64,000 bases of DNA from Aquabacterium sp. OR-4 (GTDB lineage: Bacteria > Pseudomonadota > Gammaproteobacteria > Burkholderiales > Burkholderiaceae_C). Numbering within the stretch: the stretch's first letter is position 1; every line of letters begins with the position of its first letter. Where the stretch lies: the NCBI RefSeq assembly GCF_025290835.2, contig NZ_JAOCQD020000001.1:2046001-2110000 (forward strand), given 5' to 3'. The notes below the pieces were generated by a model. It had not been told where the DNA came from, ran no database searches, and worked only from the letters and a program-made list of their open reading frames with translations. Both the position numbers and the translations under genes were made by a program. Positions 1-64,000 of this stretch are shown piece by piece.

Positions 1-979
1 CGATGCACTTCATCTGGCCGTTGCTGAGCGCGGGCTTGAGCAGGTTGCTGGCGTCCAGCGTGCCGCCCGAAGCGGCGCCGGCACCGATCAGCGTGTGGAT
101 CTCGTCGATGAACAGCACCGCGTGCGGGTTGTCCTTCAGCTGCTTGAGCACGCCCTTCAGGCGCTGCTCGAAGTCACCGCGGTACTTGGTGCCGGCCAGC
201 AAGGCGCCCATGTCCAGCGAGTAAACATTGCTTTGCGCCAGCACGTCGGGCACGTCGCCCTGCGTGATGCGCCAGGCCAGACCCTCGGCAATGGCTGTCT
301 TGCCCACACCGGCCTCGCCCACCAGCAGCGGGTTGTTCTTGCGCCGGCGGCACAGCACCTGGATCACGCGCTCAACCTCGGACTCGCGACCGATCAGCGG
401 ATCGATCTTGCCGTCGCGGGCCATCTGGTTCAGGTTCTGCGTGAACTGCTCCAGCGGCGAGCCCTTGCCACCGCCTTCAGCCGCCTCTTCCTTCTCGGCC
501 TCCTGCCCCGGTTCGCTGGGCTTGGCCGGTTCGGGGGGCTCGCTCTTCTTGATGCCGTGGGCGATGTAGTTCACCACATCGAGGCGCGTCACCCCCTGCT
601 GGTGCAGGTAGTACACGGCGTGCGAGTCCTTCTCGCCGAAGATCGCCACCAGCACGTTGGCGCCGGTGACTTCCTTCTTGCCCGAGCCGGTGCTCTGCAC
701 GTGCATGATCGCCCGCTGGATCACACGCTGGAAACCCAGCGTGGGCTGGGTGTCCACCTCTTCGGTGCCACCGACCGTGGGCGTGTTTTCCTTGATGAAG
801 GTGGTCAGGCTCTTGCGCAGGTCGTCGAGATTGGCCGCGCAGGCCTTGAGCACATCGGCAGCCGACGGGTTGTCCAGCAGGGCGAGCAGCAGGTGCTCGA
901 CCGTGATGAACTCGTGGCGCTGCTGGCGCGCCTCAACGAACGCCATGTGCAGGCTGACTTCCAGTTCTTGCGCAATCAT
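1..979 (-). CDS. clpA: ATP-dependent Clp protease ATP-binding subunit ClpA (N-terminal part, cut by window edge)
   Basis: AAA+ unfoldase that feeds substrates into the ClpP protease in the cytoplasm. The first 326 residues are visible. The protein opens with the Clp N-domain ([14 protein letters not shown]), where ClpS docks. An acidic Lys/Glu/Pro-rich linker follows (about residues 145-170), then the first AAA module with Walker A GEAGVGKT and Walker B VLFIDEIH. The gene runs off the left edge, so the second AAA module is not seen. The ATG overlaps the clpS stop as ATGA, so the two are translationally coupled, the usual arrangement for this adaptor/unfoldase pair. Identification is secure from family knowledge. 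Confidence 0.97.
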
Positions 980-1332
980 GCGGCCTCCATAATGCACTGC
1001 AGCGGATGCCCGGCGCGGCGCGCCGCGGCAAGCACGAGTTCAACCTTTGTGGCGGCAACGTCCTTGCTGAAGACGCCGCAGACCCCACGACCCTCGTGGT
1101 GGATCTTCAGCATGATCAGCGTGGCCGCTTCCAGTTCCAGCTTGAAGTATTGCTGCAAGACCATCACGACGAACTCCATCGGCGTGAAATCATCGTTGAG
1201 CAGCACCACCTGATACATCCGCGGCGGCTTGGTGCGCGCGGATTTCCGCTCTGCCACCACGGCGCCAGCATCGTCCCGCCGGGGGGTGATGGGGGGCTGA
1301 AGCGGTGGAATGGGCGGTTCGTCCTGGGGCAT
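976..1332 (-). CDS. clpS: ATP-dependent Clp protease adaptor protein ClpS
   Basis: Small cytoplasmic adaptor that delivers N-end-rule substrates to ClpAP. The 118-residue product has a disordered, Pro-rich N-terminal tail (about 35 residues). The compact ClpS fold follows, with the substrate-pocket signature [13 protein letters not shown] and the downstream [10 protein letters not shown] segment. These carry the Asp and His residues that bind the N-degron amino group in known ClpS proteins. The stop overlaps the clpA start by four bases (ATGA). About 300 bp of non-coding DNA lies upstream before the divergent cold-shock gene. The length is slightly above the usual ~106 residues because of the tail. 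Confidence 0.97.
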
Positions 1333-1636
1333 GAAATCATTCTACTGAGTCGCACGAAAGGCCGTCGTTCTGTCAGCCATGTTGCGCCAGATGGCGCGTT
1401 CGCAAGTCGCGAAAAGCGCCAGCCGGAGCCCGCTCATGCCAGACCGAGCAGATGCCGTGCCCGGCCATCAGCGTGCCCAATCCGGCCAAGCGCAACGGCA
1501 CCGGCCATCGCCTAACCCGCACAGTTTGTGGGGAAAGTGCGATCACGCTTCGCCTAGGGCTCCCGCTAGACGGCTTTTTGCATCAATCCAGACAATCTCT
1601 TCACCCTCATGTTGTGGGTGTATTGAGGAGCGGTTG
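1333..1636. other. Intergenic region between clpS and the cold-shock gene
   Basis: About 300 bp between divergent genes, so it must hold promoters for both. No convincing protein-coding frame is seen. Close to the cold-shock gene, a short inverted repeat CACCC...GGGTG (1602-1620, 9-nt loop) sits just before the Shine-Dalgarno GAGGAG (1625-1630). Long structured leaders are typical of cold-shock mRNAs, so this hairpin may be part of such a leader. That is an inference; no -35/-10 pair is clear enough to report. Confidence 0.5.
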
Positions 1637-1861
1637 ATGGCAACAGGCACGGTCAAGTGGTTCAACGACGCCAAGGGTTTTGGATTCATTGAGCCCGATA
1701 CTGGCGGTTCAGACGTTTTTGCGCATTTTTCGGCCATCGAGATGGACGGGTTTCGCACGCTGAAGCAAGGCAGCAAGGTCAGTTTTGAACTGGTCGAGGG
1801 CCCGAAGGGCAATCTGGCGCGCAACATCCGCACGGTGGTGGCACAGGAAGTCACGGCCTGA
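1637..1861 (+). CDS. Cold-shock domain protein (CspA family)
   Basis: Single-domain 74-residue nucleic-acid chaperone that binds single-stranded RNA/DNA. The sequence begins [20 protein letters not shown], carrying RNP1 (KGFGFI), followed by the RNP2-type DVFAHFSAI. The aromatic surface residues of the family are intact. The start is fixed by the GAGGAG ribosome site 7 nt upstream and by alignment with other Csp proteins. A strong terminator hairpin follows the stop. Sequence alone cannot tell whether it is cold-induced (CspA-like) or growth-phase regulated (CspD-like), so no symbol is given. Confidence 0.95.
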
Positions 1862-1906
1862 GCGTCGCCGGGCGCACAGCAGCCCGTTTGGCTTGCTTTT
1901 GACACG

Positions 1907-1927
1907 GGCCCGCACGCGCGGGCCTTT
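1907..1927 (+). terminator. Rho-independent terminator of the cold-shock gene
   Basis: A perfect 7-bp GC stem, GGCCCGC/GCGGGCC, with a 4-nt loop followed by TTT, 45 bp after the stop codon. The T run is short. Confidence 0.7.
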
Positions 1928-1966
1928 GTCGCTTCTGGCGCCCACCTCGCTGCATCCGCCAGGCGT

Positions 1967-2002
1967 GAAAAAGCCCCCGTGCGCAGGGCGCTCACGGGGG
2001 CT
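1967..2002 (-). terminator. Rho-independent terminator of icd
   Basis: Read on the minus strand, a 10-bp stem AGCCCCCGTG/CACGGGGGCT with an 11-nt loop, then a run of T, about 40 bp after the icd stop codon. Confidence 0.85.
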
Positions 2003-2042
2003 TGACGTGGGGCGGGCTCCAGCAGCGGAGCCCTGCGCACGC

Positions 2043-3296
<1,254 letters not shown>

Positions 3297-3443
3297 GTGC
3301 TTGTGGCTCCGCGCGCTGCGCTCGGTTGAGAGAACGTCAAATTCTAGGACACCCGGGCTGTCAACCGACTGACTGCGGGATGCGTTACGTGCTGGCTGCC
3401 CCATCGAAGGGCGGCATTTTCAAACTTTCGAAAGGACTGAAAA

Positions 3444-3629
3444 ATGAACAAGCTCCTGGCCGCCCTGATCGCCGCCGCTTTCGCCACCGCCGGTGCCTAC
3501 GCTACCGAAGCCAAGAAGGAAGAGAAGAAGGCTGAGAAGCCCGCCGCCGCCGCTTCGGCTGCCAAGGCTGACAAGGCCGCTGCTCCCAAGGCTGAGAAGC
3601 CGGCTGCCGCCGCTTCGGCCAAGAAGTAA
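3444..3629 (+). CDS. Small exported Lys/Ala-rich repeat protein
   Basis: A 61-residue protein with a clear signal peptide (MNKLLAALIAAAFATAGAYA), after which the mature part is almost only Ala, Lys, Glu and Pro. The segment AEKPAAAASA occurs twice. The predicted mature product is a short, highly charged, disordered periplasmic peptide. The name and partner are unknown. The composition resembles the helical/linker parts of TolA, H1-like and envelope proteins, so database names for such genes are unreliable. It has a good ribosome site (AAAGGA at 3430-3435) and its own terminator, so it is probably a real monocistronic gene. Confidence 0.8.
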   Translation: MNKLLAALIAAAFATAGAYATEAKKEEKKAEKPAAAASAAKADKAAAPKAEKPAAAASAKK

Positions 3630-3678
3630 TCTGGTGCCAGACCCGGTGGCCGGCAACGGCCACCGTCTGAAACCCTGA

Positions 3679-3704
3679 ACGCCCGGTCTCGACCGGGCGT
3701 TTTT
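3679..3704 (+). terminator. Rho-independent terminator of the Lys/Ala-rich gene
   Basis: An 8-bp stem CGCCCGGT/ACCGGGCG followed by TTTTT, 50 bp after the stop codon. Confidence 0.9.
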
Positions 3705-3729
3705 CATGGTGTGGCGTGACCGCACCCGA

Positions 3730-4419
3730 TCAGCTCAGACACCAGGCGGCCACCTTCAGCCACAGGCCGTGGCCCAGCGCCCAGGCCGAGGCCAGCGCCA
3801 GCGAGGCACCGGCCAGCCGCACAGCCGCCGTGGGCGTCAGCCAGCGCAGCGCGCGGCCGCCCGACAGCCGCCACCACAGGGCCGGGCCCAGCACCAGGCC
3901 CAGCGCCGAGGCCATGGCAAACACGGCCATCACCATCGCGCCCTGCCAGGCGGTGTTGGCCAGCGCCGCCACCAGCAGTGCCGATTGCAGCAGGCCGCAG
4001 GGCCAGGCCACCCAGGCCAGGCCGGCGCCCAGGCGTTGCGCCGGCAAGCGCAGCACCTGCCAGGTGCCGCCACGGTGTGACACCGCCGCCGGCCCGCGTG
4101 CCGTGCCCAGGCGCTCCATCCAGGCTGGCTGCAGGCCCCGCCACAGCAGAAACAGGCCCAGGCCCAGTGCGGCCACATGCACCAGCGTCCACAAGGGCCG
4201 CAGCGCGGACACGGCCTGGCCCAGTGCCGCCAGGCTGCCGACACTGGCCGCCGCCACCGCACCGGCCGCCGCATAGGCCAGGGCCCGGCCGAGGTGAAAC
4301 GGCAGCAAGCCGCGACCGACACCGCCCGCCGCCCCGCAGGCGGCACCACACATGGCCAGGCAGTGCGGCGTGCCGGCCAGGCCCATCAGCAGCGCGCTGA
4401 GCAGCAAGGCCTGGTTCAT
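3730..4419 (-). CDS. DsbD/UreH-like transmembrane protein (annotated elsewhere as sulfite exporter TauE/SafE family), cbb3-associated
   Basis: A 229-residue inner-membrane protein with about six hydrophobic segments. The first helix carries the motif GTPHCLAMCG, typical of the short DsbD-like transmembrane family (Pfam DsbD_2). A second conserved segment WVAWPCGLLQSAL contains another Cys in a helix. In Pseudomonas and Burkholderiales such genes lie beside ccoGHIS and hemN, as here. A role in redox or copper handling during cbb3 oxidase assembly is therefore likely, but it is inferred from neighbours. The TauE/SafE name would be misleading about substrate. Confidence 0.75.
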   Translation of the reverse strand: MNQALLLSALLMGLAGTPHCLAMCGAACGAAGGVGRGLLPFHLGRALAYAAAGAVAAASVGSLAALGQAVSALRPLWTLVHVAALGLGLFLLWRGLQPAWMERLGTARGPAAVSHRGGTWQVLRLPAQRLGAGLAWVAWPCGLLQSALLVAALANTAWQGAMVMAVFAMASALGLVLGPALWWRLSGGRALRWLTPTAAVRLAGASLALASAWALGHGLWLKVAAWCLS

Positions 4420-4486
4420 GCGGTGGCCAGCGGGCGGGACGCGGCGGGCCCTCGATCAACGCCGGCAGCGTGCGCAGCCACGGTGG

Positions 4487-5896
4487 CTAGATGATGCGCG
4501 AGAAGCGCTCGCGCACCTTGTCGGCGCGCAGGTGCTTGTCGAACACCATGGCCACCGCACGCACGAAGAACCAGCCGGTGGCGGTGACCTGCACCGCCCC
4601 GGGTTCCAGCGCCACCAGGCCCATCTCCTGCAACTCGGTGAGTTCGTCGAGTTCGGCGCGGAAGTACTCGCGCATCGAGATCAGGTGGGCCAGCTCGATC
4701 GACTCGAACTCCACCCGCCCCTGGCACATCAGGGCCATCACCACGGCGCGGCGCACCAGGTCGTCGCGGGTGAGCGCCAAGCCGCGCACGATCGGAAACT
4801 GGCCCTGGCGCACCGCGTCGTAGTACTCGTCCAGCGTCTTGGCGTTCTGGCTGTAGGTGGCGCCCATGCGGCCGATCGACGACACGCCCAGGCCGATCAG
4901 GTCGCAATCGGGCTGGGTGCTGTAGCCCTGGAAGTTGCGGTGCAGCCGGCCCTGCCGCTTGGCGGCCGCCAGTGCGTCGGTGGGCAGTGCGAAGTGGTCC
5001 ATGCCGATGTAGGCGTAACCGTGGCCGATGAAGCCGGCAATCGCACCGCCCAGCATGGCCACGCGGTGCTCGGGCGGCGGCAACTGCTCGACCACGATGC
5101 GCCGCTGCGGCTTGAAGCGCTGCGGCAGGTGGGCGTACGAGTACAGCGCGATGCGGTCGGGGCGCAGTTCGGCGATCTGCGACACGGTGCGGGTGAAGGA
5201 CTCGGGGGTCTGCTTGGGCAGGCCGTAGATCAGGTCGGCATTGATCGACTCGAAGCCGATCTCGCGCGCCGCGCGCATCAGCTCTCGCACCGATTCGAAG
5301 GGCTGCACCCGGTGCACCGCCTGCTGCACCGCGGCGTCGAAATCCTGCACACCGAAGCTCAGCCGGTTGAAACCGAGCGCCGCGAAGTGCCGCAGCCGCT
5401 CGGGCGAGGCGGTGCGTGGATCGACCTCGATCGACACCTCGGCGCCCGGCGCGATGCGAAAGTTCTCGCGCAGCATGGCCATCAGGCCGGTGAGTTCGTC
5501 GTCGCTCAGGAAGGTGGGGGTGCCGCCGCCCAGGTGCAGCTGCGACACCGCCTGGCCGCGGCCGAGCACGGCCACGTTCAGCGCCACCTCCTGGGCCAGC
5601 ACCTCCAGGTACTCGGCCGCGCGCTCATGGTGCTTGGTGATGACCTTGTTGCAGGCGCAGTAGTAGCACACCGATTCGCAGAACGGGATGTGCAGGTACA
5701 GCGACAGCGGTGGCACCCCGCCCACGGTGGCGCCCGACGCGCGCTGCGCGAGCGCACCGACATAAGCCTCGGCACCAAAGGCCTCGACAAAGCGGTCGGC
5801 GGTGGGATAGGACGTGTAGCGTGGACCGGGGCGGTCCAGTCGGCGCAGCATGGCTTCGGTGAGCACAGGCACCTGGTCGATGGCGGATTGATCCAT
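4487..5896 (-). CDS. hemN: Oxygen-independent coproporphyrinogen III oxidase HemN
   Basis: Radical-SAM enzyme that decarboxylates coproporphyrinogen III to protoporphyrinogen IX without oxygen, the anaerobic step of haem synthesis. The 469-residue product has the family opening PGPRYTSYPTADRF, the iron-sulfur motif CESVCYYCACNK (CxxxCxxC), the glycine-rich LHLGGGTPTFL and the SFGVQDFD block, with the HemN C-terminal domain at the end. The chosen ATG (MDQSAIDQ) leaves room for an FNR-like box at 5931-5944. A longer frame to 5980 would include that box and lacks family similarity. The gene is divergent from fnr, which probably controls it. Confidence 0.96.
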   Translation of the reverse strand: MDQSAIDQVPVLTEAMLRRLDRPGPRYTSYPTADRFVEAFGAEAYVGALAQRASGATVGGVPPLSLYLHIPFCESVCYYCACNKVITKHHERAAEYLEVLAQEVALNVAVLGRGQAVSQLHLGGGTPTFLSDDELTGLMAMLRENFRIAPGAEVSIEVDPRTASPERLRHFAALGFNRLSFGVQDFDAAVQQAVHRVQPFESVRELMRAAREIGFESINADLIYGLPKQTPESFTRTVSQIAELRPDRIALYSYAHLPQRFKPQRRIVVEQLPPPEHRVAMLGGAIAGFIGHGYAYIGMDHFALPTDALAAAKRQGRLHRNFQGYSTQPDCDLIGLGVSSIGRMGATYSQNAKTLDEYYDAVRQGQFPIVRGLALTRDDLVRRAVVMALMCQGRVEFESIELAHLISMREYFRAELDELTELQEMGLVALEPGAVQVTATGWFFVRAVAMVFDKHLRADKVRERFSRII

Positions 5897-5930
5897 GATC
5901 CGCACTGTGCCCAAGCGCCCGAACCGGGCC

Positions 5931-5944
5931 TTGATCTGGCTCAA
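5931..5944. promoter_or_regulatory. FNR-box-like site between hemN and fnr
   Basis: TTGATCTGGCTCAA matches the FNR consensus TTGAT-N4-ATCAA at nine of ten defined bases. It lies between the divergent hemN and fnr starts. A site centred near 5937 would place an activated fnr transcript start near 5979, about 78 bp before its ATG, and could equally serve hemN. Function is inferred from the match and position. Confidence 0.65.
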
Positions 5945-6056
5945 GTCGCGCTTTACGCCGGGGGAAAACAATGATCCCATGCTTGCGCCCGGTCAGACGA
6001 CCCCAGGGCACAGACACTGGACCTTGCGCCAGAACAACCGCGGAGACGCATTGACA

Positions 6057-6809
6057 ATGCCTGACATGAACGCCGCTGCCGACGCCAACCGGGTCCGCCC
6101 CGATGCCTTCAAGGTGGCCTGCTCCAGCTGCAACCTGCGTGAGCTGTGCTTGCCGGTGGGGCTGACGCGCGAAAACCTCGAGCGCCTTGACACCCTGGTG
6201 GCCACGCGCCGCACCGTTGAGCGGGGCGACATGCTGTTTCGGGCCGGCGACGAGTTCCAGTCGCTCTACGCGGTGCGCACCGGTTTTTTCAAGACCTGCG
6301 TGTCGTCGGAGGACGGGCGCGACCAGGTCACCGGCTTCCAGATGGCCGGCGAGTTGCTGGGGCTGGACGGCATCAGCACCGACAACCACACCTGCGATGC
6401 GGTGGCGCTGGAGGATTCGCAGGTCTGCGTGATCCCCTACCGCCAGCTCGAAGACCTGTCGCGCGAGTTCAACGAGCTGCAGCACCAGTTCCACAAGATC
6501 ATGAGCCGCGAGATCGTGCGCGACCATGGTGTGATGCTGCTGCTGGGCAGCATGCGCGCCGAGGAACGTCTGGCGGCCTTCTTGCTGAACCTGACCCAGC
6601 GCCTGAAGGCGCGTGGCTTTTCGGCCTCGGCGCTGATCCTGCGCATGACGCGCGAAGAGATCGGCAGCTACCTGGGCCTGAAGCTCGAGACGGTGAGCCG
6701 CACCTTCAGCAAGTTCCAGGACGACGGCATTCTCGAGGTCAAGCAGCGGCAGATCCGCATCATCGACCAGGACATGCTGCAAAGCCTGGTCAACGGCGCC
6801 GCCTGCTGA
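6057..6809 (+). CDS. fnr: FNR-type oxygen-sensing transcription regulator
   Basis: A 250-residue Crp/Fnr family activator. The N-terminus carries Cys22, Cys25 and Cys31 (CSSCNLRELC), and a fourth Cys is at 113. Together they are the four ligands of the oxygen-labile 4Fe-4S cluster of true FNR. A cyclic-nucleotide-type beta barrel is followed by a C-terminal helix-turn-helix, MTREEIGSYLGLKLETVSR, whose E..SR recognition residues read TTGAT half sites. The start has GGAGA 10 nt upstream. The matching FNR boxes beside hemN and ccoN suggest it drives microaerobic respiration and haem synthesis. Confidence 0.96.
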   Translation: MPDMNAAADANRVRPDAFKVACSSCNLRELCLPVGLTRENLERLDTLVATRRTVERGDMLFRAGDEFQSLYAVRTGFFKTCVSSEDGRDQVTGFQMAGELLGLDGISTDNHTCDAVALEDSQVCVIPYRQLEDLSREFNELQHQFHKIMSREIVRDHGVMLLLGSMRAEERLAAFLLNLTQRLKARGFSASALILRMTREEIGSYLGLKLETVSRTFSKFQDDGILEVKQRQIRIIDQDMLQSLVNGAAC

Positions 6810-6827
6810 GGCACTGCGGCCGGCTGC

Positions 6828-7115
6828 TCAGGCCGGCCAGCGCGGGCGGCCGGGGCCGGATTCGGCCTGGTTCAGCTCATCGGCCGTCTGGTGCAGCAGC
6901 TGCGTCAGCGCGCCTGCCGTGGCGATGACACCCCAGAACACGAAAAACGCCAGCGTGTAGACGCCCGCTGGTGCCAGCTCGACCGGGGCCCCGCCAAACC
7001 AGTGCAGCGTGGCCGGATCGACCAGCGCGAACACCAGCATCTCCAGCACGCCGGCCATCAGGAAGGCCGGCCACAGCACGGCCAGGGCCCGCAGGGTGAA
7101 GCGCCCGGTGGACAT
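6828..7115 (-). CDS. Small two-helix membrane protein downstream of the cco genes
   Basis: A 95-residue protein with two hydrophobic helices (about residues 9-32 and 50-72), separated by a short loop and ending in a polar tail. It is not recognised as a named family. It lies 20 bp after the FixH-like gene on the same strand, at the distal end of the cbb3 oxidase cluster, so a role in assembly or stability of the oxidase is plausible but unproven. The start MSTGRFTLRAL is preferred because upstream in-frame codons translate to an Arg/Gly-rich shadow sequence. Confidence 0.7.
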   Translation of the reverse strand: MSTGRFTLRALAVLWPAFLMAGVLEMLVFALVDPATLHWFGGAPVELAPAGVYTLAFFVFWGVIATAGALTQLLHQTADELNQAESGPGRPRWPA

Positions 7116-7135
7116 GGGCTTCTCTGGCGCGCGCT

Positions 7136-7390
7136 TCAGCGCGGCGCCGCGGTGGCGGCATGGTTGCGGGCCTGTACTGCCGGCATGTTGCCGGTGGGCT
7201 GCACCGGCGCCGTGCGCGCCGAGGGGGTCTCGACCAGCACCTCGTCGGCGCCGCGGTAGGCCACCACGGCGGTGAAGATGCTGGCCACCACCACGGCGGC
7301 GGGGCCGCCAAGCACCAGCCACACCATGCCGATGCGCCACCAGGGCGTGGGCGCGGTGCCTGCGGGGTGGCCTGGGTTCGATGCGTTCAT
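7136..7390 (-). CDS. Short FixH/CcoH-like membrane protein
   Basis: An 84-residue protein with one N-terminal membrane helix, opening with a Trp-rich segment (WWRIGMVWLVLGGPAAVVVA). This resembles the start of FixH/CcoH proteins, which help assemble cbb3 oxidase. It lies directly after ccoG, where ccoH normally sits. It is much shorter than the ~150-170 residues of classic CcoH: after the helix there is only a ~40-residue tail ending in RNHAATAAPR, without the periplasmic beta domain. The assignment rests on position and the N-terminal match. Confidence 0.6.
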   Translation of the reverse strand: MNASNPGHPAGTAPTPWWRIGMVWLVLGGPAAVVVASIFTAVVAYRGADEVLVETPSARTAPVQPTGNMPAVQARNHAATAAPR

Positions 7391-7411
7391 GCTCGGTCTC
7401 CGGTGGCCGCG

Positions 7412-8881
<1,470 letters not shown>

Positions 8882-8897
8882 GGGCTGGCGTCAGGCC

Positions 8898-9812
8898 TTA
8901 CTTGACCGCCACGGCGGTGCCTTGCGACAGGTTCCAGACATAGGCCGAGAGCACATGGATCTGCTCGGGCGTCAGCCGCTTGTCGAAGGCCGGCATCACA
9001 TTGGTCTTGCCGGCGCCCACGATGTGCACGATGGCCTCCTCGCCCCAGCCATGCAGCCACACCTTGTCGCTGAGGTTGGGCGCGCCCAGGGCTTGGTTGC
9101 CCTTGCCGTCGCCGCCATGGCAGGCAGCGCAGGCCGCGTACTTGGCCTTGCCGAGCTGCGCCGCCACGTTGTTGTGCGGGCTGCCCGACAGGCTGAGCAC
9201 ATAGTTGGCGACGTTCTTGACGTCTTCGGGCGTGCCCACGGCGGCGGCCATCGGCGGCATCATGCCCTGGCGGCCGGCGGCAATGGTCTTGGCGATGTAC
9301 TCGGGGCCGGTGCCGCCCAGCCAGTCGCTGTCGGCCAGGTTCGGGAACCCCTTGCTGCCACGTGCGTCAGAGCCGTGGCACTGGGCGCAGTTGTTGACGA
9401 ACAGGCGCTCGCCAATGCCCAGGGCCTGCGCGTCCTTGGCCAGCTCGGCTGCCGGCATGGCCTTGAACTTGTCGTACACCGGCGCCATGGCGGCGTGGGC
9501 CTTCTGCTGCTCGGTTTCCCACTGGCCGGCACTGCTCCACTTGAAGGTGCCGGGGTTGGTGCCCAGGCCCGGGTAGAAGGTGAGGTAGGCCGCGGCAAAG
9601 ACCACGGTGATCACGAACAGCCACATCCACCAGCGCGGCAGCGGGTTGTTCATCTCCTTGAGGTCTTCGTCCCAGATGTGCCCGGTGCTGTTGTCGTCGG
9701 CCATCGGCTTGCGCTTGCTGGCGATCACCAGCACCACAATGCAGAAGACCAGGGAGAGGATGGTGGCGACGGACACGAACACCGCCCAGCCCCCACTGAT
9801 GAAGTCGCTCAT
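8898..9812 (-). CDS. ccoP: cbb3-type cytochrome c oxidase subunit III, dihaem cytochrome CcoP
   Basis: Membrane-anchored dihaem cytochrome that passes electrons to the CcoO/CcoN core. It has 304 residues. Two N-terminal helices (about residues 8-31 and 61-80) flank a cytoplasmic loop, and two cytochrome c domains follow with CAQCH (142-146) and CAACH (228-232). The start overlaps the ccoQ stop as ATGA. The length is normal for the family. Confidence 0.97.
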   Translation of the reverse strand: MSDFISGGWAVFVSVATILSLVFCIVVLVIASKRKPMADDNSTGHIWDEDLKEMNNPLPRWWMWLFVITVVFAAAYLTFYPGLGTNPGTFKWSSAGQWETEQQKAHAAMAPVYDKFKAMPAAELAKDAQALGIGERLFVNNCAQCHGSDARGSKGFPNLADSDWLGGTGPEYIAKTIAAGRQGMMPPMAAAVGTPEDVKNVANYVLSLSGSPHNNVAAQLGKAKYAACAACHGGDGKGNQALGAPNLSDKVWLHGWGEEAIVHIVGAGKTNVMPAFDKRLTPEQIHVLSAYVWNLSQGTAVAVK

Positions 9813-9988
9813 TGCTTGGCTCCTTGAGAACGCTGCGCGGCGCCCGAGGGTTCATCGTCGATGAAGGGCAGCTGCGCCGCCGCATCAAAGGCCTCGCGGC
9901 GCCGGCCCTTCCAGGCCCAGACCACGATGCCCAGGAAGACGAGAAACGAGAACAGCGTCACCGCGCTGCGCAGAACGATCAGTTCCAT
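9809..9988 (-). CDS. ccoQ: cbb3-type cytochrome oxidase small subunit CcoQ/FixQ
   Basis: A 59-residue protein with one membrane helix (about residues 8-26, containing FSFLVFLGIVVWAW) followed by a basic patch and a polar cytoplasmic tail, the typical CcoQ layout. It lies between ccoO and ccoP, and its TGA overlaps the ccoP ATG. In other bacteria CcoQ stabilises the oxidase. The call rests mainly on position, size and topology, since the family is poorly conserved. Confidence 0.9.
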   Translation of the reverse strand: MELIVLRSAVTLFSFLVFLGIVVWAWKGRRREAFDAAAQLPFIDDEPSGAAQRSQGAKQ

Positions 9989-10007
9989 GGTTTGCGTCCG
10001 GTGGATG

Positions 10008-10625
10008 TCACTTGCGGGCGGTGCCCATGACCTGCAGGTAGGCGATCAGCGCCTCCATCTCGGTCTTGCCCTTGACGTCGTCGGCCGACTTGGCGATCTC
10101 GTCGTCGGTGTAGGGCACGCCCACCACGCGCAGCGCCTTCATGCGCGGCGCCATGCCGGCGGCGTCGACCGTGGCCGCGCTCAGCCACGGGTAGGCCGGC
10201 ATGTTCGACTCGGGCACCACGTCGCGCGGATTGACCAGGTGGATGCGGTGCCACTCGTCGCTGTACTTGCCGCCCACGCGGTGCAGGTCGGGCCCGGTGC
10301 GCTTGCTGCCCCACTGGAAGGGATGGTCGTAGACGAACTCGCCGGCCACCGAGTACGGGCCGTAGCGCAGCGTCTCGGCGCGGAACGGACGGATCATCTG
10401 CGAGTGGCAGTTGTAGCAGCCCTCGCGCAGATAGATGTCACGGCCGGCCAGCTGCAGCGCGGTGTAGGGCTTCAGGCCCTCCACCGGCTGGGTGGTCGAG
10501 CGCTGGAAGAACAGCGGCACGATCTCCACCAGCCCGCCCACCGCCACGGTGAGCAGGATCAGCACGATCATCAGGAAGTTGCTGGTCTCGATCTTCTCGT
10601 GACCACTGGGTGCATGGGTTGCCAT
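10008..10625 (-). CDS. ccoO: cbb3-type cytochrome c oxidase subunit II, monohaem cytochrome CcoO
   Basis: A 205-residue membrane-anchored cytochrome c of the cbb3 oxidase. One N-terminal helix (about residues 16-37) is followed by the haem motif CYNCH at residues 70-74, with the flanking [16 protein letters not shown] block that is diagnostic of CcoO/FixO. The start MATHAPS is preferred over an upstream frame because it aligns with the family. It sits 20 bp after ccoN and 19 bp before ccoQ. Confidence 0.97.
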
Positions 10626-10644
10626 GATCTTGTTCTCCTTGTGC

Positions 10645-12087
10645 TCAGGCGTGGGCCGCCACCAGCGGGATCGGTGCCGCAACGGCCTGCCCGGTCTGCA
10701 CCGTCTTGATCACGTTCCAGAGCATGATGACCATGCCGCCGAGGTACAGCAGACCGCCGCCGACACGGATCACGTAGAACGGGTAGGTGGCCTTCACGCT
10801 CTCGACGAAGCTGTACACCAGCGTGCCGTCGGGGTTGACCGCGCGCCACATCAGGCCCTGCATCACCCCGGCGATCCACATCGCGGCGATGTACAGCACG
10901 ATGCCGATGGTGGCCACCCAAAAGTGCAGCTCGATGGCCTTGGTGCTGTACATCTGCTTCTTGCCGAACATGCGCGGAATCAGGTGGTACAACGAGCCGA
11001 TCGAGATCAGGCCCACCCAGCCCAGCGCACCCGAGTGCACGTGGCCCACCGTCCAGTCGGTGTAGTGGCTGAGCGCGTTGACGGTCTTGATCGACATCAT
11101 CGGCCCCTCGAAGGTGCTCATGCCGTAGAACGACAGGCTCACGATCAGGAACTTCAGGATCGGGTCGTCACGCAGCTTGTGCCAGGCACCCGAGAGGGTC
11201 ATGATGCCGTTGATCATGCCGCCCCAGCTGGGCGCCAGCAGCACCAGCGAGAAGATCATGCCGATCGACTGCGCCCAGTCGGGCAGCGCGGTGTAGTGCA
11301 GGTGGTGCGGGCCCGCCCACATGTAGGTGAAGATCAGCGCCCAGAAGTGCACGATCGACAGGCGGTAGCTGTACACCGGCCGGCCAGCCTGCTTGGGGAT
11401 GTAGTAGTACATCATCCCCAGGAAGCCCGCGGTCAGGAAGAAGCCCACCGCGTTGTGGCCGTACCACCACTGCACCATGGCGTCCTGCACGCCGGCGTAG
11501 GCGCTGTAGCTCTTGGTCAGGCTCACCGGCACGGCCGCCGAGTTGACGATGTGCAGCAGGGCCACGGCGATGATGAAGGCGCCGAAGAACCAGTTGGCCA
11601 CGTAGATGTGGCGCACCTTGCGCGTGCCCACGGTGCCGAAGAACACCACCGCATACGACACCCAGCACACCGCGATGGTGATGTCGATGGGCCATTCGAG
11701 CTCGGCGTACTCCTTGCCGCTGGTGAAGCCCAGCGGCAGCGTGATCACCGCGGCCACGATGACCAGGTTCCACAGTGCAAAGGTGAACCACGCCAGCGAG
11801 GGTAGGAACAGCCGGGTCTGGCAAGTGCGCTGCACCACGTGGTAGCTGGTGGCAAACAGCACGCAGCCACCGAACGCGAAGATCACCGCATTGGTGTGCA
11901 GCGGCCGCAGCCGCCCGTAACTGAGGTACGGGATGCCCATGTTGAGCTCGGGCCACGCGAGCTGGGCGGCGATGATCACGCCGACCAGCATGCCCACGAT
12001 GCCGTAGACCACGGAGACGAGTGCGAATGCCCGCACCACGCCGTCGCTGTAGACCGGTGCGGCTGTTGTTGTGGAGTTACTTGCCAT
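10645..12087 (-). CDS. ccoN: cbb3-type cytochrome c oxidase subunit I CcoN
   Basis: Catalytic subunit of the high-affinity terminal oxidase that reduces oxygen to water and pumps protons at low oxygen. It has 480 residues and about twelve membrane helices. Visible features include the haem/CuB region [20 protein letters not shown] and the His pair in AGPHHLHYT. The start is preceded by a strong GGAGG ribosome site. An FNR-box-like site lies about 83 bp upstream, inside the end of ccoS, at a distance that fits a class II FNR promoter. Confidence 0.97.
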
Positions 12088-12106
12088 TGACTCCTCCTTC
12101 CAGGAT

Positions 12107-12322
12107 TCAAGAATGACCAGACTGACGATCAGGGGATTGTTCGGGCTGACCCCTAGACGGCAATTGATCCGTGTCAACCGCCTCAGGATCGTTGGCCAGG
12201 ATGCGCTCGCCTTCGCGCTCGAGATCGTCGAATTGCCCGCGGTGCACGGCCCAGCCGAACATCGCGATGATGGCCAGCACCAGCACGGCCGACAGCGGAA
12301 TCAGCAGGTAGAGGATGTCCAT
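12107..12322 (-). CDS. ccoS: cbb3 oxidase maturation protein CcoS
   Basis: A 71-residue protein with one N-terminal helix ([20 protein letters not shown]) and the family signature [21 protein letters not shown]. It is needed for cofactor insertion into cbb3 oxidase in other proteobacteria. It lies 17 bp after ccoI and 19 bp before ccoN. Its last third (residues about 48-53) encodes the FNR-box-like site that probably drives ccoN, so protein and promoter share sequence. Confidence 0.95.
12164..12177 (-). promoter_or_regulatory. FNR-box-like site driving ccoN, inside ccoS
   Basis: TTGATCCGTGTCAA matches TTGAT-N4-ATCAA at nine of ten defined bases. Its centre (12170.5) is about 42 bp from a predicted transcript start near 12129. 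A -10-like ACAATC lies at about 12135-12140 on the minus strand, the geometry of FNR-activated class II promoters. Confidence 0.7.
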
Positions 12323-12339
12323 CGCCGCAGCGGCCCGTT

Positions 12340-14814
12340 TCAGCGCGCCAGGCGCAGGGCGTTGGCGATCACCAGCAGCGAGCTCAGCGCCATGCCCAGG
12401 CCGGCGGCCCAGGGTGGCAGCCAGCCGGCCAGCGCCAACGGAATGCAGGTCAGGTTGTAGGCCACGGCCCACAGGATGTTCTGGCGCACCACGGCCAGCG
12501 TGCGCCGGGCCAGGCGCCGGGCCAGCGCCACATCGGCCAGCCGGCCCGAGGCCACCACCGCATCGGCCTGGGCCCGCGCCACCAGTGCGCCCTGCCCCAT
12601 CGCAAACGAGACATCGGCGCGCGCCAGCACCGGCGCATCGTTGATGCCGTCACCGATCATCGCCACCGTCAGGCCCTGGGCCTGGGCACGCGCCACCTCG
12701 GCCAGTTTGGCCTCGGGCGTGGCGCCGCCGATCACGGCGTCCACCGCCAGCCGCTCGGCCATGCGCCGGGCGCGCGCCGGCTGATCGCCCGACAGCAGCA
12801 CCACGGCCACGCCGTCGGCGCGCAGCGCGGCCACGGCCTGGACGGCATCGGCGCGCAGCGCCTCATCGAAGCCAAACACCGCCAGCACATGGCCACCATG
12901 GCCGAAGCACACCTCGGCGCCCTGCACCGCATCGGTCTGGGCCGCGGCCTGGGCGGCTTCGATCGCGTGCCCAGCCGGTGCTGCGCGAACCGCTGCAGCG
13001 TCAGCCGCAACGAACTGGCGCGAGCCCAGGCGCCAGCAGCGCCCCTGCGCGTCCAGCGCCTGCAAGCCCTGGCCCGGCAGCTCCTGCACCGCCTGCCAGG
13101 CCGTGGCCACCGGCGCGGCCGGTGCGGCCGCCGTGGCCGCCACCAGGGCCCGCGACAGCGGGTGCGCCGACCAGCCGGCCAGCGCCGCGGCACGCGCCTG
13201 CAGGCTGGCTGCATCGGCGTTGTCTGCGGCATTGGCGGCATTGGCGGCATCGGCGGCATCGGCGGCCCGGGCCACGCCCGGCTGCTGCGGCACGGCTTCG
13301 AGGTGCACCGACTGCAGCTGCAGCTCGGCCTCGGTGACCGTGCCGGTCTTGTCCATGTACAGGCGGCTCACGCGGGTCAGCGCCTCCAGCGCGTCCAGGC
13401 GCTGCAGCAGCAGGCCGCGCCGGGCCAGGGCGCTGGCGGCCGACAGCATGGCCGCCGGCGCGGCCAGGCTCAGCGCACAGGGGCAGGTGACGATCAGCAC
13501 CGACACCGCCACCCACACCGCGCGCGACGGATCGATCACGCTCCACACCGCGGCCGCGCCGGCCGCCAGCACCAGCACCAGCCACAGGAATGGCCCGGCC
13601 CAGCGGTCGGCCGCACGCGCCAGGGCCGGGCGCTGGCTCATGGCATCGCGCATCAGCGCCACGATGCCGGCCAGCCGGGTGTCTTCGCCCACACCCAGCA
13701 GGCGCACGCGCACCGGTGCGCCCAGGTTCAGGCTGCCGGCCACCACGGCGGCGCCGCAGGGCTTGGGCACCGGCACGCTTTCGCCGGTGAGCAGCGACTC
13801 GTCGGCGCGGGTGTCGCCTTCCAGCACCAGGCCGTCGCCCGGAAAGGCCTGGCCCACCGGCACCCGCACCTCGTCGCCCACCGCCAGGCGCTGCACGCTC
13901 ACGGTCTCAGACTGGCCGTCGGCGCGCAGGCGCTCGGCGGTTTCGGGCATGCCCTGCAGCGCGGCCTCGAGCACCTGGGCCACGCGGTGGCGGGCGCGGG
14001 TTTCAAGCAGGCGGCCGCCAAGCAGGAAGCTGACGAACATGGTCAGCGAATCGAAGTACACCTCGTGCCCGAAGATGCCCTGCGGGTCGAAGGTGGCGCC
14101 GGTGCTGGCAACGAAGGTGACCGCCAGGCCCAGCGACACCGGCACATCCATGCCGATGCGCCGTGCCCGCAGGCTGCGCCAGGCCCCCTGAAAAAACGGC
14201 CCGGCCGCAAACACCAGCACCGGCAGGCTGAGCAGCCAGCTGCCCCAGTTGAGCAGCTGGCGCAGGTCGGGCGCCAGGTCATCGCCCTGGGCCACATAGC
14301 TGGGCGTGGCCATCATCATCACCTGCATGGCGCAGAAGGCGGCCACGAACAGCCGCCAGATGGCCTGCCGGTGCTCCTGGGTGCGCTGCTCGCGTGCGGC
14401 CAGCGCGGCATCGGGCGCGGCGTCGTAGCCCGCGGCGCGGATGGCCCGCACGATGGCCGCCACGCTGGTGCGGCCGGGCACCCAGCGCACCCGCGCACGC
14501 TCGCCGGCGGCGCTGACGCTGGCCTCGAGCACGCCGTCAACGCCGGCCAGCGCCTGTTCGATCAGGGCGGCGCAGGCCGCGCAGTGCATGCCGGTGATGC
14601 GCAGCGCCGATTCGGCCTGCGCCTGGCCATCGGCCGCGGCCAGGTAGCGCGTGAAGCGCCGCTGCTCGACCGGATCGTCGAGCACCGCCAAGCCGTCGTC
14701 GGCCGCGCGGCCGGCTGCGCAGGCCCTGGCGGCACCGCTGTGGCCCGGCCCTTCCGGCACGCGCCGCGGCACCGGATCGGACGGCAGGGCGGCAGCGGTG
14801 GGCGGATGGGTCAT
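12340..14814 (-). CDS. ccoI: Copper-translocating P-type ATPase CcoI/CtpA type
   Basis: Inner-membrane ATPase that exports copper for insertion into the cbb3 oxidase (824 residues). In order: a heavy-metal-binding domain with GMHCAACAALIE, membrane helices, the actuator motif TGES, the ion-channel motif TCPCALSLA (CPC), the phosphorylation site DKTGT, and the hinge GDGINDAPVLARADV. Its position before ccoS-ccoN fits CcoI rather than a detoxifying CopA. The nucleotide-binding domain carries a low-complexity Ala/Asp/Asn insert encoded by 9-bp repeats (13226-13266), absent from typical homologues as far as can be judged. Confidence 0.95.
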   Translation of the reverse strand: MTHPPTAAALPSDPVPRRVPEGPGHSGAARACAAGRAADDGLAVLDDPVEQRRFTRYLAAADGQAQAESALRITGMHCAACAALIEQALAGVDGVLEASVSAAGERARVRWVPGRTSVAAIVRAIRAAGYDAAPDAALAAREQRTQEHRQAIWRLFVAAFCAMQVMMMATPSYVAQGDDLAPDLRQLLNWGSWLLSLPVLVFAAGPFFQGAWRSLRARRIGMDVPVSLGLAVTFVASTGATFDPQGIFGHEVYFDSLTMFVSFLLGGRLLETRARHRVAQVLEAALQGMPETAERLRADGQSETVSVQRLAVGDEVRVPVGQAFPGDGLVLEGDTRADESLLTGESVPVPKPCGAAVVAGSLNLGAPVRVRLLGVGEDTRLAGIVALMRDAMSQRPALARAADRWAGPFLWLVLVLAAGAAAVWSVIDPSRAVWVAVSVLIVTCPCALSLAAPAAMLSAASALARRGLLLQRLDALEALTRVSRLYMDKTGTVTEAELQLQSVHLEAVPQQPGVARAADAADAANAANAADNADAASLQARAAALAGWSAHPLSRALVAATAAAPAAPVATAWQAVQELPGQGLQALDAQGRCWRLGSRQFVAADAAAVRAAPAGHAIEAAQAAAQTDAVQGAEVCFGHGGHVLAVFGFDEALRADAVQAVAALRADGVAVVLLSGDQPARARRMAERLAVDAVIGGATPEAKLAEVARAQAQGLTVAMIGDGINDAPVLARADVSFAMGQGALVARAQADAVVASGRLADVALARRLARRTLAVVRQNILWAVAYNLTCIPLALAGWLPPWAAGLGMALSSLLVIANALRLAR
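13226..13266. repeat. 9-bp tandem repeat inside ccoI
   Basis: The unit GCGGCATTG/GCGGCATCG occurs four times in a row plus a further GCGGC. It encodes an Ala/Asp/Asn-rich stretch on the minus strand. The unit is a multiple of three, so copy-number change would not shift the frame. Confidence 0.85.
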
Positions 14815-14915
14815 GGTGAAATGGCGCCGCGCCAGCAGGCTGGCCGGCCACAGAAAGCGACCGGCGGGCCCTTTGGCGCGTGACGCTAATCTAGTGGTTC
14901 CCCCGAGGTTCGTTC

Positions 14916-15383
14916 ATGATCTATGTCAAGACAGGCGTCTGGGGCCCGGCACTGCTGGCCTGGCTGACCGCCTGTGCCGCGGCCCTGGCCCAGCCGGCAC
15001 CGCAGCGCCTGCAGGCGGTGCCGCTGAGTGCCGGCATGCATGCCATCCGCGCCGAGGTGGCGCTGACCAACGAGCAGCGCCAGATGGGCCTGATGTACCG
15101 CCGCGACCTGGCGCAGCACGAGGGCATGCTGTTCGTCTTCGAGGCGGCGGCGCCGCAGTGCTTCTGGATGCGCAACACGCCCACGCCGCTGACCATCGCC
15201 TTTCTGGCCGACGACGGCACCATCGTCAACCTGGCCGACATGAAGCCCTTCGACGAGAACTCGCACTGCTCGGCCAAGCCGGTGCGCTATGTGCTGGAGA
15301 TGAACCAGGGCTGGTTTGCCAAGCGCGGCATCCAGGCCGGCTTCAAGCTGGGTGGCGCGCCGTTTCAGGGCGGCGCGCGCTAG
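14916..15383 (+). CDS. Exported DUF192 family protein
   Basis: A 155-residue protein with an N-terminal signal peptide (about 25 residues, ending ALAQPA). The DUF192 fold follows, with the signatures TNEQRQMGLMYRR, GMLFVF and CFWMRNTPTPLTIAFL. The family is small, secreted or periplasmic, and its function is not settled. The gene stands alone between the divergent ccoI and the convergent histidine kinase gene. Confidence 0.88.
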   Translation: MIYVKTGVWGPALLAWLTACAAALAQPAPQRLQAVPLSAGMHAIRAEVALTNEQRQMGLMYRRDLAQHEGMLFVFEAAAPQCFWMRNTPTPLTIAFLADDGTIVNLADMKPFDENSHCSAKPVRYVLEMNQGWFAKRGIQAGFKLGGAPFQGGAR

Positions 15384-15430
15384 GCAGGCCGCCAGCGCGC
15401 CCGCCGTGGGCGCACCCGCTTCAGCCTGAT

Positions 15431-16894
15431 TCAGCCCTGCAGGCGGATCGTCAGGCGCATGCCGGCCACCTGCGGCCGGCTGGCGGCCTCGAGCGTGCCG
15501 CCCAGGCGGGTGACGATCTCGCGCGCGATGGCCAGGCCCAGGCCGGTGCCGCCGTCGTTGCGCAGGTCGGCCCGCTCGCCGCGCCAGAAGGGCTCGAACA
15601 GCCGCGGCAGCTGGTCGGGCGGCACGCCCGGGCCGTCGTCCTCGACGATCACCTCGGCGCCGCCGCCCTGCACCACGGTGCCGGCGCGCACCCGCACCAC
15701 GATGTGCTGGCCGCCATAACGCAGCGCGTTGTCGAGCAGGTTCACCAGCACCTCGCCCAGCCACAGCGGGTGCATGCGCGCCACCACGCTGGACGGCTCG
15801 GCCTGGCCCGGCGCGGCCAGCACCTCGAGCGCAATCTGCCGCTCGGCGGCCAGCGCGCGCAGCACCAGCGGCTCGCAGGCCTCGCGCACGGTGGGCAGGA
15901 TGTCGTGGCTGACCAGGTCGGCATCGATGGTCAGCGTGGACTCGGCCCGCGCCAGGCTCAGCAGCTGGCCGATCAGGCGCGCCATGCGGTCGCTGCTGCC
16001 GCGCAGCTGCTGCAGGATCGGCCGCCAGCCGGCATCGGCCGCGGGCAGCGGCAGCGCCGCCATCTCCTGCTCCAGCGCCTGCAGCAGCACGCGCATGCCC
16101 GAGACCGGCGTGCGCAGCTGGTGCGCAGCGTCGGCAATGAAGCGCCGCTGCACCGCCACCGACTGCTGCACATCGTCCAGCAGGCGGTTGATGCGCTCGA
16201 TCAGCGGCACCGCCTCGGCCGGCACGCGCATCAGCGACAGCGGCTGCCAGTCCTGCGGACCGCGGGCGCTGACCTCGGCGGCCACATCGCGCAGCGGCTG
16301 CAGGCCGCGGCGGATGCCCCAGCCCAGCAGACCGAAGGTGAGCGAGCCCATCGCCGCGGCCGGCAGCAGCATGCTGATCTGCAGCTCGCGCACGGTCTCG
16401 GCCCGGCGCTGCGTGGTCTCGACGACGATCACCGTGACCATGCGGTCGAGCATCGGCGACATGATCGAGAACACCGCGCCGCGCACCGCGTGGCCCTGCA
16501 TCTCGTCGTCAAACAGCAGGGGCTGGCCACGCGCCTCGCGCCGCATCGGCGCATGCGGCACCGGCACCTCGGCGCTGCCGGCCAGGGCGTTGCCGTCCAG
16601 GTCAACCAGCGCAAAGGCATTGCGGTCGGCCTGGTCCCAGGTGATCAGCTCCATGGCCTGGCGGGTCAGGTCGAGCAGCGGGCCGCGCTCGCTCCACACC
16701 ACGCGCGAGGCCAGCGCGCTCACCTCGTCCTGCAGGCCGCGGTCGAACGCGCGGTTGGTGGCGGTGCGCGCCAGCCACAGCGCGCCCACCACGGCCACCG
16801 CCAGGCCCAGGCCCCACACCCAGACCAGCGGCTGCAGCAGCTGCCGGCGCAGGCTGGGGCCGTGGCGGCGCGGATTGGCAGTGTGCCCAGTCAC
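15431..16894 (-). CDS. Two-component sensor histidine kinase (TctE/QseC-like)
   Basis: A 487-residue inner-membrane kinase. Two membrane helices (about residues 22-43 and 180-200) bracket a ~135-residue periplasmic sensor of the 2CSK_N type. A HAMP-like region and the H box FIADAAHQLRTPVSG follow, and then N, G1 and G2 boxes (LDNALRYGG, DDGPGVP, GGTGLGLAI). TctE-type kinases often sense carboxylates, but no transporter gene lies nearby and the signal is unknown. It is downstream of, and on the same strand as, the response regulator gene, separated by 126 bp of GC-rich repeat-like sequence (CAGCCCCT units). Confidence 0.93.
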   Translation of the reverse strand: MTGHTANPRRHGPSLRRQLLQPLVWVWGLGLAVAVVGALWLARTATNRAFDRGLQDEVSALASRVVWSERGPLLDLTRQAMELITWDQADRNAFALVDLDGNALAGSAEVPVPHAPMRREARGQPLLFDDEMQGHAVRGAVFSIMSPMLDRMVTVIVVETTQRRAETVRELQISMLLPAAAMGSLTFGLLGWGIRRGLQPLRDVAAEVSARGPQDWQPLSLMRVPAEAVPLIERINRLLDDVQQSVAVQRRFIADAAHQLRTPVSGMRVLLQALEQEMAALPLPAADAGWRPILQQLRGSSDRMARLIGQLLSLARAESTLTIDADLVSHDILPTVREACEPLVLRALAAERQIALEVLAAPGQAEPSSVVARMHPLWLGEVLVNLLDNALRYGGQHIVVRVRAGTVVQGGGAEVIVEDDGPGVPPDQLPRLFEPFWRGERADLRNDGGTGLGLAIAREIVTRLGGTLEAASRPQVAGMRLTIRLQG

Positions 16895-17020
16895 CGGAAT
16901 TTCAGCCCCTCAGCCCCTCAGCCCCGCCGGGCCGCCCCGAGGGGCTGAGCGCCGCAGGGGCGCGCGGCGGCCTCGTGCGAAGCCGCGGGGGCCGCAGCGC
17001 AGCGACATGGCGGCGCCATC

Positions 17021-17731
17021 TCAGCCCGGTGGCGCGGCGGCACTGGCCGCGTCGCCGTCGTCGGCTTCGGCCAGCTCCATCACGTAGCCGAAGCCGCGCA
17101 CGGTCTTGATCACCACGCCCAGCTCGCCGAAGCGCTTGCGCAGGCGGTGCACATACACCTCGACCGAGTTCTCGCTGAAGTCCGACTCCCAGCTTGACAA
17201 GGCCTGCACGATGCTGTCCTTGGGCACCACGCGGCCGGCGCGCTGCATCAGCAGCTGGGTCAGCGCCAGTTCGCGCGGGCTCAGGTGCACGCGCTCGCCG
17301 CGGCAGGTGAGCTCGCGGTGGGCCAGGTCCAGCCGCAAGGGGCCGACCACCAGGCTCTCGTGCAGGCGCCCGTCGGCGCGGCGCTTGAGGGCGCGCAGGC
17401 GCGCCACCAGCTCGGGCAGGTCGAAGGGCTTGGTCAGGTAGTCGTCGGCGCCGGCGTCCAGGCCCTGCACGCGGTCGCCCAGTTCATCGCGGGCGGTCAG
17501 CAGCAGCACCGGCAGACTGGCACCGCGCGCGCGCCAGTGGCGCAGCACCTCCATGCCATCGCGCCGCGGCAGGCCGAGGTCGAGCACCGCGGCGTCGTAG
17601 GGTGCCTCCAGGCCCGCGGCCAGCGCCTGCTGGCCATCGCTGAGCATGTCCACGCGCCAGCCCTCACGCTCGAAGGCCCGGCTGATGCCCAGGCTGAGCG
17701 CCGCATCGTCTTCGACCAGCAAGATCCTCAT
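17021..17731 (-). CDS. OmpR/PhoB-family response regulator
   Basis: A 236-residue DNA-binding partner of the adjacent kinase. The receiver domain begins MRILLVEDDAALSLG with the acidic pair, carries the phospho-acceptor Asp in AVLDLGLPRRDG, and has Lys in the TKPF motif. The C-terminal winged helix contains LSPRELALTQLLM and VEVYVHRLRKRFG, with VKTVRGFGYVM at the end. The start ATG is chosen at the conserved family start; an upstream in-frame extension is a hairpin region. The target genes are unknown. Confidence 0.95.
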   Translation of the reverse strand: MRILLVEDDAALSLGISRAFEREGWRVDMLSDGQQALAAGLEAPYDAAVLDLGLPRRDGMEVLRHWRARGASLPVLLLTARDELGDRVQGLDAGADDYLTKPFDLPELVARLRALKRRADGRLHESLVVGPLRLDLAHRELTCRGERVHLSPRELALTQLLMQRAGRVVPKDSIVQALSSWESDFSENSVEVYVHRLRKRFGELGVVIKTVRGFGYVMELAEADDGDAASAAAPPG

Positions 17732-17764
17732 AGTGCCGCGATGGTAGCGCCGCCCGCAAGCAGC

Positions 17765-17796
17765 AAGGGCCGCACCGGCATGGCCGGGCGGCCCTT
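17765..17796 (-). terminator. Hairpin downstream of sodB, possible terminator
   Basis: A 9-bp stem AAGGGCCGC/GCGGCCCTT with a 14-nt loop lies between the end of sodB and the start of the response regulator gene. The following T tract on the minus strand is interrupted, so termination is only likely. Confidence 0.45.
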
Positions 17797-17869
17797 GCAT
17801 TCAAGTCACGGTGCCCGCCGACCGCGGGCCTTCACCCAGCGGCCGCAGCGCGGCCGCTTCGGGGCGGGA

Positions 17870-18448
17870 TCAGAAATTCGCTTCGGCGAACGACCAGTTC
17901 ACCAGGCTGTTGAGGAAGGTCTCGACGAACTTCGGGCGCGCGTTGCGGTAGTCCACGTAGTAGGCGTGCTCCCACACGTCGATGGTCAGCAGCGGCTTGT
18001 CGGCGCCGGTCAGCGGCGTGGCGGCATTGCTGGTGTTGACGATGTCCACCGAGCCGTCGGGCTTCTTCACCAGCCAGGTCCAGCCCGAGCCGAAGTTGCC
18101 CACCGCGCTCTTGGTGAAGGCTTCCTTGAAGGCGGTGTAGCTGCCCCACTTGGCATTGATGGCCGCTGCCAGGGCGCCCGAGGGCTCGCCGCCGCCGGCC
18201 GGCTTCAGACAGTTCCAGAAGAAGGTGTGGTTCCACACCTGGGCGGCGTTGTTGAAGATCGGGCCGCTGCTCTTCTTGACCACTTCCTCGATCGACAGGC
18301 CGGCGAACTCGGTGCCGCCCACCAGGTTGTTCAGGTTGGTGACGTAGGCCTGGTGGTGCTTGCCGTGGTGGTATTCAAAGGTCTCGGCCGACATGTGCGG
18401 CGCCAGGGCGTCGGGGGCGTACGGCAGGGCCGGGAGGGTGAAGTTCAT
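17870..18448 (-). CDS. sodB: Superoxide dismutase, iron type
   Basis: A 192-residue cytoplasmic enzyme that converts superoxide to peroxide and oxygen. The four metal ligands are recognisable: His27 (in [12 protein letters not shown]), His in WNHTFFW, and Asp and His in [11 protein letters not shown]. The Gln-free [11 protein letters not shown] and GGGEPSG segments and the overall length fit the Fe-type SodB of Burkholderiales rather than the Mn type; metal choice from sequence is reasonable but not certain. The ribosome site is AAGGACT upstream of MNFTLPAL. Confidence 0.95.
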
Positions 18449-18556
18449 GGCAGGAGTCCTTGCGTCTGTACGGCGCGGGATGCGCCGGGGTTGAACGGGA
18501 GCGGATGCTGCGCACGATTGTAGGCAGCGCCCACCAAACCTGCTCGCGCCCTCGGT

Positions 18557-19990
18557 TTAGCGCTTGCGCCGGCCGGGGCGCGCGGCGCGGCCGCTGCTGC
18601 CGTCGTCGGGCGAGGCGGCCGGGCCCACAGCCGGTCCAGCCGCCGGCCCAGCCGCCGCCGCGCCGGCATCGGCCGGCCCCAGCGTCACGCCCAGCACGGC
18701 CACCTCGGCACGGCCATCGGCCCATTGCGCAGCCAGCTGCACACCGGGCGTCAGGCCGGCGGCCAGGGTCACCGGCCGGCCGGCGCCGTCGGTCAGCCAG
18801 GCGTAGCCGCGCGACAGCACCTGGTGCGGATCGACCGCTGCCAGGCGCAGCGCCAGCCGTGCCAGCTGCTCACCGTGGCGGTGCTGCTGGGCCTGTGTGG
18901 CCTGGGCCAGGCGGGGCGACAGCTGCGCCAGCGTGCGCCGGGCACGCTCGAGCCCCAGCGCCAGGGCGGCGCCACGCCGCTGCGCCAGGGCATCGAGCCG
19001 CGCACCCTGCCGCGCCAGCAGGCGCGCCGGCCGGCCCATCTGCAGCGCCAGCCGGTCCAGGCGCTGGGCCTGGGTGTCGAGCCGGCGGTGCGCGGCGCGC
19101 TGCAGGCGCTGCTGCAAGGCCTGCAGGCGCTGCAGTTCGTCGGCACGCACCGGCGTGGCCAGCTCGGCCGCCGCGGTGGGCGTGGGCGCACGCAGATCGG
19201 CCGCCAGCTCGGCCAGCGTGGTGTCGGTCTCGTGGCCCACGCCGCACACCACCGGCAGCGGGCTGGCGGCGATGGCGCGCACCACGGCCTCGTCGTTGAA
19301 GGCCCACAGGTCTTCCAGCGAGCCGCCGCCGCGGCACACGATCAGCGCATCGACCTCGGCGCGCTGGCCGGCCAGCGCGATGGCGCGGGCCAGCTGCGCC
19401 GGGGCCTCGGGCCCTTGCACCAGGCTGGGGTAGACGATCACCCGCAGCTGCGGCGCGCGGCGGGCGATGGCGGTGAGCACGTCGTGCAGCGCCGCCGCCC
19501 CCAGCGAGGTGACCACACCCAGCGTGCGCGGATAGGGCGGCAAGGGCCGCTTGCGCGCGGCATCAAACAGCCCGGCCGCCTCGAGCCGGCCTTTGAGCTT
19601 CAGGAACAGCTCGTACAGCGAGCCGGCGCCCAGGCGCTGCAGCGACTCGACCACGCACTGCAGCTCGCCGCGCGGCTCGTACACCGTGATGCGGCCGCGC
19701 AACTCGACCTGCTGGCCGTCGGCTGGCGAAAAATCCAGCAGGCCGGCGGCCCGGCGAAACATCGCACAGCGCAGCGCGGCCGCGTTGCCCTCGCTGTCCT
19801 TGAGCGTGAAGTAGCAATGGCCGCTGGCCGCGCGGGTAAAGCCCGACAGCTCGCCACGCACCGCCACGGCACCCAGACGGGCCTGCAGCGCATCCGACAC
19901 CGCCAGCAGCAGCGCGCCAACGCTCCAGGCACGGGGGCCGCCGCCGCCCAGCGCGGCCATCAGCAGCGCTCCCGGGCTGCGGCAAACCAT
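18557..19990 (-). CDS. xseA: Exodeoxyribonuclease VII large subunit
   Basis: Catalytic subunit of the single-strand-specific exonuclease that degrades DNA to oligonucleotides during repair. An N-terminal OB-fold (VAVRGELSGFTRAASGHCYFTLKD, about residues 43-66) is followed by the nuclease core with GVVTSLGAAALHDV, CRGGGSLEDLWAFNDE and GVGHETDTTLAE. A long coiled-coil region rich in Gln, Arg and Ala binds XseB in other species. The last ~35 residues are a low-complexity Gly/Pro/Ala tail. Start choice is uncertain: ATG at 19990 or the in-frame ATG at 19960, the latter closer to family starts. Confidence 0.93.
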   Translation of the reverse strand: MVCRSPGALLMAALGGGGPRAWSVGALLLAVSDALQARLGAVAVRGELSGFTRAASGHCYFTLKDSEGNAAALRCAMFRRAAGLLDFSPADGQQVELRGRITVYEPRGELQCVVESLQRLGAGSLYELFLKLKGRLEAAGLFDAARKRPLPPYPRTLGVVTSLGAAALHDVLTAIARRAPQLRVIVYPSLVQGPEAPAQLARAIALAGQRAEVDALIVCRGGGSLEDLWAFNDEAVVRAIAASPLPVVCGVGHETDTTLAELAADLRAPTPTAAAELATPVRADELQRLQALQQRLQRAAHRRLDTQAQRLDRLALQMGRPARLLARQGARLDALAQRRGAALALGLERARRTLAQLSPRLAQATQAQQHRHGEQLARLALRLAAVDPHQVLSRGYAWLTDGAGRPVTLAAGLTPGVQLAAQWADGRAEVAVLGVTLGPADAGAAAAGPAAGPAVGPAASPDDGSSGRAARPGRRKR

Positions 19991-20393
19991 GAGCCGCGCG
20001 CATGAATTCCACAGCCCGCGGCCCCCGGTGCGCAGCGCGCCGCAGCCGCCACCGCACCGTCACGAAAATGACTCTTTCGTGCAAGTGATTGATTCACCAG
20101 CATTTTTACCTGCACAAAAAAACAGCAATCTAAGCCGAAGCACGTGGTTTCAAGGGCTTGGCGGCCCGCCCAACCGGTTGCCCACAAACTTGTCCACAGA
20201 AGCGGTGGATTGTCGCAGCCCGATCGGCAACACCCGACAACGGCTGACCAGGCCCCCCGCTGCCGGCCAAGCCATAATTCGCCGCGCAGGTGTCTGCCGC
20301 CACTGGCTTTGCTGCGCAGGTGCCTGCAGGCGCTGGCCCGGCCCGGCGCCGCGTTTGCCCACCTGCCCCCGTCACCACTGCAAAGGCCTCTTC
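19991..20393. other. Intergenic region between xseA and exbB with an AT-rich core
   Basis: About 400 bp between divergent genes. A markedly AT-rich segment (about 20061-20140) contains the inverted repeat CACGAAA-N7-TTTCGTG (20061-20081) and a poly-A run. Two DnaA-box-like 9-mers follow: TTGCCCACA at 20178-20186 and TTGTCCACA at 20190-20198 (the latter one base from TTATCCACA). A long in-frame extension of exbB through this region does not look like protein. It probably contains the promoters for both genes. Confidence 0.5.
20061..20081. repeat. Inverted repeat upstream of xseA/exbB
   Basis: Perfect 7-bp arms CACGAAA and TTTCGTG with a 7-bp spacer, in an AT-rich patch about 70 bp before the xseA start. 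It could be a regulator operator or an RNA hairpin. Confidence 0.5.
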
Positions 20394-21035
20394 TTGCTGT
20401 CGATCATCCAAGCCGCCGGTTGGCCGATCTGGCCCCTGATCCTGTGTTCGATCGTGGGCCTGGCCCTGGTCATCGAGCGGATGGTGAGCCTGCGCGCCCG
20501 CCGCATCATGCCGCCCACCCTGCTGGACGAGGTGATGGCCGTCAGCCGCACCAGCCTGCCGTCGATGGACGTGGTGGGCAAGCTGGCCGAAAACTCGCTG
20601 CTGGGCATGGTGCTGGCGTCGGGCCTGCGGGCGGTGATTGCCGAGCCGCGCATCAGCGAGGCCGCGCTGCGCCAGGCCTTCGAGACTGCCGGCCGCGCCG
20701 CCGCCCACCAGCTCGAGCGCTACCTCAACACGCTGGGCACCATTGCCGCGGCCGCGCCGTTGCTGGGCCTGCTGGGCACGGTGGTGGGCATGATCGAGAT
20801 CTTCGGCTCGCAGCCGGCCAGCGGCGTGGGCAACCCGGCCACGCTGGCGCAGGGCATCTCCATCGCGCTGTACAACACCGCCTTCGGCCTGATCATCGCC
20901 ATCCCGGCGCTGATGTTCTACCGCTACTTCCGCGGCCTGATCGACCGCCACTTGCTGGGCCTCGAGCTCGCCGCCGAGCGCATGGTGCCGCAGCTGATGC
21001 GTTTTGCCGTGCGCCAGGCGCCGGCCGGCAAATGA
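20394..21035 (+). CDS. exbB: ExbB/TolQ-family proton channel protein
   Basis: Inner-membrane subunit that, with ExbD, uses proton flow to energise TonB (or TolA). The 213-residue product has three membrane segments and the MotA/TolQ/ExbB domain, including AAAPLLGLLGTVVGMIEIF and the final helix FGLIIAIPALMFYRYF. The start is taken as TTG at 20394, with AAAGG at 20382-20386; codons further upstream encode Pro/Arg-rich shadow sequence. exbD follows after 28 bp. The many TonB receptors in this window would need such an energy supply. Confidence 0.9.
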   Translation: MLSIIQAAGWPIWPLILCSIVGLALVIERMVSLRARRIMPPTLLDEVMAVSRTSLPSMDVVGKLAENSLLGMVLASGLRAVIAEPRISEAALRQAFETAGRAAAHQLERYLNTLGTIAAAAPLLGLLGTVVGMIEIFGSQPASGVGNPATLAQGISIALYNTAFGLIIAIPALMFYRYFRGLIDRHLLGLELAAERMVPQLMRFAVRQAPAGK

Positions 21036-21063
21036 GCCCGGCCGGCACAGCAAGGCAGCAGGC

Positions 21064-21501
21064 ATGAACTTCCGCCGCGGACGCTCGGGCCCCGAAGAGC
21101 CGGAGATCAACCTGATCCCGTTCATCGACGTGCTGCTGGTGGTGATCATCTTCCTGATGCTCACCACCACCTACAGCCGCTACTCCGAGCTGCAGATCAA
21201 CCTGCCGGTGGCCGCCGCCGAGCAGCTGAAGGACCGCCCGGGCGAGGTGCTGGTGAGCGTCAGCGCCGATGGCCGCTACACCATCAACCGCCAGCCGGTG
21301 GATGGCCGCAACATCGAGACCCTGGCCGCCGCACTGCGCAGTGCCGCCGGCGCCGATGGCGCGCAGGCCATCGTCATCGTCTCGGCCGACGCGCTGGCCG
21401 CGCACCAGAGCGTGATCGGCGTGCTCGACGCCGCGCGCCGGGCCGGCCTGCCACGCCTGACCTTCGCCACCCAGCTGCCCGCCGACGGCGGCGCCCGCTG
21501 A
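21064..21501 (+). CDS. exbD: ExbD/TolR-family biopolymer transport protein
   Basis: A 145-residue partner of ExbB. A short cytoplasmic N-terminus (MNFRRGRSGPEEPEINLIPF) leads into one membrane helix with the conserved proton-carrying Asp in FIDVLLVVIIFLML, then a periplasmic domain. Its place between exbB and lpxK is common in Burkholderiales. No tonB gene lies within the window. Confidence 0.93.
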   Translation: MNFRRGRSGPEEPEINLIPFIDVLLVVIIFLMLTTTYSRYSELQINLPVAAAEQLKDRPGEVLVSVSADGRYTINRQPVDGRNIETLAAALRSAAGADGAQAIVIVSADALAAHQSVIGVLDAARRAGLPRLTFATQLPADGGAR

Positions 21502-21515
21502 GCCGAGGCCGGCCC

Positions 21516-22601
21516 ATGCGCCTGGCCGCGGCGCTGATGCGCCTGTGGGTGCAGCCGCAACCCACGCTGGCCGCGCGCCTGCTGCAGCCGCTGTCGGTCC
21601 TGTACGGCGCGCTGGCCGCCCTGCACCGCTGGCACGGCCGGCGCCAGGCCCGCCACGCCCCGGTGCCGGTGCTGGTGGTGGGCAACCTGATCACCGGCGG
21701 CGCCGGCAAGACCCCCACCGTGCTGGCCCTGCTGCCCAGGCTGCGCGCGCTGGGCTTCACGCCGGGCGTGGTGTCGCGCGGCTACGGCCGCCGCGACACC
21801 GCCCTGCGCGAGGTGCAGCGCGACAGCCCGGCCGCCGCCGTGGGCGACGAGCCGTTGCTGATCCATCTGCGCAGCGGTGTGCCAGTGATGGTGGGGGCCG
21901 ACCGCGTGGCCGCGGCGCAGGCGCTGTGCGCGGCCCACCCCGAGCTGGATCTGCTGGTGGCCGACGACGGCCTGCAGCACCACCGCCTGGCACGCCAGGC
22001 CGAACTGTGGGTGTTTGACGAACGCGGCGCCGGCAACGGCCTGCTGCTGCCCGCCGGCCCGCTGCGCCAGGCGGTGCCGCCCGTGCTGCCGGCACATGCG
22101 GCCGTGCTGTACACCGCGCCGCGGCCCAGCACGGCACTGCCCGGCAGTTGCGGCCAACGCCAGCTGGGCAGCTTGCGGCCGCTGGCCGACTGGTGGCAGG
22201 GCCCCGACGACGCGACGGCACGCCGCACGCCCACAGCCGATGGCTGGATGCAGCTGCGCGGCCGCCCGGTGCTGGCGGCGGCCGGCCTGGCCCGGCCCGA
22301 GCCCTTTTTTGCCATGCTGCAGGCGCGTGGCCTGCAGATCACCCGGCTGCCGCTGGCCGACCACCATGGCTTCGACCCCCTGCCCTGGGATGCCGATGCC
22401 GAGCTGGACGTGATCGTCACCGAGAAGGACGCGGTCAAGCTGCGCCCCGGCCGCACCGGCCAGGCCCGCGTGTGGGTGGCGGCGCTAGACTTCCAGCCTG
22501 ACGCCGGTTTCGATGCCGCCCTGCGCACGCTGTGCACCCGCCTGCGCCCGGCGCGGGCGGCCGCCGCGGCGCCCCAACCCTCTTCTGCCCCATCCCGATG
22601 A
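21516..22601 (+). CDS. lpxK: Tetraacyldisaccharide 4'-kinase LpxK
   Basis: Inner-membrane-associated kinase that phosphorylates the 4' position of the lipid A disaccharide. The 361-residue product has the N-terminal hydrophobic helix and the P-loop [12 protein letters not shown] preceded by [10 protein letters not shown]. Other conserved blocks are [19 protein letters not shown] and FDERGAGNG. The stop overlaps the start of the Trm112-like gene by ATGA. The block exbB-exbD-lpxK-trm112-kdsB-adk is a conserved envelope-biosynthesis neighbourhood. Confidence 0.96.
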
Positions 22602-22819
22602 GCCTGGATCACCGCCTGATCGACCTGCTGGTCTGCCCCGTGTGCAAGGGCCCGCTGCAGCTCACCCGCAGCGAGGCCGGCCTGGCCCACGAGCTGCAAT
22701 GCCCGGCCGACCGCCTGGCCTTTGCCGTGCGTGACGGCATACCGGTGATGCTGGAATCCGAAGCGCGCGTGCTCGACGGCGAGCCGCCGGCCGCCACGGC
22801 CCTGCCCCGCCTGGGCTGA
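22598..22819 (+). CDS. Trm112-like zinc-ribbon protein (YcaR family)
   Basis: A 73-residue protein with the family signature [15 protein letters not shown] and a later [21 protein letters not shown], which together resemble the Trm112/UPF0434 zinc-ribbon fold. One of the usual second-pair Cys residues is absent, as in many proteobacterial members. In enterobacteria it lies between lpxK and kdsB exactly as here. Its biochemical role in bacteria is unclear. It is translationally coupled to lpxK. Confidence 0.93.
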
Positions 22820-22921
22820 ACCAGCCCCTCCCCCGCTGCCCGCTCCGCTGCGGCACTTGCCATCCCGCACGCACCGGCGCAGCTGCGCCACCCGCCTGCC
22901 GCGCCTGAACCCAATCTCCCG

Positions 22922-23698
22922 ATGAGCTTCACCGTCCTGATCCCGGCCCGCCTGGCCAGCACCCGACTGCCCGACAAGCCCCTGGCCAGCCTGGGCGGCG
23001 TGCCGATGGTGGTGCGCGTGGCCCAGGCCGCGCGCCGCAGCCAGGCCACGCAGGTGGTGGTGGCGGCCGACGACGCCCGCATCGTGGCAGCCTGCACCGA
23101 GCACGGCGTGGCCGCCGTGCTGACCCGCAGCGACCATCCCAGCGGCAGCGACCGCCTGGCCGAGGCCTGCGAGCAGCTGGGCCTGGACGGCGACGCCCGG
23201 GTGGTCAATGTGCAGGGCGACGAGCCCTTGATCGCACCGGCCATGATCGATGCCTGCGCAGACCTGCTCGACAGCCGGCCCGACTGCGTGATGGCCACCG
23301 TGGCCCATGCCATCGACGACAGCGCCGAGTTCATCAATCCCAATGTGGTGAAGGTGGTGCTCGACGCGCAGCAGCGTGCGCTGTACTTCTCGCGCGCACC
23401 CATCGGCTGGTGGCGTGACGGCTTTGCCAACGGCCTGGGCCCGGACAGCGCCCTGCCCGCCGCGCCGGGCCTGCCAGCACCGCTGCGCCATGTGGGCCTG
23501 TATGCCTACCGCGCCCGCTTTCTGCGCCGCTTTCCGCAGCTGCCGGTGGCGCCGCTCGAAACGCTGGAGTCGCTCGAGCAGCTGCGCGTGCTGTGGCATG
23601 GCGAACGCATCGCGGTGCATGTCAGCACCGAGCGCCCCGGCCCCGGCGTCGACACCCCGGACGACCTGGCCCGCGTGCGCGCACTGTTCGAGGCTTGA
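22922..23698 (+). CDS. kdsB: 3-deoxy-manno-octulosonate cytidylyltransferase
   Basis: Activates the LPS sugar Kdo as CMP-Kdo in the cytoplasm. The 258-residue product shows the nucleotide-binding N-terminus [20 protein letters not shown], the [13 protein letters not shown] block and the [11 protein letters not shown] motif. The nucleotidyltransferase fold is complete, ending in [13 protein letters not shown]. About 100 bp separate it from the preceding gene, so it may have its own promoter as well as readthrough. Confidence 0.97.
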
Positions 23699-23840
23699 GC
23701 AGCGGCCGCGCCTGACGCGCCGGTGTGGCCCCAGCGGGGCATCCGGCGTGGCGCGATGGCGCAGAACAGGCTGTGGCCAGCCGCGCTACCCCGTGTCTTC
23801 CCCGGGGCGCCGCGTCAGCTTCGTGCAGGGGGGCGCGTGA

Positions 23841-24599
<759 letters not shown>

Positions 24600-24616
24600 G
24601 CGCCACACCTGCCACC

Positions 24617-24638
24617 AGCCGCCTGCGGGCGGCTTTTT
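24617..24638 (+). terminator. Rho-independent terminator of adk
   Basis: Stem GCCGCC/GGCGGC with a 4-nt loop followed by TTTTTT, 18 bp after the stop codon. Confidence 0.9.
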
Positions 24639-24650
24639 TGCATCCGCTGA

Positions 24651-24672
24651 TTGACGTTAACGTCAACGTCAA
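24651..24672. promoter_or_regulatory. Perfect palindromic operator ahead of the SDR gene, plus an extra half site
   Basis: TTGACGTTAACGTCAA is a perfect 16-bp palindrome, followed immediately by another CGTCAA half site, 28 bp before the SDR start codon. From memory, it resembles operators described for MerR-family regulators of branched-chain amino acid and acyl-CoA catabolism (LiuR type). The regulator is not in the window. Confidence 0.7.
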
Positions 24673-24699
24673 CCAACATCACCCGCAAGGAGCAACCGA

Positions 24700-25479
24700 A
24701 TGGACATCGCAGGCAAGAGTTTCATCGTCACCGGCGGCGCGTCGGGGTTGGGCGAAGGCACGGTGCGCATGCTGGTGCGCGAAGGCGCCAGGGTGGTCAT
24801 CGCCGACCTGCAGGCCGACAAGGGCCAGGCCCTGGCCGCCGAGCTGGGCGCGGGCAACGCCGCCTTCGTGCGCTGCGACGTCAGCCAGGAGGCCGACGGC
24901 CGTGCCGCCGTGGCGGCCGCCCAGGCGCTGGCCACACCGGGCGGCCAGTTCATGGGCCTGGTCAACTGCGCCGGCATCGCACCGGCCGTGAAGACCGTGG
25001 GCAAGGACGGCGCGCACCCGCTCGACACCTTCACCAAGACCATCACGGTCAACCTGATCGGCAGCTTCAACATGATCCGCCTGGCCGCCGAGGCCATGTG
25101 CGCCAACGCGCCCGAGCCCACCGGCGAGCGCGGCGTGATCATCAACACCGCCAGCGTGGCCGCCTACGACGGCCAGATCGGCCAGGCCGCCTACGCCGCC
25201 AGCAAGGGCGGCGTGGTCGGCATGACCCTGCCGATCGCCCGCGACCTGGCCCGCAACGGCATCCGCGTGATGACCATCGCCCCGGGCATCTTCGGCACCC
25301 CGATGCTGTTCTCGATGCCCCAGGCCGTACAGGACGCCCTGGCCGCCGGCGTGCCCTTCCCCAGCCGCCTGGGCGCCCCGGCCGACTACGCCAAGCTGGT
25401 CAAGAGCATCGTCGAGAACGACATGCTCAACGGCGAGGTGATCCGGCTGGATGGGGCGATACGGTTGGCGCCGAAGTGA
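24700..25479 (+). CDS. Short-chain dehydrogenase, 3-hydroxyacyl-CoA dehydrogenase type II-like
   Basis: A 259-residue NAD-dependent SDR. The nucleotide motif [10 protein letters not shown], the NNAG-equivalent VNCAGIAPA, and the catalytic Ser ([10 protein letters not shown]) and Tyr/Lys (YAASKGG) are all visible. The protein closely resembles mammalian HSD17B10-type enzymes, which act on 3-hydroxyacyl-CoA and 2-methyl-3-hydroxybutyryl-CoA in isoleucine and fatty-acid breakdown. The sequence between the tetrad and the C-terminus ([22 protein letters not shown]) supports this subgroup. The palindromic operator upstream fits a catabolic role. Exact substrate is inferred. Confidence 0.9.
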
Positions 25480-25527
25480 GGCCATGGGGCTGACATGGCT
25501 TGAACCTCAGTTGATGGCCACGCCACG

Positions 25528-25552
25528 AGCCCCGGCAAGCCGGGGCTTTTTT
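25528..25552 (+). terminator. Rho-independent terminator of the SDR gene
   Basis: An 8-bp stem AGCCCCGG/CCGGGGCT with a 4-nt loop and a TTTTT tail, 49 bp after the stop. Confidence 0.92.
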
Positions 25553-25587
25553 GCAGCGCCCGCTGCGCCACAGTGTTGAGAAGCAGA

Positions 25588-25610
25588 GCAGGTGGGCGTC
25601 GCCCACCTGC
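25588..25610 (-). terminator. Hairpin just after the first TonB receptor gene
   Basis: A perfect 10-bp stem GCAGGTGGGC/GCCCACCTGC with a 3-nt loop, 9 bp beyond the receptor stop on the minus strand. Only a broken T tract follows. Confidence 0.55.
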
Positions 25611-25618
25611 CTGCGTCA

Positions 25619-28315
25619 TCAGAACGAATAGCTTGCGCGAGCGTAGTACTTGCGGCCGGTGGGGTCGGCGAAACGCGGGTCATAGTTGGCCTGGAAGACC
25701 TCACCCTGATTCGAGTACGGCGGCTCACGATCCGTCGCGTTGTTCACGCCAATCGTGAGATCCAGGCCCTTCATCGGCTTCCAACCCATGAACAGATCAA
25801 GCGTCGCATACGCATTGACCGTATTGGACGGGTCCTGATCCACGTAGCCACTCTTGTAGTGCGCTGCACCACCAAGAGTGAAGTTACCCACCGCCCAACG
25901 GGCCGTGGCCGTGTGCTGCAAACGGAAGATGGGGGCCAGGCCGACGTAAACGCCCACGTTCTGGTTCCACGGGCCCTTGGCGAAATCCTGGTACTCGTAC
26001 TTGGTAACGTAGGTGCCATTCAAGCCGAGATTCAGGTTACCCGACGCGCCAAGGTTGAGCTTCAGGCTGGCACTGATGTCAACGCCGTTGGTGTTGGTCC
26101 CGCCGAGGTTCTGCTGACGCAGATCCAGGTAACCACAGGTTGCACCAGGGCAGGAAAAGCCATCGATCGACAGGTCACCCGTTGAATTGCGCTTGATGTA
26201 CTGGGCAAACGTGGCTGCGTCCCCGAGCACGGTGGTTTCGGACAACGCCGCGATCGTGTCCTGCAGGCGAACCCACCACAGATCGGCCCCGACCGAGAAG
26301 TTCGCGGTGGGTTCGAACACCAAGCCGAAGGTCATGTTCTTCGACTTCTCCGGCTTGAGGTTCGTGTTGCCACCCGTCAGACGCTGGAACTGCACTTTGC
26401 AGTTCAGCGCGGTCGACTTGCCGCTGATCGCGGTCTTGCCGTCCGGGCAGTTGATCGGATCACTGACCGTACCCGTGTTGGTGTACGACTGCGAGGCATT
26501 CAGTTCATACAGCGACGGCGCGCGGAAACCTGTGGAGGCACTGCCACGAATCAACAGTTCCTTGGTCGGCTGGAAGCGGATACCGACCTTCGGGTTGGTG
26601 GTGCTGCCGAAATCGCTGTAGTTGTCGTAGCGACCTGCCAAAGTCACGTCCAACGTCTTGAGCAACGGGATGTTGATTTCGGCAAAAAGCGCGGTGACAT
26701 TCCGGCTTCCGGCTGAAACTGCCGTCGGATCAACACCGGTGCTGGCCACCAGCTTTTCAGCCACTGGCGGATTGGAGGCGGACAGAAAATCTTCCTTCCG
26801 TGCCTCAGCGCCGATTGCCAGCGCCACCTTGCGGCCGCTGCCCAGCCAGTCGCCCAACTCGCGGCTGGCCTTGGCGTCGACAGTGGTCACCTTGCCCTTG
26901 TGGTTTTGCAGGTTGCCACCCAGCAGCGCCGCCTGGATGGCTGCTGCACCGGCCGCCGACTGCGCACCGAAGGGGTTGATCAAGCCATCAGCCATGGCCT
27001 TTGCGATGGCGTTGCCATCGCTGTAGCCGGTGACGTCCTCCTTGATCTTGTTCTCGTTGTAACTCACGCCCGTCTGGTAATCCCAGTTGGCGAAGGTGCC
27101 ATCCAAACTGGCCAGCAGACGCTGCTGGTCATTGGTGGAGATGTTGGTGCGCTGACCACCAGCCAAGGCACGCCATTTGACGATGATGAAGCCCGGACGC
27201 AGCACAACGCCGGTGCGCGGGTTCATGTTCGCGACCGTGTAATTCGGGTCTAGCGTGATGTTCGAGGCCACCGTGCCGTTGCCCGGGTAGTACGGGTTCA
27301 ACGAACCATCGGCGTTGGTGCGATTCATCCACAAGGTGCCGTACGGCACCGGCGCGATGCGGGTTGTCGCCTTGTTCTGGGTGCCGAACCACTCCATCGC
27401 CAGGGTGTGATCGCTACCGAGTGCCAGCGATCCGCGAAGCATGGCCGACTTGCGCTCGGTCTTGGCCGTGTAGTCGACGAACTTCGACGTTGCAATGAAG
27501 CACGAGGTGCCGTCGCCCGCCTGCACCAGGTAACTGGGATCATTGCAATCCGGTGCCGCAGGGTTGCCCGTGACCGAGCCATCTTGGTAGTAGTTGGCCG
27601 GGAAGGGCGTCGGCGACAGACCACCGGGGAAGCGCGCATTGAACGGCCGCTCATCACCCGCGATGGGCTGGGTGCGCGCCACGTCAATGAAGCCGAAGAC
27701 ATTGAAGCCATTCTTCGACAGGTCGCCAAATCCAAAACCGACGTTTGCGGATTCAGCGTTGCCGCCCTTGCTTTGCGGACGATCCACACCGAGGGTAATG
27801 CTGCCACCCGCGTGATCCTTGCGGGTGATGAAGTTGATCACGCCACCGATGGCGTCGGTGCCGTACAGCGACGAGGCGCCGTCACGCAGCACTTCAACGC
27901 GATCGAGCGCGGCAAACGGGATCATGTTCAGGTCGACCGCCGCGCCGTCGATCGCGTTGTTCGCGATGCGGCGGCCGTTCAACAGCACCAAGGTCTTGCT
28001 CGCACCAATGCCTCGCACGTCGGCAAAGGCAGCACCGCCGGTGCCAGCGCCTACCTGCTGGCTCGAGCTCTGGGTCATCTGCACCGCGCTGATCGAGGAC
28101 ATGATCTGCTCGATGCTGGTAACGCCTTGCGCCTTCAGCGTCTCCATCTTGATGACAGAAACGGGCACAGAGGTCTCGGCGTCAATGCGCTTGATGGCCG
28201 AACCGGTGATTTCGACGCGCTGTGTCTCTTGGGCCAGCGCAGACGCGCCGAACAGGGCCAGGCCGCTGCCGAAAGCGGCAACCAGGCTTCGAGTCAGGAT
28301 GGATTGTTTGAACAT
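25619..28315 (-). CDS. TonB-dependent outer-membrane receptor (first of a related pair)
   Basis: An 898-residue outer-membrane beta-barrel importer. A signal peptide (MFKQSILTRSLVAAFGSGLA..., cleavage near ALAQE) is followed by the plug domain starting RVEITGSAIKRIDAE, with VLLNGRRIA and VLRDGASSLYGTDAIGGVINF, and then a long barrel ending in aromatic F (ARASYSF). The EITGSxIKR plug start is typical of large TonB receptors for peptides or polysaccharides rather than siderophores, but the substrate cannot be told. The start at MFKQS has the signal sequence directly after it. The receptor at 31930-34692 is a relative; IS66 lies between them. Confidence 0.92.
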   Translation of the reverse strand: MFKQSILTRSLVAAFGSGLALFGASALAQETQRVEITGSAIKRIDAETSVPVSVIKMETLKAQGVTSIEQIMSSISAVQMTQSSSQQVGAGTGGAAFADVRGIGASKTLVLLNGRRIANNAIDGAAVDLNMIPFAALDRVEVLRDGASSLYGTDAIGGVINFITRKDHAGGSITLGVDRPQSKGGNAESANVGFGFGDLSKNGFNVFGFIDVARTQPIAGDERPFNARFPGGLSPTPFPANYYQDGSVTGNPAAPDCNDPSYLVQAGDGTSCFIATSKFVDYTAKTERKSAMLRGSLALGSDHTLAMEWFGTQNKATTRIAPVPYGTLWMNRTNADGSLNPYYPGNGTVASNITLDPNYTVANMNPRTGVVLRPGFIIVKWRALAGGQRTNISTNDQQRLLASLDGTFANWDYQTGVSYNENKIKEDVTGYSDGNAIAKAMADGLINPFGAQSAAGAAAIQAALLGGNLQNHKGKVTTVDAKASRELGDWLGSGRKVALAIGAEARKEDFLSASNPPVAEKLVASTGVDPTAVSAGSRNVTALFAEINIPLLKTLDVTLAGRYDNYSDFGSTTNPKVGIRFQPTKELLIRGSASTGFRAPSLYELNASQSYTNTGTVSDPINCPDGKTAISGKSTALNCKVQFQRLTGGNTNLKPEKSKNMTFGLVFEPTANFSVGADLWWVRLQDTIAALSETTVLGDAATFAQYIKRNSTGDLSIDGFSCPGATCGYLDLRQQNLGGTNTNGVDISASLKLNLGASGNLNLGLNGTYVTKYEYQDFAKGPWNQNVGVYVGLAPIFRLQHTATARWAVGNFTLGGAAHYKSGYVDQDPSNTVNAYATLDLFMGWKPMKGLDLTIGVNNATDREPPYSNQGEVFQANYDPRFADPTGRKYYARASYSF

Positions 28316-28428
28316 GAGTGCTCCTCTGTCGCAAAATTTGCAAAGGCTGGATGGACCGTGAATCGCCCGGTCGCGCGCGGGTTTTGTGAACCCGAGGTGA
28401 ACCGGTAGCGAAAACATGTGAACCCATT

Positions 28429-28446
28429 CTGGTTCATCGTTTCGCT
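28429..28446. promoter_or_regulatory. Inverted repeat TGAACC-N6-GGTTCA upstream of the first TonB receptor
   Basis: Perfect 6-bp arms with a 6-bp spacer, 114 bp before the receptor start. Two more TGAACC words at 28387 and 28398 lie in the same orientation. It could be an operator; the regulator is unknown. Confidence 0.45.
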
Positions 28447-28778
28447 CGAACCAGCCTCGGGAAAGTCACTACGTAGCGGCTCGAAGCTCGAGCGCCCGAT
28501 CTCAGTGCACGACGCATCCAGCTTGGCACCACCATGGAAATCAGGCCGAACCAAACACCTTGTCGACGTGCTCCGTTGACCCGCCACCGAGCCAGTGACT
28601 AGGGGGAACTCTCTATTCTTGCGGCATCAGGCGTTGGTGAATAGCAACGAACGACCCGCACGGAGCGAAGCAGCCAGCACATGACCCTGCCCAGGGCGAC
28701 GACGCCGAAGCCACTGTGACAGAGCAACGGTTGCACCTGACGGAACATGGGTCGGCCATGTGAAGCGGCGCGCCTGCA

Positions 28779-28786
28779 TGCACATC
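28779..28786. repeat. Left 8-bp target-site duplication of the IS66 element
   Basis: TGCACATC, identical to 31838-31845. Eight bases is the duplication length known for IS66-family transposition. Confidence 0.92.
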
Positions 28787-28812
28787 GTGAGCGGCTAGCC
28801 ATCCCATCTTGA
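28787..28812 (+). repeat. Left terminal inverted repeat of IS66
   Basis: Starts GTGAGCGGCTAGCC and ends TCCCATCTTGA. It pairs with the right end with three mismatches in 26 bp. Confidence 0.92.
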
Positions 28813-28858
28813 ACGACAGCGATCGTCGCGCCAGTCTCGTGTCCACGACAACTCTGTC

Positions 28859-29224
28859 ATGGACACGATGGAACACTCGACACGCAAGAAGGTGCGCCAG
28901 CATCCCCCCGCGCTGAGGCAACAGGTGCTGGCGGAATGCGAGCAGCCCGGCGCATCGGTGGCCAGTGTGGCGCAGTCGCACGGTCTGAACGCGAACATGG
29001 TGCATGCCTGGCGCCGGCAGGAACGGGTTGCAGCGGCCGCACAGGACGCGAATGCTGCGACTCCAGCCCCGCAGTTCATCGCGCTGCCGCTGCCGCCGAG
29101 CACGGCCGGCGCGCTGCCGGACATCCGCATCGAGCTGCGCCGTGGCGCGACCACCGTGAGCATCATCTGGCCCGGCCAGGCCGCCAGCGAGTGCGGGGCT
29201 TGGCTGCGGGAGTGGCTGCGTTGA
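28859..29224 (+). CDS. tnpA: IS66 TnpA-like (IS3-type helix-turn-helix) protein
   Basis: A 121-residue accessory transposition protein. The N-terminal half is a helix-turn-helix of the IS66 TnpA/IS3 OrfA type (LRQQVLAECEQPGASVASVA, then GLNANMVHAWRRQER). The C-terminal half is a variable beta-rich tail (PDIRIELRRGATTVSIIWP). It is the first gene of the element, and its stop overlaps the tnpB start (TTGA). An alternative start is the ATG at 28868. Confidence 0.92.
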   Translation: MDTMEHSTRKKVRQHPPALRQQVLAECEQPGASVASVAQSHGLNANMVHAWRRQERVAAAAQDANAATPAPQFIALPLPPSTAGALPDIRIELRRGATTVSIIWPGQAASECGAWLREWLR

Positions 29225-29565
29225 TCCGTATCGACACGCTGTGGTTGTGCACCCAGCCGCAGGACATGCGTGCCGGTGCCGACCGGCTGCTGACAGTGGT
29301 GGTCAACACGCTGGGCGAGGCGCGCGCGCACCACGGCTACCTCTTCGCCAATGCGCGCGCAAGCCGGCTCAAGCTGCTCGTGCACGACGGCTTCGGCGTG
29401 TGGTGCGCCACGCGCCGGCTGCATGCTGGCCGCTTCGTCAGGCACACGGCCGAGGCGGGCTCGGCAGCTTGCGCGTTGCAGCTCAGCACGCAGCAGTTCG
29501 AGGCGCTGACGCTGGGCCTGCCCTGGCAGCGCCTGGGCGAACTGGCCACCATACGCCGCTGCTGA
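29221..29565 (+). CDS. tnpB: IS66 TnpB protein (IS66 Orf2-like)
   Basis: A 114-residue protein of the IS66 TnpB family. The signature is WLCTQPQDMRAGADRLL near the N-terminus, followed by HGYLFANARASRLKLLVHDGFGVW and a C-terminal LSTQQFEALTLGLPW. Its role in transposition is required but mechanistically unclear. Start is TTG at 29221, overlapping the tnpA stop; family members align from this residue (MIRID). Confidence 0.92.
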   Translation: MIRIDTLWLCTQPQDMRAGADRLLTVVVNTLGEARAHHGYLFANARASRLKLLVHDGFGVWCATRRLHAGRFVRHTAEAGSAACALQLSTQQFEALTLGLPWQRLGELATIRRC

Positions 29566-29637
29566 TCGAGCAATACGACGGCCGGGGGCCGTTGACAGCA
29601 CAAGTGCCAATGGTGCCGTGGCGGCAGGCGCGGCACC

Positions 29638-31272
29638 ATGCTGCGCATGCCGGGTGAATCTGCCGACGCCATCGATGTGACGAGCCTGCCGGCCGAGGTG
29701 GCCGCACTGATTGAGCGATTGAAGCAGCAGGCCCAGGCCGATGCGCATGAGCTGGCCCGGCGCGAGCGCGAGATTGCGCTGGCCCGAGTCAAGATCGACA
29801 AGCTCAACTTCGAGCTCGCGCGGCTCAAGCGCTGGAAGTTCGACGCCAAGACCGAGTCGATGACGGCCGCACAGCGGCTGCTGTTCGCTGAAGTCATGGC
29901 CGAGGACGAGGCCAGCCTGAGGGCGAAGCTGGCCGAGTTGCAGCGCGGCTTGCCCGAGACACCCAAGGCCCCGAAGGCGCCACCCCGCAAGCCCCGTCGC
30001 CGGGCACTGCCCGAGCACCTGGAGCGCGTCGAGCACCGCCACGAGCCCGAGGACACCACCTGCCCAAACACCGACTGCGGCCGGCCGATGCAGCGCATCG
30101 GCGAGGACGTCAGCGAGAAGCTGGACATCATCCCGGCGAAGTTCTTCGTGCACCGGCACATCTACGGCAAGTGGGCCTGCAAGTGCTGCCAGCAACTGCA
30201 CCAGGAGCCGGCCGAGCCGGACGTGGTCGACGGTGGCATCCCGGCTGCGGGCTTGGTGGCGCACACGCTGATCAGCCGCTTCGTCGACCACCTGCCGTAC
30301 TACCGGCAGGCGCCGATCAACGCACGTTCGGGCGTGCACACGCCGCGCTCGACGCTGGCATCCTGGGGCGGCGCCGGTGGCGTATCGCTGGAGCCGCTGT
30401 TCGAGTTGCAGCGGCGCTTCATCCTCAGCTGCACGGTGCTGCACGCCGACGAGACGCCGCTGCCGCTGCTGGACCCGGGCGCAGGCAAGACGAAGAAGGT
30501 CTACGTCTGGGCCTGGGCGCGCAGCCACCACGATCCGCACCCGGGCGTGATCTACGAGTTCTGCCTGGGACGCGGGGCGCAATACCCGGTGGCCTTCCTG
30601 GGCGGCAAGGGGCCGCCATCGCCTGAGCCAGTGTGGAACGGCACCCTGATCACCGATCAGTACGCCGGCTACAACGGCGTACTCGATGCCAAGGTCTACC
30701 CGCAGCGCAAGGCAGCGGCCTGCGCCGCGCATGCCCGGCGCCGCTTCGAGGAACTCAGCCGCGGCGGCCACAGTGCCAGCGTGGTGGCCACCGAGGCGAT
30801 GCTGCGCTGGAGCCGAATCTACCGGGCCGAGGCCGCCTTCGCCGAGATGGGCTGCGAGGAGCGTCGGCACGCACGTCAGGGCTTCAGCCGGCCGCTGTGG
30901 GAGGAGTTCGAGGTGTGGCTGAAGCTGCAGCGCACGCAGGTGCCGGACGGCACCAAGATCGCCGAGGCCATCGACTACAGCCTGAACGCCTGGAAGGCGC
31001 TCACGCTGCACCTGGACGACGGGGCGGTGGCCATCGACAACAACCTCATCGAGCGGCAGATCAAGCCGTGGAAGCTGGGCGCCAAGAACTGGCTGTTCGC
31101 CGGCAGCGCGCTGGCCGGGCAGCGCGCGGCGGTGGTGATGAGCCTGGTTCAGTCGGCCAAGCTCAATGGCCTGGATCCGTGGGCCTACCTGCGCGACGTG
31201 CTGGCGCGCATCCACCTGCACCCCAGCCACCGGCTGGACGAACTGCTGCCGCATCGCTGGCGGCCGGCCTGA
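29638..31272 (+). CDS. tnpC: IS66 transposase TnpC (DDE type)
   Basis: A 544-residue transposase. An N-terminal leucine-zipper-like coiled coil (about residues 15-70) precedes the zinc-finger-like region (CPNTDCGRPM...WACKCCQQ). The DDE domain follows, with VLHADETPLPLL (first Asp), ITDQYAGYNG (second Asp) and a C-terminal DNNLIERQIKPWKLGAKNWLF containing the catalytic Glu. The IS66 C-terminal domain ends in HPSHRLDELLPHRW. All parts are intact. Confidence 0.96.
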   Translation: MLRMPGESADAIDVTSLPAEVAALIERLKQQAQADAHELARREREIALARVKIDKLNFELARLKRWKFDAKTESMTAAQRLLFAEVMAEDEASLRAKLAELQRGLPETPKAPKAPPRKPRRRALPEHLERVEHRHEPEDTTCPNTDCGRPMQRIGEDVSEKLDIIPAKFFVHRHIYGKWACKCCQQLHQEPAEPDVVDGGIPAAGLVAHTLISRFVDHLPYYRQAPINARSGVHTPRSTLASWGGAGGVSLEPLFELQRRFILSCTVLHADETPLPLLDPGAGKTKKVYVWAWARSHHDPHPGVIYEFCLGRGAQYPVAFLGGKGPPSPEPVWNGTLITDQYAGYNGVLDAKVYPQRKAAACAAHARRRFEELSRGGHSASVVATEAMLRWSRIYRAEAAFAEMGCEERRHARQGFSRPLWEEFEVWLKLQRTQVPDGTKIAEAIDYSLNAWKALTLHLDDGAVAIDNNLIERQIKPWKLGAKNWLFAGSALAGQRAAVVMSLVQSAKLNGLDPWAYLRDVLARIHLHPSHRLDELLPHRWRPA

Positions 31273-31287
31273 CTGAAGTTGAAGTTG

Positions 31288-31791
31288 ATGGGACGGCTCG
31301 CGCAGTGGGTGGTGATCGAGGCCGACGTCGCCGTGCGCCGCATGAGCCACGACCAGAAGGTGCGCCTGGCCGACGAGATCTACGCCCAGCAGCCCAACAT
31401 GCTCGCCTCGATCCTGGCGCTGCCGGGCATGGGGGCGGACATGTCGCAGCTGGAGGTGGCGCTGCACGTCCTGTTGGTCACCTTCCAGGCGATGAAGCTC
31501 AGCGGGCACCAGTGGCCGCTGATCACCGAGGACATCCAGGACGGCTGCCTGCAGCGCCTGACGGCCCGTGCGCGCTTCAACGAAGGCTTGCCGCAGGAAC
31601 TGGCGACCAAGGTCGTCGAACAGTTCCACACTGAACATGCCGAGCGCTACCTGCTGGCCTTCGTATACGGCTGGCTCGACGAACACGACCTGATGGGCGT
31701 TCGCACCGAGGCGGAGAAGTACCTCATGCTGGGCGCGCTCAACCTGGTGGAGTGTGTTGCCTTCGTCGGGGCGGTCAAGCCCAGGCCATAG
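31288..31791 (+). CDS. Uncharacterised passenger protein inside the IS66 element
   Basis: A 167-residue predicted soluble, mostly helical protein not recognised as a transposition gene. It begins MGRLAQWVVIEADVAVRRMSHD and contains DEIYAQQPNMLASILALPGM, a central SQLEVALHVLLVTFQAMKL helix and an acidic region FHTEHAERYLLAFVYGWLDE. Alternative start TTG at 31279. It lies 15 bp after tnpC and ends 46 bp before the right inverted repeat, so it moves with the element. Codon use resembles that of tnpC. IS66 elements usually carry only tnpABC, so this is cargo or an accessory transposition factor; function unknown. Confidence 0.85.
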   Translation: MGRLAQWVVIEADVAVRRMSHDQKVRLADEIYAQQPNMLASILALPGMGADMSQLEVALHVLLVTFQAMKLSGHQWPLITEDIQDGCLQRLTARARFNEGLPQELATKVVEQFHTEHAERYLLAFVYGWLDEHDLMGVRTEAEKYLMLGALNLVECVAFVGAVKPRP

Positions 31792-31811
31792 CAACGGGGC
31801 CAGTCCACTCG

Positions 31812-31837
31812 TCAAGATGGGACGGCCAGACGCTCAC
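31812..31837 (-). repeat. Right terminal inverted repeat of IS66
   Basis: Reverse complement begins GTGAGCGTCTGGCC and ends TCCCATCTTGA. It matches the left end at 23 of 26 positions. Confidence 0.92.
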
Positions 31838-31845
31838 TGCACATC
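31838..31845. repeat. Right 8-bp target-site duplication of the IS66 element
   Basis: TGCACATC, identical to 28779-28786. Confidence 0.92.
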
Positions 31846-31880
31846 GCCCACCGTCGAACTCACGCGACGAAACGAAATGA

Positions 31881-31907
31881 AAATAGGGGCCGCAGTGCGG
31901 CCCCTTT
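31881..31907 (-). terminator. Bidirectional terminator after the second TonB receptor gene
   Basis: A perfect 8-bp stem GGGGCCGC/GCGGCCCC with a 3-nt loop. On the minus strand it is followed by TATTTT, 20-odd bp after the receptor stop; on the plus strand TTT follows. Confidence 0.8.
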
Positions 31908-31929
31908 GCTTGCAACGGACTTTGACAGA

Positions 31930-34692
31930 TCAGAAGTTGTAGGAACCTTGCAGGTAAACCGAGCGCAGGATCGGGTCGGCGTAACGCGGGTCGAAACCGA
32001 CCTGGTGCCCCGACGAATCTCGCAGAGTCAACGGCGGCTTCTTATTCAACAGGTTCTTGACGCCTGCCCGGAACTCCAGCGCCTTGGTGGCCTGGAACAC
32101 AGTCTGCCAATCGAACGTGGTGTAGTCGCCGATCTGCATCGAGACACGAACGTTGGTGTTGCTTGCCACGTCACGAACCAGTTGATTCTGGTCGGCGTAG
32201 CCCGAGCGGTACTTGGCGGTCAGCGTGTGGGAGAACCGCCCCGTATCCAGCGTGACCGTGGCGCGGCCGATGTTGCGGAAGGACACCTCCGCGTTCTCAC
32301 CATAGTGGCTCATGTTGTCGATGAACTCGTTGCTGGTGCCCGGACGGGTGTACGAGGACTGGATGAGGTAGGTACCCGACAGTCCCAGCGTCAGGCGACC
32401 CATTGCGGTTTTCATCCGGGTCGACACATCCCAGTCAACGCCCTTGTTGATCTGCTGACCAATGTTGGTGGACGCACTGATGAAGGCCCAGTACTGCTGG
32501 TTCTGCAGGGCCTCGGCCGGGGTGGAATACAGCATGAACAGATCGCTGTACTTGCCCGGGCTGCCAAAGGCCTGGTTGGCCGACACGGCAGTCACCGCGT
32601 CCTTCAGCTTCACCTGCCAGTAGTCAGCACCGACGCTGAAGTCGCTGGTGGGCTCGAAGCGGATGCCAAGCGTGCCCTGGGTCGACTTCTCAGGACGCAA
32701 CTGCGCATTGCCACCGCTCATCTGGCTGTATTGCAGCTTGCCCGGCTTGCAGTAATCGCTGGTGGGGAACGGGCAATCGTAGGAGGCTGCGGTCACGCCG
32801 TTGCTCACCAGGGGCTGCGCGATGTCGAGCATCGACGGTGCCTTGAAGCCTGAGCCGTACGACCCACGGAACAGCAGCGACGACGAATGCTGGTAGCGCG
32901 CAGCCAGCTTGTAGGTCGATGCGCTCATGGCCTTGCCGACAGTCTTACCGCTGCTGTTGATGGCACTGATGTGGTCATAGCGCAGTGCCCCCGTCAGCTC
33001 CAGCCCCTTGATCACCGGAACCAGCAGTTCGGCGAACGCGCCGGACTCCGTGCGCTCCATGTCGTACGCCGGCGGCGCGGCAAAGTTGTAGATCTCGCCG
33101 TTGACCGCAGCGGACGACGGCGACTGCTTGTAGTGGTAGTTGCGGTGATCGGCGCCCAGACCCAGACTCACAGCGCCGGCCGGCAGCTTGAAGATCTCGC
33201 TGGATGCACGCATGTCCAGGCCGGTCAGGGTGGTCGACGCGGTGCGGATCGAGCCATTGAAGATCGAGTCCTGAATCAGCTTCAGGGTCTCGGCCGATTG
33301 CTTTCCCGCCTCCACGAACGGATCGATCTTGCCGCTGGTGCGCAGCGAATTGAACTCGGCCGTCTTGAAGTAGCCGCCCACGTAGCGCTCGTCCAGGGCG
33401 TTCTGCGACCACGTAAAGGCCGAATTGAGCGACCAGGTCCCCACCTCGCCATCAACACCCAGAACGAAGTGCTTGCCGTCGGTCAGCGTCTGCGAGTCGC
33501 GCGTACCGAAGTCAGAGGCGCGGTAGGCCGCCGTGACCGTATTGACATGCGCCAACTGGTCCGCGCTCAGGTAGGGCGCGACATAGGTGTTGTACTGCGC
33601 CGAACCCACCGTGACCGGAACCGGCACAGGGTTGGGCGCGATGCGCGCCGTCAGGTCCAGGCGGGTGTAGGCCACATCGCTGAACAGCGAGAACTTGTCG
33701 TTGATCTTGAACTGGCCACTGACGAAGAACGAATCGCGCGCCGACTCCGGATACGCCTCAATGGTGGCCACAAAATCGAACGCGCAGTTCTCGGTCACCG
33801 ACGTGGCCGACACGGCATTGTTCAGGCTGTAGAAGTTCATCGGCGCGCACTTGCCGTTGGCCTTCTGGTACGGATTGAACGCGTAGGTGGGCAGGGTGGT
33901 CGTCTCGCCGGTGAGCCGCTTGAAGGTCACCGTGGCGTTGGCCGGCACGGCCGACGTGCTGGTGCGGTCGTAGATGTACTTTTTGCCGTTGTACTCGAAC
34001 GGCAGATAGGCCGTTGCGCCAAAGTCGCGCTGGGTGGCCTTGATCGCTTCGTTCTGGTCGTGACGGTAGGTCGCCACCAGGCTGAAGCGATCCTTGTCCA
34101 GATTGCCGAAGCCGTAGGTCACGCTCGCATTGGTGGATTCGCCGCCGCCTTCCAGAGGCTTCTCGGTACGCACCGTCACGTTGCCACCTTGCTGGTTGCG
34201 CTTGAGAACGAAGTTCACCACACCGGCAATGGCGTCTGAGCCGTACAGCGCAGAGGCGCCGTCGGTCAGCACCTCGATTCGCTCAATGGCGCTCATCGGA
34301 ATCGAGTTCAGATTGATGCGGCTGCCCGAACCAGTAGGCGCAATGCGTCGACCGTTCAGCAGCACCAGGGTGTAGTCCTCGCCGATGTCATGGATGCTCG
34401 CCGTGACGATGCCACCCGAGTTGCTGCCGACGGCCGTGTCGGCAATGGAGAAGCCCTGCATGGCAGGCAGCTTCTGGATGAGATCCGCCACCGACGTGGC
34501 GCCTGATCGCTGGATCTGCTCTGCGTTGATCACCTGCACCGGGAGCGCGCCCTCGGCATTGATCCGCTTGATGCTCGAACCAGTGATCTCCACGCGCTGT
34601 GCCGCCTCTTGCGCGAACAACGCCTGCGGGAGCAGCGCAACACCAGACACGGCCACGGCCGCAGCCAGCGAAAGTTTGGACTTCTTGAACAT
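31930..34692 (-). CDS. TonB-dependent outer-membrane receptor (second of a related pair)
   Basis: A 920-residue outer-membrane importer. A signal peptide (MFKKSKLSLAAAVAVSGVAL, cleavage after LFAQE) precedes the plug RVEITGSSIKRINAE, with LVLLNGRRIAPTG, VLTDGASALYGSDAIAGVVNFVLKR and a long barrel. The C-terminal block KNLLNKKPPLTLRD and the final GSYNF with aromatic F complete it. The N-terminal layout is so similar to the 25619-28315 receptor that an ancient tandem duplication is likely, but the barrels differ. It is not next to a transporter or regulator, and its substrate is unknown. The ribosome site is GAGGAAT upstream of MFKKS. Confidence 0.93.
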   Translation of the reverse strand: MFKKSKLSLAAAVAVSGVALLPQALFAQEAAQRVEITGSSIKRINAEGALPVQVINAEQIQRSGATSVADLIQKLPAMQGFSIADTAVGSNSGGIVTASIHDIGEDYTLVLLNGRRIAPTGSGSRINLNSIPMSAIERIEVLTDGASALYGSDAIAGVVNFVLKRNQQGGNVTVRTEKPLEGGGESTNASVTYGFGNLDKDRFSLVATYRHDQNEAIKATQRDFGATAYLPFEYNGKKYIYDRTSTSAVPANATVTFKRLTGETTTLPTYAFNPYQKANGKCAPMNFYSLNNAVSATSVTENCAFDFVATIEAYPESARDSFFVSGQFKINDKFSLFSDVAYTRLDLTARIAPNPVPVPVTVGSAQYNTYVAPYLSADQLAHVNTVTAAYRASDFGTRDSQTLTDGKHFVLGVDGEVGTWSLNSAFTWSQNALDERYVGGYFKTAEFNSLRTSGKIDPFVEAGKQSAETLKLIQDSIFNGSIRTASTTLTGLDMRASSEIFKLPAGAVSLGLGADHRNYHYKQSPSSAAVNGEIYNFAAPPAYDMERTESGAFAELLVPVIKGLELTGALRYDHISAINSSGKTVGKAMSASTYKLAARYQHSSSLLFRGSYGSGFKAPSMLDIAQPLVSNGVTAASYDCPFPTSDYCKPGKLQYSQMSGGNAQLRPEKSTQGTLGIRFEPTSDFSVGADYWQVKLKDAVTAVSANQAFGSPGKYSDLFMLYSTPAEALQNQQYWAFISASTNIGQQINKGVDWDVSTRMKTAMGRLTLGLSGTYLIQSSYTRPGTSNEFIDNMSHYGENAEVSFRNIGRATVTLDTGRFSHTLTAKYRSGYADQNQLVRDVASNTNVRVSMQIGDYTTFDWQTVFQATKALEFRAGVKNLLNKKPPLTLRDSSGHQVGFDPRYADPILRSVYLQGSYNF

Positions 34693-35053
34693 TCGGATTC
34701 CTCTGCAATGACTGGAAGAGTTGATTTCCTCGCTTGTGCAATCCCCTACATCGCCAAGTCTGTAGACCTGTCGGTGGGCACTGCACAGACCCGCCAGTGT
34801 GAAGGAATGACGTCTACTGCACTACAAATCCAAAAAAGTGCGAAACACGGTGTTTACATCCTAGAACGGTGCAAATATTGTTTTACGGCCGGCATCGTCG
34901 GTCATTTCCAGGCCATTTAACTTGCCGATGCCTGTGTGTCCGCCCCAATGCTGGGCATAGAACGGCGTCGAACTCGGGAAAACACAGCCCCGCGTCCAGA
35001 TGGGGTTGTAGCGGCCCGCCAACACCTGCTCGACGGCTGGCCCCCCACGCCAC
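34693..35053. other. Leader region of the second TonB receptor
   Basis: About 360 bp without a supported gene. The part at 34780-34920 is AT-richer than its surroundings and contains the inverted repeat AAACAC-G-GTGTTT (34843-34855), about 150 bp before the receptor start. No clear -35/-10 pair is claimed. Confidence 0.5.
34843..34855. promoter_or_regulatory. Inverted repeat AAACAC-G-GTGTTT upstream of the second TonB receptor
   Basis: Perfect 6-bp arms around one central base in the AT-rich leader. A candidate operator; the binding protein is unknown. Confidence 0.4.
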
Positions 35054-37021
<1,968 letters not shown>

Positions 37022-37025
37022 GGGC

Positions 37026-38474
37026 TCAGGTTCCGGTGGCCTTGCGCAGGCCAAGGCGCGGGCGCAGGGCGCGGGCACGGGGATCGAACGCGTCGCGCAC
37101 GCCGTCGGCAAACAGGTTGGCCGAGAGCACCAGCGCCACCATGAAGGTGAAGGCGGCGGCAAAGCTCCACCACACCACCGGGTCGCGGCTCATCTCGCTG
37201 CGGGCCAGGTTGATCATGCCGCCGAAGCTGCTGGTGCTGGGATCGACGCCCACGCCCACGTAGGTGAGCACGGCTTCGTAGAGGATCAGGTCGCTGAAGC
37301 TGAGCACGGTGGTGATCAGCACCAGGTGCACCACGTTGGGCAGGATGTGGCGGCTCATGATGCGGGCCGGCGCCACGCCAAAGGCGGTGGCGGCCTGCAC
37401 GAACTCGAGCTCGCGCAGCTTCAGGGTCTCGGCGCGCACCAGGCGGCACAGCGTGGCCCAGCCGGTCACGCCCAGGATCACGCACAGCAGGAACACCTTG
37501 ACGTCGGCGCGCTCGGCGCCGGTGTCCAGCCACTCGGGGTGCTTGTCGAGCGCCACCTGCACCATCAGCACGCAAGCGGCGATCAGCAGCACATTGGGCA
37601 CCGAGCTGAGCAGGGTGTAGAGGTACTGCACCAGCTCGTCCACCCAGCCGCGGTACCAGCCCGCCAGGATGCCCAGCGTGACGGCGATCGGCAGCGTGGC
37701 CACGGTGCTGAGCAGGCCGATGACGAAGGCGGTGCGCACGCTCTTGAGCGTCTGCACCAGCACGTCGTTGCCGGTGCGGTCGGTGCCGAACACATGGTAG
37801 TGGCCCATCAGCGCCAGCACCGCACCGCCCAGCAGGCACACCACCAGCAAGGTGAGCCACAGCGCGCGCAGCGGCAGATCGGTGCGGTCGGCCAGCATTG
37901 CGCGCCAGGCCGCGCCAGTGCCGCCATGCTGGCGCCGCACCGCCCAGGCCAGGCCCAGGCCGCCCAGCGCCGCCAGCAGCAGGCCGGCGGCCGCGCCGGT
38001 GGCCGCGCGCCGTGCGATGTCGGGCAGGCGCTCGGTGGCCGGGTTGGCCAGGTGGGCGCCGCCATGGGCCAGGCGCGGGTAGTCGCGCACGCTCTGTCCG
38101 TCGCGCAGGATGTTCTGCTTGGTCAGGGCATGCGCCGCCAGCGGCTCGGAGTAGGTGCTCTCGCGCATGGCCAGCTGGCGCGCCAGCAGCACATCCAGCA
38201 AGGACTCGGTGCGCGTGTCGTAGAACACCGTGCCGGCGGGCTGGCCCGGCTTGGCCGGCAGCACGCGGCGCAGGTGCACGCTGTCGGCCAGCGTGAGCAG
38301 CACGAACAGGCCCAGCACCAGCGCCGCGCTCAAGGCGGCCGGGTCACGCAGCACCTTCAGCCAGGTGGCGCGCAGCGTGTCGTGGTGCGCCACGCGCCAG
38401 GCATAACCGGCAATCGCCGCGAACAGGGCCCACAGGGCCAGGTCGGTGGCCAGGATGACGAACTTGAATCCCAT
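37026..38474 (-). CDS. Peptide ABC importer permease (DppC/YejE-like) with enlarged N-terminal part
   Basis: A 482-residue inner-membrane permease. The C-terminal ~280 residues are a normal BPD-type permease with the EAA loop EFVQAATAFGVAPARIMSRHILPN and the ending WWSFAAAFTFMVALVLSANLFADGVRDAFDP. The N-terminal ~200 residues are unusual: extra hydrophobic helices (about 5-25, 47-66 and 160-180) enclose a ~90-residue polar loop. The usual DppC length is ~300 and YejE ~340, so the extension is exceptional. ATG at 38474 is chosen over an upstream TTG at 38483. Confidence 0.92.
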   Translation of the reverse strand: MGFKFVILATDLALWALFAAIAGYAWRVAHHDTLRATWLKVLRDPAALSAALVLGLFVLLTLADSVHLRRVLPAKPGQPAGTVFYDTRTESLLDVLLARQLAMRESTYSEPLAAHALTKQNILRDGQSVRDYPRLAHGGAHLANPATERLPDIARRAATGAAAGLLLAALGGLGLAWAVRRQHGGTGAAWRAMLADRTDLPLRALWLTLLVVCLLGGAVLALMGHYHVFGTDRTGNDVLVQTLKSVRTAFVIGLLSTVATLPIAVTLGILAGWYRGWVDELVQYLYTLLSSVPNVLLIAACVLMVQVALDKHPEWLDTGAERADVKVFLLCVILGVTGWATLCRLVRAETLKLRELEFVQAATAFGVAPARIMSRHILPNVVHLVLITTVLSFSDLILYEAVLTYVGVGVDPSTSSFGGMINLARSEMSRDPVVWWSFAAAFTFMVALVLSANLFADGVRDAFDPRARALRPRLGLRKATGT

Positions 38475-38553
38475 GGCAGTCAATGCCCCTCGTCCGGTGT
38501 GCAGGCCCCGGCAGCCGCCGCGGGGGTGGCCGCAAATGCCATCGCCCGCCGGC

Positions 38554-39537
38554 TCATGACAGCCGCACCCGCGGATCGACCCAGGTGTAGGCGATGTCGA
38601 TCAAGGCATTGCTGGCGATGTAAAGCGCCGCGCCCAGAAACACCATCGAGCGCACGATGGCGAAATCCTGGCCGCTGATGGCCTCGATGACGAAGGCGCC
38701 GAGGCCCGGAATGCCGAAGAAGCTTTCGAACACCAGGCTGCCCATGAACACATAGGGCAGGTAGGCCCCGGCGCTGGTGATGATGGGCACCAGCGCATTG
38801 CGCAGCACGTGGCGAAACAGCACCACGCTCTCGGTCAGGCCCTTGGCGCGGGCGGTGCGCACATAGTCGCGGCCGATCTCCTCGAGAAACATCGCGCGGT
38901 ACAGCCGGGCCTCGCCGCCCAGGCGGGCCAGCAGGCTCAGCGCGATGGGCAGGGCCAGAAACCGCACCGCATCGAGCCCCGGTGCAAAGCCCGAGATCGG
39001 CACCCAGCGCAGCACGCGCGAGAACAGGTACTGGCCGACGATGATGTAGAACAGGCTGCTGATCGACAGCATCAGCACGCACAGCACCACGCCCCAGAAA
39101 TCGATGCGCGAGTGGCGAAAGAACACCAGCAGCAGCGAGAAGCTGATGCTCACCAGAAGCTGCAGCGCGAACAGCGGCACCGCCAGCTGCAGGCTCACGC
39201 CCATGCGCGTCCTGATCTCGTGGCCGATGTCGACCGAACGCGCCGAATCGCTGCGCCCGAAGTCGAGCGCCAGCAGCGACACCGAGCGCTCCCACAGCAC
39301 GGTGCGGGTGAGCTTGTCGCTGCCCTCGGCCTGGGCGTTGAAGTACAGCGGCCGGTCGTAGCCGCGCTCGGCCTTCCACTTGTCGATCTGCTCTTGCGTG
39401 ACCCGCTTGCCGCCGATGTTCAGGCGCGCCATGTCGTCGGGCGTGTTGACGGTGAAGAACAGGAAGAAGGTCAGCAGGTTGACGCCCAGCAGGATCAGCA
39501 GGCCATAGCCGATGCGGCGCAGGATGTAGCGGAACAT
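38554..39537 (-). CDS. Peptide ABC importer permease (DppB/YejB-like)
   Basis: A 327-residue inner-membrane permease of the oligopeptide class. It opens with the conserved MFRYILRRIGYGLLILLGVNLLTFFL helix. A periplasmic loop follows, then five further helices, with the EAA-type loop DYVRTARAKGLTESVVLFRHVLRNALVPII. Length and layout are typical. It lies 14 bp after the binding-protein gene and 79 bp before the second permease gene. Confidence 0.94.
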   Translation of the reverse strand: MFRYILRRIGYGLLILLGVNLLTFFLFFTVNTPDDMARLNIGGKRVTQEQIDKWKAERGYDRPLYFNAQAEGSDKLTRTVLWERSVSLLALDFGRSDSARSVDIGHEIRTRMGVSLQLAVPLFALQLLVSISFSLLLVFFRHSRIDFWGVVLCVLMLSISSLFYIIVGQYLFSRVLRWVPISGFAPGLDAVRFLALPIALSLLARLGGEARLYRAMFLEEIGRDYVRTARAKGLTESVVLFRHVLRNALVPIITSAGAYLPYVFMGSLVFESFFGIPGLGAFVIEAISGQDFAIVRSMVFLGAALYIASNALIDIAYTWVDPRVRLS

Positions 39538-39550
39538 CGCGCGGTTCTCC

Positions 39551-41887
39551 TCAGGCGCCCTGCGAGCCGGGCAGCGCGCGGCGGGCGGTGGCGGTCTCGC
39601 GGGCCGCGTAGCCGCGGCGGGCCACCCACACCAGGGCCAGCACGCCGGCCAGCAGCAGCGCCAGCGGCCAGCGCGTGGGCGCGTTCCACTCGGCCTGGGC
39701 CTGGGCGCGCTGCGCGGGGTCGATGCGGTAGTACTTGGCCATGTCGCGGATCATGATGCTGTGCTTGCCGTTGTGCACCCAGGACTGGTAGGCCTGGCCG
39801 CCCCAGGGAAAGTAGCCAAAGCACCAGGGCGAGTCCTGCTGCACCAGCGTGACCATCTGGTCGATCACCGCCTGCTTGGCCGGGCCGTCCGACAGCGCCT
39901 GCAGCTGGCGGTAGAGCTGGTCGTACTCGGGGTTCTCGTAGTTGGCGTAGTTGTCGCCGTGGCTCTTCGATCGCGCCAGCGGCCCGTACATCAGGAACAG
40001 GAAGTTCTCGGCATCGGGATAGTCGGCCAGCCAGCCGCCCCAGAAGATCTGGTGCTTGCCCTTGAGCGTCTTGTCCTGGTACTGGTTGAAGTCGGTGGCG
40101 CGGATCTCGAGCTGCACGCCGAGCTTGGCGAACTGCTTGACCATCCAGTCGTTCTCGCTCTTGAACTCGGGCGTGATCGCGCGCTGGAAGTCGTAGCTCA
40201 GCACCAGCGGCTTGCCGGTCTTCTCGTCGCGGCCGTCGGGGTAGCCGGCCTCGGCCAGCAGCTTTCTGGCCTCGTCGATCGGGCGGCGCTGGGCCTTGCC
40301 GTCCACCCAGCGATGGGTCACCGGGTTGTGGAAGCCGGGCTGCCCCTCGCGTGAGCCGAACAGGCCCGGCGGCACCGGGCCGTGCGCGGCCACGCCGCCC
40401 TTGTGCTTGAAGATGCGGCCATAGCCTTCTTCCCAGTCGACCGCAATGGCGATGGCCTGGCGCAGCTTGCGGTTGCGGGCCTGCTGTTCGGGCGTGGCGC
40501 CGCGGCCCACCACCGGATCGAGCATGTTGAAGCCGAGGTACCAGTTGGTGGCGTCGACCGACAGCGCCAGGCCGAAGCCGCGCTGGTCGAACAGCTTCTT
40601 CACGGCATCGGAGTCTTCGGCATCGGCGCGGAAGTCGACCGCCCACTCGGGCCGCTCGATCTCGGGCACGTCGAGGTAGCCCTGCTTGAACTTCTCCTTG
40701 CGCGGCACCTTCTCCTTCTCGATGGTGACGTACAGCGTGTCGATGAAGGGCATGGTCTTGCCGCAGTCGGCCAGCAGGCCGGCCTCGCGGTCACCGGGCA
40801 TGCCCTCGCAGGGATAGGGCTCGCCGCGGAAGTGCGGGTTGCGCTTCATCACGTGGCGCCGGTCGCGCACGAACTCGGTCATCATGTACGGGCCGGTGCC
40901 CACCGGCCACTGGTTCAGACTCAGGCCGTTGGCGGCCATGCCGGGCTGGGCGTAGAACGCGTCGGCCTCCCACGGCATCGGCGCGGTGAACGGCATGGCC
41001 AGCCAGTAGCTCCACTGCGGGTACTTGCCCTTCAGCCGGATGCGCCAGGTGTATTTGTCAACCACCGTGGCACCGGCCAGCGGCCAGCGGCGGAAGTCGA
41101 GAAAGGGCTTGTCCTGCATGTCGGCTGGCAGGCCGGCCAGCAGCTTGACGTCCTCGCGCTTGACCAGCTCGGCATAGTCGCGCAGGCCGATCACGTAGTC
41201 GGCAAAGATGGCCAGCACCGGCGTCTCGATGCGGGTGGTGGCGTGGCGCTTGAGCGCGAAGACAAAGTCCTCGGCCACCAGCTCGCGCGTGCCCTGGTGC
41301 TCAAAGGCCAGCGGCGAGCGCTTGTCGCCCAGCTCGGCCCGGGTGAGCGCATGGTCGCTGTGGTAGCGGTACTTGCCCTGCGCATCTTTGGCAAAGGCCG
41401 GGTGCGGCGCGTAGCGGATGCCGGGCTTGACCTTCAGCTCATACACGCTCTCGGCGATCTGGTCGGCCGGCGCGTCGTCGGGCAGCGTGTTGCCGGCCTT
41501 GTCGATGTAGCGCGGCGTGACCACCGCTTGCACCGCCTTGGGCTCCAGCGTGTACGGGCGCTTCAGGTAGTGGTAACCGTAGGCCGGCTCGTAGATCTGG
41601 AAGGTGTACGCGCTCTCGGGGTTGGAGTACGAGGCGGTGGGGTCGAGGTAGCGCGGCGAGCGCTCGTCGAACGAGTAGAACAGCGTGTTCTCGCGCTCGG
41701 CATTCACCGGGTATGGGCTGTTGTTGCAGCCGGCCAGGCCACCAGCCAGCACCAGGGCCGGCAGCAGCAGCGTGCGCGGCGCCTGCGCGGGCAGCGCCGA
41801 GGCGGCCACCCGGGCCAGCCCTGCGGCCGCGGCCGCACCCCGGCGCCAGGCCAGCGCCGCCAAGCGAGCGATCGACATTCCGCGCAT
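39551..41887 (-). CDS. Peptide-type ABC importer solute-binding lipoprotein with C-terminal membrane helix
   Basis: A 778-residue extracytoplasmic binding protein of SBP family 5. A lipobox LAGC places the lipidated Cys at residue 54, after a long Arg/Ala-rich n-region. The mature protein has the family landmarks LFYSFDERSPRYLDP, VAEDFVFALKRH, GTGPYMMTEFVRDRR, and RKLRQAIAIAVDWEEGY. Near the C-terminus (about residues 740-760) is a hydrophobic helix WPLALLLAGVLALVWVARRG with basic residues, giving a second membrane anchor. The length exceeds the usual ~530. Start ATG at 41887 has GGAG 7 nt upstream; a 911-residue extended frame through the repeats is rejected. Confidence 0.9.
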   Translation of the reverse strand: MRGMSIARLAALAWRRGAAAAAGLARVAASALPAQAPRTLLLPALVLAGGLAGCNNSPYPVNAERENTLFYSFDERSPRYLDPTASYSNPESAYTFQIYEPAYGYHYLKRPYTLEPKAVQAVVTPRYIDKAGNTLPDDAPADQIAESVYELKVKPGIRYAPHPAFAKDAQGKYRYHSDHALTRAELGDKRSPLAFEHQGTRELVAEDFVFALKRHATTRIETPVLAIFADYVIGLRDYAELVKREDVKLLAGLPADMQDKPFLDFRRWPLAGATVVDKYTWRIRLKGKYPQWSYWLAMPFTAPMPWEADAFYAQPGMAANGLSLNQWPVGTGPYMMTEFVRDRRHVMKRNPHFRGEPYPCEGMPGDREAGLLADCGKTMPFIDTLYVTIEKEKVPRKEKFKQGYLDVPEIERPEWAVDFRADAEDSDAVKKLFDQRGFGLALSVDATNWYLGFNMLDPVVGRGATPEQQARNRKLRQAIAIAVDWEEGYGRIFKHKGGVAAHGPVPPGLFGSREGQPGFHNPVTHRWVDGKAQRRPIDEARKLLAEAGYPDGRDEKTGKPLVLSYDFQRAITPEFKSENDWMVKQFAKLGVQLEIRATDFNQYQDKTLKGKHQIFWGGWLADYPDAENFLFLMYGPLARSKSHGDNYANYENPEYDQLYRQLQALSDGPAKQAVIDQMVTLVQQDSPWCFGYFPWGGQAYQSWVHNGKHSIMIRDMAKYYRIDPAQRAQAQAEWNAPTRWPLALLLAGVLALVWVARRGYAARETATARRALPGSQGA

Positions 41888-42131
41888 GCGGATACTCCTG
41901 CTGACACACCGCGCGCACCGGGGTCGGATAGAACCCCGGCCTGCGGCCTGAACGGCGCCCGTTCGGTCATCGGGCAGCCAGCGAAAACAATGGCGCCTCG
42001 ACAGAACCAGCTTGTGGCCGGCCCCATCGAGGCGCAAGGCAGATTCTAAGCAGGTGTCGGGCCAGCCCTGCCGCGGGTTGCCCCGGATTCGGGGCACTCC
42101 CCTAGACAAGTGGCAAAGGCCGCCCACCCGC
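41888..42131. other. Upstream region of the peptide importer operon
   Basis: About 245 bp before the binding-protein gene, with no supported coding frame. A hairpin TGCCCCG-GATT-CGGGGCA (42079-42096) separates the tandem repeat from the promoter-proximal part; it lacks a T tract and may be a boundary structure rather than a terminator. Confidence 0.45.
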
Positions 42132-42326
42132 GTACCCGCGGGGCCGGGTGTCCCATCCAGCGGGCCAGCGCCGGGCCGCCCCAAGCCGGCCCGCCCACCC
42201 GCCCGGCGGGTGGCCCCGTGTACCCGCGGGGCCGGGTGTCCCATCCAGCGGGCCAGCGCCGGGCCGCCCCAAGCCGGCCCGCCCACCCGCCCGGCGGGTG
42301 GCCCCGTGTATGCGCGGGGCCGGGTG
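42132..42326. repeat. 88-bp tandem repeat between ldcA and the ABC importer operon
   Basis: Two identical 88-bp copies by eye (42132-42219, 42220-42307), then the first ~19 bp of a third (42308-42326) with two changes. Each full copy contains the near-perfect palindrome CCACCCGCC-C-GGCGGGTGG (42195-42213 and 42283-42301), so the array can form strong cruciforms or RNA hairpins. It starts 6 bp downstream of the ldcA stop and precedes the importer operon on the same strand. No coding role is supported. Confidence 0.95.
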
Positions 42327-42332
42327 CCCTGC

Positions 42333-43274
42333 CTACCAGCCCACCAGCACGTCGCGGCCCTGCACCACCAGCTGCACCCGGGCGCCCACCGGCAGCGTGA
42401 GCTTGGGTTCGCTCACTGCGCCGGCCACGGCCGGGCCGGGCGGGTGGCCGAACGGCAGGCCGGTGAGCAGCGGCACCTGGCATTCGCTGCGCAGCCGTGC
42501 GATGGCCGTCTTGAGGGTGTAGCCGCGGTCCAGCGCGCTGGCGCGCCACTGGTTGAAACGCCCCAGCAGCACCGCCTTTTGCTGACCCAGCACACCGGCC
42601 TGGTGCAGCTGCAGCAGGCCGCGCTCGATGGCGTAGGGGTGCACGTTCACGTCTTCAAGAAACAGGATGCCGCCCTTGATGCGCGGCCAGTGCGGCGTGC
42701 CCAGCAGCGACAGCACCATCGCCAGGTTGCCGCCCCACAGCGTGCCGCGCGCCTCGAGCCCGTCAAAGCCGGCCTCGGTGCGAAAACCCACCGCCTCCAG
42801 CTCACCCGACATGGCCTCGGCAAAGCAGTCGCGCGTCACGTCGTCGAGCCCGCCATGCGTGTCGTCGCGGCCAAAGTCGTCGGCGGCCATCGGGCCCTGC
42901 CAGGTGCGCGCCGCGGGCTTGGCACCCAGGTGGGCCAGCAGACCCAGCTGCAAGGCGGTGAGGTCGCTGTAGCCCACCCAGCGCGTGCCGCGCTCGATGC
43001 TGCGCCCGATGCGCGCCCAGTCGATCTGGTCGAGCAGGCGGGTCATGCCGTAGCCGCCGCGGCAGGCCATGGCGATCGACGGCGCCGCGTCGGCCACGCG
43101 GTACAGCGCGGCCAGGCGCGCCGCGTCGTCACCGGCAAAACGCTGGTGGCGCGCGCGGGTGCTGGGGTCCAGCGTCACGGTGTAGCCCAGGGCCGACAGG
43201 CGCTGGCGCGCCAGCTTCAGCGCCGGCGTGCGCAGCTCGACGCCGGCCGGGGCCAGGATGTGCAGATCGTTCAT
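42333..43274 (-). CDS. ldcA: Murein tetrapeptide L,D-carboxypeptidase LdcA (peptidase S66)
   Basis: A 313-residue cytoplasmic peptidase that removes the terminal D-Ala from murein tetrapeptides during cell-wall recycling. Conserved landmarks are the N-terminal LHILAPAG, the RGGYGMTRLL motif, the nucleophilic Ser in WVGYSDLTALQ, the Glu in FLEDVNVHPY, and the His in GLPFGHPPGPA, which complete the Ser-His-Glu set of S66 enzymes. Its ATG overlaps the tadA stop (ATGA). Both read toward the 88-bp repeat. Confidence 0.94.
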   Translation of the reverse strand: MNDLHILAPAGVELRTPALKLARQRLSALGYTVTLDPSTRARHQRFAGDDAARLAALYRVADAAPSIAMACRGGYGMTRLLDQIDWARIGRSIERGTRWVGYSDLTALQLGLLAHLGAKPAARTWQGPMAADDFGRDDTHGGLDDVTRDCFAEAMSGELEAVGFRTEAGFDGLEARGTLWGGNLAMVLSLLGTPHWPRIKGGILFLEDVNVHPYAIERGLLQLHQAGVLGQQKAVLLGRFNQWRASALDRGYTLKTAIARLRSECQVPLLTGLPFGHPPGPAVAGAVSEPKLTLPVGARVQLVVQGRDVLVGW

Positions 43275-43900
43275 GTCGATTCAGGCCCCGGCTTGTGCAG
43301 CGGGCGGCCGCTGGTGTCGCCGCGCAGCAGCCCGTCGAGCTCCAGCGCCTCGCCGGCCGGGATGCTGTTGTCGGCCAGCGAGGCATCCACCGCCAGGGCG
43401 CGCTGCGCATCGCGTTCGGCGCGCTGGCGGGCGCGGCGCTCGGCAAAAAACTGGCGCAGCAGCGCACCGGCCGGCGCGGCCAGCACGCCACCCACCAGCG
43501 TGGTGTGGTGGTTCAGCCGGGCATCGGCGAACAGGTCGGTCACCGAGCCGGCGGCGCCGGTCTTGGGATCGATCGCGCCGAACACCACGCGCTTGAGCCG
43601 CGCGTGCATCATGGCCATCGCGCACATCGCGCAGGGCTCCAGCGTGACGTAGAGCTCCAGGTCGGGCAGGCGGTAGTTCTGCATCAGCTGCGCGGCATGG
43701 CGCAGCGCCACGATCTCGGCATGGGCCGTCGGGTCGTGGGTGGTGATCGGCCGGTTGTAGCCGGTGGCCACCACCTGCACGCCGCGGTCGCTGCGGCGCA
43801 GCAGCACCGCGCCCACCGGCACCTCGCCGGCCAGCTGGGCATTGAGCGCCTGGTCCAGCGCCAGGCGCATGCCGTACTCGTCGGTTTCGGCGGGGCTCAT
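43271..43900 (-). CDS. tadA: tRNA-specific adenosine deaminase TadA
   Basis: Converts wobble A34 to inosine in tRNA-Arg. The 209-residue product has the zinc ligands His60 and the proton-shuttle Glu62 (TAHAEIVALR), and Cys90/Cys93 (LEPCAMCAMAMMHARL). The helix with LFADARLNHHTTLVGGVLA is typical. The C-terminal ~50 residues, rich in Arg and Ala then polar, extend beyond the usual ~165-residue TadA and look low-complexity. It is translationally coupled to ldcA. Confidence 0.95.
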   Translation of the reverse strand: MSPAETDEYGMRLALDQALNAQLAGEVPVGAVLLRRSDRGVQVVATGYNRPITTHDPTAHAEIVALRHAAQLMQNYRLPDLELYVTLEPCAMCAMAMMHARLKRVVFGAIDPKTGAAGSVTDLFADARLNHHTTLVGGVLAAPAGALLRQFFAERRARQRAERDAQRALAVDASLADNSIPAGEALELDGLLRGDTSGRPLHKPGPEST

Positions 43901-44079
43901 GCGGTGGGCGGTGGGTTGCGCGGCGTCATCGTGCGGGCATTGTCGCTGCTTGCCGCGGCCGGCCGGCCCGGGCGGGCGGCGGTGCTGGCGCAGCGCGTGC
44001 GGCGGGCCTTCTGTGGCCTAATCTCGGCCGGCCGATGTTGGCGCCTTGCCCGCGCCCCACCCTCGCCCACATTCTTCGC

Positions 44080-45783
44080 ATGATCCGAGTCACCGAACTG
44101 CGGCTGCCGCTGGCGCATCCGCCCGAGGCGCTGCGCAGCGCCCTGCTGCAGCGCCTGAACATTGCCGACGCCGACCTGGCCGAGCTCACGCTGCACAAGC
44201 GCAGCCCCGATGCGCGCAAGAAGTCGGCCATCCAGTTCATCTACGCCGTCGACTGCCGCCTGGCCAGCCCGGCGCTCGAGGCCGAGGTGCTGGCGCGCTG
44301 CGCCGGCGATCCGCATGTGCGGCCCAGCCCCGACATGCGCTACCGCTTCGTGGGCCAGGCGCCGGATGACTTTTTTGCCGGGCCGCACGCCCGGACGCGG
44401 CCGGTGGTCATCGGCTTCGGGCCCTGCGGCCTGTTCGCGGCGTTGATCCTGGCGCAGATGGGCCTGCGGCCCATCGTGCTGGAGCGCGGCAAGCCGGTGC
44501 GCGAGCGCACCAAGGACACCTGGGCGCTGTGGCGCCAGGGCCAGCTCGATCCCGAATCGAACGTGCAGTTCGGCGAGGGCGGTGCCGGCACCTTCAGCGA
44601 CGGCAAGCTCTACAGCCAGATCAGCGATCCGCGCCACCTCACCCGCAAGGTGCTGGCCGAGTTCGTCAAGGCCGGTGCGCCCGAGGAGATCGCCTGGGTC
44701 AGCAAGCCGCACATCGGCACCTTCCGCCTGGTGGGCATGATCGAGAAGATGCGCGCCGACATCGAGGCGCTGGGCGGCGAGATCCGCTTTCGCCAGCATG
44801 TCACCGACCTGCAGATCGACACCGACGCCAGCGGCCAGCGCCAGCTGCGCGGCGTGGTGCTGGCCGACGGCAGCCGCCTGGCCTGCAGCCACCTGGTGCT
44901 GGCGGTGGGCCACAGCGCGCGCGACACCTTCACCATGCTGCATGGCCACGGCGTGGCGATGCAGGCCAAGCCCTTCTCGGTGGGCTTTCGCATCGAGCAT
45001 CCGCAGGGCCTGATCGACCGCGCCCGCCTGGGCCCGGCCGCCGGCAACCCGCTGCTGGGCGCGGCCGACTACAAGCTGGTGCACCACGCCAGCAACGGCC
45101 GCGCGGTGTACAGCTTCTGCATGTGCCCGGGCGGCACGGTGGTGGCCGCCACCTCCGAGCCGGGCCGCGTGGTGACCAACGGCATGAGCCAGTACTCGCG
45201 CAACGAGCGCAACGCCAACGCCGGCATCGTGGTCAACATCGACCCCGAAGACTACCGCCAGAGCGCCGGCGACGGCCCGGTCTCGCCGCTCGACGGCTTT
45301 GCGTTCCAGCGCTTCTGGGAGAGCCGCGCCTTCGAGCTGGGCGGCGGCAACTACCACGCCCCCGGCGAGCTGGTGGGTGATTTCGTGGCCGGCCGGCACG
45401 GCGAGGCAGTGTCGCGCAGCTTCGGCAGCGTGCTGCCCAGCTACACGCCCGGCGTCACGCTGACTGACCTGAACGACCCCGCGCGGCCCAGCCTGCCACC
45501 CTATGTGCTGCAGGCCATCCGCGAGGCCCTGCCGGCCTTTGCGCGCCAGATCCGCGGCTTTGACATGGCCGATGCGGTGCTCACCGGCGTGGAGACGCGC
45601 ACCTCGTCGCCGCTGCGCATCAACCGCGGCCGCGACGACTTCCAGAGCCTGAACACCCGCGGCCTGTACCCGGCCGGCGAAGGCGCGGGCTATGCCGGCG
45701 GCATCATGTCGGCGGGGGTGGACGGCATCGAGGTGGCCGAGGCCCTGGGCCGCGACCTGCTGGGCGCGGCTGACAAGCTGTGA
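44080..45783 (+). CDS. FAD-dependent oxidoreductase of the COG2509 type
   Basis: A 567-residue flavoprotein. The N-terminal ~100 residues form an RNA-binding-like alpha/beta domain (MIRVTELRLPLAHP...AIQFIYAVDCR) characteristic of this family. The FAD Rossmann motif VIGFGPCGLFAALILAQMG follows, then GEGGAGTFSDGKLYSQI and a C-terminal GYAGGIMSAGVDGIEVAEAL. Members are widespread and annotated only as uncharacterised dehydrogenases. ATG at 44080 is preferred to the upstream one at 44035. It is divergent from tadA. Confidence 0.9.
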   Translation: MIRVTELRLPLAHPPEALRSALLQRLNIADADLAELTLHKRSPDARKKSAIQFIYAVDCRLASPALEAEVLARCAGDPHVRPSPDMRYRFVGQAPDDFFAGPHARTRPVVIGFGPCGLFAALILAQMGLRPIVLERGKPVRERTKDTWALWRQGQLDPESNVQFGEGGAGTFSDGKLYSQISDPRHLTRKVLAEFVKAGAPEEIAWVSKPHIGTFRLVGMIEKMRADIEALGGEIRFRQHVTDLQIDTDASGQRQLRGVVLADGSRLACSHLVLAVGHSARDTFTMLHGHGVAMQAKPFSVGFRIEHPQGLIDRARLGPAAGNPLLGAADYKLVHHASNGRAVYSFCMCPGGTVVAATSEPGRVVTNGMSQYSRNERNANAGIVVNIDPEDYRQSAGDGPVSPLDGFAFQRFWESRAFELGGGNYHAPGELVGDFVAGRHGEAVSRSFGSVLPSYTPGVTLTDLNDPARPSLPPYVLQAIREALPAFARQIRGFDMADAVLTGVETRTSSPLRINRGRDDFQSLNTRGLYPAGEGAGYAGGIMSAGVDGIEVAEALGRDLLGAADKL

Positions 45784-45839
45784 AGAATCTGCCGCGCGGG
45801 CACATGGCGACCCTGCGTGACTCGCCGCGGGATGCACGT

Positions 45840-45858
45840 CGTTATTGATAACGCGATT
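45840..45858 (+). promoter_or_regulatory. Candidate Zur/Fur operator ahead of the TonB-ABC-Zur operon
   Basis: CGTTAT-TG-ATAACG is a perfect 6-bp-arm inverted repeat at 45840-45853, 50 bp before the receptor start. The core ATTGATAACGCGATT (45844-45858) recurs with one change at 54068-54082 before the ECF sigma gene. GTTAT/ATAAC arms resemble Zur boxes; spacing is one base shorter than the E. coli form. Confidence 0.5.
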
Positions 45859-45903
45859 GCAATACACTTCGACCCCATACGTTGGGATCTCCGGAGACAT
45901 TGC

Positions 45904-48030
45904 ATGCGCGCACCGCGTCGACACGCCATCACCCTGGCCTGCCTGGCCTGCCTGGCCAGCCTGGGCAGCCAGGCCCAGACCCCGCCGGCCGAGCCCGCCG
46001 CGGTGGAGGTGGTGGGCCGTCGCCAGGGTGGCGCCTACGAGGCCGGGCAGGTGGACGGCAGCAAGAGCAGCCTGCCGTTGCTGGAGCAGCCGCAAAGCCT
46101 GCGCGTGATCTCGCGCCAGGCCATCGACGACCTGGGCGCCGTGCGTCTGGACGATGTGCTCGACTACGTGGGCGGTGTCTCGCGCCAGAACAACTTTGGC
46201 GGCCTGTGGGACAACATCGCCATCCGCGGACTGGCCGGCAACGAGAACCAGGGCATGGCCATGCTGCTCAACGGCCTGGCCGCCAACCGCGGCTTCAACG
46301 CCCCGCGCGACCTGGCCGATGTGGAGCGCATCGAGTTCCTGAAGGGCCCGGTGGCCGCGTTGTACGGCGCCAGCGAGCCCGGCGGCACGGTCAACCTGGT
46401 GACCAAGAAGCCGCTGTGGCAGCGCGCCGGCTCGGCCGAGTTCTACGCCGGCAGCTGGGATGCCTACCGCCTGGCGCTCGACACCACCGGCCCGCTGGGC
46501 CCGCAGCTGGCCTACCGGCTGAACCTGGCGGTGGAAGACAAGGGCAGCTTCCGCACCCACGTGCACAGCCGCCGCCAGGTGCTGGCGCCGGCCTTCAGCT
46601 GGCGCCTGGCCAGCACCACCACGCTGGACTACAGCGGCCAGTGGCTGCGCCACGCCACGCCGCTGGACCGCGGCGTGCAGGCCATCCAGGGCCAGCTGGG
46701 CGCGGTGCCGCGCACGCAGTTTCCGGGCGAGCCGGCCGATGGCGACGTGACCGTCACCAACCAGGGCCACCAGCTGGTGCTGCAGCATGAGCTGGCGGCC
46801 GACTGGCGGCTGCGCGGCGCGCTGTCGTGGCGCGAGACGACGCTGCGCGGCTTCTCCACCGAGCCCAACGAGCTGCTCAGCGATGGCCGCACGCTGTCGC
46901 GCCAGCGCCGCGAGCGCGACTACGCCTCCGACGATCTGGCGCTGCAGGCCGAGCTGCACGGCCGCCTGGCCCTGGGCGGCCTGCAGCACGAGCTGCTGGC
47001 CGGGCTCGAGGCCTACCGCTTCGAGCTCGATCAGCGCCAGCTGCGCTACCGCCCGGCGGCGGGCACGGCCGGCTATGCCATCGACCTGCTGGCGCCGGTG
47101 TACGGCCAGGCCCAGCCGACACCCACCACGCTGATCACCAACACGCTGGAAACGCAGCGCGGCAGCGCCCTCACGCTGCAGGATGCCGTGCAGCTGGCCC
47201 CGACCTGGCGCCTGGTGGCCGGCCTGCGCAGCGAAACCGTGGCGCAGGACCTGCTCAACCGCAGCAGCGCCGTCGGCAGCAGCCAGAAGCCGCAGGAGAC
47301 CAGCCGGCGCCTGGGCATCACCTGGCTGCCGGCGCGCGGCTGGGCGCTGTTTGCCAACGCCGGGCGCAGCTTCCGGCCCAACCCGGGTGTGGATGTCAAC
47401 AGCCAGCCCTTCGCGCCCGAGCTGGGCCGCGCCGCCGAGCTGGGTGCCAAGTGGGAAGCGGCCAACAAGCGCCTGGGCGCCACGCTGGCGCTGTTTGACA
47501 TCGGCAAGCGCAACGTGGTCTACAACAACGGCAGCGGCAACAACGCCGTGGCCGGCGAGGTGCGCAGCCGCGGCATCGAGTTCGACCTGGCCGGCCAGAT
47601 CGGCGGCCACTGGCGCCTGAGCGCCAGCCTGGGCCACTACGACACCACGGTCGAGAAGGACCAGACGCTGCAGCCCGGCGGCCGCCTGCTCAACGTGCCG
47701 CGGCTCAACGCCAGCGCGCTGGCGGTCTACGAGGGCCTGCTGCCCGGCGGCGGCCGTTTCGGCCTGGGCGGCGGCCTCACCCATGTGGGCGCCCGCGTGG
47801 GCCAGGCCTACACCGCGGCCGAGGCGCGCGCCGGCAGTGCCGCGTTCATGCTGCCGGCCTACACCACGGCCAAGCTGGTGGCCTACTGGCGGGCCACGCC
47901 CGCGCTGCGTTTTTCGCTCGACGTGGACAACCTGGCCGACACCCGCTACGAGACCAGCTCGTACAGCCGCCTGTGGGTCACACCGGGCACGCCGCGCAAC
48001 CTCACGCTGGGCGTGCAGGCCCGTTTTTGA
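45904..48030 (+). CDS. TonB-dependent receptor of the siderophore/metallophore type
   Basis: A 708-residue outer-membrane receptor. A signal peptide ends near SLGSQAQ, and the plug includes LLEQPQSLRVISRQAIDDLG, IRGLAGNENQGMAMLLNGL and RIEFLKGPVAALYGASEPGG. These are hallmarks of the FhuA/siderophore-type subgroup. The barrel ends with NLADTRYETSSYSRLW and a terminal F. The start MRAPRRHA is at the signal sequence. It is the first gene of an operon continuing into a Dpp/Nik-type ABC importer, a Fur-family regulator and a ZrgA-like protein. The stop overlaps the next start (TTGA). A metal complex is the likely cargo. Confidence 0.93.
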   Translation: MRAPRRHAITLACLACLASLGSQAQTPPAEPAAVEVVGRRQGGAYEAGQVDGSKSSLPLLEQPQSLRVISRQAIDDLGAVRLDDVLDYVGGVSRQNNFGGLWDNIAIRGLAGNENQGMAMLLNGLAANRGFNAPRDLADVERIEFLKGPVAALYGASEPGGTVNLVTKKPLWQRAGSAEFYAGSWDAYRLALDTTGPLGPQLAYRLNLAVEDKGSFRTHVHSRRQVLAPAFSWRLASTTTLDYSGQWLRHATPLDRGVQAIQGQLGAVPRTQFPGEPADGDVTVTNQGHQLVLQHELAADWRLRGALSWRETTLRGFSTEPNELLSDGRTLSRQRRERDYASDDLALQAELHGRLALGGLQHELLAGLEAYRFELDQRQLRYRPAAGTAGYAIDLLAPVYGQAQPTPTTLITNTLETQRGSALTLQDAVQLAPTWRLVAGLRSETVAQDLLNRSSAVGSSQKPQETSRRLGITWLPARGWALFANAGRSFRPNPGVDVNSQPFAPELGRAAELGAKWEAANKRLGATLALFDIGKRNVVYNNGSGNNAVAGEVRSRGIEFDLAGQIGGHWRLSASLGHYDTTVEKDQTLQPGGRLLNVPRLNASALAVYEGLLPGGGRFGLGGGLTHVGARVGQAYTAAEARAGSAAFMLPAYTTAKLVAYWRATPALRFSLDVDNLADTRYETSSYSRLWVTPGTPRNLTLGVQARF

Positions 48031-49643
48031 GCGCTCACCCGGCCCTTGCGGCGGCGTCCGGCGCCTGCACGCGGCGTGCGGCGCTGGCCGCCGCGGCCGC
48101 TGTGACCGCCCTGCCCGGATGGCCGGCGCTGGCGCGGATGGCCGGCGCCCAGGCCGCGCCGGCCGGCCGGCCGCTGCGCATCGTCGGGCCGTGGGAGATC
48201 ACCGGGCTCGAGCCGGCCATCGCCGGCCACTTCTTCACCCGCCTGCAGGTCTGCGAGACCCTGGTCGAAGCCGATGACCAGGGCCGGCTGCAGCCCGGCC
48301 TGGCCAGCGCCTGGACGCTGGCCGACGACGGCCTGCACTGGCGTTTTCGGCTGCGCGAGGGCGCGCGTTTTCACGATGGCACGCCCGTCACCGCCGCCCA
48401 GGTGGCCCAGGTGCTGCAGCGTGCCCACCAGCAGCCCGGCCTGCTGCGCCTGGCACCGCTGGCCGCCATCGAGCCCGCCGCCGGCGCCACCGGCAACGCG
48501 CTGCTGCTGCGCCTGCGCGAACCCTTTGCGCTGCTGCCGGCCTTGCTGGCGCACAGCAGCACCCTGGTGCTGGGCGCTGCCAGCCGCGGCGCTGACGGCC
48601 GGCTGGGCACGATCATCGGCAGCGGCCCCTACCGCATCCATGCGCTGACGCCGCCACAGCAGGTGCAGGTGCAGGCCATGCAGCCCGGGCTGCCGGTGCA
48701 ACAGGCGCACTACCTGAACGTGTCGCGCGCCGAAACCCGGGCCTTGATGGCCGAGGCCGGCCAGGCCGACATGGCGCTGGCGCTCGACCCCGCCAGCCTG
48801 CAGCGCCTGGGCCGCCTGTCGCGCCTGCGCGTGGCGCAGGTGACGGTGCCGCGCACGCTGATCATGAAGCTCAACGCCGGCCACCGCTGGCTGCGCGACC
48901 CGCGCGCCCGGCGCGCCTTGTCGCTGGCGCTCGACCGCGGCGGCATCGCCCGCGGCCTGCTGCGCGACGGCGAGCTGGCCGCCACCCAGCTGCTGCCGCC
49001 CACGCTGGCGGCCTGGCACCAGCCGGGGCTGGCACCGCTGCGCTTCGATCCGGCCGCCGCGGCGCGGCTGTGGGCCGAGCTGGGCTGGCAGCGCGGGCGC
49101 GACGGCCTGCTGCAGCGCGATGGCGACACCCTGCGCCTGACGCTGCGCAGCTTTCCTGACCGGCCCGAACTGCCGCTGGTGGCCACCGCCGTGCAGGAGC
49201 AGCTGCGCCAGACCGGCATCGACTGCCGGGTCTTGATCGGCAACTCGGGCGAGGTGCCGCTGCGCCACCGCGACGGCAGCCTTGAGCTGGCGCTGGCCGC
49301 ACGCCACTACGCCCTGGTGCCCGATCCGCTGGGCACCCTGCTGCAGGACTTCGGGGCCGGGGCCGGTGAGGCAGCCGGCGGCCAGGGCGGCGACTGGGGC
49401 GCGATGGGCTGGCACAGCCCGGCGCTGCAGCAGGCACTGACCGGCCTGGCGCGTGGCCAGGGCGACGCCCCGGCCCTGCGCGCCCAGGCCATGGCCGTGC
49501 TGCACGACGAGCTGCCGGTGATCCCCATTGCCTGGTATCGCCAGTCGGCCGCGCTGGCCCCGGCGCTGGCCGAGCTGGCGCTCGACCCGCTCGAGCGCAG
49601 CTGGCGCCTGAGCCGCATGCCCTGGCCCGGGGGCCGGGCATGA
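48027..49643 (+). CDS. ABC importer solute-binding protein, nickel/peptide/opine type
   Basis: A 538-residue periplasmic SBP-family-5 protein. Start is TTG at 48027, overlapping the receptor stop. The N-terminus has a twin-arginine-like signal (TRRAALAAAAAVTALPGW) and no lipobox Cys, so Tat export is possible. Family blocks visible are AWTLADDGLHWRFRLREGARFHDG, LGTIIGSGPYRIHALTP, LRDPRARRALSLALDRGGI and DELPVIPIAWYRQSAAL. NikA/CntA-type proteins bind metal-ligand complexes; the gene neighbourhood favours that over peptides, but the ligand is inferred. Confidence 0.9.
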   Translation: MSAHPALAAASGACTRRAALAAAAAVTALPGWPALARMAGAQAAPAGRPLRIVGPWEITGLEPAIAGHFFTRLQVCETLVEADDQGRLQPGLASAWTLADDGLHWRFRLREGARFHDGTPVTAAQVAQVLQRAHQQPGLLRLAPLAAIEPAAGATGNALLLRLREPFALLPALLAHSSTLVLGAASRGADGRLGTIIGSGPYRIHALTPPQQVQVQAMQPGLPVQQAHYLNVSRAETRALMAEAGQADMALALDPASLQRLGRLSRLRVAQVTVPRTLIMKLNAGHRWLRDPRARRALSLALDRGGIARGLLRDGELAATQLLPPTLAAWHQPGLAPLRFDPAAAARLWAELGWQRGRDGLLQRDGDTLRLTLRSFPDRPELPLVATAVQEQLRQTGIDCRVLIGNSGEVPLRHRDGSLELALAARHYALVPDPLGTLLQDFGAGAGEAAGGQGGDWGAMGWHSPALQQALTGLARGQGDAPALRAQAMAVLHDELPVIPIAWYRQSAALAPALAELALDPLERSWRLSRMPWPGGRA

Positions 49644-50589
49644 CGCGCTGGCAGCGCAGCCTGGCGCAGCGCCTGCTGCAGGCCGGCCTGGTGGCCCTGC
49701 TGGTGGGCGTCTTCAGCTTTTTGATCATGCGCGCGCTGCCAGGCGATGCGGCCTACCGCATCGCCGCCGCGCGCTACGGCTACGACCTGGTGGACGGCGC
49801 CGCCGCCGCCGCCGTGCGCGCCGAGCTGGGCCTGGATGGCCACTGGCTGCCGGCGCTGGGCCGCTGGCTGGCCGATCTGGCGCAGGGCCGGCTGGGCGTG
49901 TCGGTGGTCAGCGGCGAGCCGGTGTGGCACGAGCTGCTGCACGAGCTGCTGCCCAGCCTGGGCCTGGCCGCTGCCACGCTGGCGCTGGTGGCCCTGCTGG
50001 GCCTGCCGCTGGGCCTGGCCTGCGGGCTGCGCCCCGGCGGCCGGCTCGACCGCCTGAGCCTGGCGCTGGCCGTGGCCCTGCGCGCCCTGCCGCCCTTTGC
50101 GCTGGGCCTGGTGCTGATCCTGCTGTTTGCGGTGCAGCTGCCGGTGCTGCCGGCCGCCGGCCATGGGGACGCCGCCAGCCTGCTGCTGCCGGCACTGACC
50201 CTGGCCTTGCCGCTGGCCGCCACCGCCGCGCGCGTGGTGCGCGAAGCGGTGGCCGCGGTGGCCGCCTCGGCCTACTGGGCCTTCGGCCGGGGCAAGGGCC
50301 TGCCCGGCGCCGTGCTGCTGTGGCGCCATGGTCTGCGCAATGCCGCGCTGCCGGTGGTGGCCTGGCTGGGCGTGCAGGCCGTGCTGCTGGTGGAGGGCGT
50401 GGTCATCGTCGAGACCCTGTTCGCCCGCCCCGGCCTGGGCCATGCGATGGTGCATGCGGTGTTCGGCCGCGACGTGCCGATGATCCAGGGCACCGCCCTG
50501 CTGCTGGGCGCGCTGTTTGTCGGCTTCAACGCGCTGGTCGACGCCGCCTGCCTGGCCCTCGACCCGCGCCGCCGCGACGAGGCCGCTGA

Positions 50590-50593
<4 letters not shown>
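49640..50593 (+). CDS. ABC importer permease (DppB/NikB-like)
   Basis: A 317-residue inner-membrane permease with six hydrophobic segments. The N-terminal helix reads LLQAGLVALLVGVFSFLIMRALPGDAA, and the EAA loop region is SAYWAFGRGKGLPGAVLLWRH. The C-terminus has VEGVVIVETLFARPGLGHAM and ends RRRDEAAE. The start ATG overlaps the binding-protein stop by four bases, and the stop overlaps the next permease start (ATGA), so it is tightly coupled in the operon. Confidence 0.93.
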
Positions 50594-51464
<871 letters not shown>

Positions 51465-51468
<4 letters not shown>

Positions 51469-52919
51469 GCGCCGCACTGCAGGTGCGTGAGCTGGCGGTG
51501 CACGCCGGGGCCGCCACGCTGGTGCAGGGCGTGAGCTTCGAGCTGGGCGCCGGCCAGGCCCTGTGTGTGCTGGGCGAAAGCGGCAGCGGCAAGTCGCTGA
51601 TGGTGCAGGCGCTGATGGCCAGCCTGCCGGCGGGCCTGCGGTCCAGCGGCGAGGTGCGCCTGCAGGGCCGTGTGCACGACGAAGCCGCCCGCCGCGCCGC
51701 CTGGGGCCGGCAGATCGCCCTGCTGCCGCAGGAACCCTCGGCCGCCCTCGACCCCAGCATGCGCGCCTGGCCACAGGTGGCCGAGGTGTACCGCTGGCTG
51801 CGCGGCCTGGCCGCGCCCGCCGCGCGCCAGCAGGCGCAGGCCGATCTCGCCCGCCTGGGCCTGCCCGCAGCGGCACAGCAACGCCACCCGCACCAGCTGT
51901 CGGGCGGCATGGCCCAGCGCGTGGCGCTGGCCGCCACGCTGGCCGGCGGCACGCCGCTGCTGGTGGTGGACGAGCCCACCAAGGGCCTCGACACCGAGCG
52001 CCGCGACCAGGTGCTGGCCCTGCTGCAAGCCGCCATGGCCGCCGGCGCCGCGGTGCTGGCCATCACCCACGACGTGGCGGTGGCGCGGGCCCTGGGCGGC
52101 CAGCTGCTGGTGATGCGTGGCAGCCAGGTCATCGAGCAGGGCCCGGCCAGCGAGCGCCTGCGCCAGCCGCAGCACGACTACACCCGCGCCCTGCTGGCGG
52201 CCGACCCCGCCACCTGGGCCGCACGCCCGGCGGCCCGGCCCGACACCGGCCGACCGGTGCTGCTGCAGGCGCACGGCCTGGCGCTGCAGCGGGGCGGCCA
52301 GCAGCTGTTTGAAGGCGTCAACCTGGCGGTGCGGGCCGGCGAGCGCTGGGCCATCCAGGGCCCCAGCGGCGCCGGCAAGACCTCGCTCGGCCAGGTGCTA
52401 CTGGGCCTGCTGCGGCCCAGCGCGGGCCAGGTGCTGCGCGCCCCGCAGCTGCCGCGCCTGGGCCTGCAAAAGCTCTACCAGGACCCGCTGGCGGCCTTTG
52501 CGCCGCACATCACGCTGGGCACCGGCCTGGCCGACTTTCTGCGCCTGCACCGCCTGCCCGCCGCGGCCCTGCACGCGCTGCGCGAGCGCCTGGGCCTGCC
52601 GGCCGCCCTGCTGCAGCGCCTGCCGCAGGCGGTGTCGGGCGGCGAGCTGCAGCGCCTGGCACTGCTGCGCGTGATGCTGCTGAAGCCGGCCTTGCTGTTT
52701 GCCGACGAGCCCAGCTCGCGGCTCGACCCGATCACCCAGCGCGACGTGCTGCAGCTGCTGCAGGCCCAGCTCGACGCCGAGGGCACGGCCCTGCTGCTGG
52801 TCACCCACGACGCCGCACTGGCCGCGCATGTGGCCGAGCACCGGCTGCAGCTGGGCGCCACCGGCAAGCACCTGCACGCAAGCGCCGCAGACAGGACAGC
52901 GTCACGCCAGATCCGGTAA
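51465..52919 (+). CDS. ABC importer fused double ATPase (NikDE/DppDF-like)
   Basis: A 484-residue ATPase with two nucleotide-binding domains in one chain. First: Walker A GESGSGKS, signature LSGGMAQR, Walker B LLVVDEPTK. Second: Walker A GPSGAGKT, signature VSGGELQR, Walker B LLFADEPSS. Both look catalytically complete. Start is GTG at 51465, overlapping the permease stop (GTGA). The two halves are more compact than the 655-residue ATPase at 35054-37021: there is no long linker and no Cys-rich oligopeptide extension, which fits a nickel/metallophore rather than an oligopeptide importer. Confidence 0.92.
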
Positions 52920-52928
52920 CCTGCCGGC

Positions 52929-53321
52929 ATGGAACGCAACACCCGCCAGCGCAGCGCCATCCGCGAGGCCATTTCCCGTGCCGAGCGGCCCTTGCTGCCG
53001 CACGAGGTGCTCGACGCCGCCCAGCACGAGGCGCCGGGCCTGGGCATTGCCACCGTCTACCGCAACCTCAAGGTGCTGGTCGAGGAAGGCGAGCTCACCG
53101 TGGTGAGCCTGCCCGGCGAGAACCAGCGCTACGAGCCGGTGGGGCACCGCCACCACCACCACTTCCAGTGCCGCCATTGTCAGCGGGTGTTCGACGTGCA
53201 TGCCTGCCCGGGCGACTTTGCACGCCTGGCACCACCGGGCTTCACGGTGGACGACCACGAACTCGTGCTGTACGGCCGCTGCAGCGATTGCGCCGCCCTG
53301 CCGGCCAGCCCTGCCCCATGA
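52929..53321 (+). CDS. Fur-family metal-responsive repressor, Zur-like
   Basis: A 130-residue winged-helix regulator. The N-terminal DNA-binding domain has RQRSAIREAISRAERPLLPHE and the recognition helix in GIATVYRNLKVLVEEGEL. The dimerisation domain carries the His-rich HRHHHHFQCRHCQRVFDVHAC and a C-terminal CSDC, giving two CxxC pairs of the structural zinc site. Fur, Zur and PerR cannot be separated with certainty by eye; the short length and the ZrgA-like neighbour favour zinc sensing (Zur). It follows the ATPase by 9 bp and its stop overlaps the next start (ATGA), so it is co-transcribed with the importer it probably represses. Confidence 0.88.
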   Translation: MERNTRQRSAIREAISRAERPLLPHEVLDAAQHEAPGLGIATVYRNLKVLVEEGELTVVSLPGENQRYEPVGHRHHHHFQCRHCQRVFDVHACPGDFARLAPPGFTVDDHELVLYGRCSDCAALPASPAP

Positions 53322-53899
53322 GCCACCGCCTGCTGAACCCATGGGCCGCGGCGCTGCTCATCGCGCCGATGCTGGCCACCCAGCCGGCCCTGGCCGCTGG
53401 CAAGGCCCACGAACACGGCACGCTCAAGCTCGACGTGGCCATCGACGGCGCGCAGCTCAGCGTGGCGCTGGAGGTGCCGCTGGACAACCTGCTGGGTTTT
53501 GAGCGCGCACCGCGCAACGAGGCCGAGCGCAAGGCCGCCGGCGAGCTGCTGGCGCGCCTGCGCGCGCCCGGCCAGGGCCCGGCCCTGTTCGCGCCCGACG
53601 CCGCCGCGCAGTGCACGCTGGCCCGGGCCGAGGTGAACGCGCCGGTGCTGGTGCCGGCCGGCCATGAACCCACGCGGCCCAGGGGCGCCACCGCCTCCGC
53701 CACCGGCAGCGAGCACGCCGACCTGGACGCCAGCTACACCTACAGCTGTGCCCAGCCGGCCGCCCTGCGCAAGCTGGACATCGGCCTGTTCGAGGTCTTC
53801 CAGCGCCTGCAGCGCATCGACGTGCAGCTGGCCGGCCCTCAGGGCCAGGCCAAGTCCACGCTGAAACGGCCGCAGCGGCGGGTTCAGCTGGCGCGCTGA
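53318..53899 (+). CDS. Exported ZrgA-like protein (DUF2796)
   Basis: A 193-residue periplasmic protein. A signal peptide ends at LAAGKAHEHG, and the mature N-terminus HEHGTLKLDVAIDGAQLSVALEVP matches the start of DUF2796/ZrgA proteins. The C-terminal block YTYSCAQPAALRKLDIGLFEVFQRLQRIDVQLAGPQGQ is also characteristic. ZrgA of Vibrio is a zinc-regulated periplasmic component of zinc uptake and usually has a long His/Asp-rich linker; here that linker is short and nearly His-free. It is last in the operon, coupled to the Zur-like gene. Confidence 0.82.
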   Translation: MSHRLLNPWAAALLIAPMLATQPALAAGKAHEHGTLKLDVAIDGAQLSVALEVPLDNLLGFERAPRNEAERKAAGELLARLRAPGQGPALFAPDAAAQCTLARAEVNAPVLVPAGHEPTRPRGATASATGSEHADLDASYTYSCAQPAALRKLDIGLFEVFQRLQRIDVQLAGPQGQAKSTLKRPQRRVQLAR

Positions 53900-54067
53900 G
53901 CGCGCGCCGGGGTCCATCCCCACCCGATTGCCAACCAGCGGGTGCCGTTCGCAGGCAAGCCCGGCGATCCGGCGCGCCCGCGCCGCTTGCATGCGCACTG
54001 CTGCAGGCCAACGGCAGCGCGCCGACCTCTTGCTGGCGTTCTGGCGTGTTGCGGCTGCAGTGGCTTG

Positions 54068-54092
54068 ATTGATAATGCGATTTATTCTTATT
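54068..54092 (+). promoter_or_regulatory. Fur-box-like site before the ECF sigma gene
   Basis: The sequence GATAATGCGATTTATTCTT (54071-54089) agrees with the 19-bp Fur consensus at 13 positions, in an AT-rich patch within high-GC DNA. The core ATTGATAATGCGATT (54068-54082) matches that before the TonB-ABC operon at 14 of 15 positions. Confidence 0.65.
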
Positions 54093-54171
54093 ACGTTTGC
54101 GCCACAGGCCGGCCGATGCCAGTCGCCATGGCCAGGCCCGGGCGTGCGTCTTTCACTTCCAGAGTCTTCTT

Positions 54172-54723
54172 GTGCTGGAGCGCTACCACCGCGAACTGCT
54201 GAACTTCCTGGCGCGCCAGGTGAACGACCGCGACACCGCGGCCGACATCGCCCAGGAAAGCTTTGTGCGCGTGCTGTCAGCCCAGTCGTCGGGCCAGGCC
54301 GTGCTGGACATGCGCGCCCTGCTCTACCGCGTCGCCCGCAACCTGGTGATTGACCAGCACCGGCGCAACGAGGTGCGCCGGTCCTGCGATCTGGACGCCC
54401 TGCCAGAAGACCAGCACCCGCCGGCGCCCAGGCACCTGCAGCCTGAAGAGCTGCTGGCCTCGCAGCAGGTGATCCGCGCGTACCTGGCCACCATCGAGGC
54501 CCTGCCCGCGCGCTGTCGGGAAGCCTTCGTGCTGCATGTCTTCGACGACTGCAGCCACGCCCAGATTGCCCAGCACATGGGCATTTCAGCCAGCATGGTG
54601 GAAAAGCACATCGTGCGCGCCATGGTGGCCTGCAAGCTGTGTGAGCGCCGCCTGCGCGGCGAGGGCGAATCGAATCCAGGCCGGAAAGGCCTGACCGGCC
54701 AGCAGGCCAAGGCGCCAGACTGA
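54172..54723 (+). CDS. ECF sigma factor, FecI-like
   Basis: A ~183-residue alternative sigma factor of the iron-starvation group. Region 2 is seen in DTAADIAQESFVRVL and ALLYRVARNLVIDQHRR; region 4 in LPARCREAFVLHVFDDCSHA and HMGISASMVEKHIVRAM, the latter a FecI-type helix-turn-helix. Start is uncertain: GTG at 54172 fits family starts and leaves the Fur-like box upstream; ATG at 54097 would sit almost on the box. It is followed by fecR-like and TonB-transducer genes, the classic surface-signalling set. Confidence 0.9.
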   Translation: MLERYHRELLNFLARQVNDRDTAADIAQESFVRVLSAQSSGQAVLDMRALLYRVARNLVIDQHRRNEVRRSCDLDALPEDQHPPAPRHLQPEELLASQQVIRAYLATIEALPARCREAFVLHVFDDCSHAQIAQHMGISASMVEKHIVRAMVACKLCERRLRGEGESNPGRKGLTGQQAKAPD

Positions 54724-54794
54724 GCCTGCCCGGGTGAGGCTGGGCTCACCTCGTGCGTCTACATTGACCAGAGCCAGCCGTTTGCCGCACCGCC

Positions 54795-56069
54795 ATGCCC
54801 ACCACCCCGCCTTCCTGGCGCGCTGATCGCGCCCATGCCATCGCGCAAGACCCGCCAGCCGGCGCCAGCGCCGGCCGACTGGCGGAAGAAGGCGCCGACG
54901 AACGCGAGTTCGAAGCCTTCGCCCAGGCGCAGCATCCGCTGGACCTGGCGGCCGCCACCTGGGTGACGCGCAAGCGCAGCGGCCTCAGTGCCGAAGGCGA
55001 AGCCGAATTGCAGGCCTGGCTGGACGCCGACCCGCAGCACGCGCAGGCCCTTGAAGACATGGAGGCCACCTTCGGCGAAGTGCAGCAGCTGCCTGGCGAC
55101 GACGTGGCGCAGCTGCGCGCCTGGCTGCCGGAGCAAGAGGCCGCCGCCCGGGCCGGGCTCGCGCCCAGCGGGCCCAGGCGGCCACAACGCGGCCTCACCA
55201 CCGGCTGGGGTTTCGTCCTGCCCGGCCTGCTGGCTTGGCTGCGCCCGCTGGTGCCCCATGGCGCCGCCGCGGCCATGGCATTTGCGACCGTGTGCGGTGC
55301 CTGGCTGGGGTGGCGCCATTGGCAGCAGCAACCTGTGTTCGCGCAGGCCTACGCCACCGAACGCGGCCAACAACTGCAGGCCACCCTGCCCGACACCGCC
55401 GACACCGCCCCGGCCGCCGGCAGCACGCTGCAACTCGACACCGCCACCCGGGCCGAGGTGCGCCTGTTTCGCGACCGGCGCGAAGTGCACCTGCAAAGCG
55501 GTCAGGCCATGTTTGCGGTGCATGCCGACCCGCAGCGCCCCTTCCATGTGTACGCCGGCGCGCTTCGCATCACGGTCGTCGGCACCCGCTTTTCGGTGCG
55601 GCATACAGGCACCGGGCTCGATGCAGGCCAGACCGTGGTGGCAGTGGAAGAGGGCCGTGTGCGCGTTGAAGCACACCCGCATTCCGCCGGTGGCGACGCC
55701 GCAGCGCCGGCGGGCGTTGCGGCGCCCCTGGCACCGGCCAAGCACCGCGTCGAGCTGAGCGCTGGGCAGATGGTGGTGGCCAACGCCCAGGGCCAGGTGG
55801 GCCCGGTCGTCGCGCTGCCGGCCCATGCCATCGCCCCCTGGCGAAGCGGGCGCCTCGGCTTCGACCACACCCCACTGGCCCAGGCCATTGCCGAGTTCGA
55901 GCGCTACGGCCGCACCGGGCTGGTGGTGCACGACCCCGCCGTGGCTGCCTTGCCGGTGGGTGGCAGCTACAGCCTCACGCAGTGGCAGCGCTTTGCCGAG
56001 ACCCTGCCGCAGGTGCTGCCGGTGCGCCTGGTGCGCCGGGGCCAGGTCACGGAGGTGGTGGCGCAGTGA
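54795..56069 (+). CDS. FecR-like anti-sigma/signal-transducing membrane protein
   Basis: A 424-residue inner-membrane regulator. The cytoplasmic N-terminal part contains the DUF4880-like region PLDLAAATWVTRKRSGLSAEGEAELQAWLDADPQHAQAL, followed by one membrane helix (about residues 155-175, AMAFATVCGAWLGW). The periplasmic FecR domain follows (TATRAEVRLFRDRREVHLQSGQAMFAVHADPQRPFHVYAG...TVVGTRFSVR). The C-terminal part resembles an STN-like domain that would contact the receptor. The N-terminal ~30 residues and the length exceed typical FecR (~320). It controls the upstream sigma factor. Confidence 0.92.
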   Translation: MPTTPPSWRADRAHAIAQDPPAGASAGRLAEEGADEREFEAFAQAQHPLDLAAATWVTRKRSGLSAEGEAELQAWLDADPQHAQALEDMEATFGEVQQLPGDDVAQLRAWLPEQEAAARAGLAPSGPRRPQRGLTTGWGFVLPGLLAWLRPLVPHGAAAAMAFATVCGAWLGWRHWQQQPVFAQAYATERGQQLQATLPDTADTAPAAGSTLQLDTATRAEVRLFRDRREVHLQSGQAMFAVHADPQRPFHVYAGALRITVVGTRFSVRHTGTGLDAGQTVVAVEEGRVRVEAHPHSAGGDAAAPAGVAAPLAPAKHRVELSAGQMVVANAQGQVGPVVALPAHAIAPWRSGRLGFDHTPLAQAIAEFERYGRTGLVVHDPAVAALPVGGSYSLTQWQRFAETLPQVLPVRLVRRGQVTEVVAQ

Positions 56070-56093
56070 GGCGAAACCGGCCGCCGCAGACAT

Positions 56094-56112
56094 CAAGAAG
56101 AATTCTTATTCG
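56094..56112 (+). promoter_or_regulatory. Fur-like/AT-rich operator before the TonB transducer gene
   Basis: The segment contains the perfect palindrome AAGAATTCTT (56098-56107) followed by ATTCGCAA, an AT-rich island in the 147-bp fecR-receptor gap. It resembles betaproteobacterial Fur sites. A FecI-type promoter could equally lie here. Confidence 0.45.
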
Positions 56113-56216
56113 CAACATGAGGAAACCGCAGGGGTGCTGCGTCTTCTTCGGGAGGCAGGGCCGGTCCGCAAGGCGCCGGCCCGGCAAATCAGCCACCGAC
56201 CGAGGAGTTTTCACCC

Positions 56217-58661
56217 ATGCGAACGATGCCGCTGCACCAGCGCTTCACCCCTGCACCCCTGGCCCAGGCCGCCTTCCTGGCCTTGGCGATGGCGGCCGGC
56301 CATGCGCCGCTGGCCCACGCCCAAAGCGGCACGGCAACGGCGGTCGCCACGCCCATCGCCCTCACCATCCCGGCGCTGCCGCTGGGGCAGGCGCTCAACG
56401 AGCTGGCGCGCCAGGCAAACCTGGCGATGACGTTTCCGGCGGCGCTGGTGGCGGGCAAGCAGGCGCCGGCGGTGACGGGGCCGTTGACGGTGCAGCAGGC
56501 ACTGGATCGGCTGCTGGCCGGCAGCCGGCTGACCGCCGCGGTGGAGGGCCACTCGGTGATCGTGAAAGAGCTGCCGGCGGGCGCCGTCGCCTTGAAGGAA
56601 ATGCCCACGGTGCGCGTCGTGGCCTCGGTTCTGCGCCCAGGCGATCTGCCCGCGGCCTTTGCCGGCGGCCAGGTCGCCACGGGCGCGCGGATGGGTGTGC
56701 TGGGCAACCAGAGCGTGATGGACACCCCCGCCAACATCACCAGCTACACCGCCGAGCTGATGGAAAACCGCCACGCACGCACCGTGGCCGACGTGCTGAC
56801 CAGTGATCCCTCGGTGCGCAACTCGGTGACGACCGGGCACCAGTACGAGAACTTCAAGGTGCGCGGGTTCACCATCAGCCGCGGTGACTTCGCCATCGAC
56901 GGCCTGTTCGGCATGAGCGGCAACAGCAACAGCGCCATCGACATGTTCGAACGGGTCGAACTGCTGAAGGGCCCGGGCGTGCTGTTTACCGGCATGGCCC
57001 CCAGCGGCGGGGTGGGCGGCATCATCAACATGGTGCCCAAGCGCGCCAGCGACGAACCGATCAACCGGGTGACCGTTGACGCGCAAAGTGCCAGCCAGCT
57101 GGGCACCAGCGTCGATGTCGGCCGCCGTTTTGGTGAGGACAAGGCGCTGGGCCTGCGCATCAACGGGCGCTTCGCCGATGGCGAAACCACCCTGCAGGGC
57201 CAGGACGAGCGGCGCGAATCCTTCTCCGTCGCGCTCGACTACCGGGGCAAGGCGCTGAAGGCCTCGCTCGACGCGTACACCAGCAAGGAAGTCGTCACCG
57301 GTGGCGTCGGCGCGATGTTCGAGTTTCCGACCAACGCGGTCGTTCCGGCCGCCCCAGACCCATCGATCAATCAGTTTCCCAGTGCCAACGGCGTGCTGGA
57401 ATCCAATGCCGTGATCGCCAGGGCCGAGTACGACATTCTTCCGGGCTTTTCAGCCTTTGCCGCCACCGGCCTGTCGAAGTCCAAGAACGCAGGCTTCACC
57501 GGCGGCTCGATCGTCAACGCCATCTCCGCCAGTGGCACCAGCACCACGACGACCACCGGGGCCACGCTGGGCAGCCAGACCAACCGGAGCACAGAAGCCG
57601 GCCTGCGCGGGCGCTTGACCACCGGCCCGGTGCTGCATGACCTGGTGCTGCAGGTGTCGCGCCTGGAAAACGAGACGCGGTCGGCCAGCGTCACCAAGGC
57701 CATCGCCAGCACGAACATCTACAACCCGACCTATGCCGACATGCCGGTCATGCCCACGTTCGCGCCCAAGACCGCGCAGACCACGTGGTCGGGCCTGACG
57801 CTGGCCGACACGCTGTCCACCTGGAACGACAAGCTGCACCTGACGCTGGCCATGCGCCGGCAGCGCATCGAGACCACCAGCTTCAGCGCGACCGGCGCCG
57901 TCACCGCCGACTACGACATGAGCGCGTGGGCCCCGTCGGTGGGGGTGGTGGTCAAGCCCTGGGGCGATCACCTGTCGCTGTATGCCAACCATGTGCAAGC
58001 GCTGAGCAAGGGCGATCAGGTGACCCAGGTTGCCGGCTACGTGCAGGACTTCACCTTCGAGCCCTACAAGTCCACGCAACACGAGCTGGGGGTCAAGTGG
58101 AACCTGGGCAGCTTTGCCCACACCGTCAGCCTGTTCCAGATTTCCCAGCCCATGCTGATCGCCACCGGCGTGCGCCCCAACATGATCGCCACGATCAACG
58201 GTGAGAAGCGCGTGCGCGGACTGGAATGGAACAGCTTTGGCACGGTGATGCCCCATGTCCGACTCCTGGGCGGCGTGGCCTACACCGAGGGTGTGCAAAC
58301 CCGCACCCAAGGCGGGCAGTACGACGGCAAGGACGCTGTCGGCGTGCCGCAATGGCAAGGCAATCTCAGTGCCGAATGGGACACCCCCTGGGTGCCGGGC
58401 CTGACCTTCAGTGGCCAGGTCACCACCACCAGCAGCCAGTACCTGGATTCGGCCAACGTCATGACCCTGCCGAGCTGGACGGTGCTGGATCTGGGCGCGC
58501 GCTACAGCATGCAGGTGGCCGGCAAGAAGCTGACCACCCGCCTGACGGTCAGCAACGCATCGGACCGCCACTACTACTCGAGCTCGTTCCGCGACACCCG
58601 ACCCGTGGCGAACCTGGGCCAGGGCCGTGTGGTGTCAGTCTCGGCCACGCTGGACTTCTGA
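56217..58661 (+). CDS. TonB-dependent siderophore receptor/transducer with N-terminal signalling domain
   Basis: An 814-residue outer-membrane receptor. A signal peptide (to about residue 36) is followed by an STN signalling domain (IPALPLGQALNELARQANLAMTFPAALVAG to SVIVKEL, about residues 50-122), which talks to FecR. The plug follows with VMDTPANITSYTAELMENR, FKVRGFTISRGDFAIDGL and VELLKGPGVLFTGMAPSGG. The barrel ends NASDRHYYSSSFRDTRPV...SATLDF. The ferric-siderophore subgroup is clear. No biosynthesis genes for a siderophore are present, so it may use a foreign one. Ribosome site GAGGAG. Confidence 0.94.
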   Translation: MRTMPLHQRFTPAPLAQAAFLALAMAAGHAPLAHAQSGTATAVATPIALTIPALPLGQALNELARQANLAMTFPAALVAGKQAPAVTGPLTVQQALDRLLAGSRLTAAVEGHSVIVKELPAGAVALKEMPTVRVVASVLRPGDLPAAFAGGQVATGARMGVLGNQSVMDTPANITSYTAELMENRHARTVADVLTSDPSVRNSVTTGHQYENFKVRGFTISRGDFAIDGLFGMSGNSNSAIDMFERVELLKGPGVLFTGMAPSGGVGGIINMVPKRASDEPINRVTVDAQSASQLGTSVDVGRRFGEDKALGLRINGRFADGETTLQGQDERRESFSVALDYRGKALKASLDAYTSKEVVTGGVGAMFEFPTNAVVPAAPDPSINQFPSANGVLESNAVIARAEYDILPGFSAFAATGLSKSKNAGFTGGSIVNAISASGTSTTTTTGATLGSQTNRSTEAGLRGRLTTGPVLHDLVLQVSRLENETRSASVTKAIASTNIYNPTYADMPVMPTFAPKTAQTTWSGLTLADTLSTWNDKLHLTLAMRRQRIETTSFSATGAVTADYDMSAWAPSVGVVVKPWGDHLSLYANHVQALSKGDQVTQVAGYVQDFTFEPYKSTQHELGVKWNLGSFAHTVSLFQISQPMLIATGVRPNMIATINGEKRVRGLEWNSFGTVMPHVRLLGGVAYTEGVQTRTQGGQYDGKDAVGVPQWQGNLSAEWDTPWVPGLTFSGQVTTTSSQYLDSANVMTLPSWTVLDLGARYSMQVAGKKLTTRLTVSNASDRHYYSSSFRDTRPVANLGQGRVVSVSATLDF

Positions 58662-58663
58662 CC

Positions 58664-58960
58664 ATGCCTGCCAGCGCCATGCAAACAAGCACCTTGATCG
58701 GACTGGCGCTGGCCTTTGCGGGTTGCCTGGCCTGTTATCTGGCCTCGCCCAACCAGCGTTGGCTGGCCAAGCCAGTGCCCGCGCGGCTGGCGCGGGCCGG
58801 CGGCGTGGCCCTGTGGGTGATGGCCTGGCTTTGTCTTGCCCAGGCGCGACAGGCGCTGACGGCCACGCTGCTGCTCTACACCGCGCTGATGCTGTGCTTC
58901 GTGGTGCTGCCATGCACCGGTGCCCTGCTGGGTCTGCTGAAGCGGCCGAAGGATGCATGA
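58664..58960 (+). CDS. Small membrane protein of an iron-uptake cluster (DUF3325-like)
   Basis: A 98-residue protein with three hydrophobic segments (about residues 8-28, 43-61 and 66-88) and little else. It starts 2 bp after the receptor stop. Small triple-helix proteins of the DUF3325 kind stand between siderophore receptor and PepSY genes in many proteobacteria. The call rests on that position, size and topology, not on a diagnostic motif. It overlaps the following small gene by eight bases. Confidence 0.65.
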   Translation: MPASAMQTSTLIGLALAFAGCLACYLASPNQRWLAKPVPARLARAGGVALWVMAWLCLAQARQALTATLLLYTALMLCFVVLPCTGALLGLLKRPKDA

Positions 58961-59252
58961 GATGACCGACAAGAAGCCGCCGCCCATTCAACGGGACTGG
59001 TGGTCCAAGACCCTCGCCGGGCTGTTGCTGGGCGGCGTGCTGGCCCTGGCCGTCAGTGGCGTGTTTGCCCAACTCATCGACGGCGTGCCCTTCGGCGCGC
59101 GCCGCCAATTGGCGAACTGGCTGGTGCCCCCGATCTGGCTGGGCGTGCTGGGCACGGTCTACTTCTTCTCCAGCGGGCTGCGGGCCTGGTTGTGGCTGGG
59201 CGGCGCGGCAGCCTTGCTGACGGCGGCTTTCCATCTGCTGCGCAGCGCCTGA
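58953..59252 (+). CDS. Small membrane protein of an iron-uptake cluster (DUF3649-like)
   Basis: A 99-residue protein with about three hydrophobic segments, starting RDWWSKTLAGLLLGGVLALAV and ending SSGLRAWLWLGGAAALL. It overlaps the previous gene by eight bases (or starts at the ATG at 58962 just after it). Such proteins accompany PepSY proteins and receptors in iron-uptake operons of Pseudomonas and Burkholderiales. The family name is tentative. Confidence 0.65.
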   Translation: MHEMTDKKPPPIQRDWWSKTLAGLLLGGVLALAVSGVFAQLIDGVPFGARRQLANWLVPPIWLGVLGTVYFFSSGLRAWLWLGGAAALLTAAFHLLRSA

Positions 59253-59269
59253 CCTTCTTTGAAACCGGC

Positions 59270-60913
59270 ATGAAAACCGAGTACGTCCGCATCTACAAGT
59301 CGGTGCACACCTGGGTCAGCATCGTCAGCGGGATGGCCTTGTTCATCGCGTTCTATGCCGGGGCGCTGGGCATTTTCAAAGAGCCGCTGAACCGCTGGGC
59401 CGCGCCGCCCAGGCTGGAACAAGCGCTCACCCCGCTGGCCGATACCCCGCAACTGATCACCCAGACCCTGGCCCGCGCCCCGGCGGCGGCCAAGGGCTTC
59501 GTGATCTACCTCGAAGACGCCGAGCACATCCCGGCGCGGATGGCCTGGCGCGTGCGAGGCCCGGGTGATGGGGAGGACAACGCATCGGCCCCGGTCACCC
59601 ACATCGCCAGCCTGGACGCTCAGGGTCAGGCGCAGGTGGAGCCCTTCCAGGGCCATCGTCTGGCCACCTTCATCGACCACCTGCACCGGGTGGTCGGCCT
59701 GCCTGTCGACAACGACGCCAACCGCTGGATCATGGGCGTGTTCGCCACGCTGTACGCCCTGGCCTTGTTCTCCGGCGTGGTGATCCTGCTGCCCTCGCTG
59801 GCCAAGGATCTGTTCGCGCTGCGCATCGGCAAGAACCTCAAGCGCATGTGGCTCGACACGCACAACGTGGTGGGGGTGGTCAGCCTGCCGTTCCACATCG
59901 TCATCGCGGTGACGGCCGTCGTGTTTGCCTTCCACGACCCGATCTATGCGGTGCAGGACAGCACCATCCACGCAGGCGCCAAACCGGCCGGCGGCCCACG
60001 CGAGCGCGCAGCCGGCAAGGCCGCGGCCAAACGTGACCCCGCCAGCATGGTGCCGCCGGCGTCGCTGGTCGACGCGGTCAAGACCTTTGCGCCGTCGTTC
60101 GAGCCGAGCTTCCTGCAGTACCGACGGGTTGGCGAAGCCAGCGCCGAAGTCCGGGTGTGGGGCAAGGACGCGGCGGGCGTCATGCCGCGGCCCCGGGGCG
60201 GCTTCGTGAGCGTCGACCCCTATACCGGCAAGATCACCAGCAGCGATCGCATGCCTGGCAGACAGGAAGCACCCGCGCTGGTCATCCACAGCCTGTTCGC
60301 GCTGCACATGGGCGCCTTCGGGGGGGCGCCCGTGCAGTGGATGTACTTCGTGATGGGGCTGGCCGGCGCCTGGCTGTTTTACAGCGGCAACCTGCTGTGG
60401 GTGGAATCTCGCCGCGTCAAGCCCGCGCGAGGCGCATCAGACAGCGATGCCCCGCCTGCACAGCGGCGCCATGTGCAGCGCATGGCCAATGCCTGCGTGG
60501 GTGTGTGCCTGGGCTGCGTGTGCGGCCTCTCGCTCAGCATCGTCTCAGCCAAATGGCTGCAGGCCCATGTGGACAACATGGCCGTTGCGCACCAGTGGGT
60601 CTACTACGGCGCGTTTTTCGCCGCGCTGGGCTGGAGCTTCTGGCACGGGGCCGCGCGCGCCGCCATCCACCTGCTGTGGCTGGCAGCCGCCTTCACGCTG
60701 GCCATTCCGGCCACCAGCCTGCTGGGCCGGCTGCAGCCTGAGCTGGGCCTGTGGGCGCACGGCAGCGCGGTGAGCCTGGGCGTCGACCTCGTGGCCCTGG
60801 CCGGCGGCCTGTGCTTTGCAGGCTTGGCCCGTTTGACCCAACGACGCGCATGGCTCGGCCCGGCCGACAGCATCTGGTCTGTGAAGCCCCGGGCCTGTGC
60901 TGCCGGGCTTTGA
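59270..60913 (+). CDS. PepSY-domain inner-membrane protein, probable ferric-siderophore reductase
   Basis: A 547-residue inner-membrane protein of the PepSY_TM/PiuB type. The N-terminus is YKSVHTWVSIVSGMALFIAFYAGALGIF, with the helix His typical of haem-binding family members. Further helix blocks are RVVGLPVDNDANRWIMGVFATLYALALFSGVVILLP and MWLDTHNVVGVVSLPFHIVIAVTAV. A periplasmic PepSY domain lies about residues 250-330. An extra C-terminal set of four helices (about residues 420-530) is visible. Such proteins help reduce iron of internalised siderophores in other bacteria. It is the last gene of the FecI-FecR-receptor unit. Confidence 0.88.
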   Translation: MKTEYVRIYKSVHTWVSIVSGMALFIAFYAGALGIFKEPLNRWAAPPRLEQALTPLADTPQLITQTLARAPAAAKGFVIYLEDAEHIPARMAWRVRGPGDGEDNASAPVTHIASLDAQGQAQVEPFQGHRLATFIDHLHRVVGLPVDNDANRWIMGVFATLYALALFSGVVILLPSLAKDLFALRIGKNLKRMWLDTHNVVGVVSLPFHIVIAVTAVVFAFHDPIYAVQDSTIHAGAKPAGGPRERAAGKAAAKRDPASMVPPASLVDAVKTFAPSFEPSFLQYRRVGEASAEVRVWGKDAAGVMPRPRGGFVSVDPYTGKITSSDRMPGRQEAPALVIHSLFALHMGAFGGAPVQWMYFVMGLAGAWLFYSGNLLWVESRRVKPARGASDSDAPPAQRRHVQRMANACVGVCLGCVCGLSLSIVSAKWLQAHVDNMAVAHQWVYYGAFFAALGWSFWHGAARAAIHLLWLAAAFTLAIPATSLLGRLQPELGLWAHGSAVSLGVDLVALAGGLCFAGLARLTQRRAWLGPADSIWSVKPRACAAGL

Positions 60914-61142
60914 CCTCAGGTCAACATCAGCTGGCCCGGCGCGATGTTCGCGAATCCGGTCACAGCCAGCCCGCACGGCGCGGGCTGAAAACAGCTCAGA
61001 TCATTCCCACTCTGTTGTCAACAGCAGGGAGCGGCTCGTAGGTAGATCGGGCGCTTGGTTAGCCCGCCGCGAGCGAGATACCGACATCTTTACCGTCGCT
61101 GCTTTGGCCGATGCCAGGCCTTCGTCTCGTCGACCTTGGTCA
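60914..61142. other. Intergenic region after the PepSY gene
   Basis: No supported gene. A hairpin CAGCCCGC-ACGG-CGCGGGCTG lies shortly after the PepSY stop (about 60966-60987) but without a T tract. Beyond the degenerate fragment (61143-61283) another 20 bp lead into the toxin gene end. Confidence 0.4.
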
Positions 61143-61283
61143 TCAGGGCCGGCCTTTGTACAGCCACGTGGATCGCTTGGGATCGAACGAGACGACATTG
61201 ACGGTATCGACCCGCTTGTTCCGCGACCCGATGACGGCATTCGCTGCCTGGGTGACGGTATCGGCGCTGTGCCTGCCCGAGCG
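61143..61283 (-). pseudogene. Degenerate C-terminal coding fragment downstream of the toxin gene
   Basis: A minus-strand open stretch of 46 codons without a start, bounded upstream by an in-frame TAG at 61284-61286 and ended by TGA. Its translation looks protein-like rather than random, ending VVSFDPKRSTWLYKGRP. The TGA overlaps an ATG (TGATG) of a further 17-codon frame beginning MTKVDETKAWHRP. It may be the remnant of a gene cut by insertion or decay. No family is recognised; this is a weak call. Confidence 0.3.
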
Positions 61284-61304
61284 CTACACAAGCAGAAGAC
61301 TGCG

Positions 61305-61622
61305 TCAATGGTAGTCGTCTTCGAGTTGGTGGCGCACGGCAAGAACGGCGACGTGGGTCTCGTCCTGGATCTCGAACAACGCCACATAGCCCGATCGTCC
61401 AAACGGAACGATCAGCTCCCGCAGGAAGGGACTCTGCCCGGCCTTGCGGCACGTGAACGGCGACGTCTTCAGCGTGGCGATGCCGGACCGCAAGGCCGCG
61501 ATGGCCTGCGTCGGCAAGGTGAGATCGCCGCCCTCGCGGGACAGCTCACGCTCCAACAGGAAGTCGAAGAGCCGATCCAAGTCCGCCACGGCGTCCCGGG
61601 TCAGCCGAACCTTGAACGTCAC
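61305..61622 (-). CDS. ParE/RelE-family toxin of a type II toxin-antitoxin pair
   Basis: A 105-residue protein with the ParE-like layout: N-terminal helix pair VRLTRDAVADLDRLFDFLLER, central helix, and beta strands LRELIVPFGRSGYVALFEI with the typical C-terminal VAVLAVRHQLEDDY. ParE toxins poison DNA gyrase, RelE toxins cleave mRNA; the subgroup here is inferred as ParE from the VAVLAVRHQ block. Its ATG overlaps the antitoxin stop (ATGA), as usual for such modules. Confidence 0.88.
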   Translation of the reverse strand: MTFKVRLTRDAVADLDRLFDFLLERELSREGGDLTLPTQAIAALRSGIATLKTSPFTCRKAGQSPFLRELIVPFGRSGYVALFEIQDETHVAVLAVRHQLEDDYH

Positions 61623-61900
61623 TTCCCCTTCTTCGCCTGGCGCGAACGCGCGGCGTCGAGCTTGCGTTGCAAGTTGTCGATCACCACGTCGGCATCGACA
61701 TAGTCACCCGTACGCCGAGCCTTGTCACGTGAGCGAAGCCCGCGCGCAATGAACTCGGCCTGCATGCGACGCCGTTCGACCGTCGCGCGGATCGAGGCTT
61801 CGACAAACTGGGTGAGGGTCTCGCCTTCGGCCAGCACCGCCTCTACCTCGGCACGAAAGTCGGGCTCGACGCGGATGGATGGGATGGTGGTCGTCTTCAC
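61619..61900 (-). CDS. Antitoxin of the ParE-type module (ribbon-helix-helix-like)
   Basis: A 93-residue protein. Start is GTG at 61900 (VKTTTIPSIRVEPDFRAEVEAVL). The N-terminal strand-helix-helix resembles ribbon-helix-helix DNA-binding antitoxins (EGETLTQFVEASIRATVERRR). A basic, helical C-terminal half (about residues 50-93) would neutralise the toxin. The stop overlaps the toxin start, and its GTG overlaps the stop of the upstream VOC gene (GTGA), so it is also coupled to that gene. No strong ribosome site precedes the GTG, which supports coupled translation. Confidence 0.82.
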   Translation of the reverse strand: MKTTTIPSIRVEPDFRAEVEAVLAEGETLTQFVEASIRATVERRRMQAEFIARGLRSRDKARRTGDYVDADVVIDNLQRKLDAARSRQAKKGK

Positions 61901-62403
61901 CAATTCAGTGTATCGCAATTGCGCCACATGAGGCGGCCACCTGCGGTATCGGGCCACGGCGCGGGAGGCGTGGAGCTCCAGTCAGACGAACGCGTGCTCG
62001 TGGTGGACCCGACGTGCGACTCGCAGAGTTCGAGCGGCAGTCCATCGGGATCAGCGAAGAACGTGAAGCGCCGACTGGTGTATTCATCGACGCGTACGGG
62101 CTCGACCGCAACCCCTTTCGACTCGAGCCAGGCCTTGGCATGCGCCACGTCGTCGACGGCAAACGCCAGGTGCCGCAGCCCCTGCGCCTCCGGGCGCGAT
62201 GGGCGTGGGGGTGGGGACGGGAACGAAAACAATTCGATCTGGCTGCCATCCGGCATGGCCAGATCGAGCTTGTGCGATTGGCGTTCCACGCGGTGTTGCT
62301 CGGCCACCACGCGCAAGCCCAGCAGGTTCACGTAGAAGGCCTTCGACCGCTCGATATCCGAGCAGATGATGGCGACATGGTGGATACGGCAGAGCTGGAG
62401 CAT
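61897..62403 (-). CDS. VOC-family (glyoxalase I-like) metalloprotein
   Basis: A 168-residue protein of the vicinal-oxygen-chelate fold. The two betaalphabeta-beta-beta units are visible: IHHVAIICSDIERSKAFYVNLLGLRV, with metal-ligand His and the following QIELFSFP Glu, then LRHLAFAVDDVAHAKAWLESKGV and the FTFFADPDGLPLELCE ligand. This resembles the E. coli YaeR/GloA2 type. The final ~40 residues after LELCE are a Ser/Thr/Pro/Trp-rich tail that looks like read-through beyond the normal family end, running to the antitoxin start. Substrate unknown. Confidence 0.88.
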   Translation of the reverse strand: MLQLCRIHHVAIICSDIERSKAFYVNLLGLRVVAEQHRVERQSHKLDLAMPDGSQIELFSFPSPPPRPSRPEAQGLRHLAFAVDDVAHAKAWLESKGVAVEPVRVDEYTSRRFTFFADPDGLPLELCESHVGSTTSTRSSDWSSTPPAPWPDTAGGRLMWRNCDTLNW

Positions 62404-62412
62404 GGCGTTCTG

Positions 62413-63669
62413 TCAGTTCACAGGATTGCCCGCCCTGCCAAGAGCGGTCTGTTTGCTTCCAAGGCGGATGCGCATGATGCGGAAGTTGGGCTCGGCCTTG
62501 TCGAAGTCCATGCGGCCCGAGAAGGCATGGTTGAGGTGGTTGGTCGAGACCCAGAGCGCGCCTTCATGGTCGAACGCCATCGTATCGGGCCAGATCCACT
62601 CGGGGCCTTCGGCCACCGTGCTCACGGCCAGGCTGCGGGGGTCGATGCGCTGCACACGGCTCAGCGTCACGTTGGTGGCGTAGACGGCGCCATCACGACC
62701 TACCGCGATGCCGTCCGAGCCACCGCCGATCCGGATCGGGCCCGTGACCCGCTTGGCGATATCAGCGTCGCGCAGCGCGCCATCGAGCAGGTGCCGGGTC
62801 TCGACACGGTAGACCGCATCGCCCGTGGTGATCGACCAGTACAGGCGCTGGCCGTCCGGACTGAGCGCGATGCCGTTGACGCCGACCTTGAGCGCCACGC
62901 CGGGGAGGGCCGGCTCGCCATTGACCTGCAACGGGCGCTCCGGGTCGTCGCCCGTCAGCGGCGAGCGGTCGAGCACGCGGCGGGCGGCGCCGGTCTTCAG
63001 GTCCAGCACGATGATGCCGCCAGCGACGCCGCCTTCGGCGCGGCTGCCGCTGTCGCTGAGGTAGGCCACCTGACGGCGCTCATCCAGGGCGATGTCGTTC
63101 AGGAAGCTCGTGGCGGGATCGGCCACGGCATCGGGCAGCGCAAAGCGCCGCAGTTCGCGGCCGCTGTCGAGGTCGAACACCACCACCTTCTGGCCACCCG
63201 CCGCGGCGCGCGTCTCGCCGCCGGTGTAGCCCATGTCCAGCGCCCAGAGGCGGTTGTGGCTGTCGATGGTGAAGCCGAGCACGCTGCGCAAGCCTTCGGG
63301 CCGGGTGGCGTCGTTGGCCTCCCAGGTCGGGAAAGGCTGCAGCACCGATTGGCCGTTCTTCGTCACCACGAGATTGAGCGTGGCCGGTACGCGCGGGTCC
63401 AAGATGCGGGCCACGCTGGCGAACACACGGCCCCGGCGATCGACCTTGATGCCGTACAGCGGCGCCTTGGTGTAGAGCCGCGCGGCGTTGTAGGCATCGG
63501 CTTGCAATGGGGTGGGGAAGTCCCACTGCGTGCGCGTCCAGGCGTGGCGCACCTCCACGGTGGGCAGGGGCGCGCCGGGTTGCGCCAGCGCGAGGGTCGT
63601 GGCGCTGAGCAGCGCGAACAGGCTGACGGCGCTCCAAGCCGCCGAAGAGGCAAATTGTCGAAGGTTCAT
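62413..63669 (-). CDS. Secreted Yellow/major-royal-jelly-protein family (beta-propeller) protein
   Basis: A 418-residue protein with a signal peptide (cleavage near LALAQPGAP). It is followed by a six-bladed-propeller-like sequence of the MRJP/Yellow family: GIKVDRRGRVFASVARI, LGFTIDSHNRLWALDMGY, FLNDIALDERRQVAYLSDSG, GVNGIALSPDGQRLYWS and GIAVGRDGAVYATNVT. Bacterial members are often annotated as L-dopachrome tautomerase-related, but activity is unproven. The gene lies between the VOC gene (10 bp) and an Old Yellow Enzyme gene (87 bp), all on the same strand, suggesting a shared transcript. Confidence 0.88.
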   Translation of the reverse strand: MNLRQFASSAAWSAVSLFALLSATTLALAQPGAPLPTVEVRHAWTRTQWDFPTPLQADAYNAARLYTKAPLYGIKVDRRGRVFASVARILDPRVPATLNLVVTKNGQSVLQPFPTWEANDATRPEGLRSVLGFTIDSHNRLWALDMGYTGGETRAAAGGQKVVVFDLDSGRELRRFALPDAVADPATSFLNDIALDERRQVAYLSDSGSRAEGGVAGGIIVLDLKTGAARRVLDRSPLTGDDPERPLQVNGEPALPGVALKVGVNGIALSPDGQRLYWSITTGDAVYRVETRHLLDGALRDADIAKRVTGPIRIGGGSDGIAVGRDGAVYATNVTLSRVQRIDPRSLAVSTVAEGPEWIWPDTMAFDHEGALWVSTNHLNHAFSGRMDFDKAEPNFRIMRIRLGSKQTALGRAGNPVN

Positions 63670-63756
63670 GATGGCAGGTTGACGTCGAAGGTTCAGGAGG
63701 GAGGGTTGAGCGCCATCGGGGTGTGGCGATGGCGGCGTGGGTGATGAAGGGAGGGA

Positions 63757-64000
63757 TCACCGGCCAGCGCTGGGGCGGTAGCGCTCGAGCCAGTGGGCAT
63801 AGGGTGGCGGCAGCACCCAGGCGGCCTGGGGTTGGCCGAGCGCCTGCGCCGCGGCATAGGGCCAATGCGGGTTCGCCAGGTGGGCGCGGCCGACGAGCGC
63901 CAGGTCGAGCTGACCCTGGGCGATGGCTGCTTCCGCCACCGCCGGGTCCTCGAAGCCCCAAGCCGACGACACCGGAATGCTCGCCTCGCGGCCGATGCGG
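63757..64000 (-). CDS. NADH:flavin oxidoreductase / Old Yellow Enzyme family (C-terminal part, cut by window edge)
   Basis: Only the last ~80 residues are visible. The fragment reads from RIGREASIPVSSAWGFEDP through QGQLDLALVGRAHLANPHWPYAAAQALG, a typical C-terminal phosphate-binding and helix block of YqjM/XenA-type flavoprotein reductases. It ends PPYAHWLERYRPSAGR. FMN-binding and catalytic His residues lie beyond the edge. The right edge has no start codon, so the gene continues outside the window. Confidence 0.85.
   Translation of the reverse strand, partial: RIGREASIPVSSAWGFEDPAVAEAAIAQGQLDLALVGRAHLANPHWPYAAAQALGQPQAAWVLPPPYAHWLERYRPSAGR

Follow-up and report, generated by a model that had tools for sequence, protein, structure and literature searches.

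A predicted Zur-controlled operon of Aquabacterium sp. OR-4 combining a TonB-dependent receptor, a Nik/Cnt-like ABC importer, a Fur-family regulator and a ZrgA-family protein

Several systems related to the operon described here are known from the available text of the sources cited. In P. aeruginosa, the Zur-controlled PA2911-PA2914 operon pairs a TonB receptor with an ABC importer for a metal-metallophore, and the ZrgA homologue PA4063 lies in a separate Zur operon (PMC11481552). A ZrgA family protein is also under Zur in the Vibrio ZrgABCDE system, and the omr-znuA2-znuB2 cluster of V. parahaemolyticus joins a zinc-regulated TonB receptor to an inner-membrane zinc importer (PMC9817125). Among Burkholderiales, C. 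metallidurans carries regulator and TonB receptor together in zur-cobW2-cobW3-Rmet_0123 (PMC11647595), and zur and znuACB of B. cenocepacia go up under zinc starvation (PMC10563805).

The stretch analyzed (the window) comprises 64,000 nt of contig NZ_JAOCQD020000001.1 from Aquabacterium sp. OR-4 (GCF_025290835.2; positions 2,046,001-2,110,000, forward strand), and positions are counted from its first letter. The sequence-only reading had described seven same-strand genes with overlaps or tiny gaps, and the coordinates bear this out (45904-53899, all + strand). Its proposed content of receptor, Nik/Cnt-type importer, Fur-family regulator and ZrgA-like protein was likewise matched in Pfam over cut-off throughout. 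In order, the genes encode a TonB-dependent receptor of siderophore-receptor type (45904..48030), a periplasmic substrate-binding protein (SBP) of the SBP_bac_5 family, nearest the NikA type (48027..49643; PF00496, 179.5 bits for the frame from 47973), a NikB-like and a NikC-like inner-membrane permease (49640..50593, PF00528, 106 bits; 50590..51468, PF00528, 68 bits), a NikD-NikE double ATPase as a single chain (51465..52919; PF00005, 159 bits, two stretches), a Fur-family regulator (52929..53321; PF01475, 70 bits), assigned as Zur on its relatives' gene context and the predicted operator, and a ZrgA-family periplasmic zinc-uptake protein (DUF2796; 53318..53899). The SBP starts with TTG inside a TTGA overlap, followed by ATGA overlaps for NikB and NikC and GTGA for NikDE; a 9-bp gap separates NikDE from the Fur-family gene, and ZrgA starts in an ATGA overlap. 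For the receptor, the open frame extends back to GTG 45817; ATG 45904, at which a signal-peptide-like stretch begins, was chosen. For the SBP, open from GTG 47973, TTG 48027 was chosen, giving 538 aa (513 aa in a database copy); its N-terminus appeared twin-arginine-like by eye.

Compared with these systems, the importer resembles CntABCDF/NikABCDE in having an SBP_bac_5 protein, two permeases and two ATPase domains, but it scores below the Nik/Cnt cut-offs, its ATPases are fused, and its operon also holds an outer-membrane receptor, zur and zrgA. No biosynthesis gene, including any for opine synthesis, was found among the seven, for which the earlier claim of a missing opine synthase gene holds. 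PA2911-PA2914 differs in its transporter, described as resembling siderophore/B12 types rather than Nik, and in its reported pyochelin-cobalt ligand, and the available text names no zur or zrgA within it (PMC11481552). The AztABC/ZnuABC-like importers beside Burkholderiales zur share a related regulator, the operator type and the zrgA partner, but use a PF01297 binding protein and a PF00950 permease; the operon has neither, its permeases being PF00528. In C. metallidurans the receptor is downstream of zur, with no ABC importer or ZrgA named in the available text (PMC11647595), and the V. parahaemolyticus importer is of ZnuA/ZnuB type (PMC9817125). The Vibrio partners ZrgB, ZrgC, ZrgD and ZrgE (PMC9817125) are absent from the operon, and no ZrgB, ZrgC or ZrgE partner was found beside it, the flanks being an FAD protein on one side and a sigma factor/FecR/receptor set on the other. 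In a literature search mostly confined to journals outside subscription, with sources available in part, none of the papers listed seemed to report a Gram-negative in which Zur controls a TonB receptor together with an importer of Nik/Cnt type. Operons of receptor and importer under Zur are known, as are Nik/Cnt importers; their pairing looks like a novel variant.

A matrix search of the window for Zur operators returned one strong site, TATTGATAACGCGATTGCAATA (45843..45864, no strand assigned), about 40 bp upstream of the receptor ATG. This putative box scored 25.0 bits; the runner-up reached 3.4 bits (overlapping), the next 2.7 bits, and the best of 100 Markov surrogates 13.8 bits. The matrix was learned from 72 zur promoters from other genomes, belonging to relatives of the regulator (80, of which 8 were dropped as near-copies), and the window was excluded from training. 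EM seeds were picked after the promoters had been viewed, two of them also after the window site had been viewed; all three gave equal likelihood, and none of 25 random starts was better by the set margin. The palindromic box occurred in about 76% of the 72 promoters, and between azt-like genes and zur in three congeners outside the training set (G011, G530 and G528). A pattern search of the OR-4 genome gave the operon box with 0 mismatches and two looser places, with 2 mismatches (14.6 bits by matrix) and 3 mismatches (7.2 bits); the former shares sequence with the 5' end of a long open frame that looks receptor-like by eye, and the latter falls in a repetitive stretch. The palindrome GTTATTGATAAC, first spotted by eye, was dropped as the operator itself, the predicted box being offset and longer, and a scan of its half-sites at spacings 1-4 in the window stretch and loci L005-L090 gave no family-wide motif. 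The box starts just inside the region outlined by the sequence-only reading (from 45840), where it went unmentioned. Zur linkage, a guess at that stage, has gained a predicted operator and a zinc-gene context around the regulator's relatives.

The regulator is read as Zur because its relatives often adjoin azt-like importers, zigA and zrgA, together with the predicted operator, which lies both in zur promoters and upstream of the operon; family models give no such name. The PF01475 match places it in the Fur-family fold. C81, C84 and C118 were invariant in 19 relatives, and a fourth cysteine was present in the 17 alignment rows long enough to reach it, two rows ending before that position. The best NCBIfam match was PerR (66.6 bits, cut-off 200), with PerR, Fur and Irr models listed, all below cut-off, and no named Zur model matching at E 0.001; one relative scored 25.4 bits with a Zur model (cut-off 167). 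Among solved structures, the top match was one named 'metal uptake regulation protein', at 59.9 bits, with PerR at 51.3 bits. Grouping with PerR or Fur had been named as a point against Zur: PerR models do rank first, below cut-off, but operator and context say Zur. Across the relatives' 80 loci, PF01297-type neighbour clusters (clusters 3 and 5) were present in 34 and a ZigA/COG0523 cluster in 13 (both from crude gene calls), and a ZrgA match in 26. Clusters were named from one tested representative each: those for PF01297 were over cut-off (105 and 266 bits), and the names AztC (279 bits, cut-off 350), AztA (206, cut-off 220) and ZigA (561, cut-off 600) rest on below-cut-off matches.

The SBP-NikBC-NikDE module was found in 12 of 399 genomes of the order. 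The order SBP-NikB-NikC-NikDE was kept in the 15 additional genomes retrieved by way of the SBP, as well as in 4 of the 80 zur loci (the L039 contig ends inside NikDE), and is more than chance. When the gene order was sought in other genomes, as had been proposed, the receptor-importer core recurred, but the full seven-gene order was present in none of the 19 other module loci. Seven of these 19 loci (including L031, whose box is shared with zur and was part of the training set) had a site of at least 15 bits ahead of the module, vs. 549 of 20000 random pieces; 11 had none reaching that score, and L113, with only a doubtful site at a coding start, was not counted. By eye, among the 11, L107 carried a clear Vibrio-type Zur palindrome, L108-L110 a loose one, L111, L112 and L115 a different palindrome, and L101, L104, L105 and L114 nothing recognizably Zur-like upstream. 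Lineages differ in this respect: some have such predicted Zur sites with the module and others do not. zigA immediately precedes the module in L031 and L106 (the latter excluded from alignment A1 for a TGA within its SBP match), and zur immediately precedes the SBP gene in L024, the Sphaerotilus natans locus L035 and L039. Near L102 lie a MacB-like permease and a DUF3299 gene.

In five congeners zur and zrgA are accompanied by azt-like genes, in the place taken in OR-4 by the receptor and Nik-type importer; G011, G530 and G528 carry azt-like genes, a predicted Zur box of 22-29 bits and zur-zrgA, and G520 and G522 the order zur-azt-zrgA. The whole OR-4 genome gave no PF01297 match at E 0.001. 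Such proteins are patchy, however, being present in 8 and absent from 13 of 21 congeneric genomes (OR-4 among the latter) and present in 3 of the 4 genomes of module-bearing zur loci, so that azt-to-Nik replacement is no general rule. As a rule, replacement of ZnuA by the Nik importer was unsupported (PF01297 in 7 of 16 module-bearing vs. 50 of 120 family genomes).

On this evidence we consider it fairly likely that the locus is a Zur-repressed, self-regulated operon importing a chelate of zinc, or perhaps of cobalt or nickel, and it is probably switched on under zinc shortage. With enough cytoplasmic zinc, Zur-Zn would occupy the 45843-45864 box and keep a single seven-gene transcript, zur included, off; as zinc falls, Zur would be released from the DNA. 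The TonB receptor would then move the intact metal-chelate into the periplasm, where the NikA-like protein would pass it to NikB-NikC, powered by the fused NikDE ATPase. ZrgA may act as a periplasmic zinc-binding helper; it belongs to PF10986 (158 bits, cut-off 27.4), of which it is the sole match in the whole genome, and scores 86.1 bits with the NCBIfam ZrgA equivalog NF047873 (cut-off 185). On zinc recovery, fresh Zur would shut the operon again.

Cargo was considered from the importer's relatives. Against solved structures, the SBP family profile gave NikA 177 bits, the 'nickel' SBP 5yh5 (which we take to be CntA) 167, 9pl3 (a chain named merely peptide-binding protein) 167, YliB 140 and DppA 131; the single sequence gave the nickel SBP 88.9 bits, with YliB second at 87.2. 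The SBP thus appears nearer nickel/metallophore binders than DppA, though not exclusively, and the concern that it might group firmly with dipeptide binders did not hold for DppA, with 9pl3 and YliB close. Homologues at E 1e-80 or better numbered at least 1175 among 8000 candidates scored, those named among the 120 matches listed being mostly from Burkholderiales. Variovorax strains are among the carriers of the SBP.

That the operon is Zur-controlled but imports a cobalt or nickel metallophore, the metal standing in for scarce zinc, seems unlikely, though it has a precedent in PA2911-PA2914, a Zur-controlled receptor with ABC importer reported, in the text available, for pyochelin-cobalt (PMC11481552). 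The nearest transporter models are also nickel and nickel/cobalt ones, but all scored under their cut-offs: NikA models 140 and 111 bits for the SBP, Opp2B/NikB models 246 and 194 for the NikB-like permease, NikC 156 for the NikC-like permease, and NikD 244, CntF 222, CntD 220 and NikE 216 for the fused ATPase. For the Nik equivalogs, bits and cut-offs were 110.9 and 393 (TIGR02294), 194 and 447 (TIGR02789), 156.2 and 358.45 (TIGR02790) and 244 and 318.7 (TIGR02770), and for the SBP with the CntA model NF047575, 68.1 and 800. NikA His416 and Arg137, presumably nickel-site residues, align to glycine and serine in the SBP family profile (HMM alignment, counted by eye), which argues against Ni-histidine and is neutral as to zinc, and the zigA, azt and zrgA-type context genes indicate zinc.

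It is rather improbable that receptor and SBP take zinc with no metallophore, as free zinc or on amino acids or peptides of the medium. The lack of a biosynthetic gene among the seven fits such uptake, and four histidines invariant in 19 SBPs (H116, H176, H331 and H414) could bind metal directly, H116 presumably falling in a motif common in its superfamily. Against this, the receptor (PF00593 TonB_dep_Rec, 165 bits; PF07715 Plug, 82 bits) falls in the TonB-dependent siderophore receptor subfamily (TIGR01783, 316 bits, cut-off 223.5), its best solved relatives carry names of siderophore or metallophore receptors, and the ligands of SBP_bac_5 proteins are usually organic.

An iron-siderophore system merely adjoining zur is very improbable. 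The siderophore-type receptor, in which Pfam gave no STN signalling domain at E 0.001, and the adjacent sigma factor/FecR/STN-receptor set (54097-58661; by eye, a stretch resembling a Fur box lies at 54066) would suit it, but the Zur matrix gives only 2.7 bits at the neighbour's promoter vs. 25.0 at the operon, and the module's zinc-gene linkage recurs in other genomes. A peptide importer beside an unrelated receptor is scarcely credible given the DppA and NikA profile scores, the predicted Zur site and the zinc context, even though several SBP relatives, where sources name them, read peptide/nickel transport, and 9pl3 and YliB are among the matches.

A wider proposal may be made more tentatively, at slightly less than even confidence: the SBP family would form a separate class of Zur-controlled zinc-chelate importers, with its own receptor clade, able to replace the azt-type beside zur, and the same receptor clade would also have exchanged its partner in the inner membrane, taking an ABC-2 transporter with DUF3526 permeases instead. 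How metallophore-borne zinc crosses the inner membrane is an open question even in the well-studied case, the available literature on P. aeruginosa being undecided between periplasmic release and cytoplasmic carriage of pseudopaline-bound metal (PMC11481552). A receptor and a chelate-type importer under one predicted Zur box in environmental bacteria would make a direct test of that question possible, and the operon could correct the function label (peptide or nickel) of a large transporter family.

Seven genes were arranged head to tail on the plus strand (45904-53899), and the overlaps between them that the sequence-only reading had named were borne out. With Pfam and NCBIfam models, the products were identified as a siderophore-type TonB receptor (45904-48030), a family-5 periplasmic substrate-binding protein (SBP, 48027-49643), two BPD permeases (NikB, 49640-50593; NikC, 50590-51468), a chain with two ABC ATPase domains (fused NikDE, 51465-52919), a Fur-family regulator (52929-53321) and a ZrgA protein (53318-53899). 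The best-scoring NCBIfam models for the transporter parts were Nik, Opp and Cnt, all below the cut-offs of the models shown. The 5' neighbour was a gene for an FAD-dependent protein; on the 3' side, a gap of about 200 bp was followed by a separate sigma factor/FecR/STN-bearing TonB receptor set (54066-58661), which looks like an iron-type system, and a Fur-box-like stretch was seen by eye at its promoter. A short GC-rich hairpin followed by TTTTT was present at the receptor stop and SBP start (48008-48023); its presence may reduce importer output compared with that of the receptor, or may be coincidental.

The Fur-family regulator is read as Zur. Relatives were encoded at 182 places, and loci from named genomes, mostly Burkholderiales by title, were taken for the best 80 (zur loci); neighbouring genes were obtained by crude gene calls and clustering, and one representative per recurring cluster was identified. 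Two were PF01297 proteins, the first with AztC as its top model (279 bits vs. a cut-off of 350) and the other matching PF01297 at 105 bits; the rest were an ATPase (best model AztA, 206 vs. 220), an ABC-3 permease (PF00950, 185 bits) and a COG0523 metallochaperone (best model ZigA, 561 vs. 600). The two PF01297 clusters combined were present at 34 of the 80 loci, a ZrgA match at 26 and the ZigA cluster at 13, and these counts are lower bounds, as many zur loci end at contig ends. Against NCBIfam, PerR models ranked first for the regulator, far below cut-off. Among solved chains, the top matches, at 59.9 and 59.0 bits, carry the name metal uptake regulation protein, and iron uptake regulatory protein (53.5), PerR (51.3) and FurB (50.7) came next; 3mwm and 2o03 are Zur, and 3eyy is Nur. 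In B. cenocepacia, zinc starvation raises expression of znuACB and of a Fur-family gene interpreted as zur, according to an excerpt of PMC10563805.

The Zur-box model was built by EM with a palindrome constraint on 72 non-redundant promoters of the 80 zur loci, the window excluded, and gave a 22-bp box (consensus TAATGATAATGCATTATCATTA) present in about 76% of the 72. Scanning the 64-kb window returned a single strong match at 45843-45864 (25.0 bits), the next (3.4 bits) overlapping it, and the promoter of the sigma factor next door scored 2.7 bits with this matrix. Among 100 first-order Markov versions of the whole window the highest score was 13.8 bits, and 2000 surrogates made for the intergenic region alone (120 bp) reached 20.6 bits at most. 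No second such site was found before zur in the window; zur thus seems to rely on the promoter of the operon, which would make it autoregulatory. Elsewhere in the genome, a weaker Zur-like site (C2:1158557, locus L119 8058-8079, 14.6 bits) was seen at the 5' terminus of an open frame of 843 codons that resembles a TonB receptor by eye; the site is a possible second Zur target.

The profile of the SBP family (19 homologues) matched NikA (177 bits), 5yh5 (named nickel SBP, presumably CntA; 167) and 9pl3 (named peptide-binding protein; 167), with YliB (140) and DppA (131) lower. NikA His416 and Arg137, which have a role in nickel-chelate binding, aligned to the first glycine of a conserved GGDWGAMGW stretch and to a serine, respectively, and the invariant histidines were H116, H176, H331 and H414 (window SBP numbering); on these residues, the SBP ligand probably differs from that of NikA. 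A twin-arginine-like N-terminus was seen by eye in the window SBP (48027-48110) and at L101-L104, L106 and L111-L113 (loci found through SBP relatives), and the SBPs of L105, L108 and L115 were without it. If Tat-exported, the SBP may fold before leaving the cytoplasm.

In the proposed mechanism, Zur-Zn would repress the operon transcript at 45843-45864; on zinc loss, a zinc-chelate would be brought in by the receptor together with the SBP, both permeases and the fused ATPase, ZrgA would act as a periplasmic helper, and Zur from the same transcript would close the regulatory loop. The main rival to a zinc-chelate is a cobalt or nickel cargo, still under Zur, and an excerpt of PMC11481552 reports cobalt cargo under Zur for PA2911-PA2914. 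Separately, ZrgA, Nik/Cnt importers and receptor-importer operons controlled by Zur are already known; among the papers listed by a literature search, judged mainly from the opening of their abstracts, none appeared to describe Zur control of a TonB receptor combined with a Nik/Cnt-type importer in Gram-negatives, and this pairing of known elements appears to be new.

Close SBP relatives (E 1e-60) were found in 6/120 family and 12/399 order genomes, the own genome counted in both. The order SBP-NikB-NikC-NikDE (the module) was kept in 15 other genomes and at 4 of the 80 zur loci (L024, L031, L035 and L039, biased because found through zur), 19 loci altogether. Directly upstream of the module was a relative of the window receptor at nine (L031, L101, L102, L104, L106, L111, L112, L113 in part, and L115) and a different TonB receptor at L103; none was recognised there at the remaining nine. 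Several neighbours link the module to zinc: the COG0523 gene zigA was directly upstream at L106 and also at L031, there with zur divergent, and zur was directly upstream of the SBP at the closely similar L024, L035 and L039. About 3 kb from the L102 receptor, genes for a MacB/FtsX permease and a DUF3299 protein were present, reminiscent of the ZrgB/ZrgE partners. Directly upstream of the L104 receptor, a 159-aa histidine-rich repeat protein was encoded (12056-12535) with only a sub-threshold DUF2946 match. A second, distinct Nik/Opp-type permease/ATPase set was observed just downstream of the L101 module (14976-18921).

Zur sites of at least 15 bits preceded the module at 7/19 loci (L102, L103, L106, L024, L035, L039 and L031, where the box is common to module and zur and was part of the training set); 549 of 20000 random 460-bp pieces of the loci had such a site. 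A doubtful one at L113 was kept apart, and the matrix scan found none before the module at the other 11. By eye, a palindrome at L107 was close to the Vibrio Zur site quoted in an excerpt of PMC9817125, and one at L108-L110 loosely like it. At L111, L112 and L115, from genomes of three families, a common palindrome upstream of the receptor gene (TGCAACA-N-TGTTGCA with mismatches) resembles a different type of Fur-family box, and no Zur-like element was recognised by eye before the module at L101, L104, L105 or L114.

The genus was represented by 21 genomes, of which 12 reached 90% completeness with no more than 5% contamination; at E 1e-60, the window-type SBP was found in the own genome only. 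A PF01297 protein was present in eight, and its surroundings were examined in all eight. In G011, G530 and G528, outside the training set, azt-like genes and zur-zrgA were divergently oriented around a Zur box (22.1, 29.4 and 24.7 bits, respectively). G520 and G522, whose contigs also contributed to the training set (as L029 and L012), had the order zur, ATPase, permease, PF01297 protein, zrgA; G518 had azt-like genes then zrgA, with no zur on its short contig, and G526 and G527 a ZnuA-like cluster without zur. The window's own genome gave no PF01297 match. By these gene orders, the window retains zur-zrgA, with the receptor and Nik-type importer at the azt-like position. Replacement of azt by the Nik importer as a general rule was rejected, as PF01297 was patchy with and without the module (7/16 module-bearing vs. 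50/120 family genomes; 3/4 module-bearing genomes found via zur loci; absent from 13/21 of the genus); the swap is a local exchange.

At L070 (5639-9809), L080, L019, L021, L023 and L032, a TonB receptor beside zur was accompanied by an ABC-2-type ATPase and DUF3526-cluster permeases (by Pfam for L070, by clustering for the others), with Zur boxes; these sets could be an exporter or chelator-recycling device, and a literature word search for DUF3526 gave no match. In a maximum-likelihood tree of 19 receptors, the window receptor grouped with that of L031 (100/99), and the receptors of L070, L074 and L080, beside an ABC-2-type ATPase near zur, nested within the Nik-linked clade. The DUF3526 permease was assigned by Pfam at L070 and by clustering at L080, and was not seen at L074, where the contig ends. 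The tree requires three partner changes, forced by well-supported branches. One receptor lineage therefore occurs with two kinds of inner-membrane partner, and what stays constant would seem to be the receptor and its control by Zur rather than the Nik importer.
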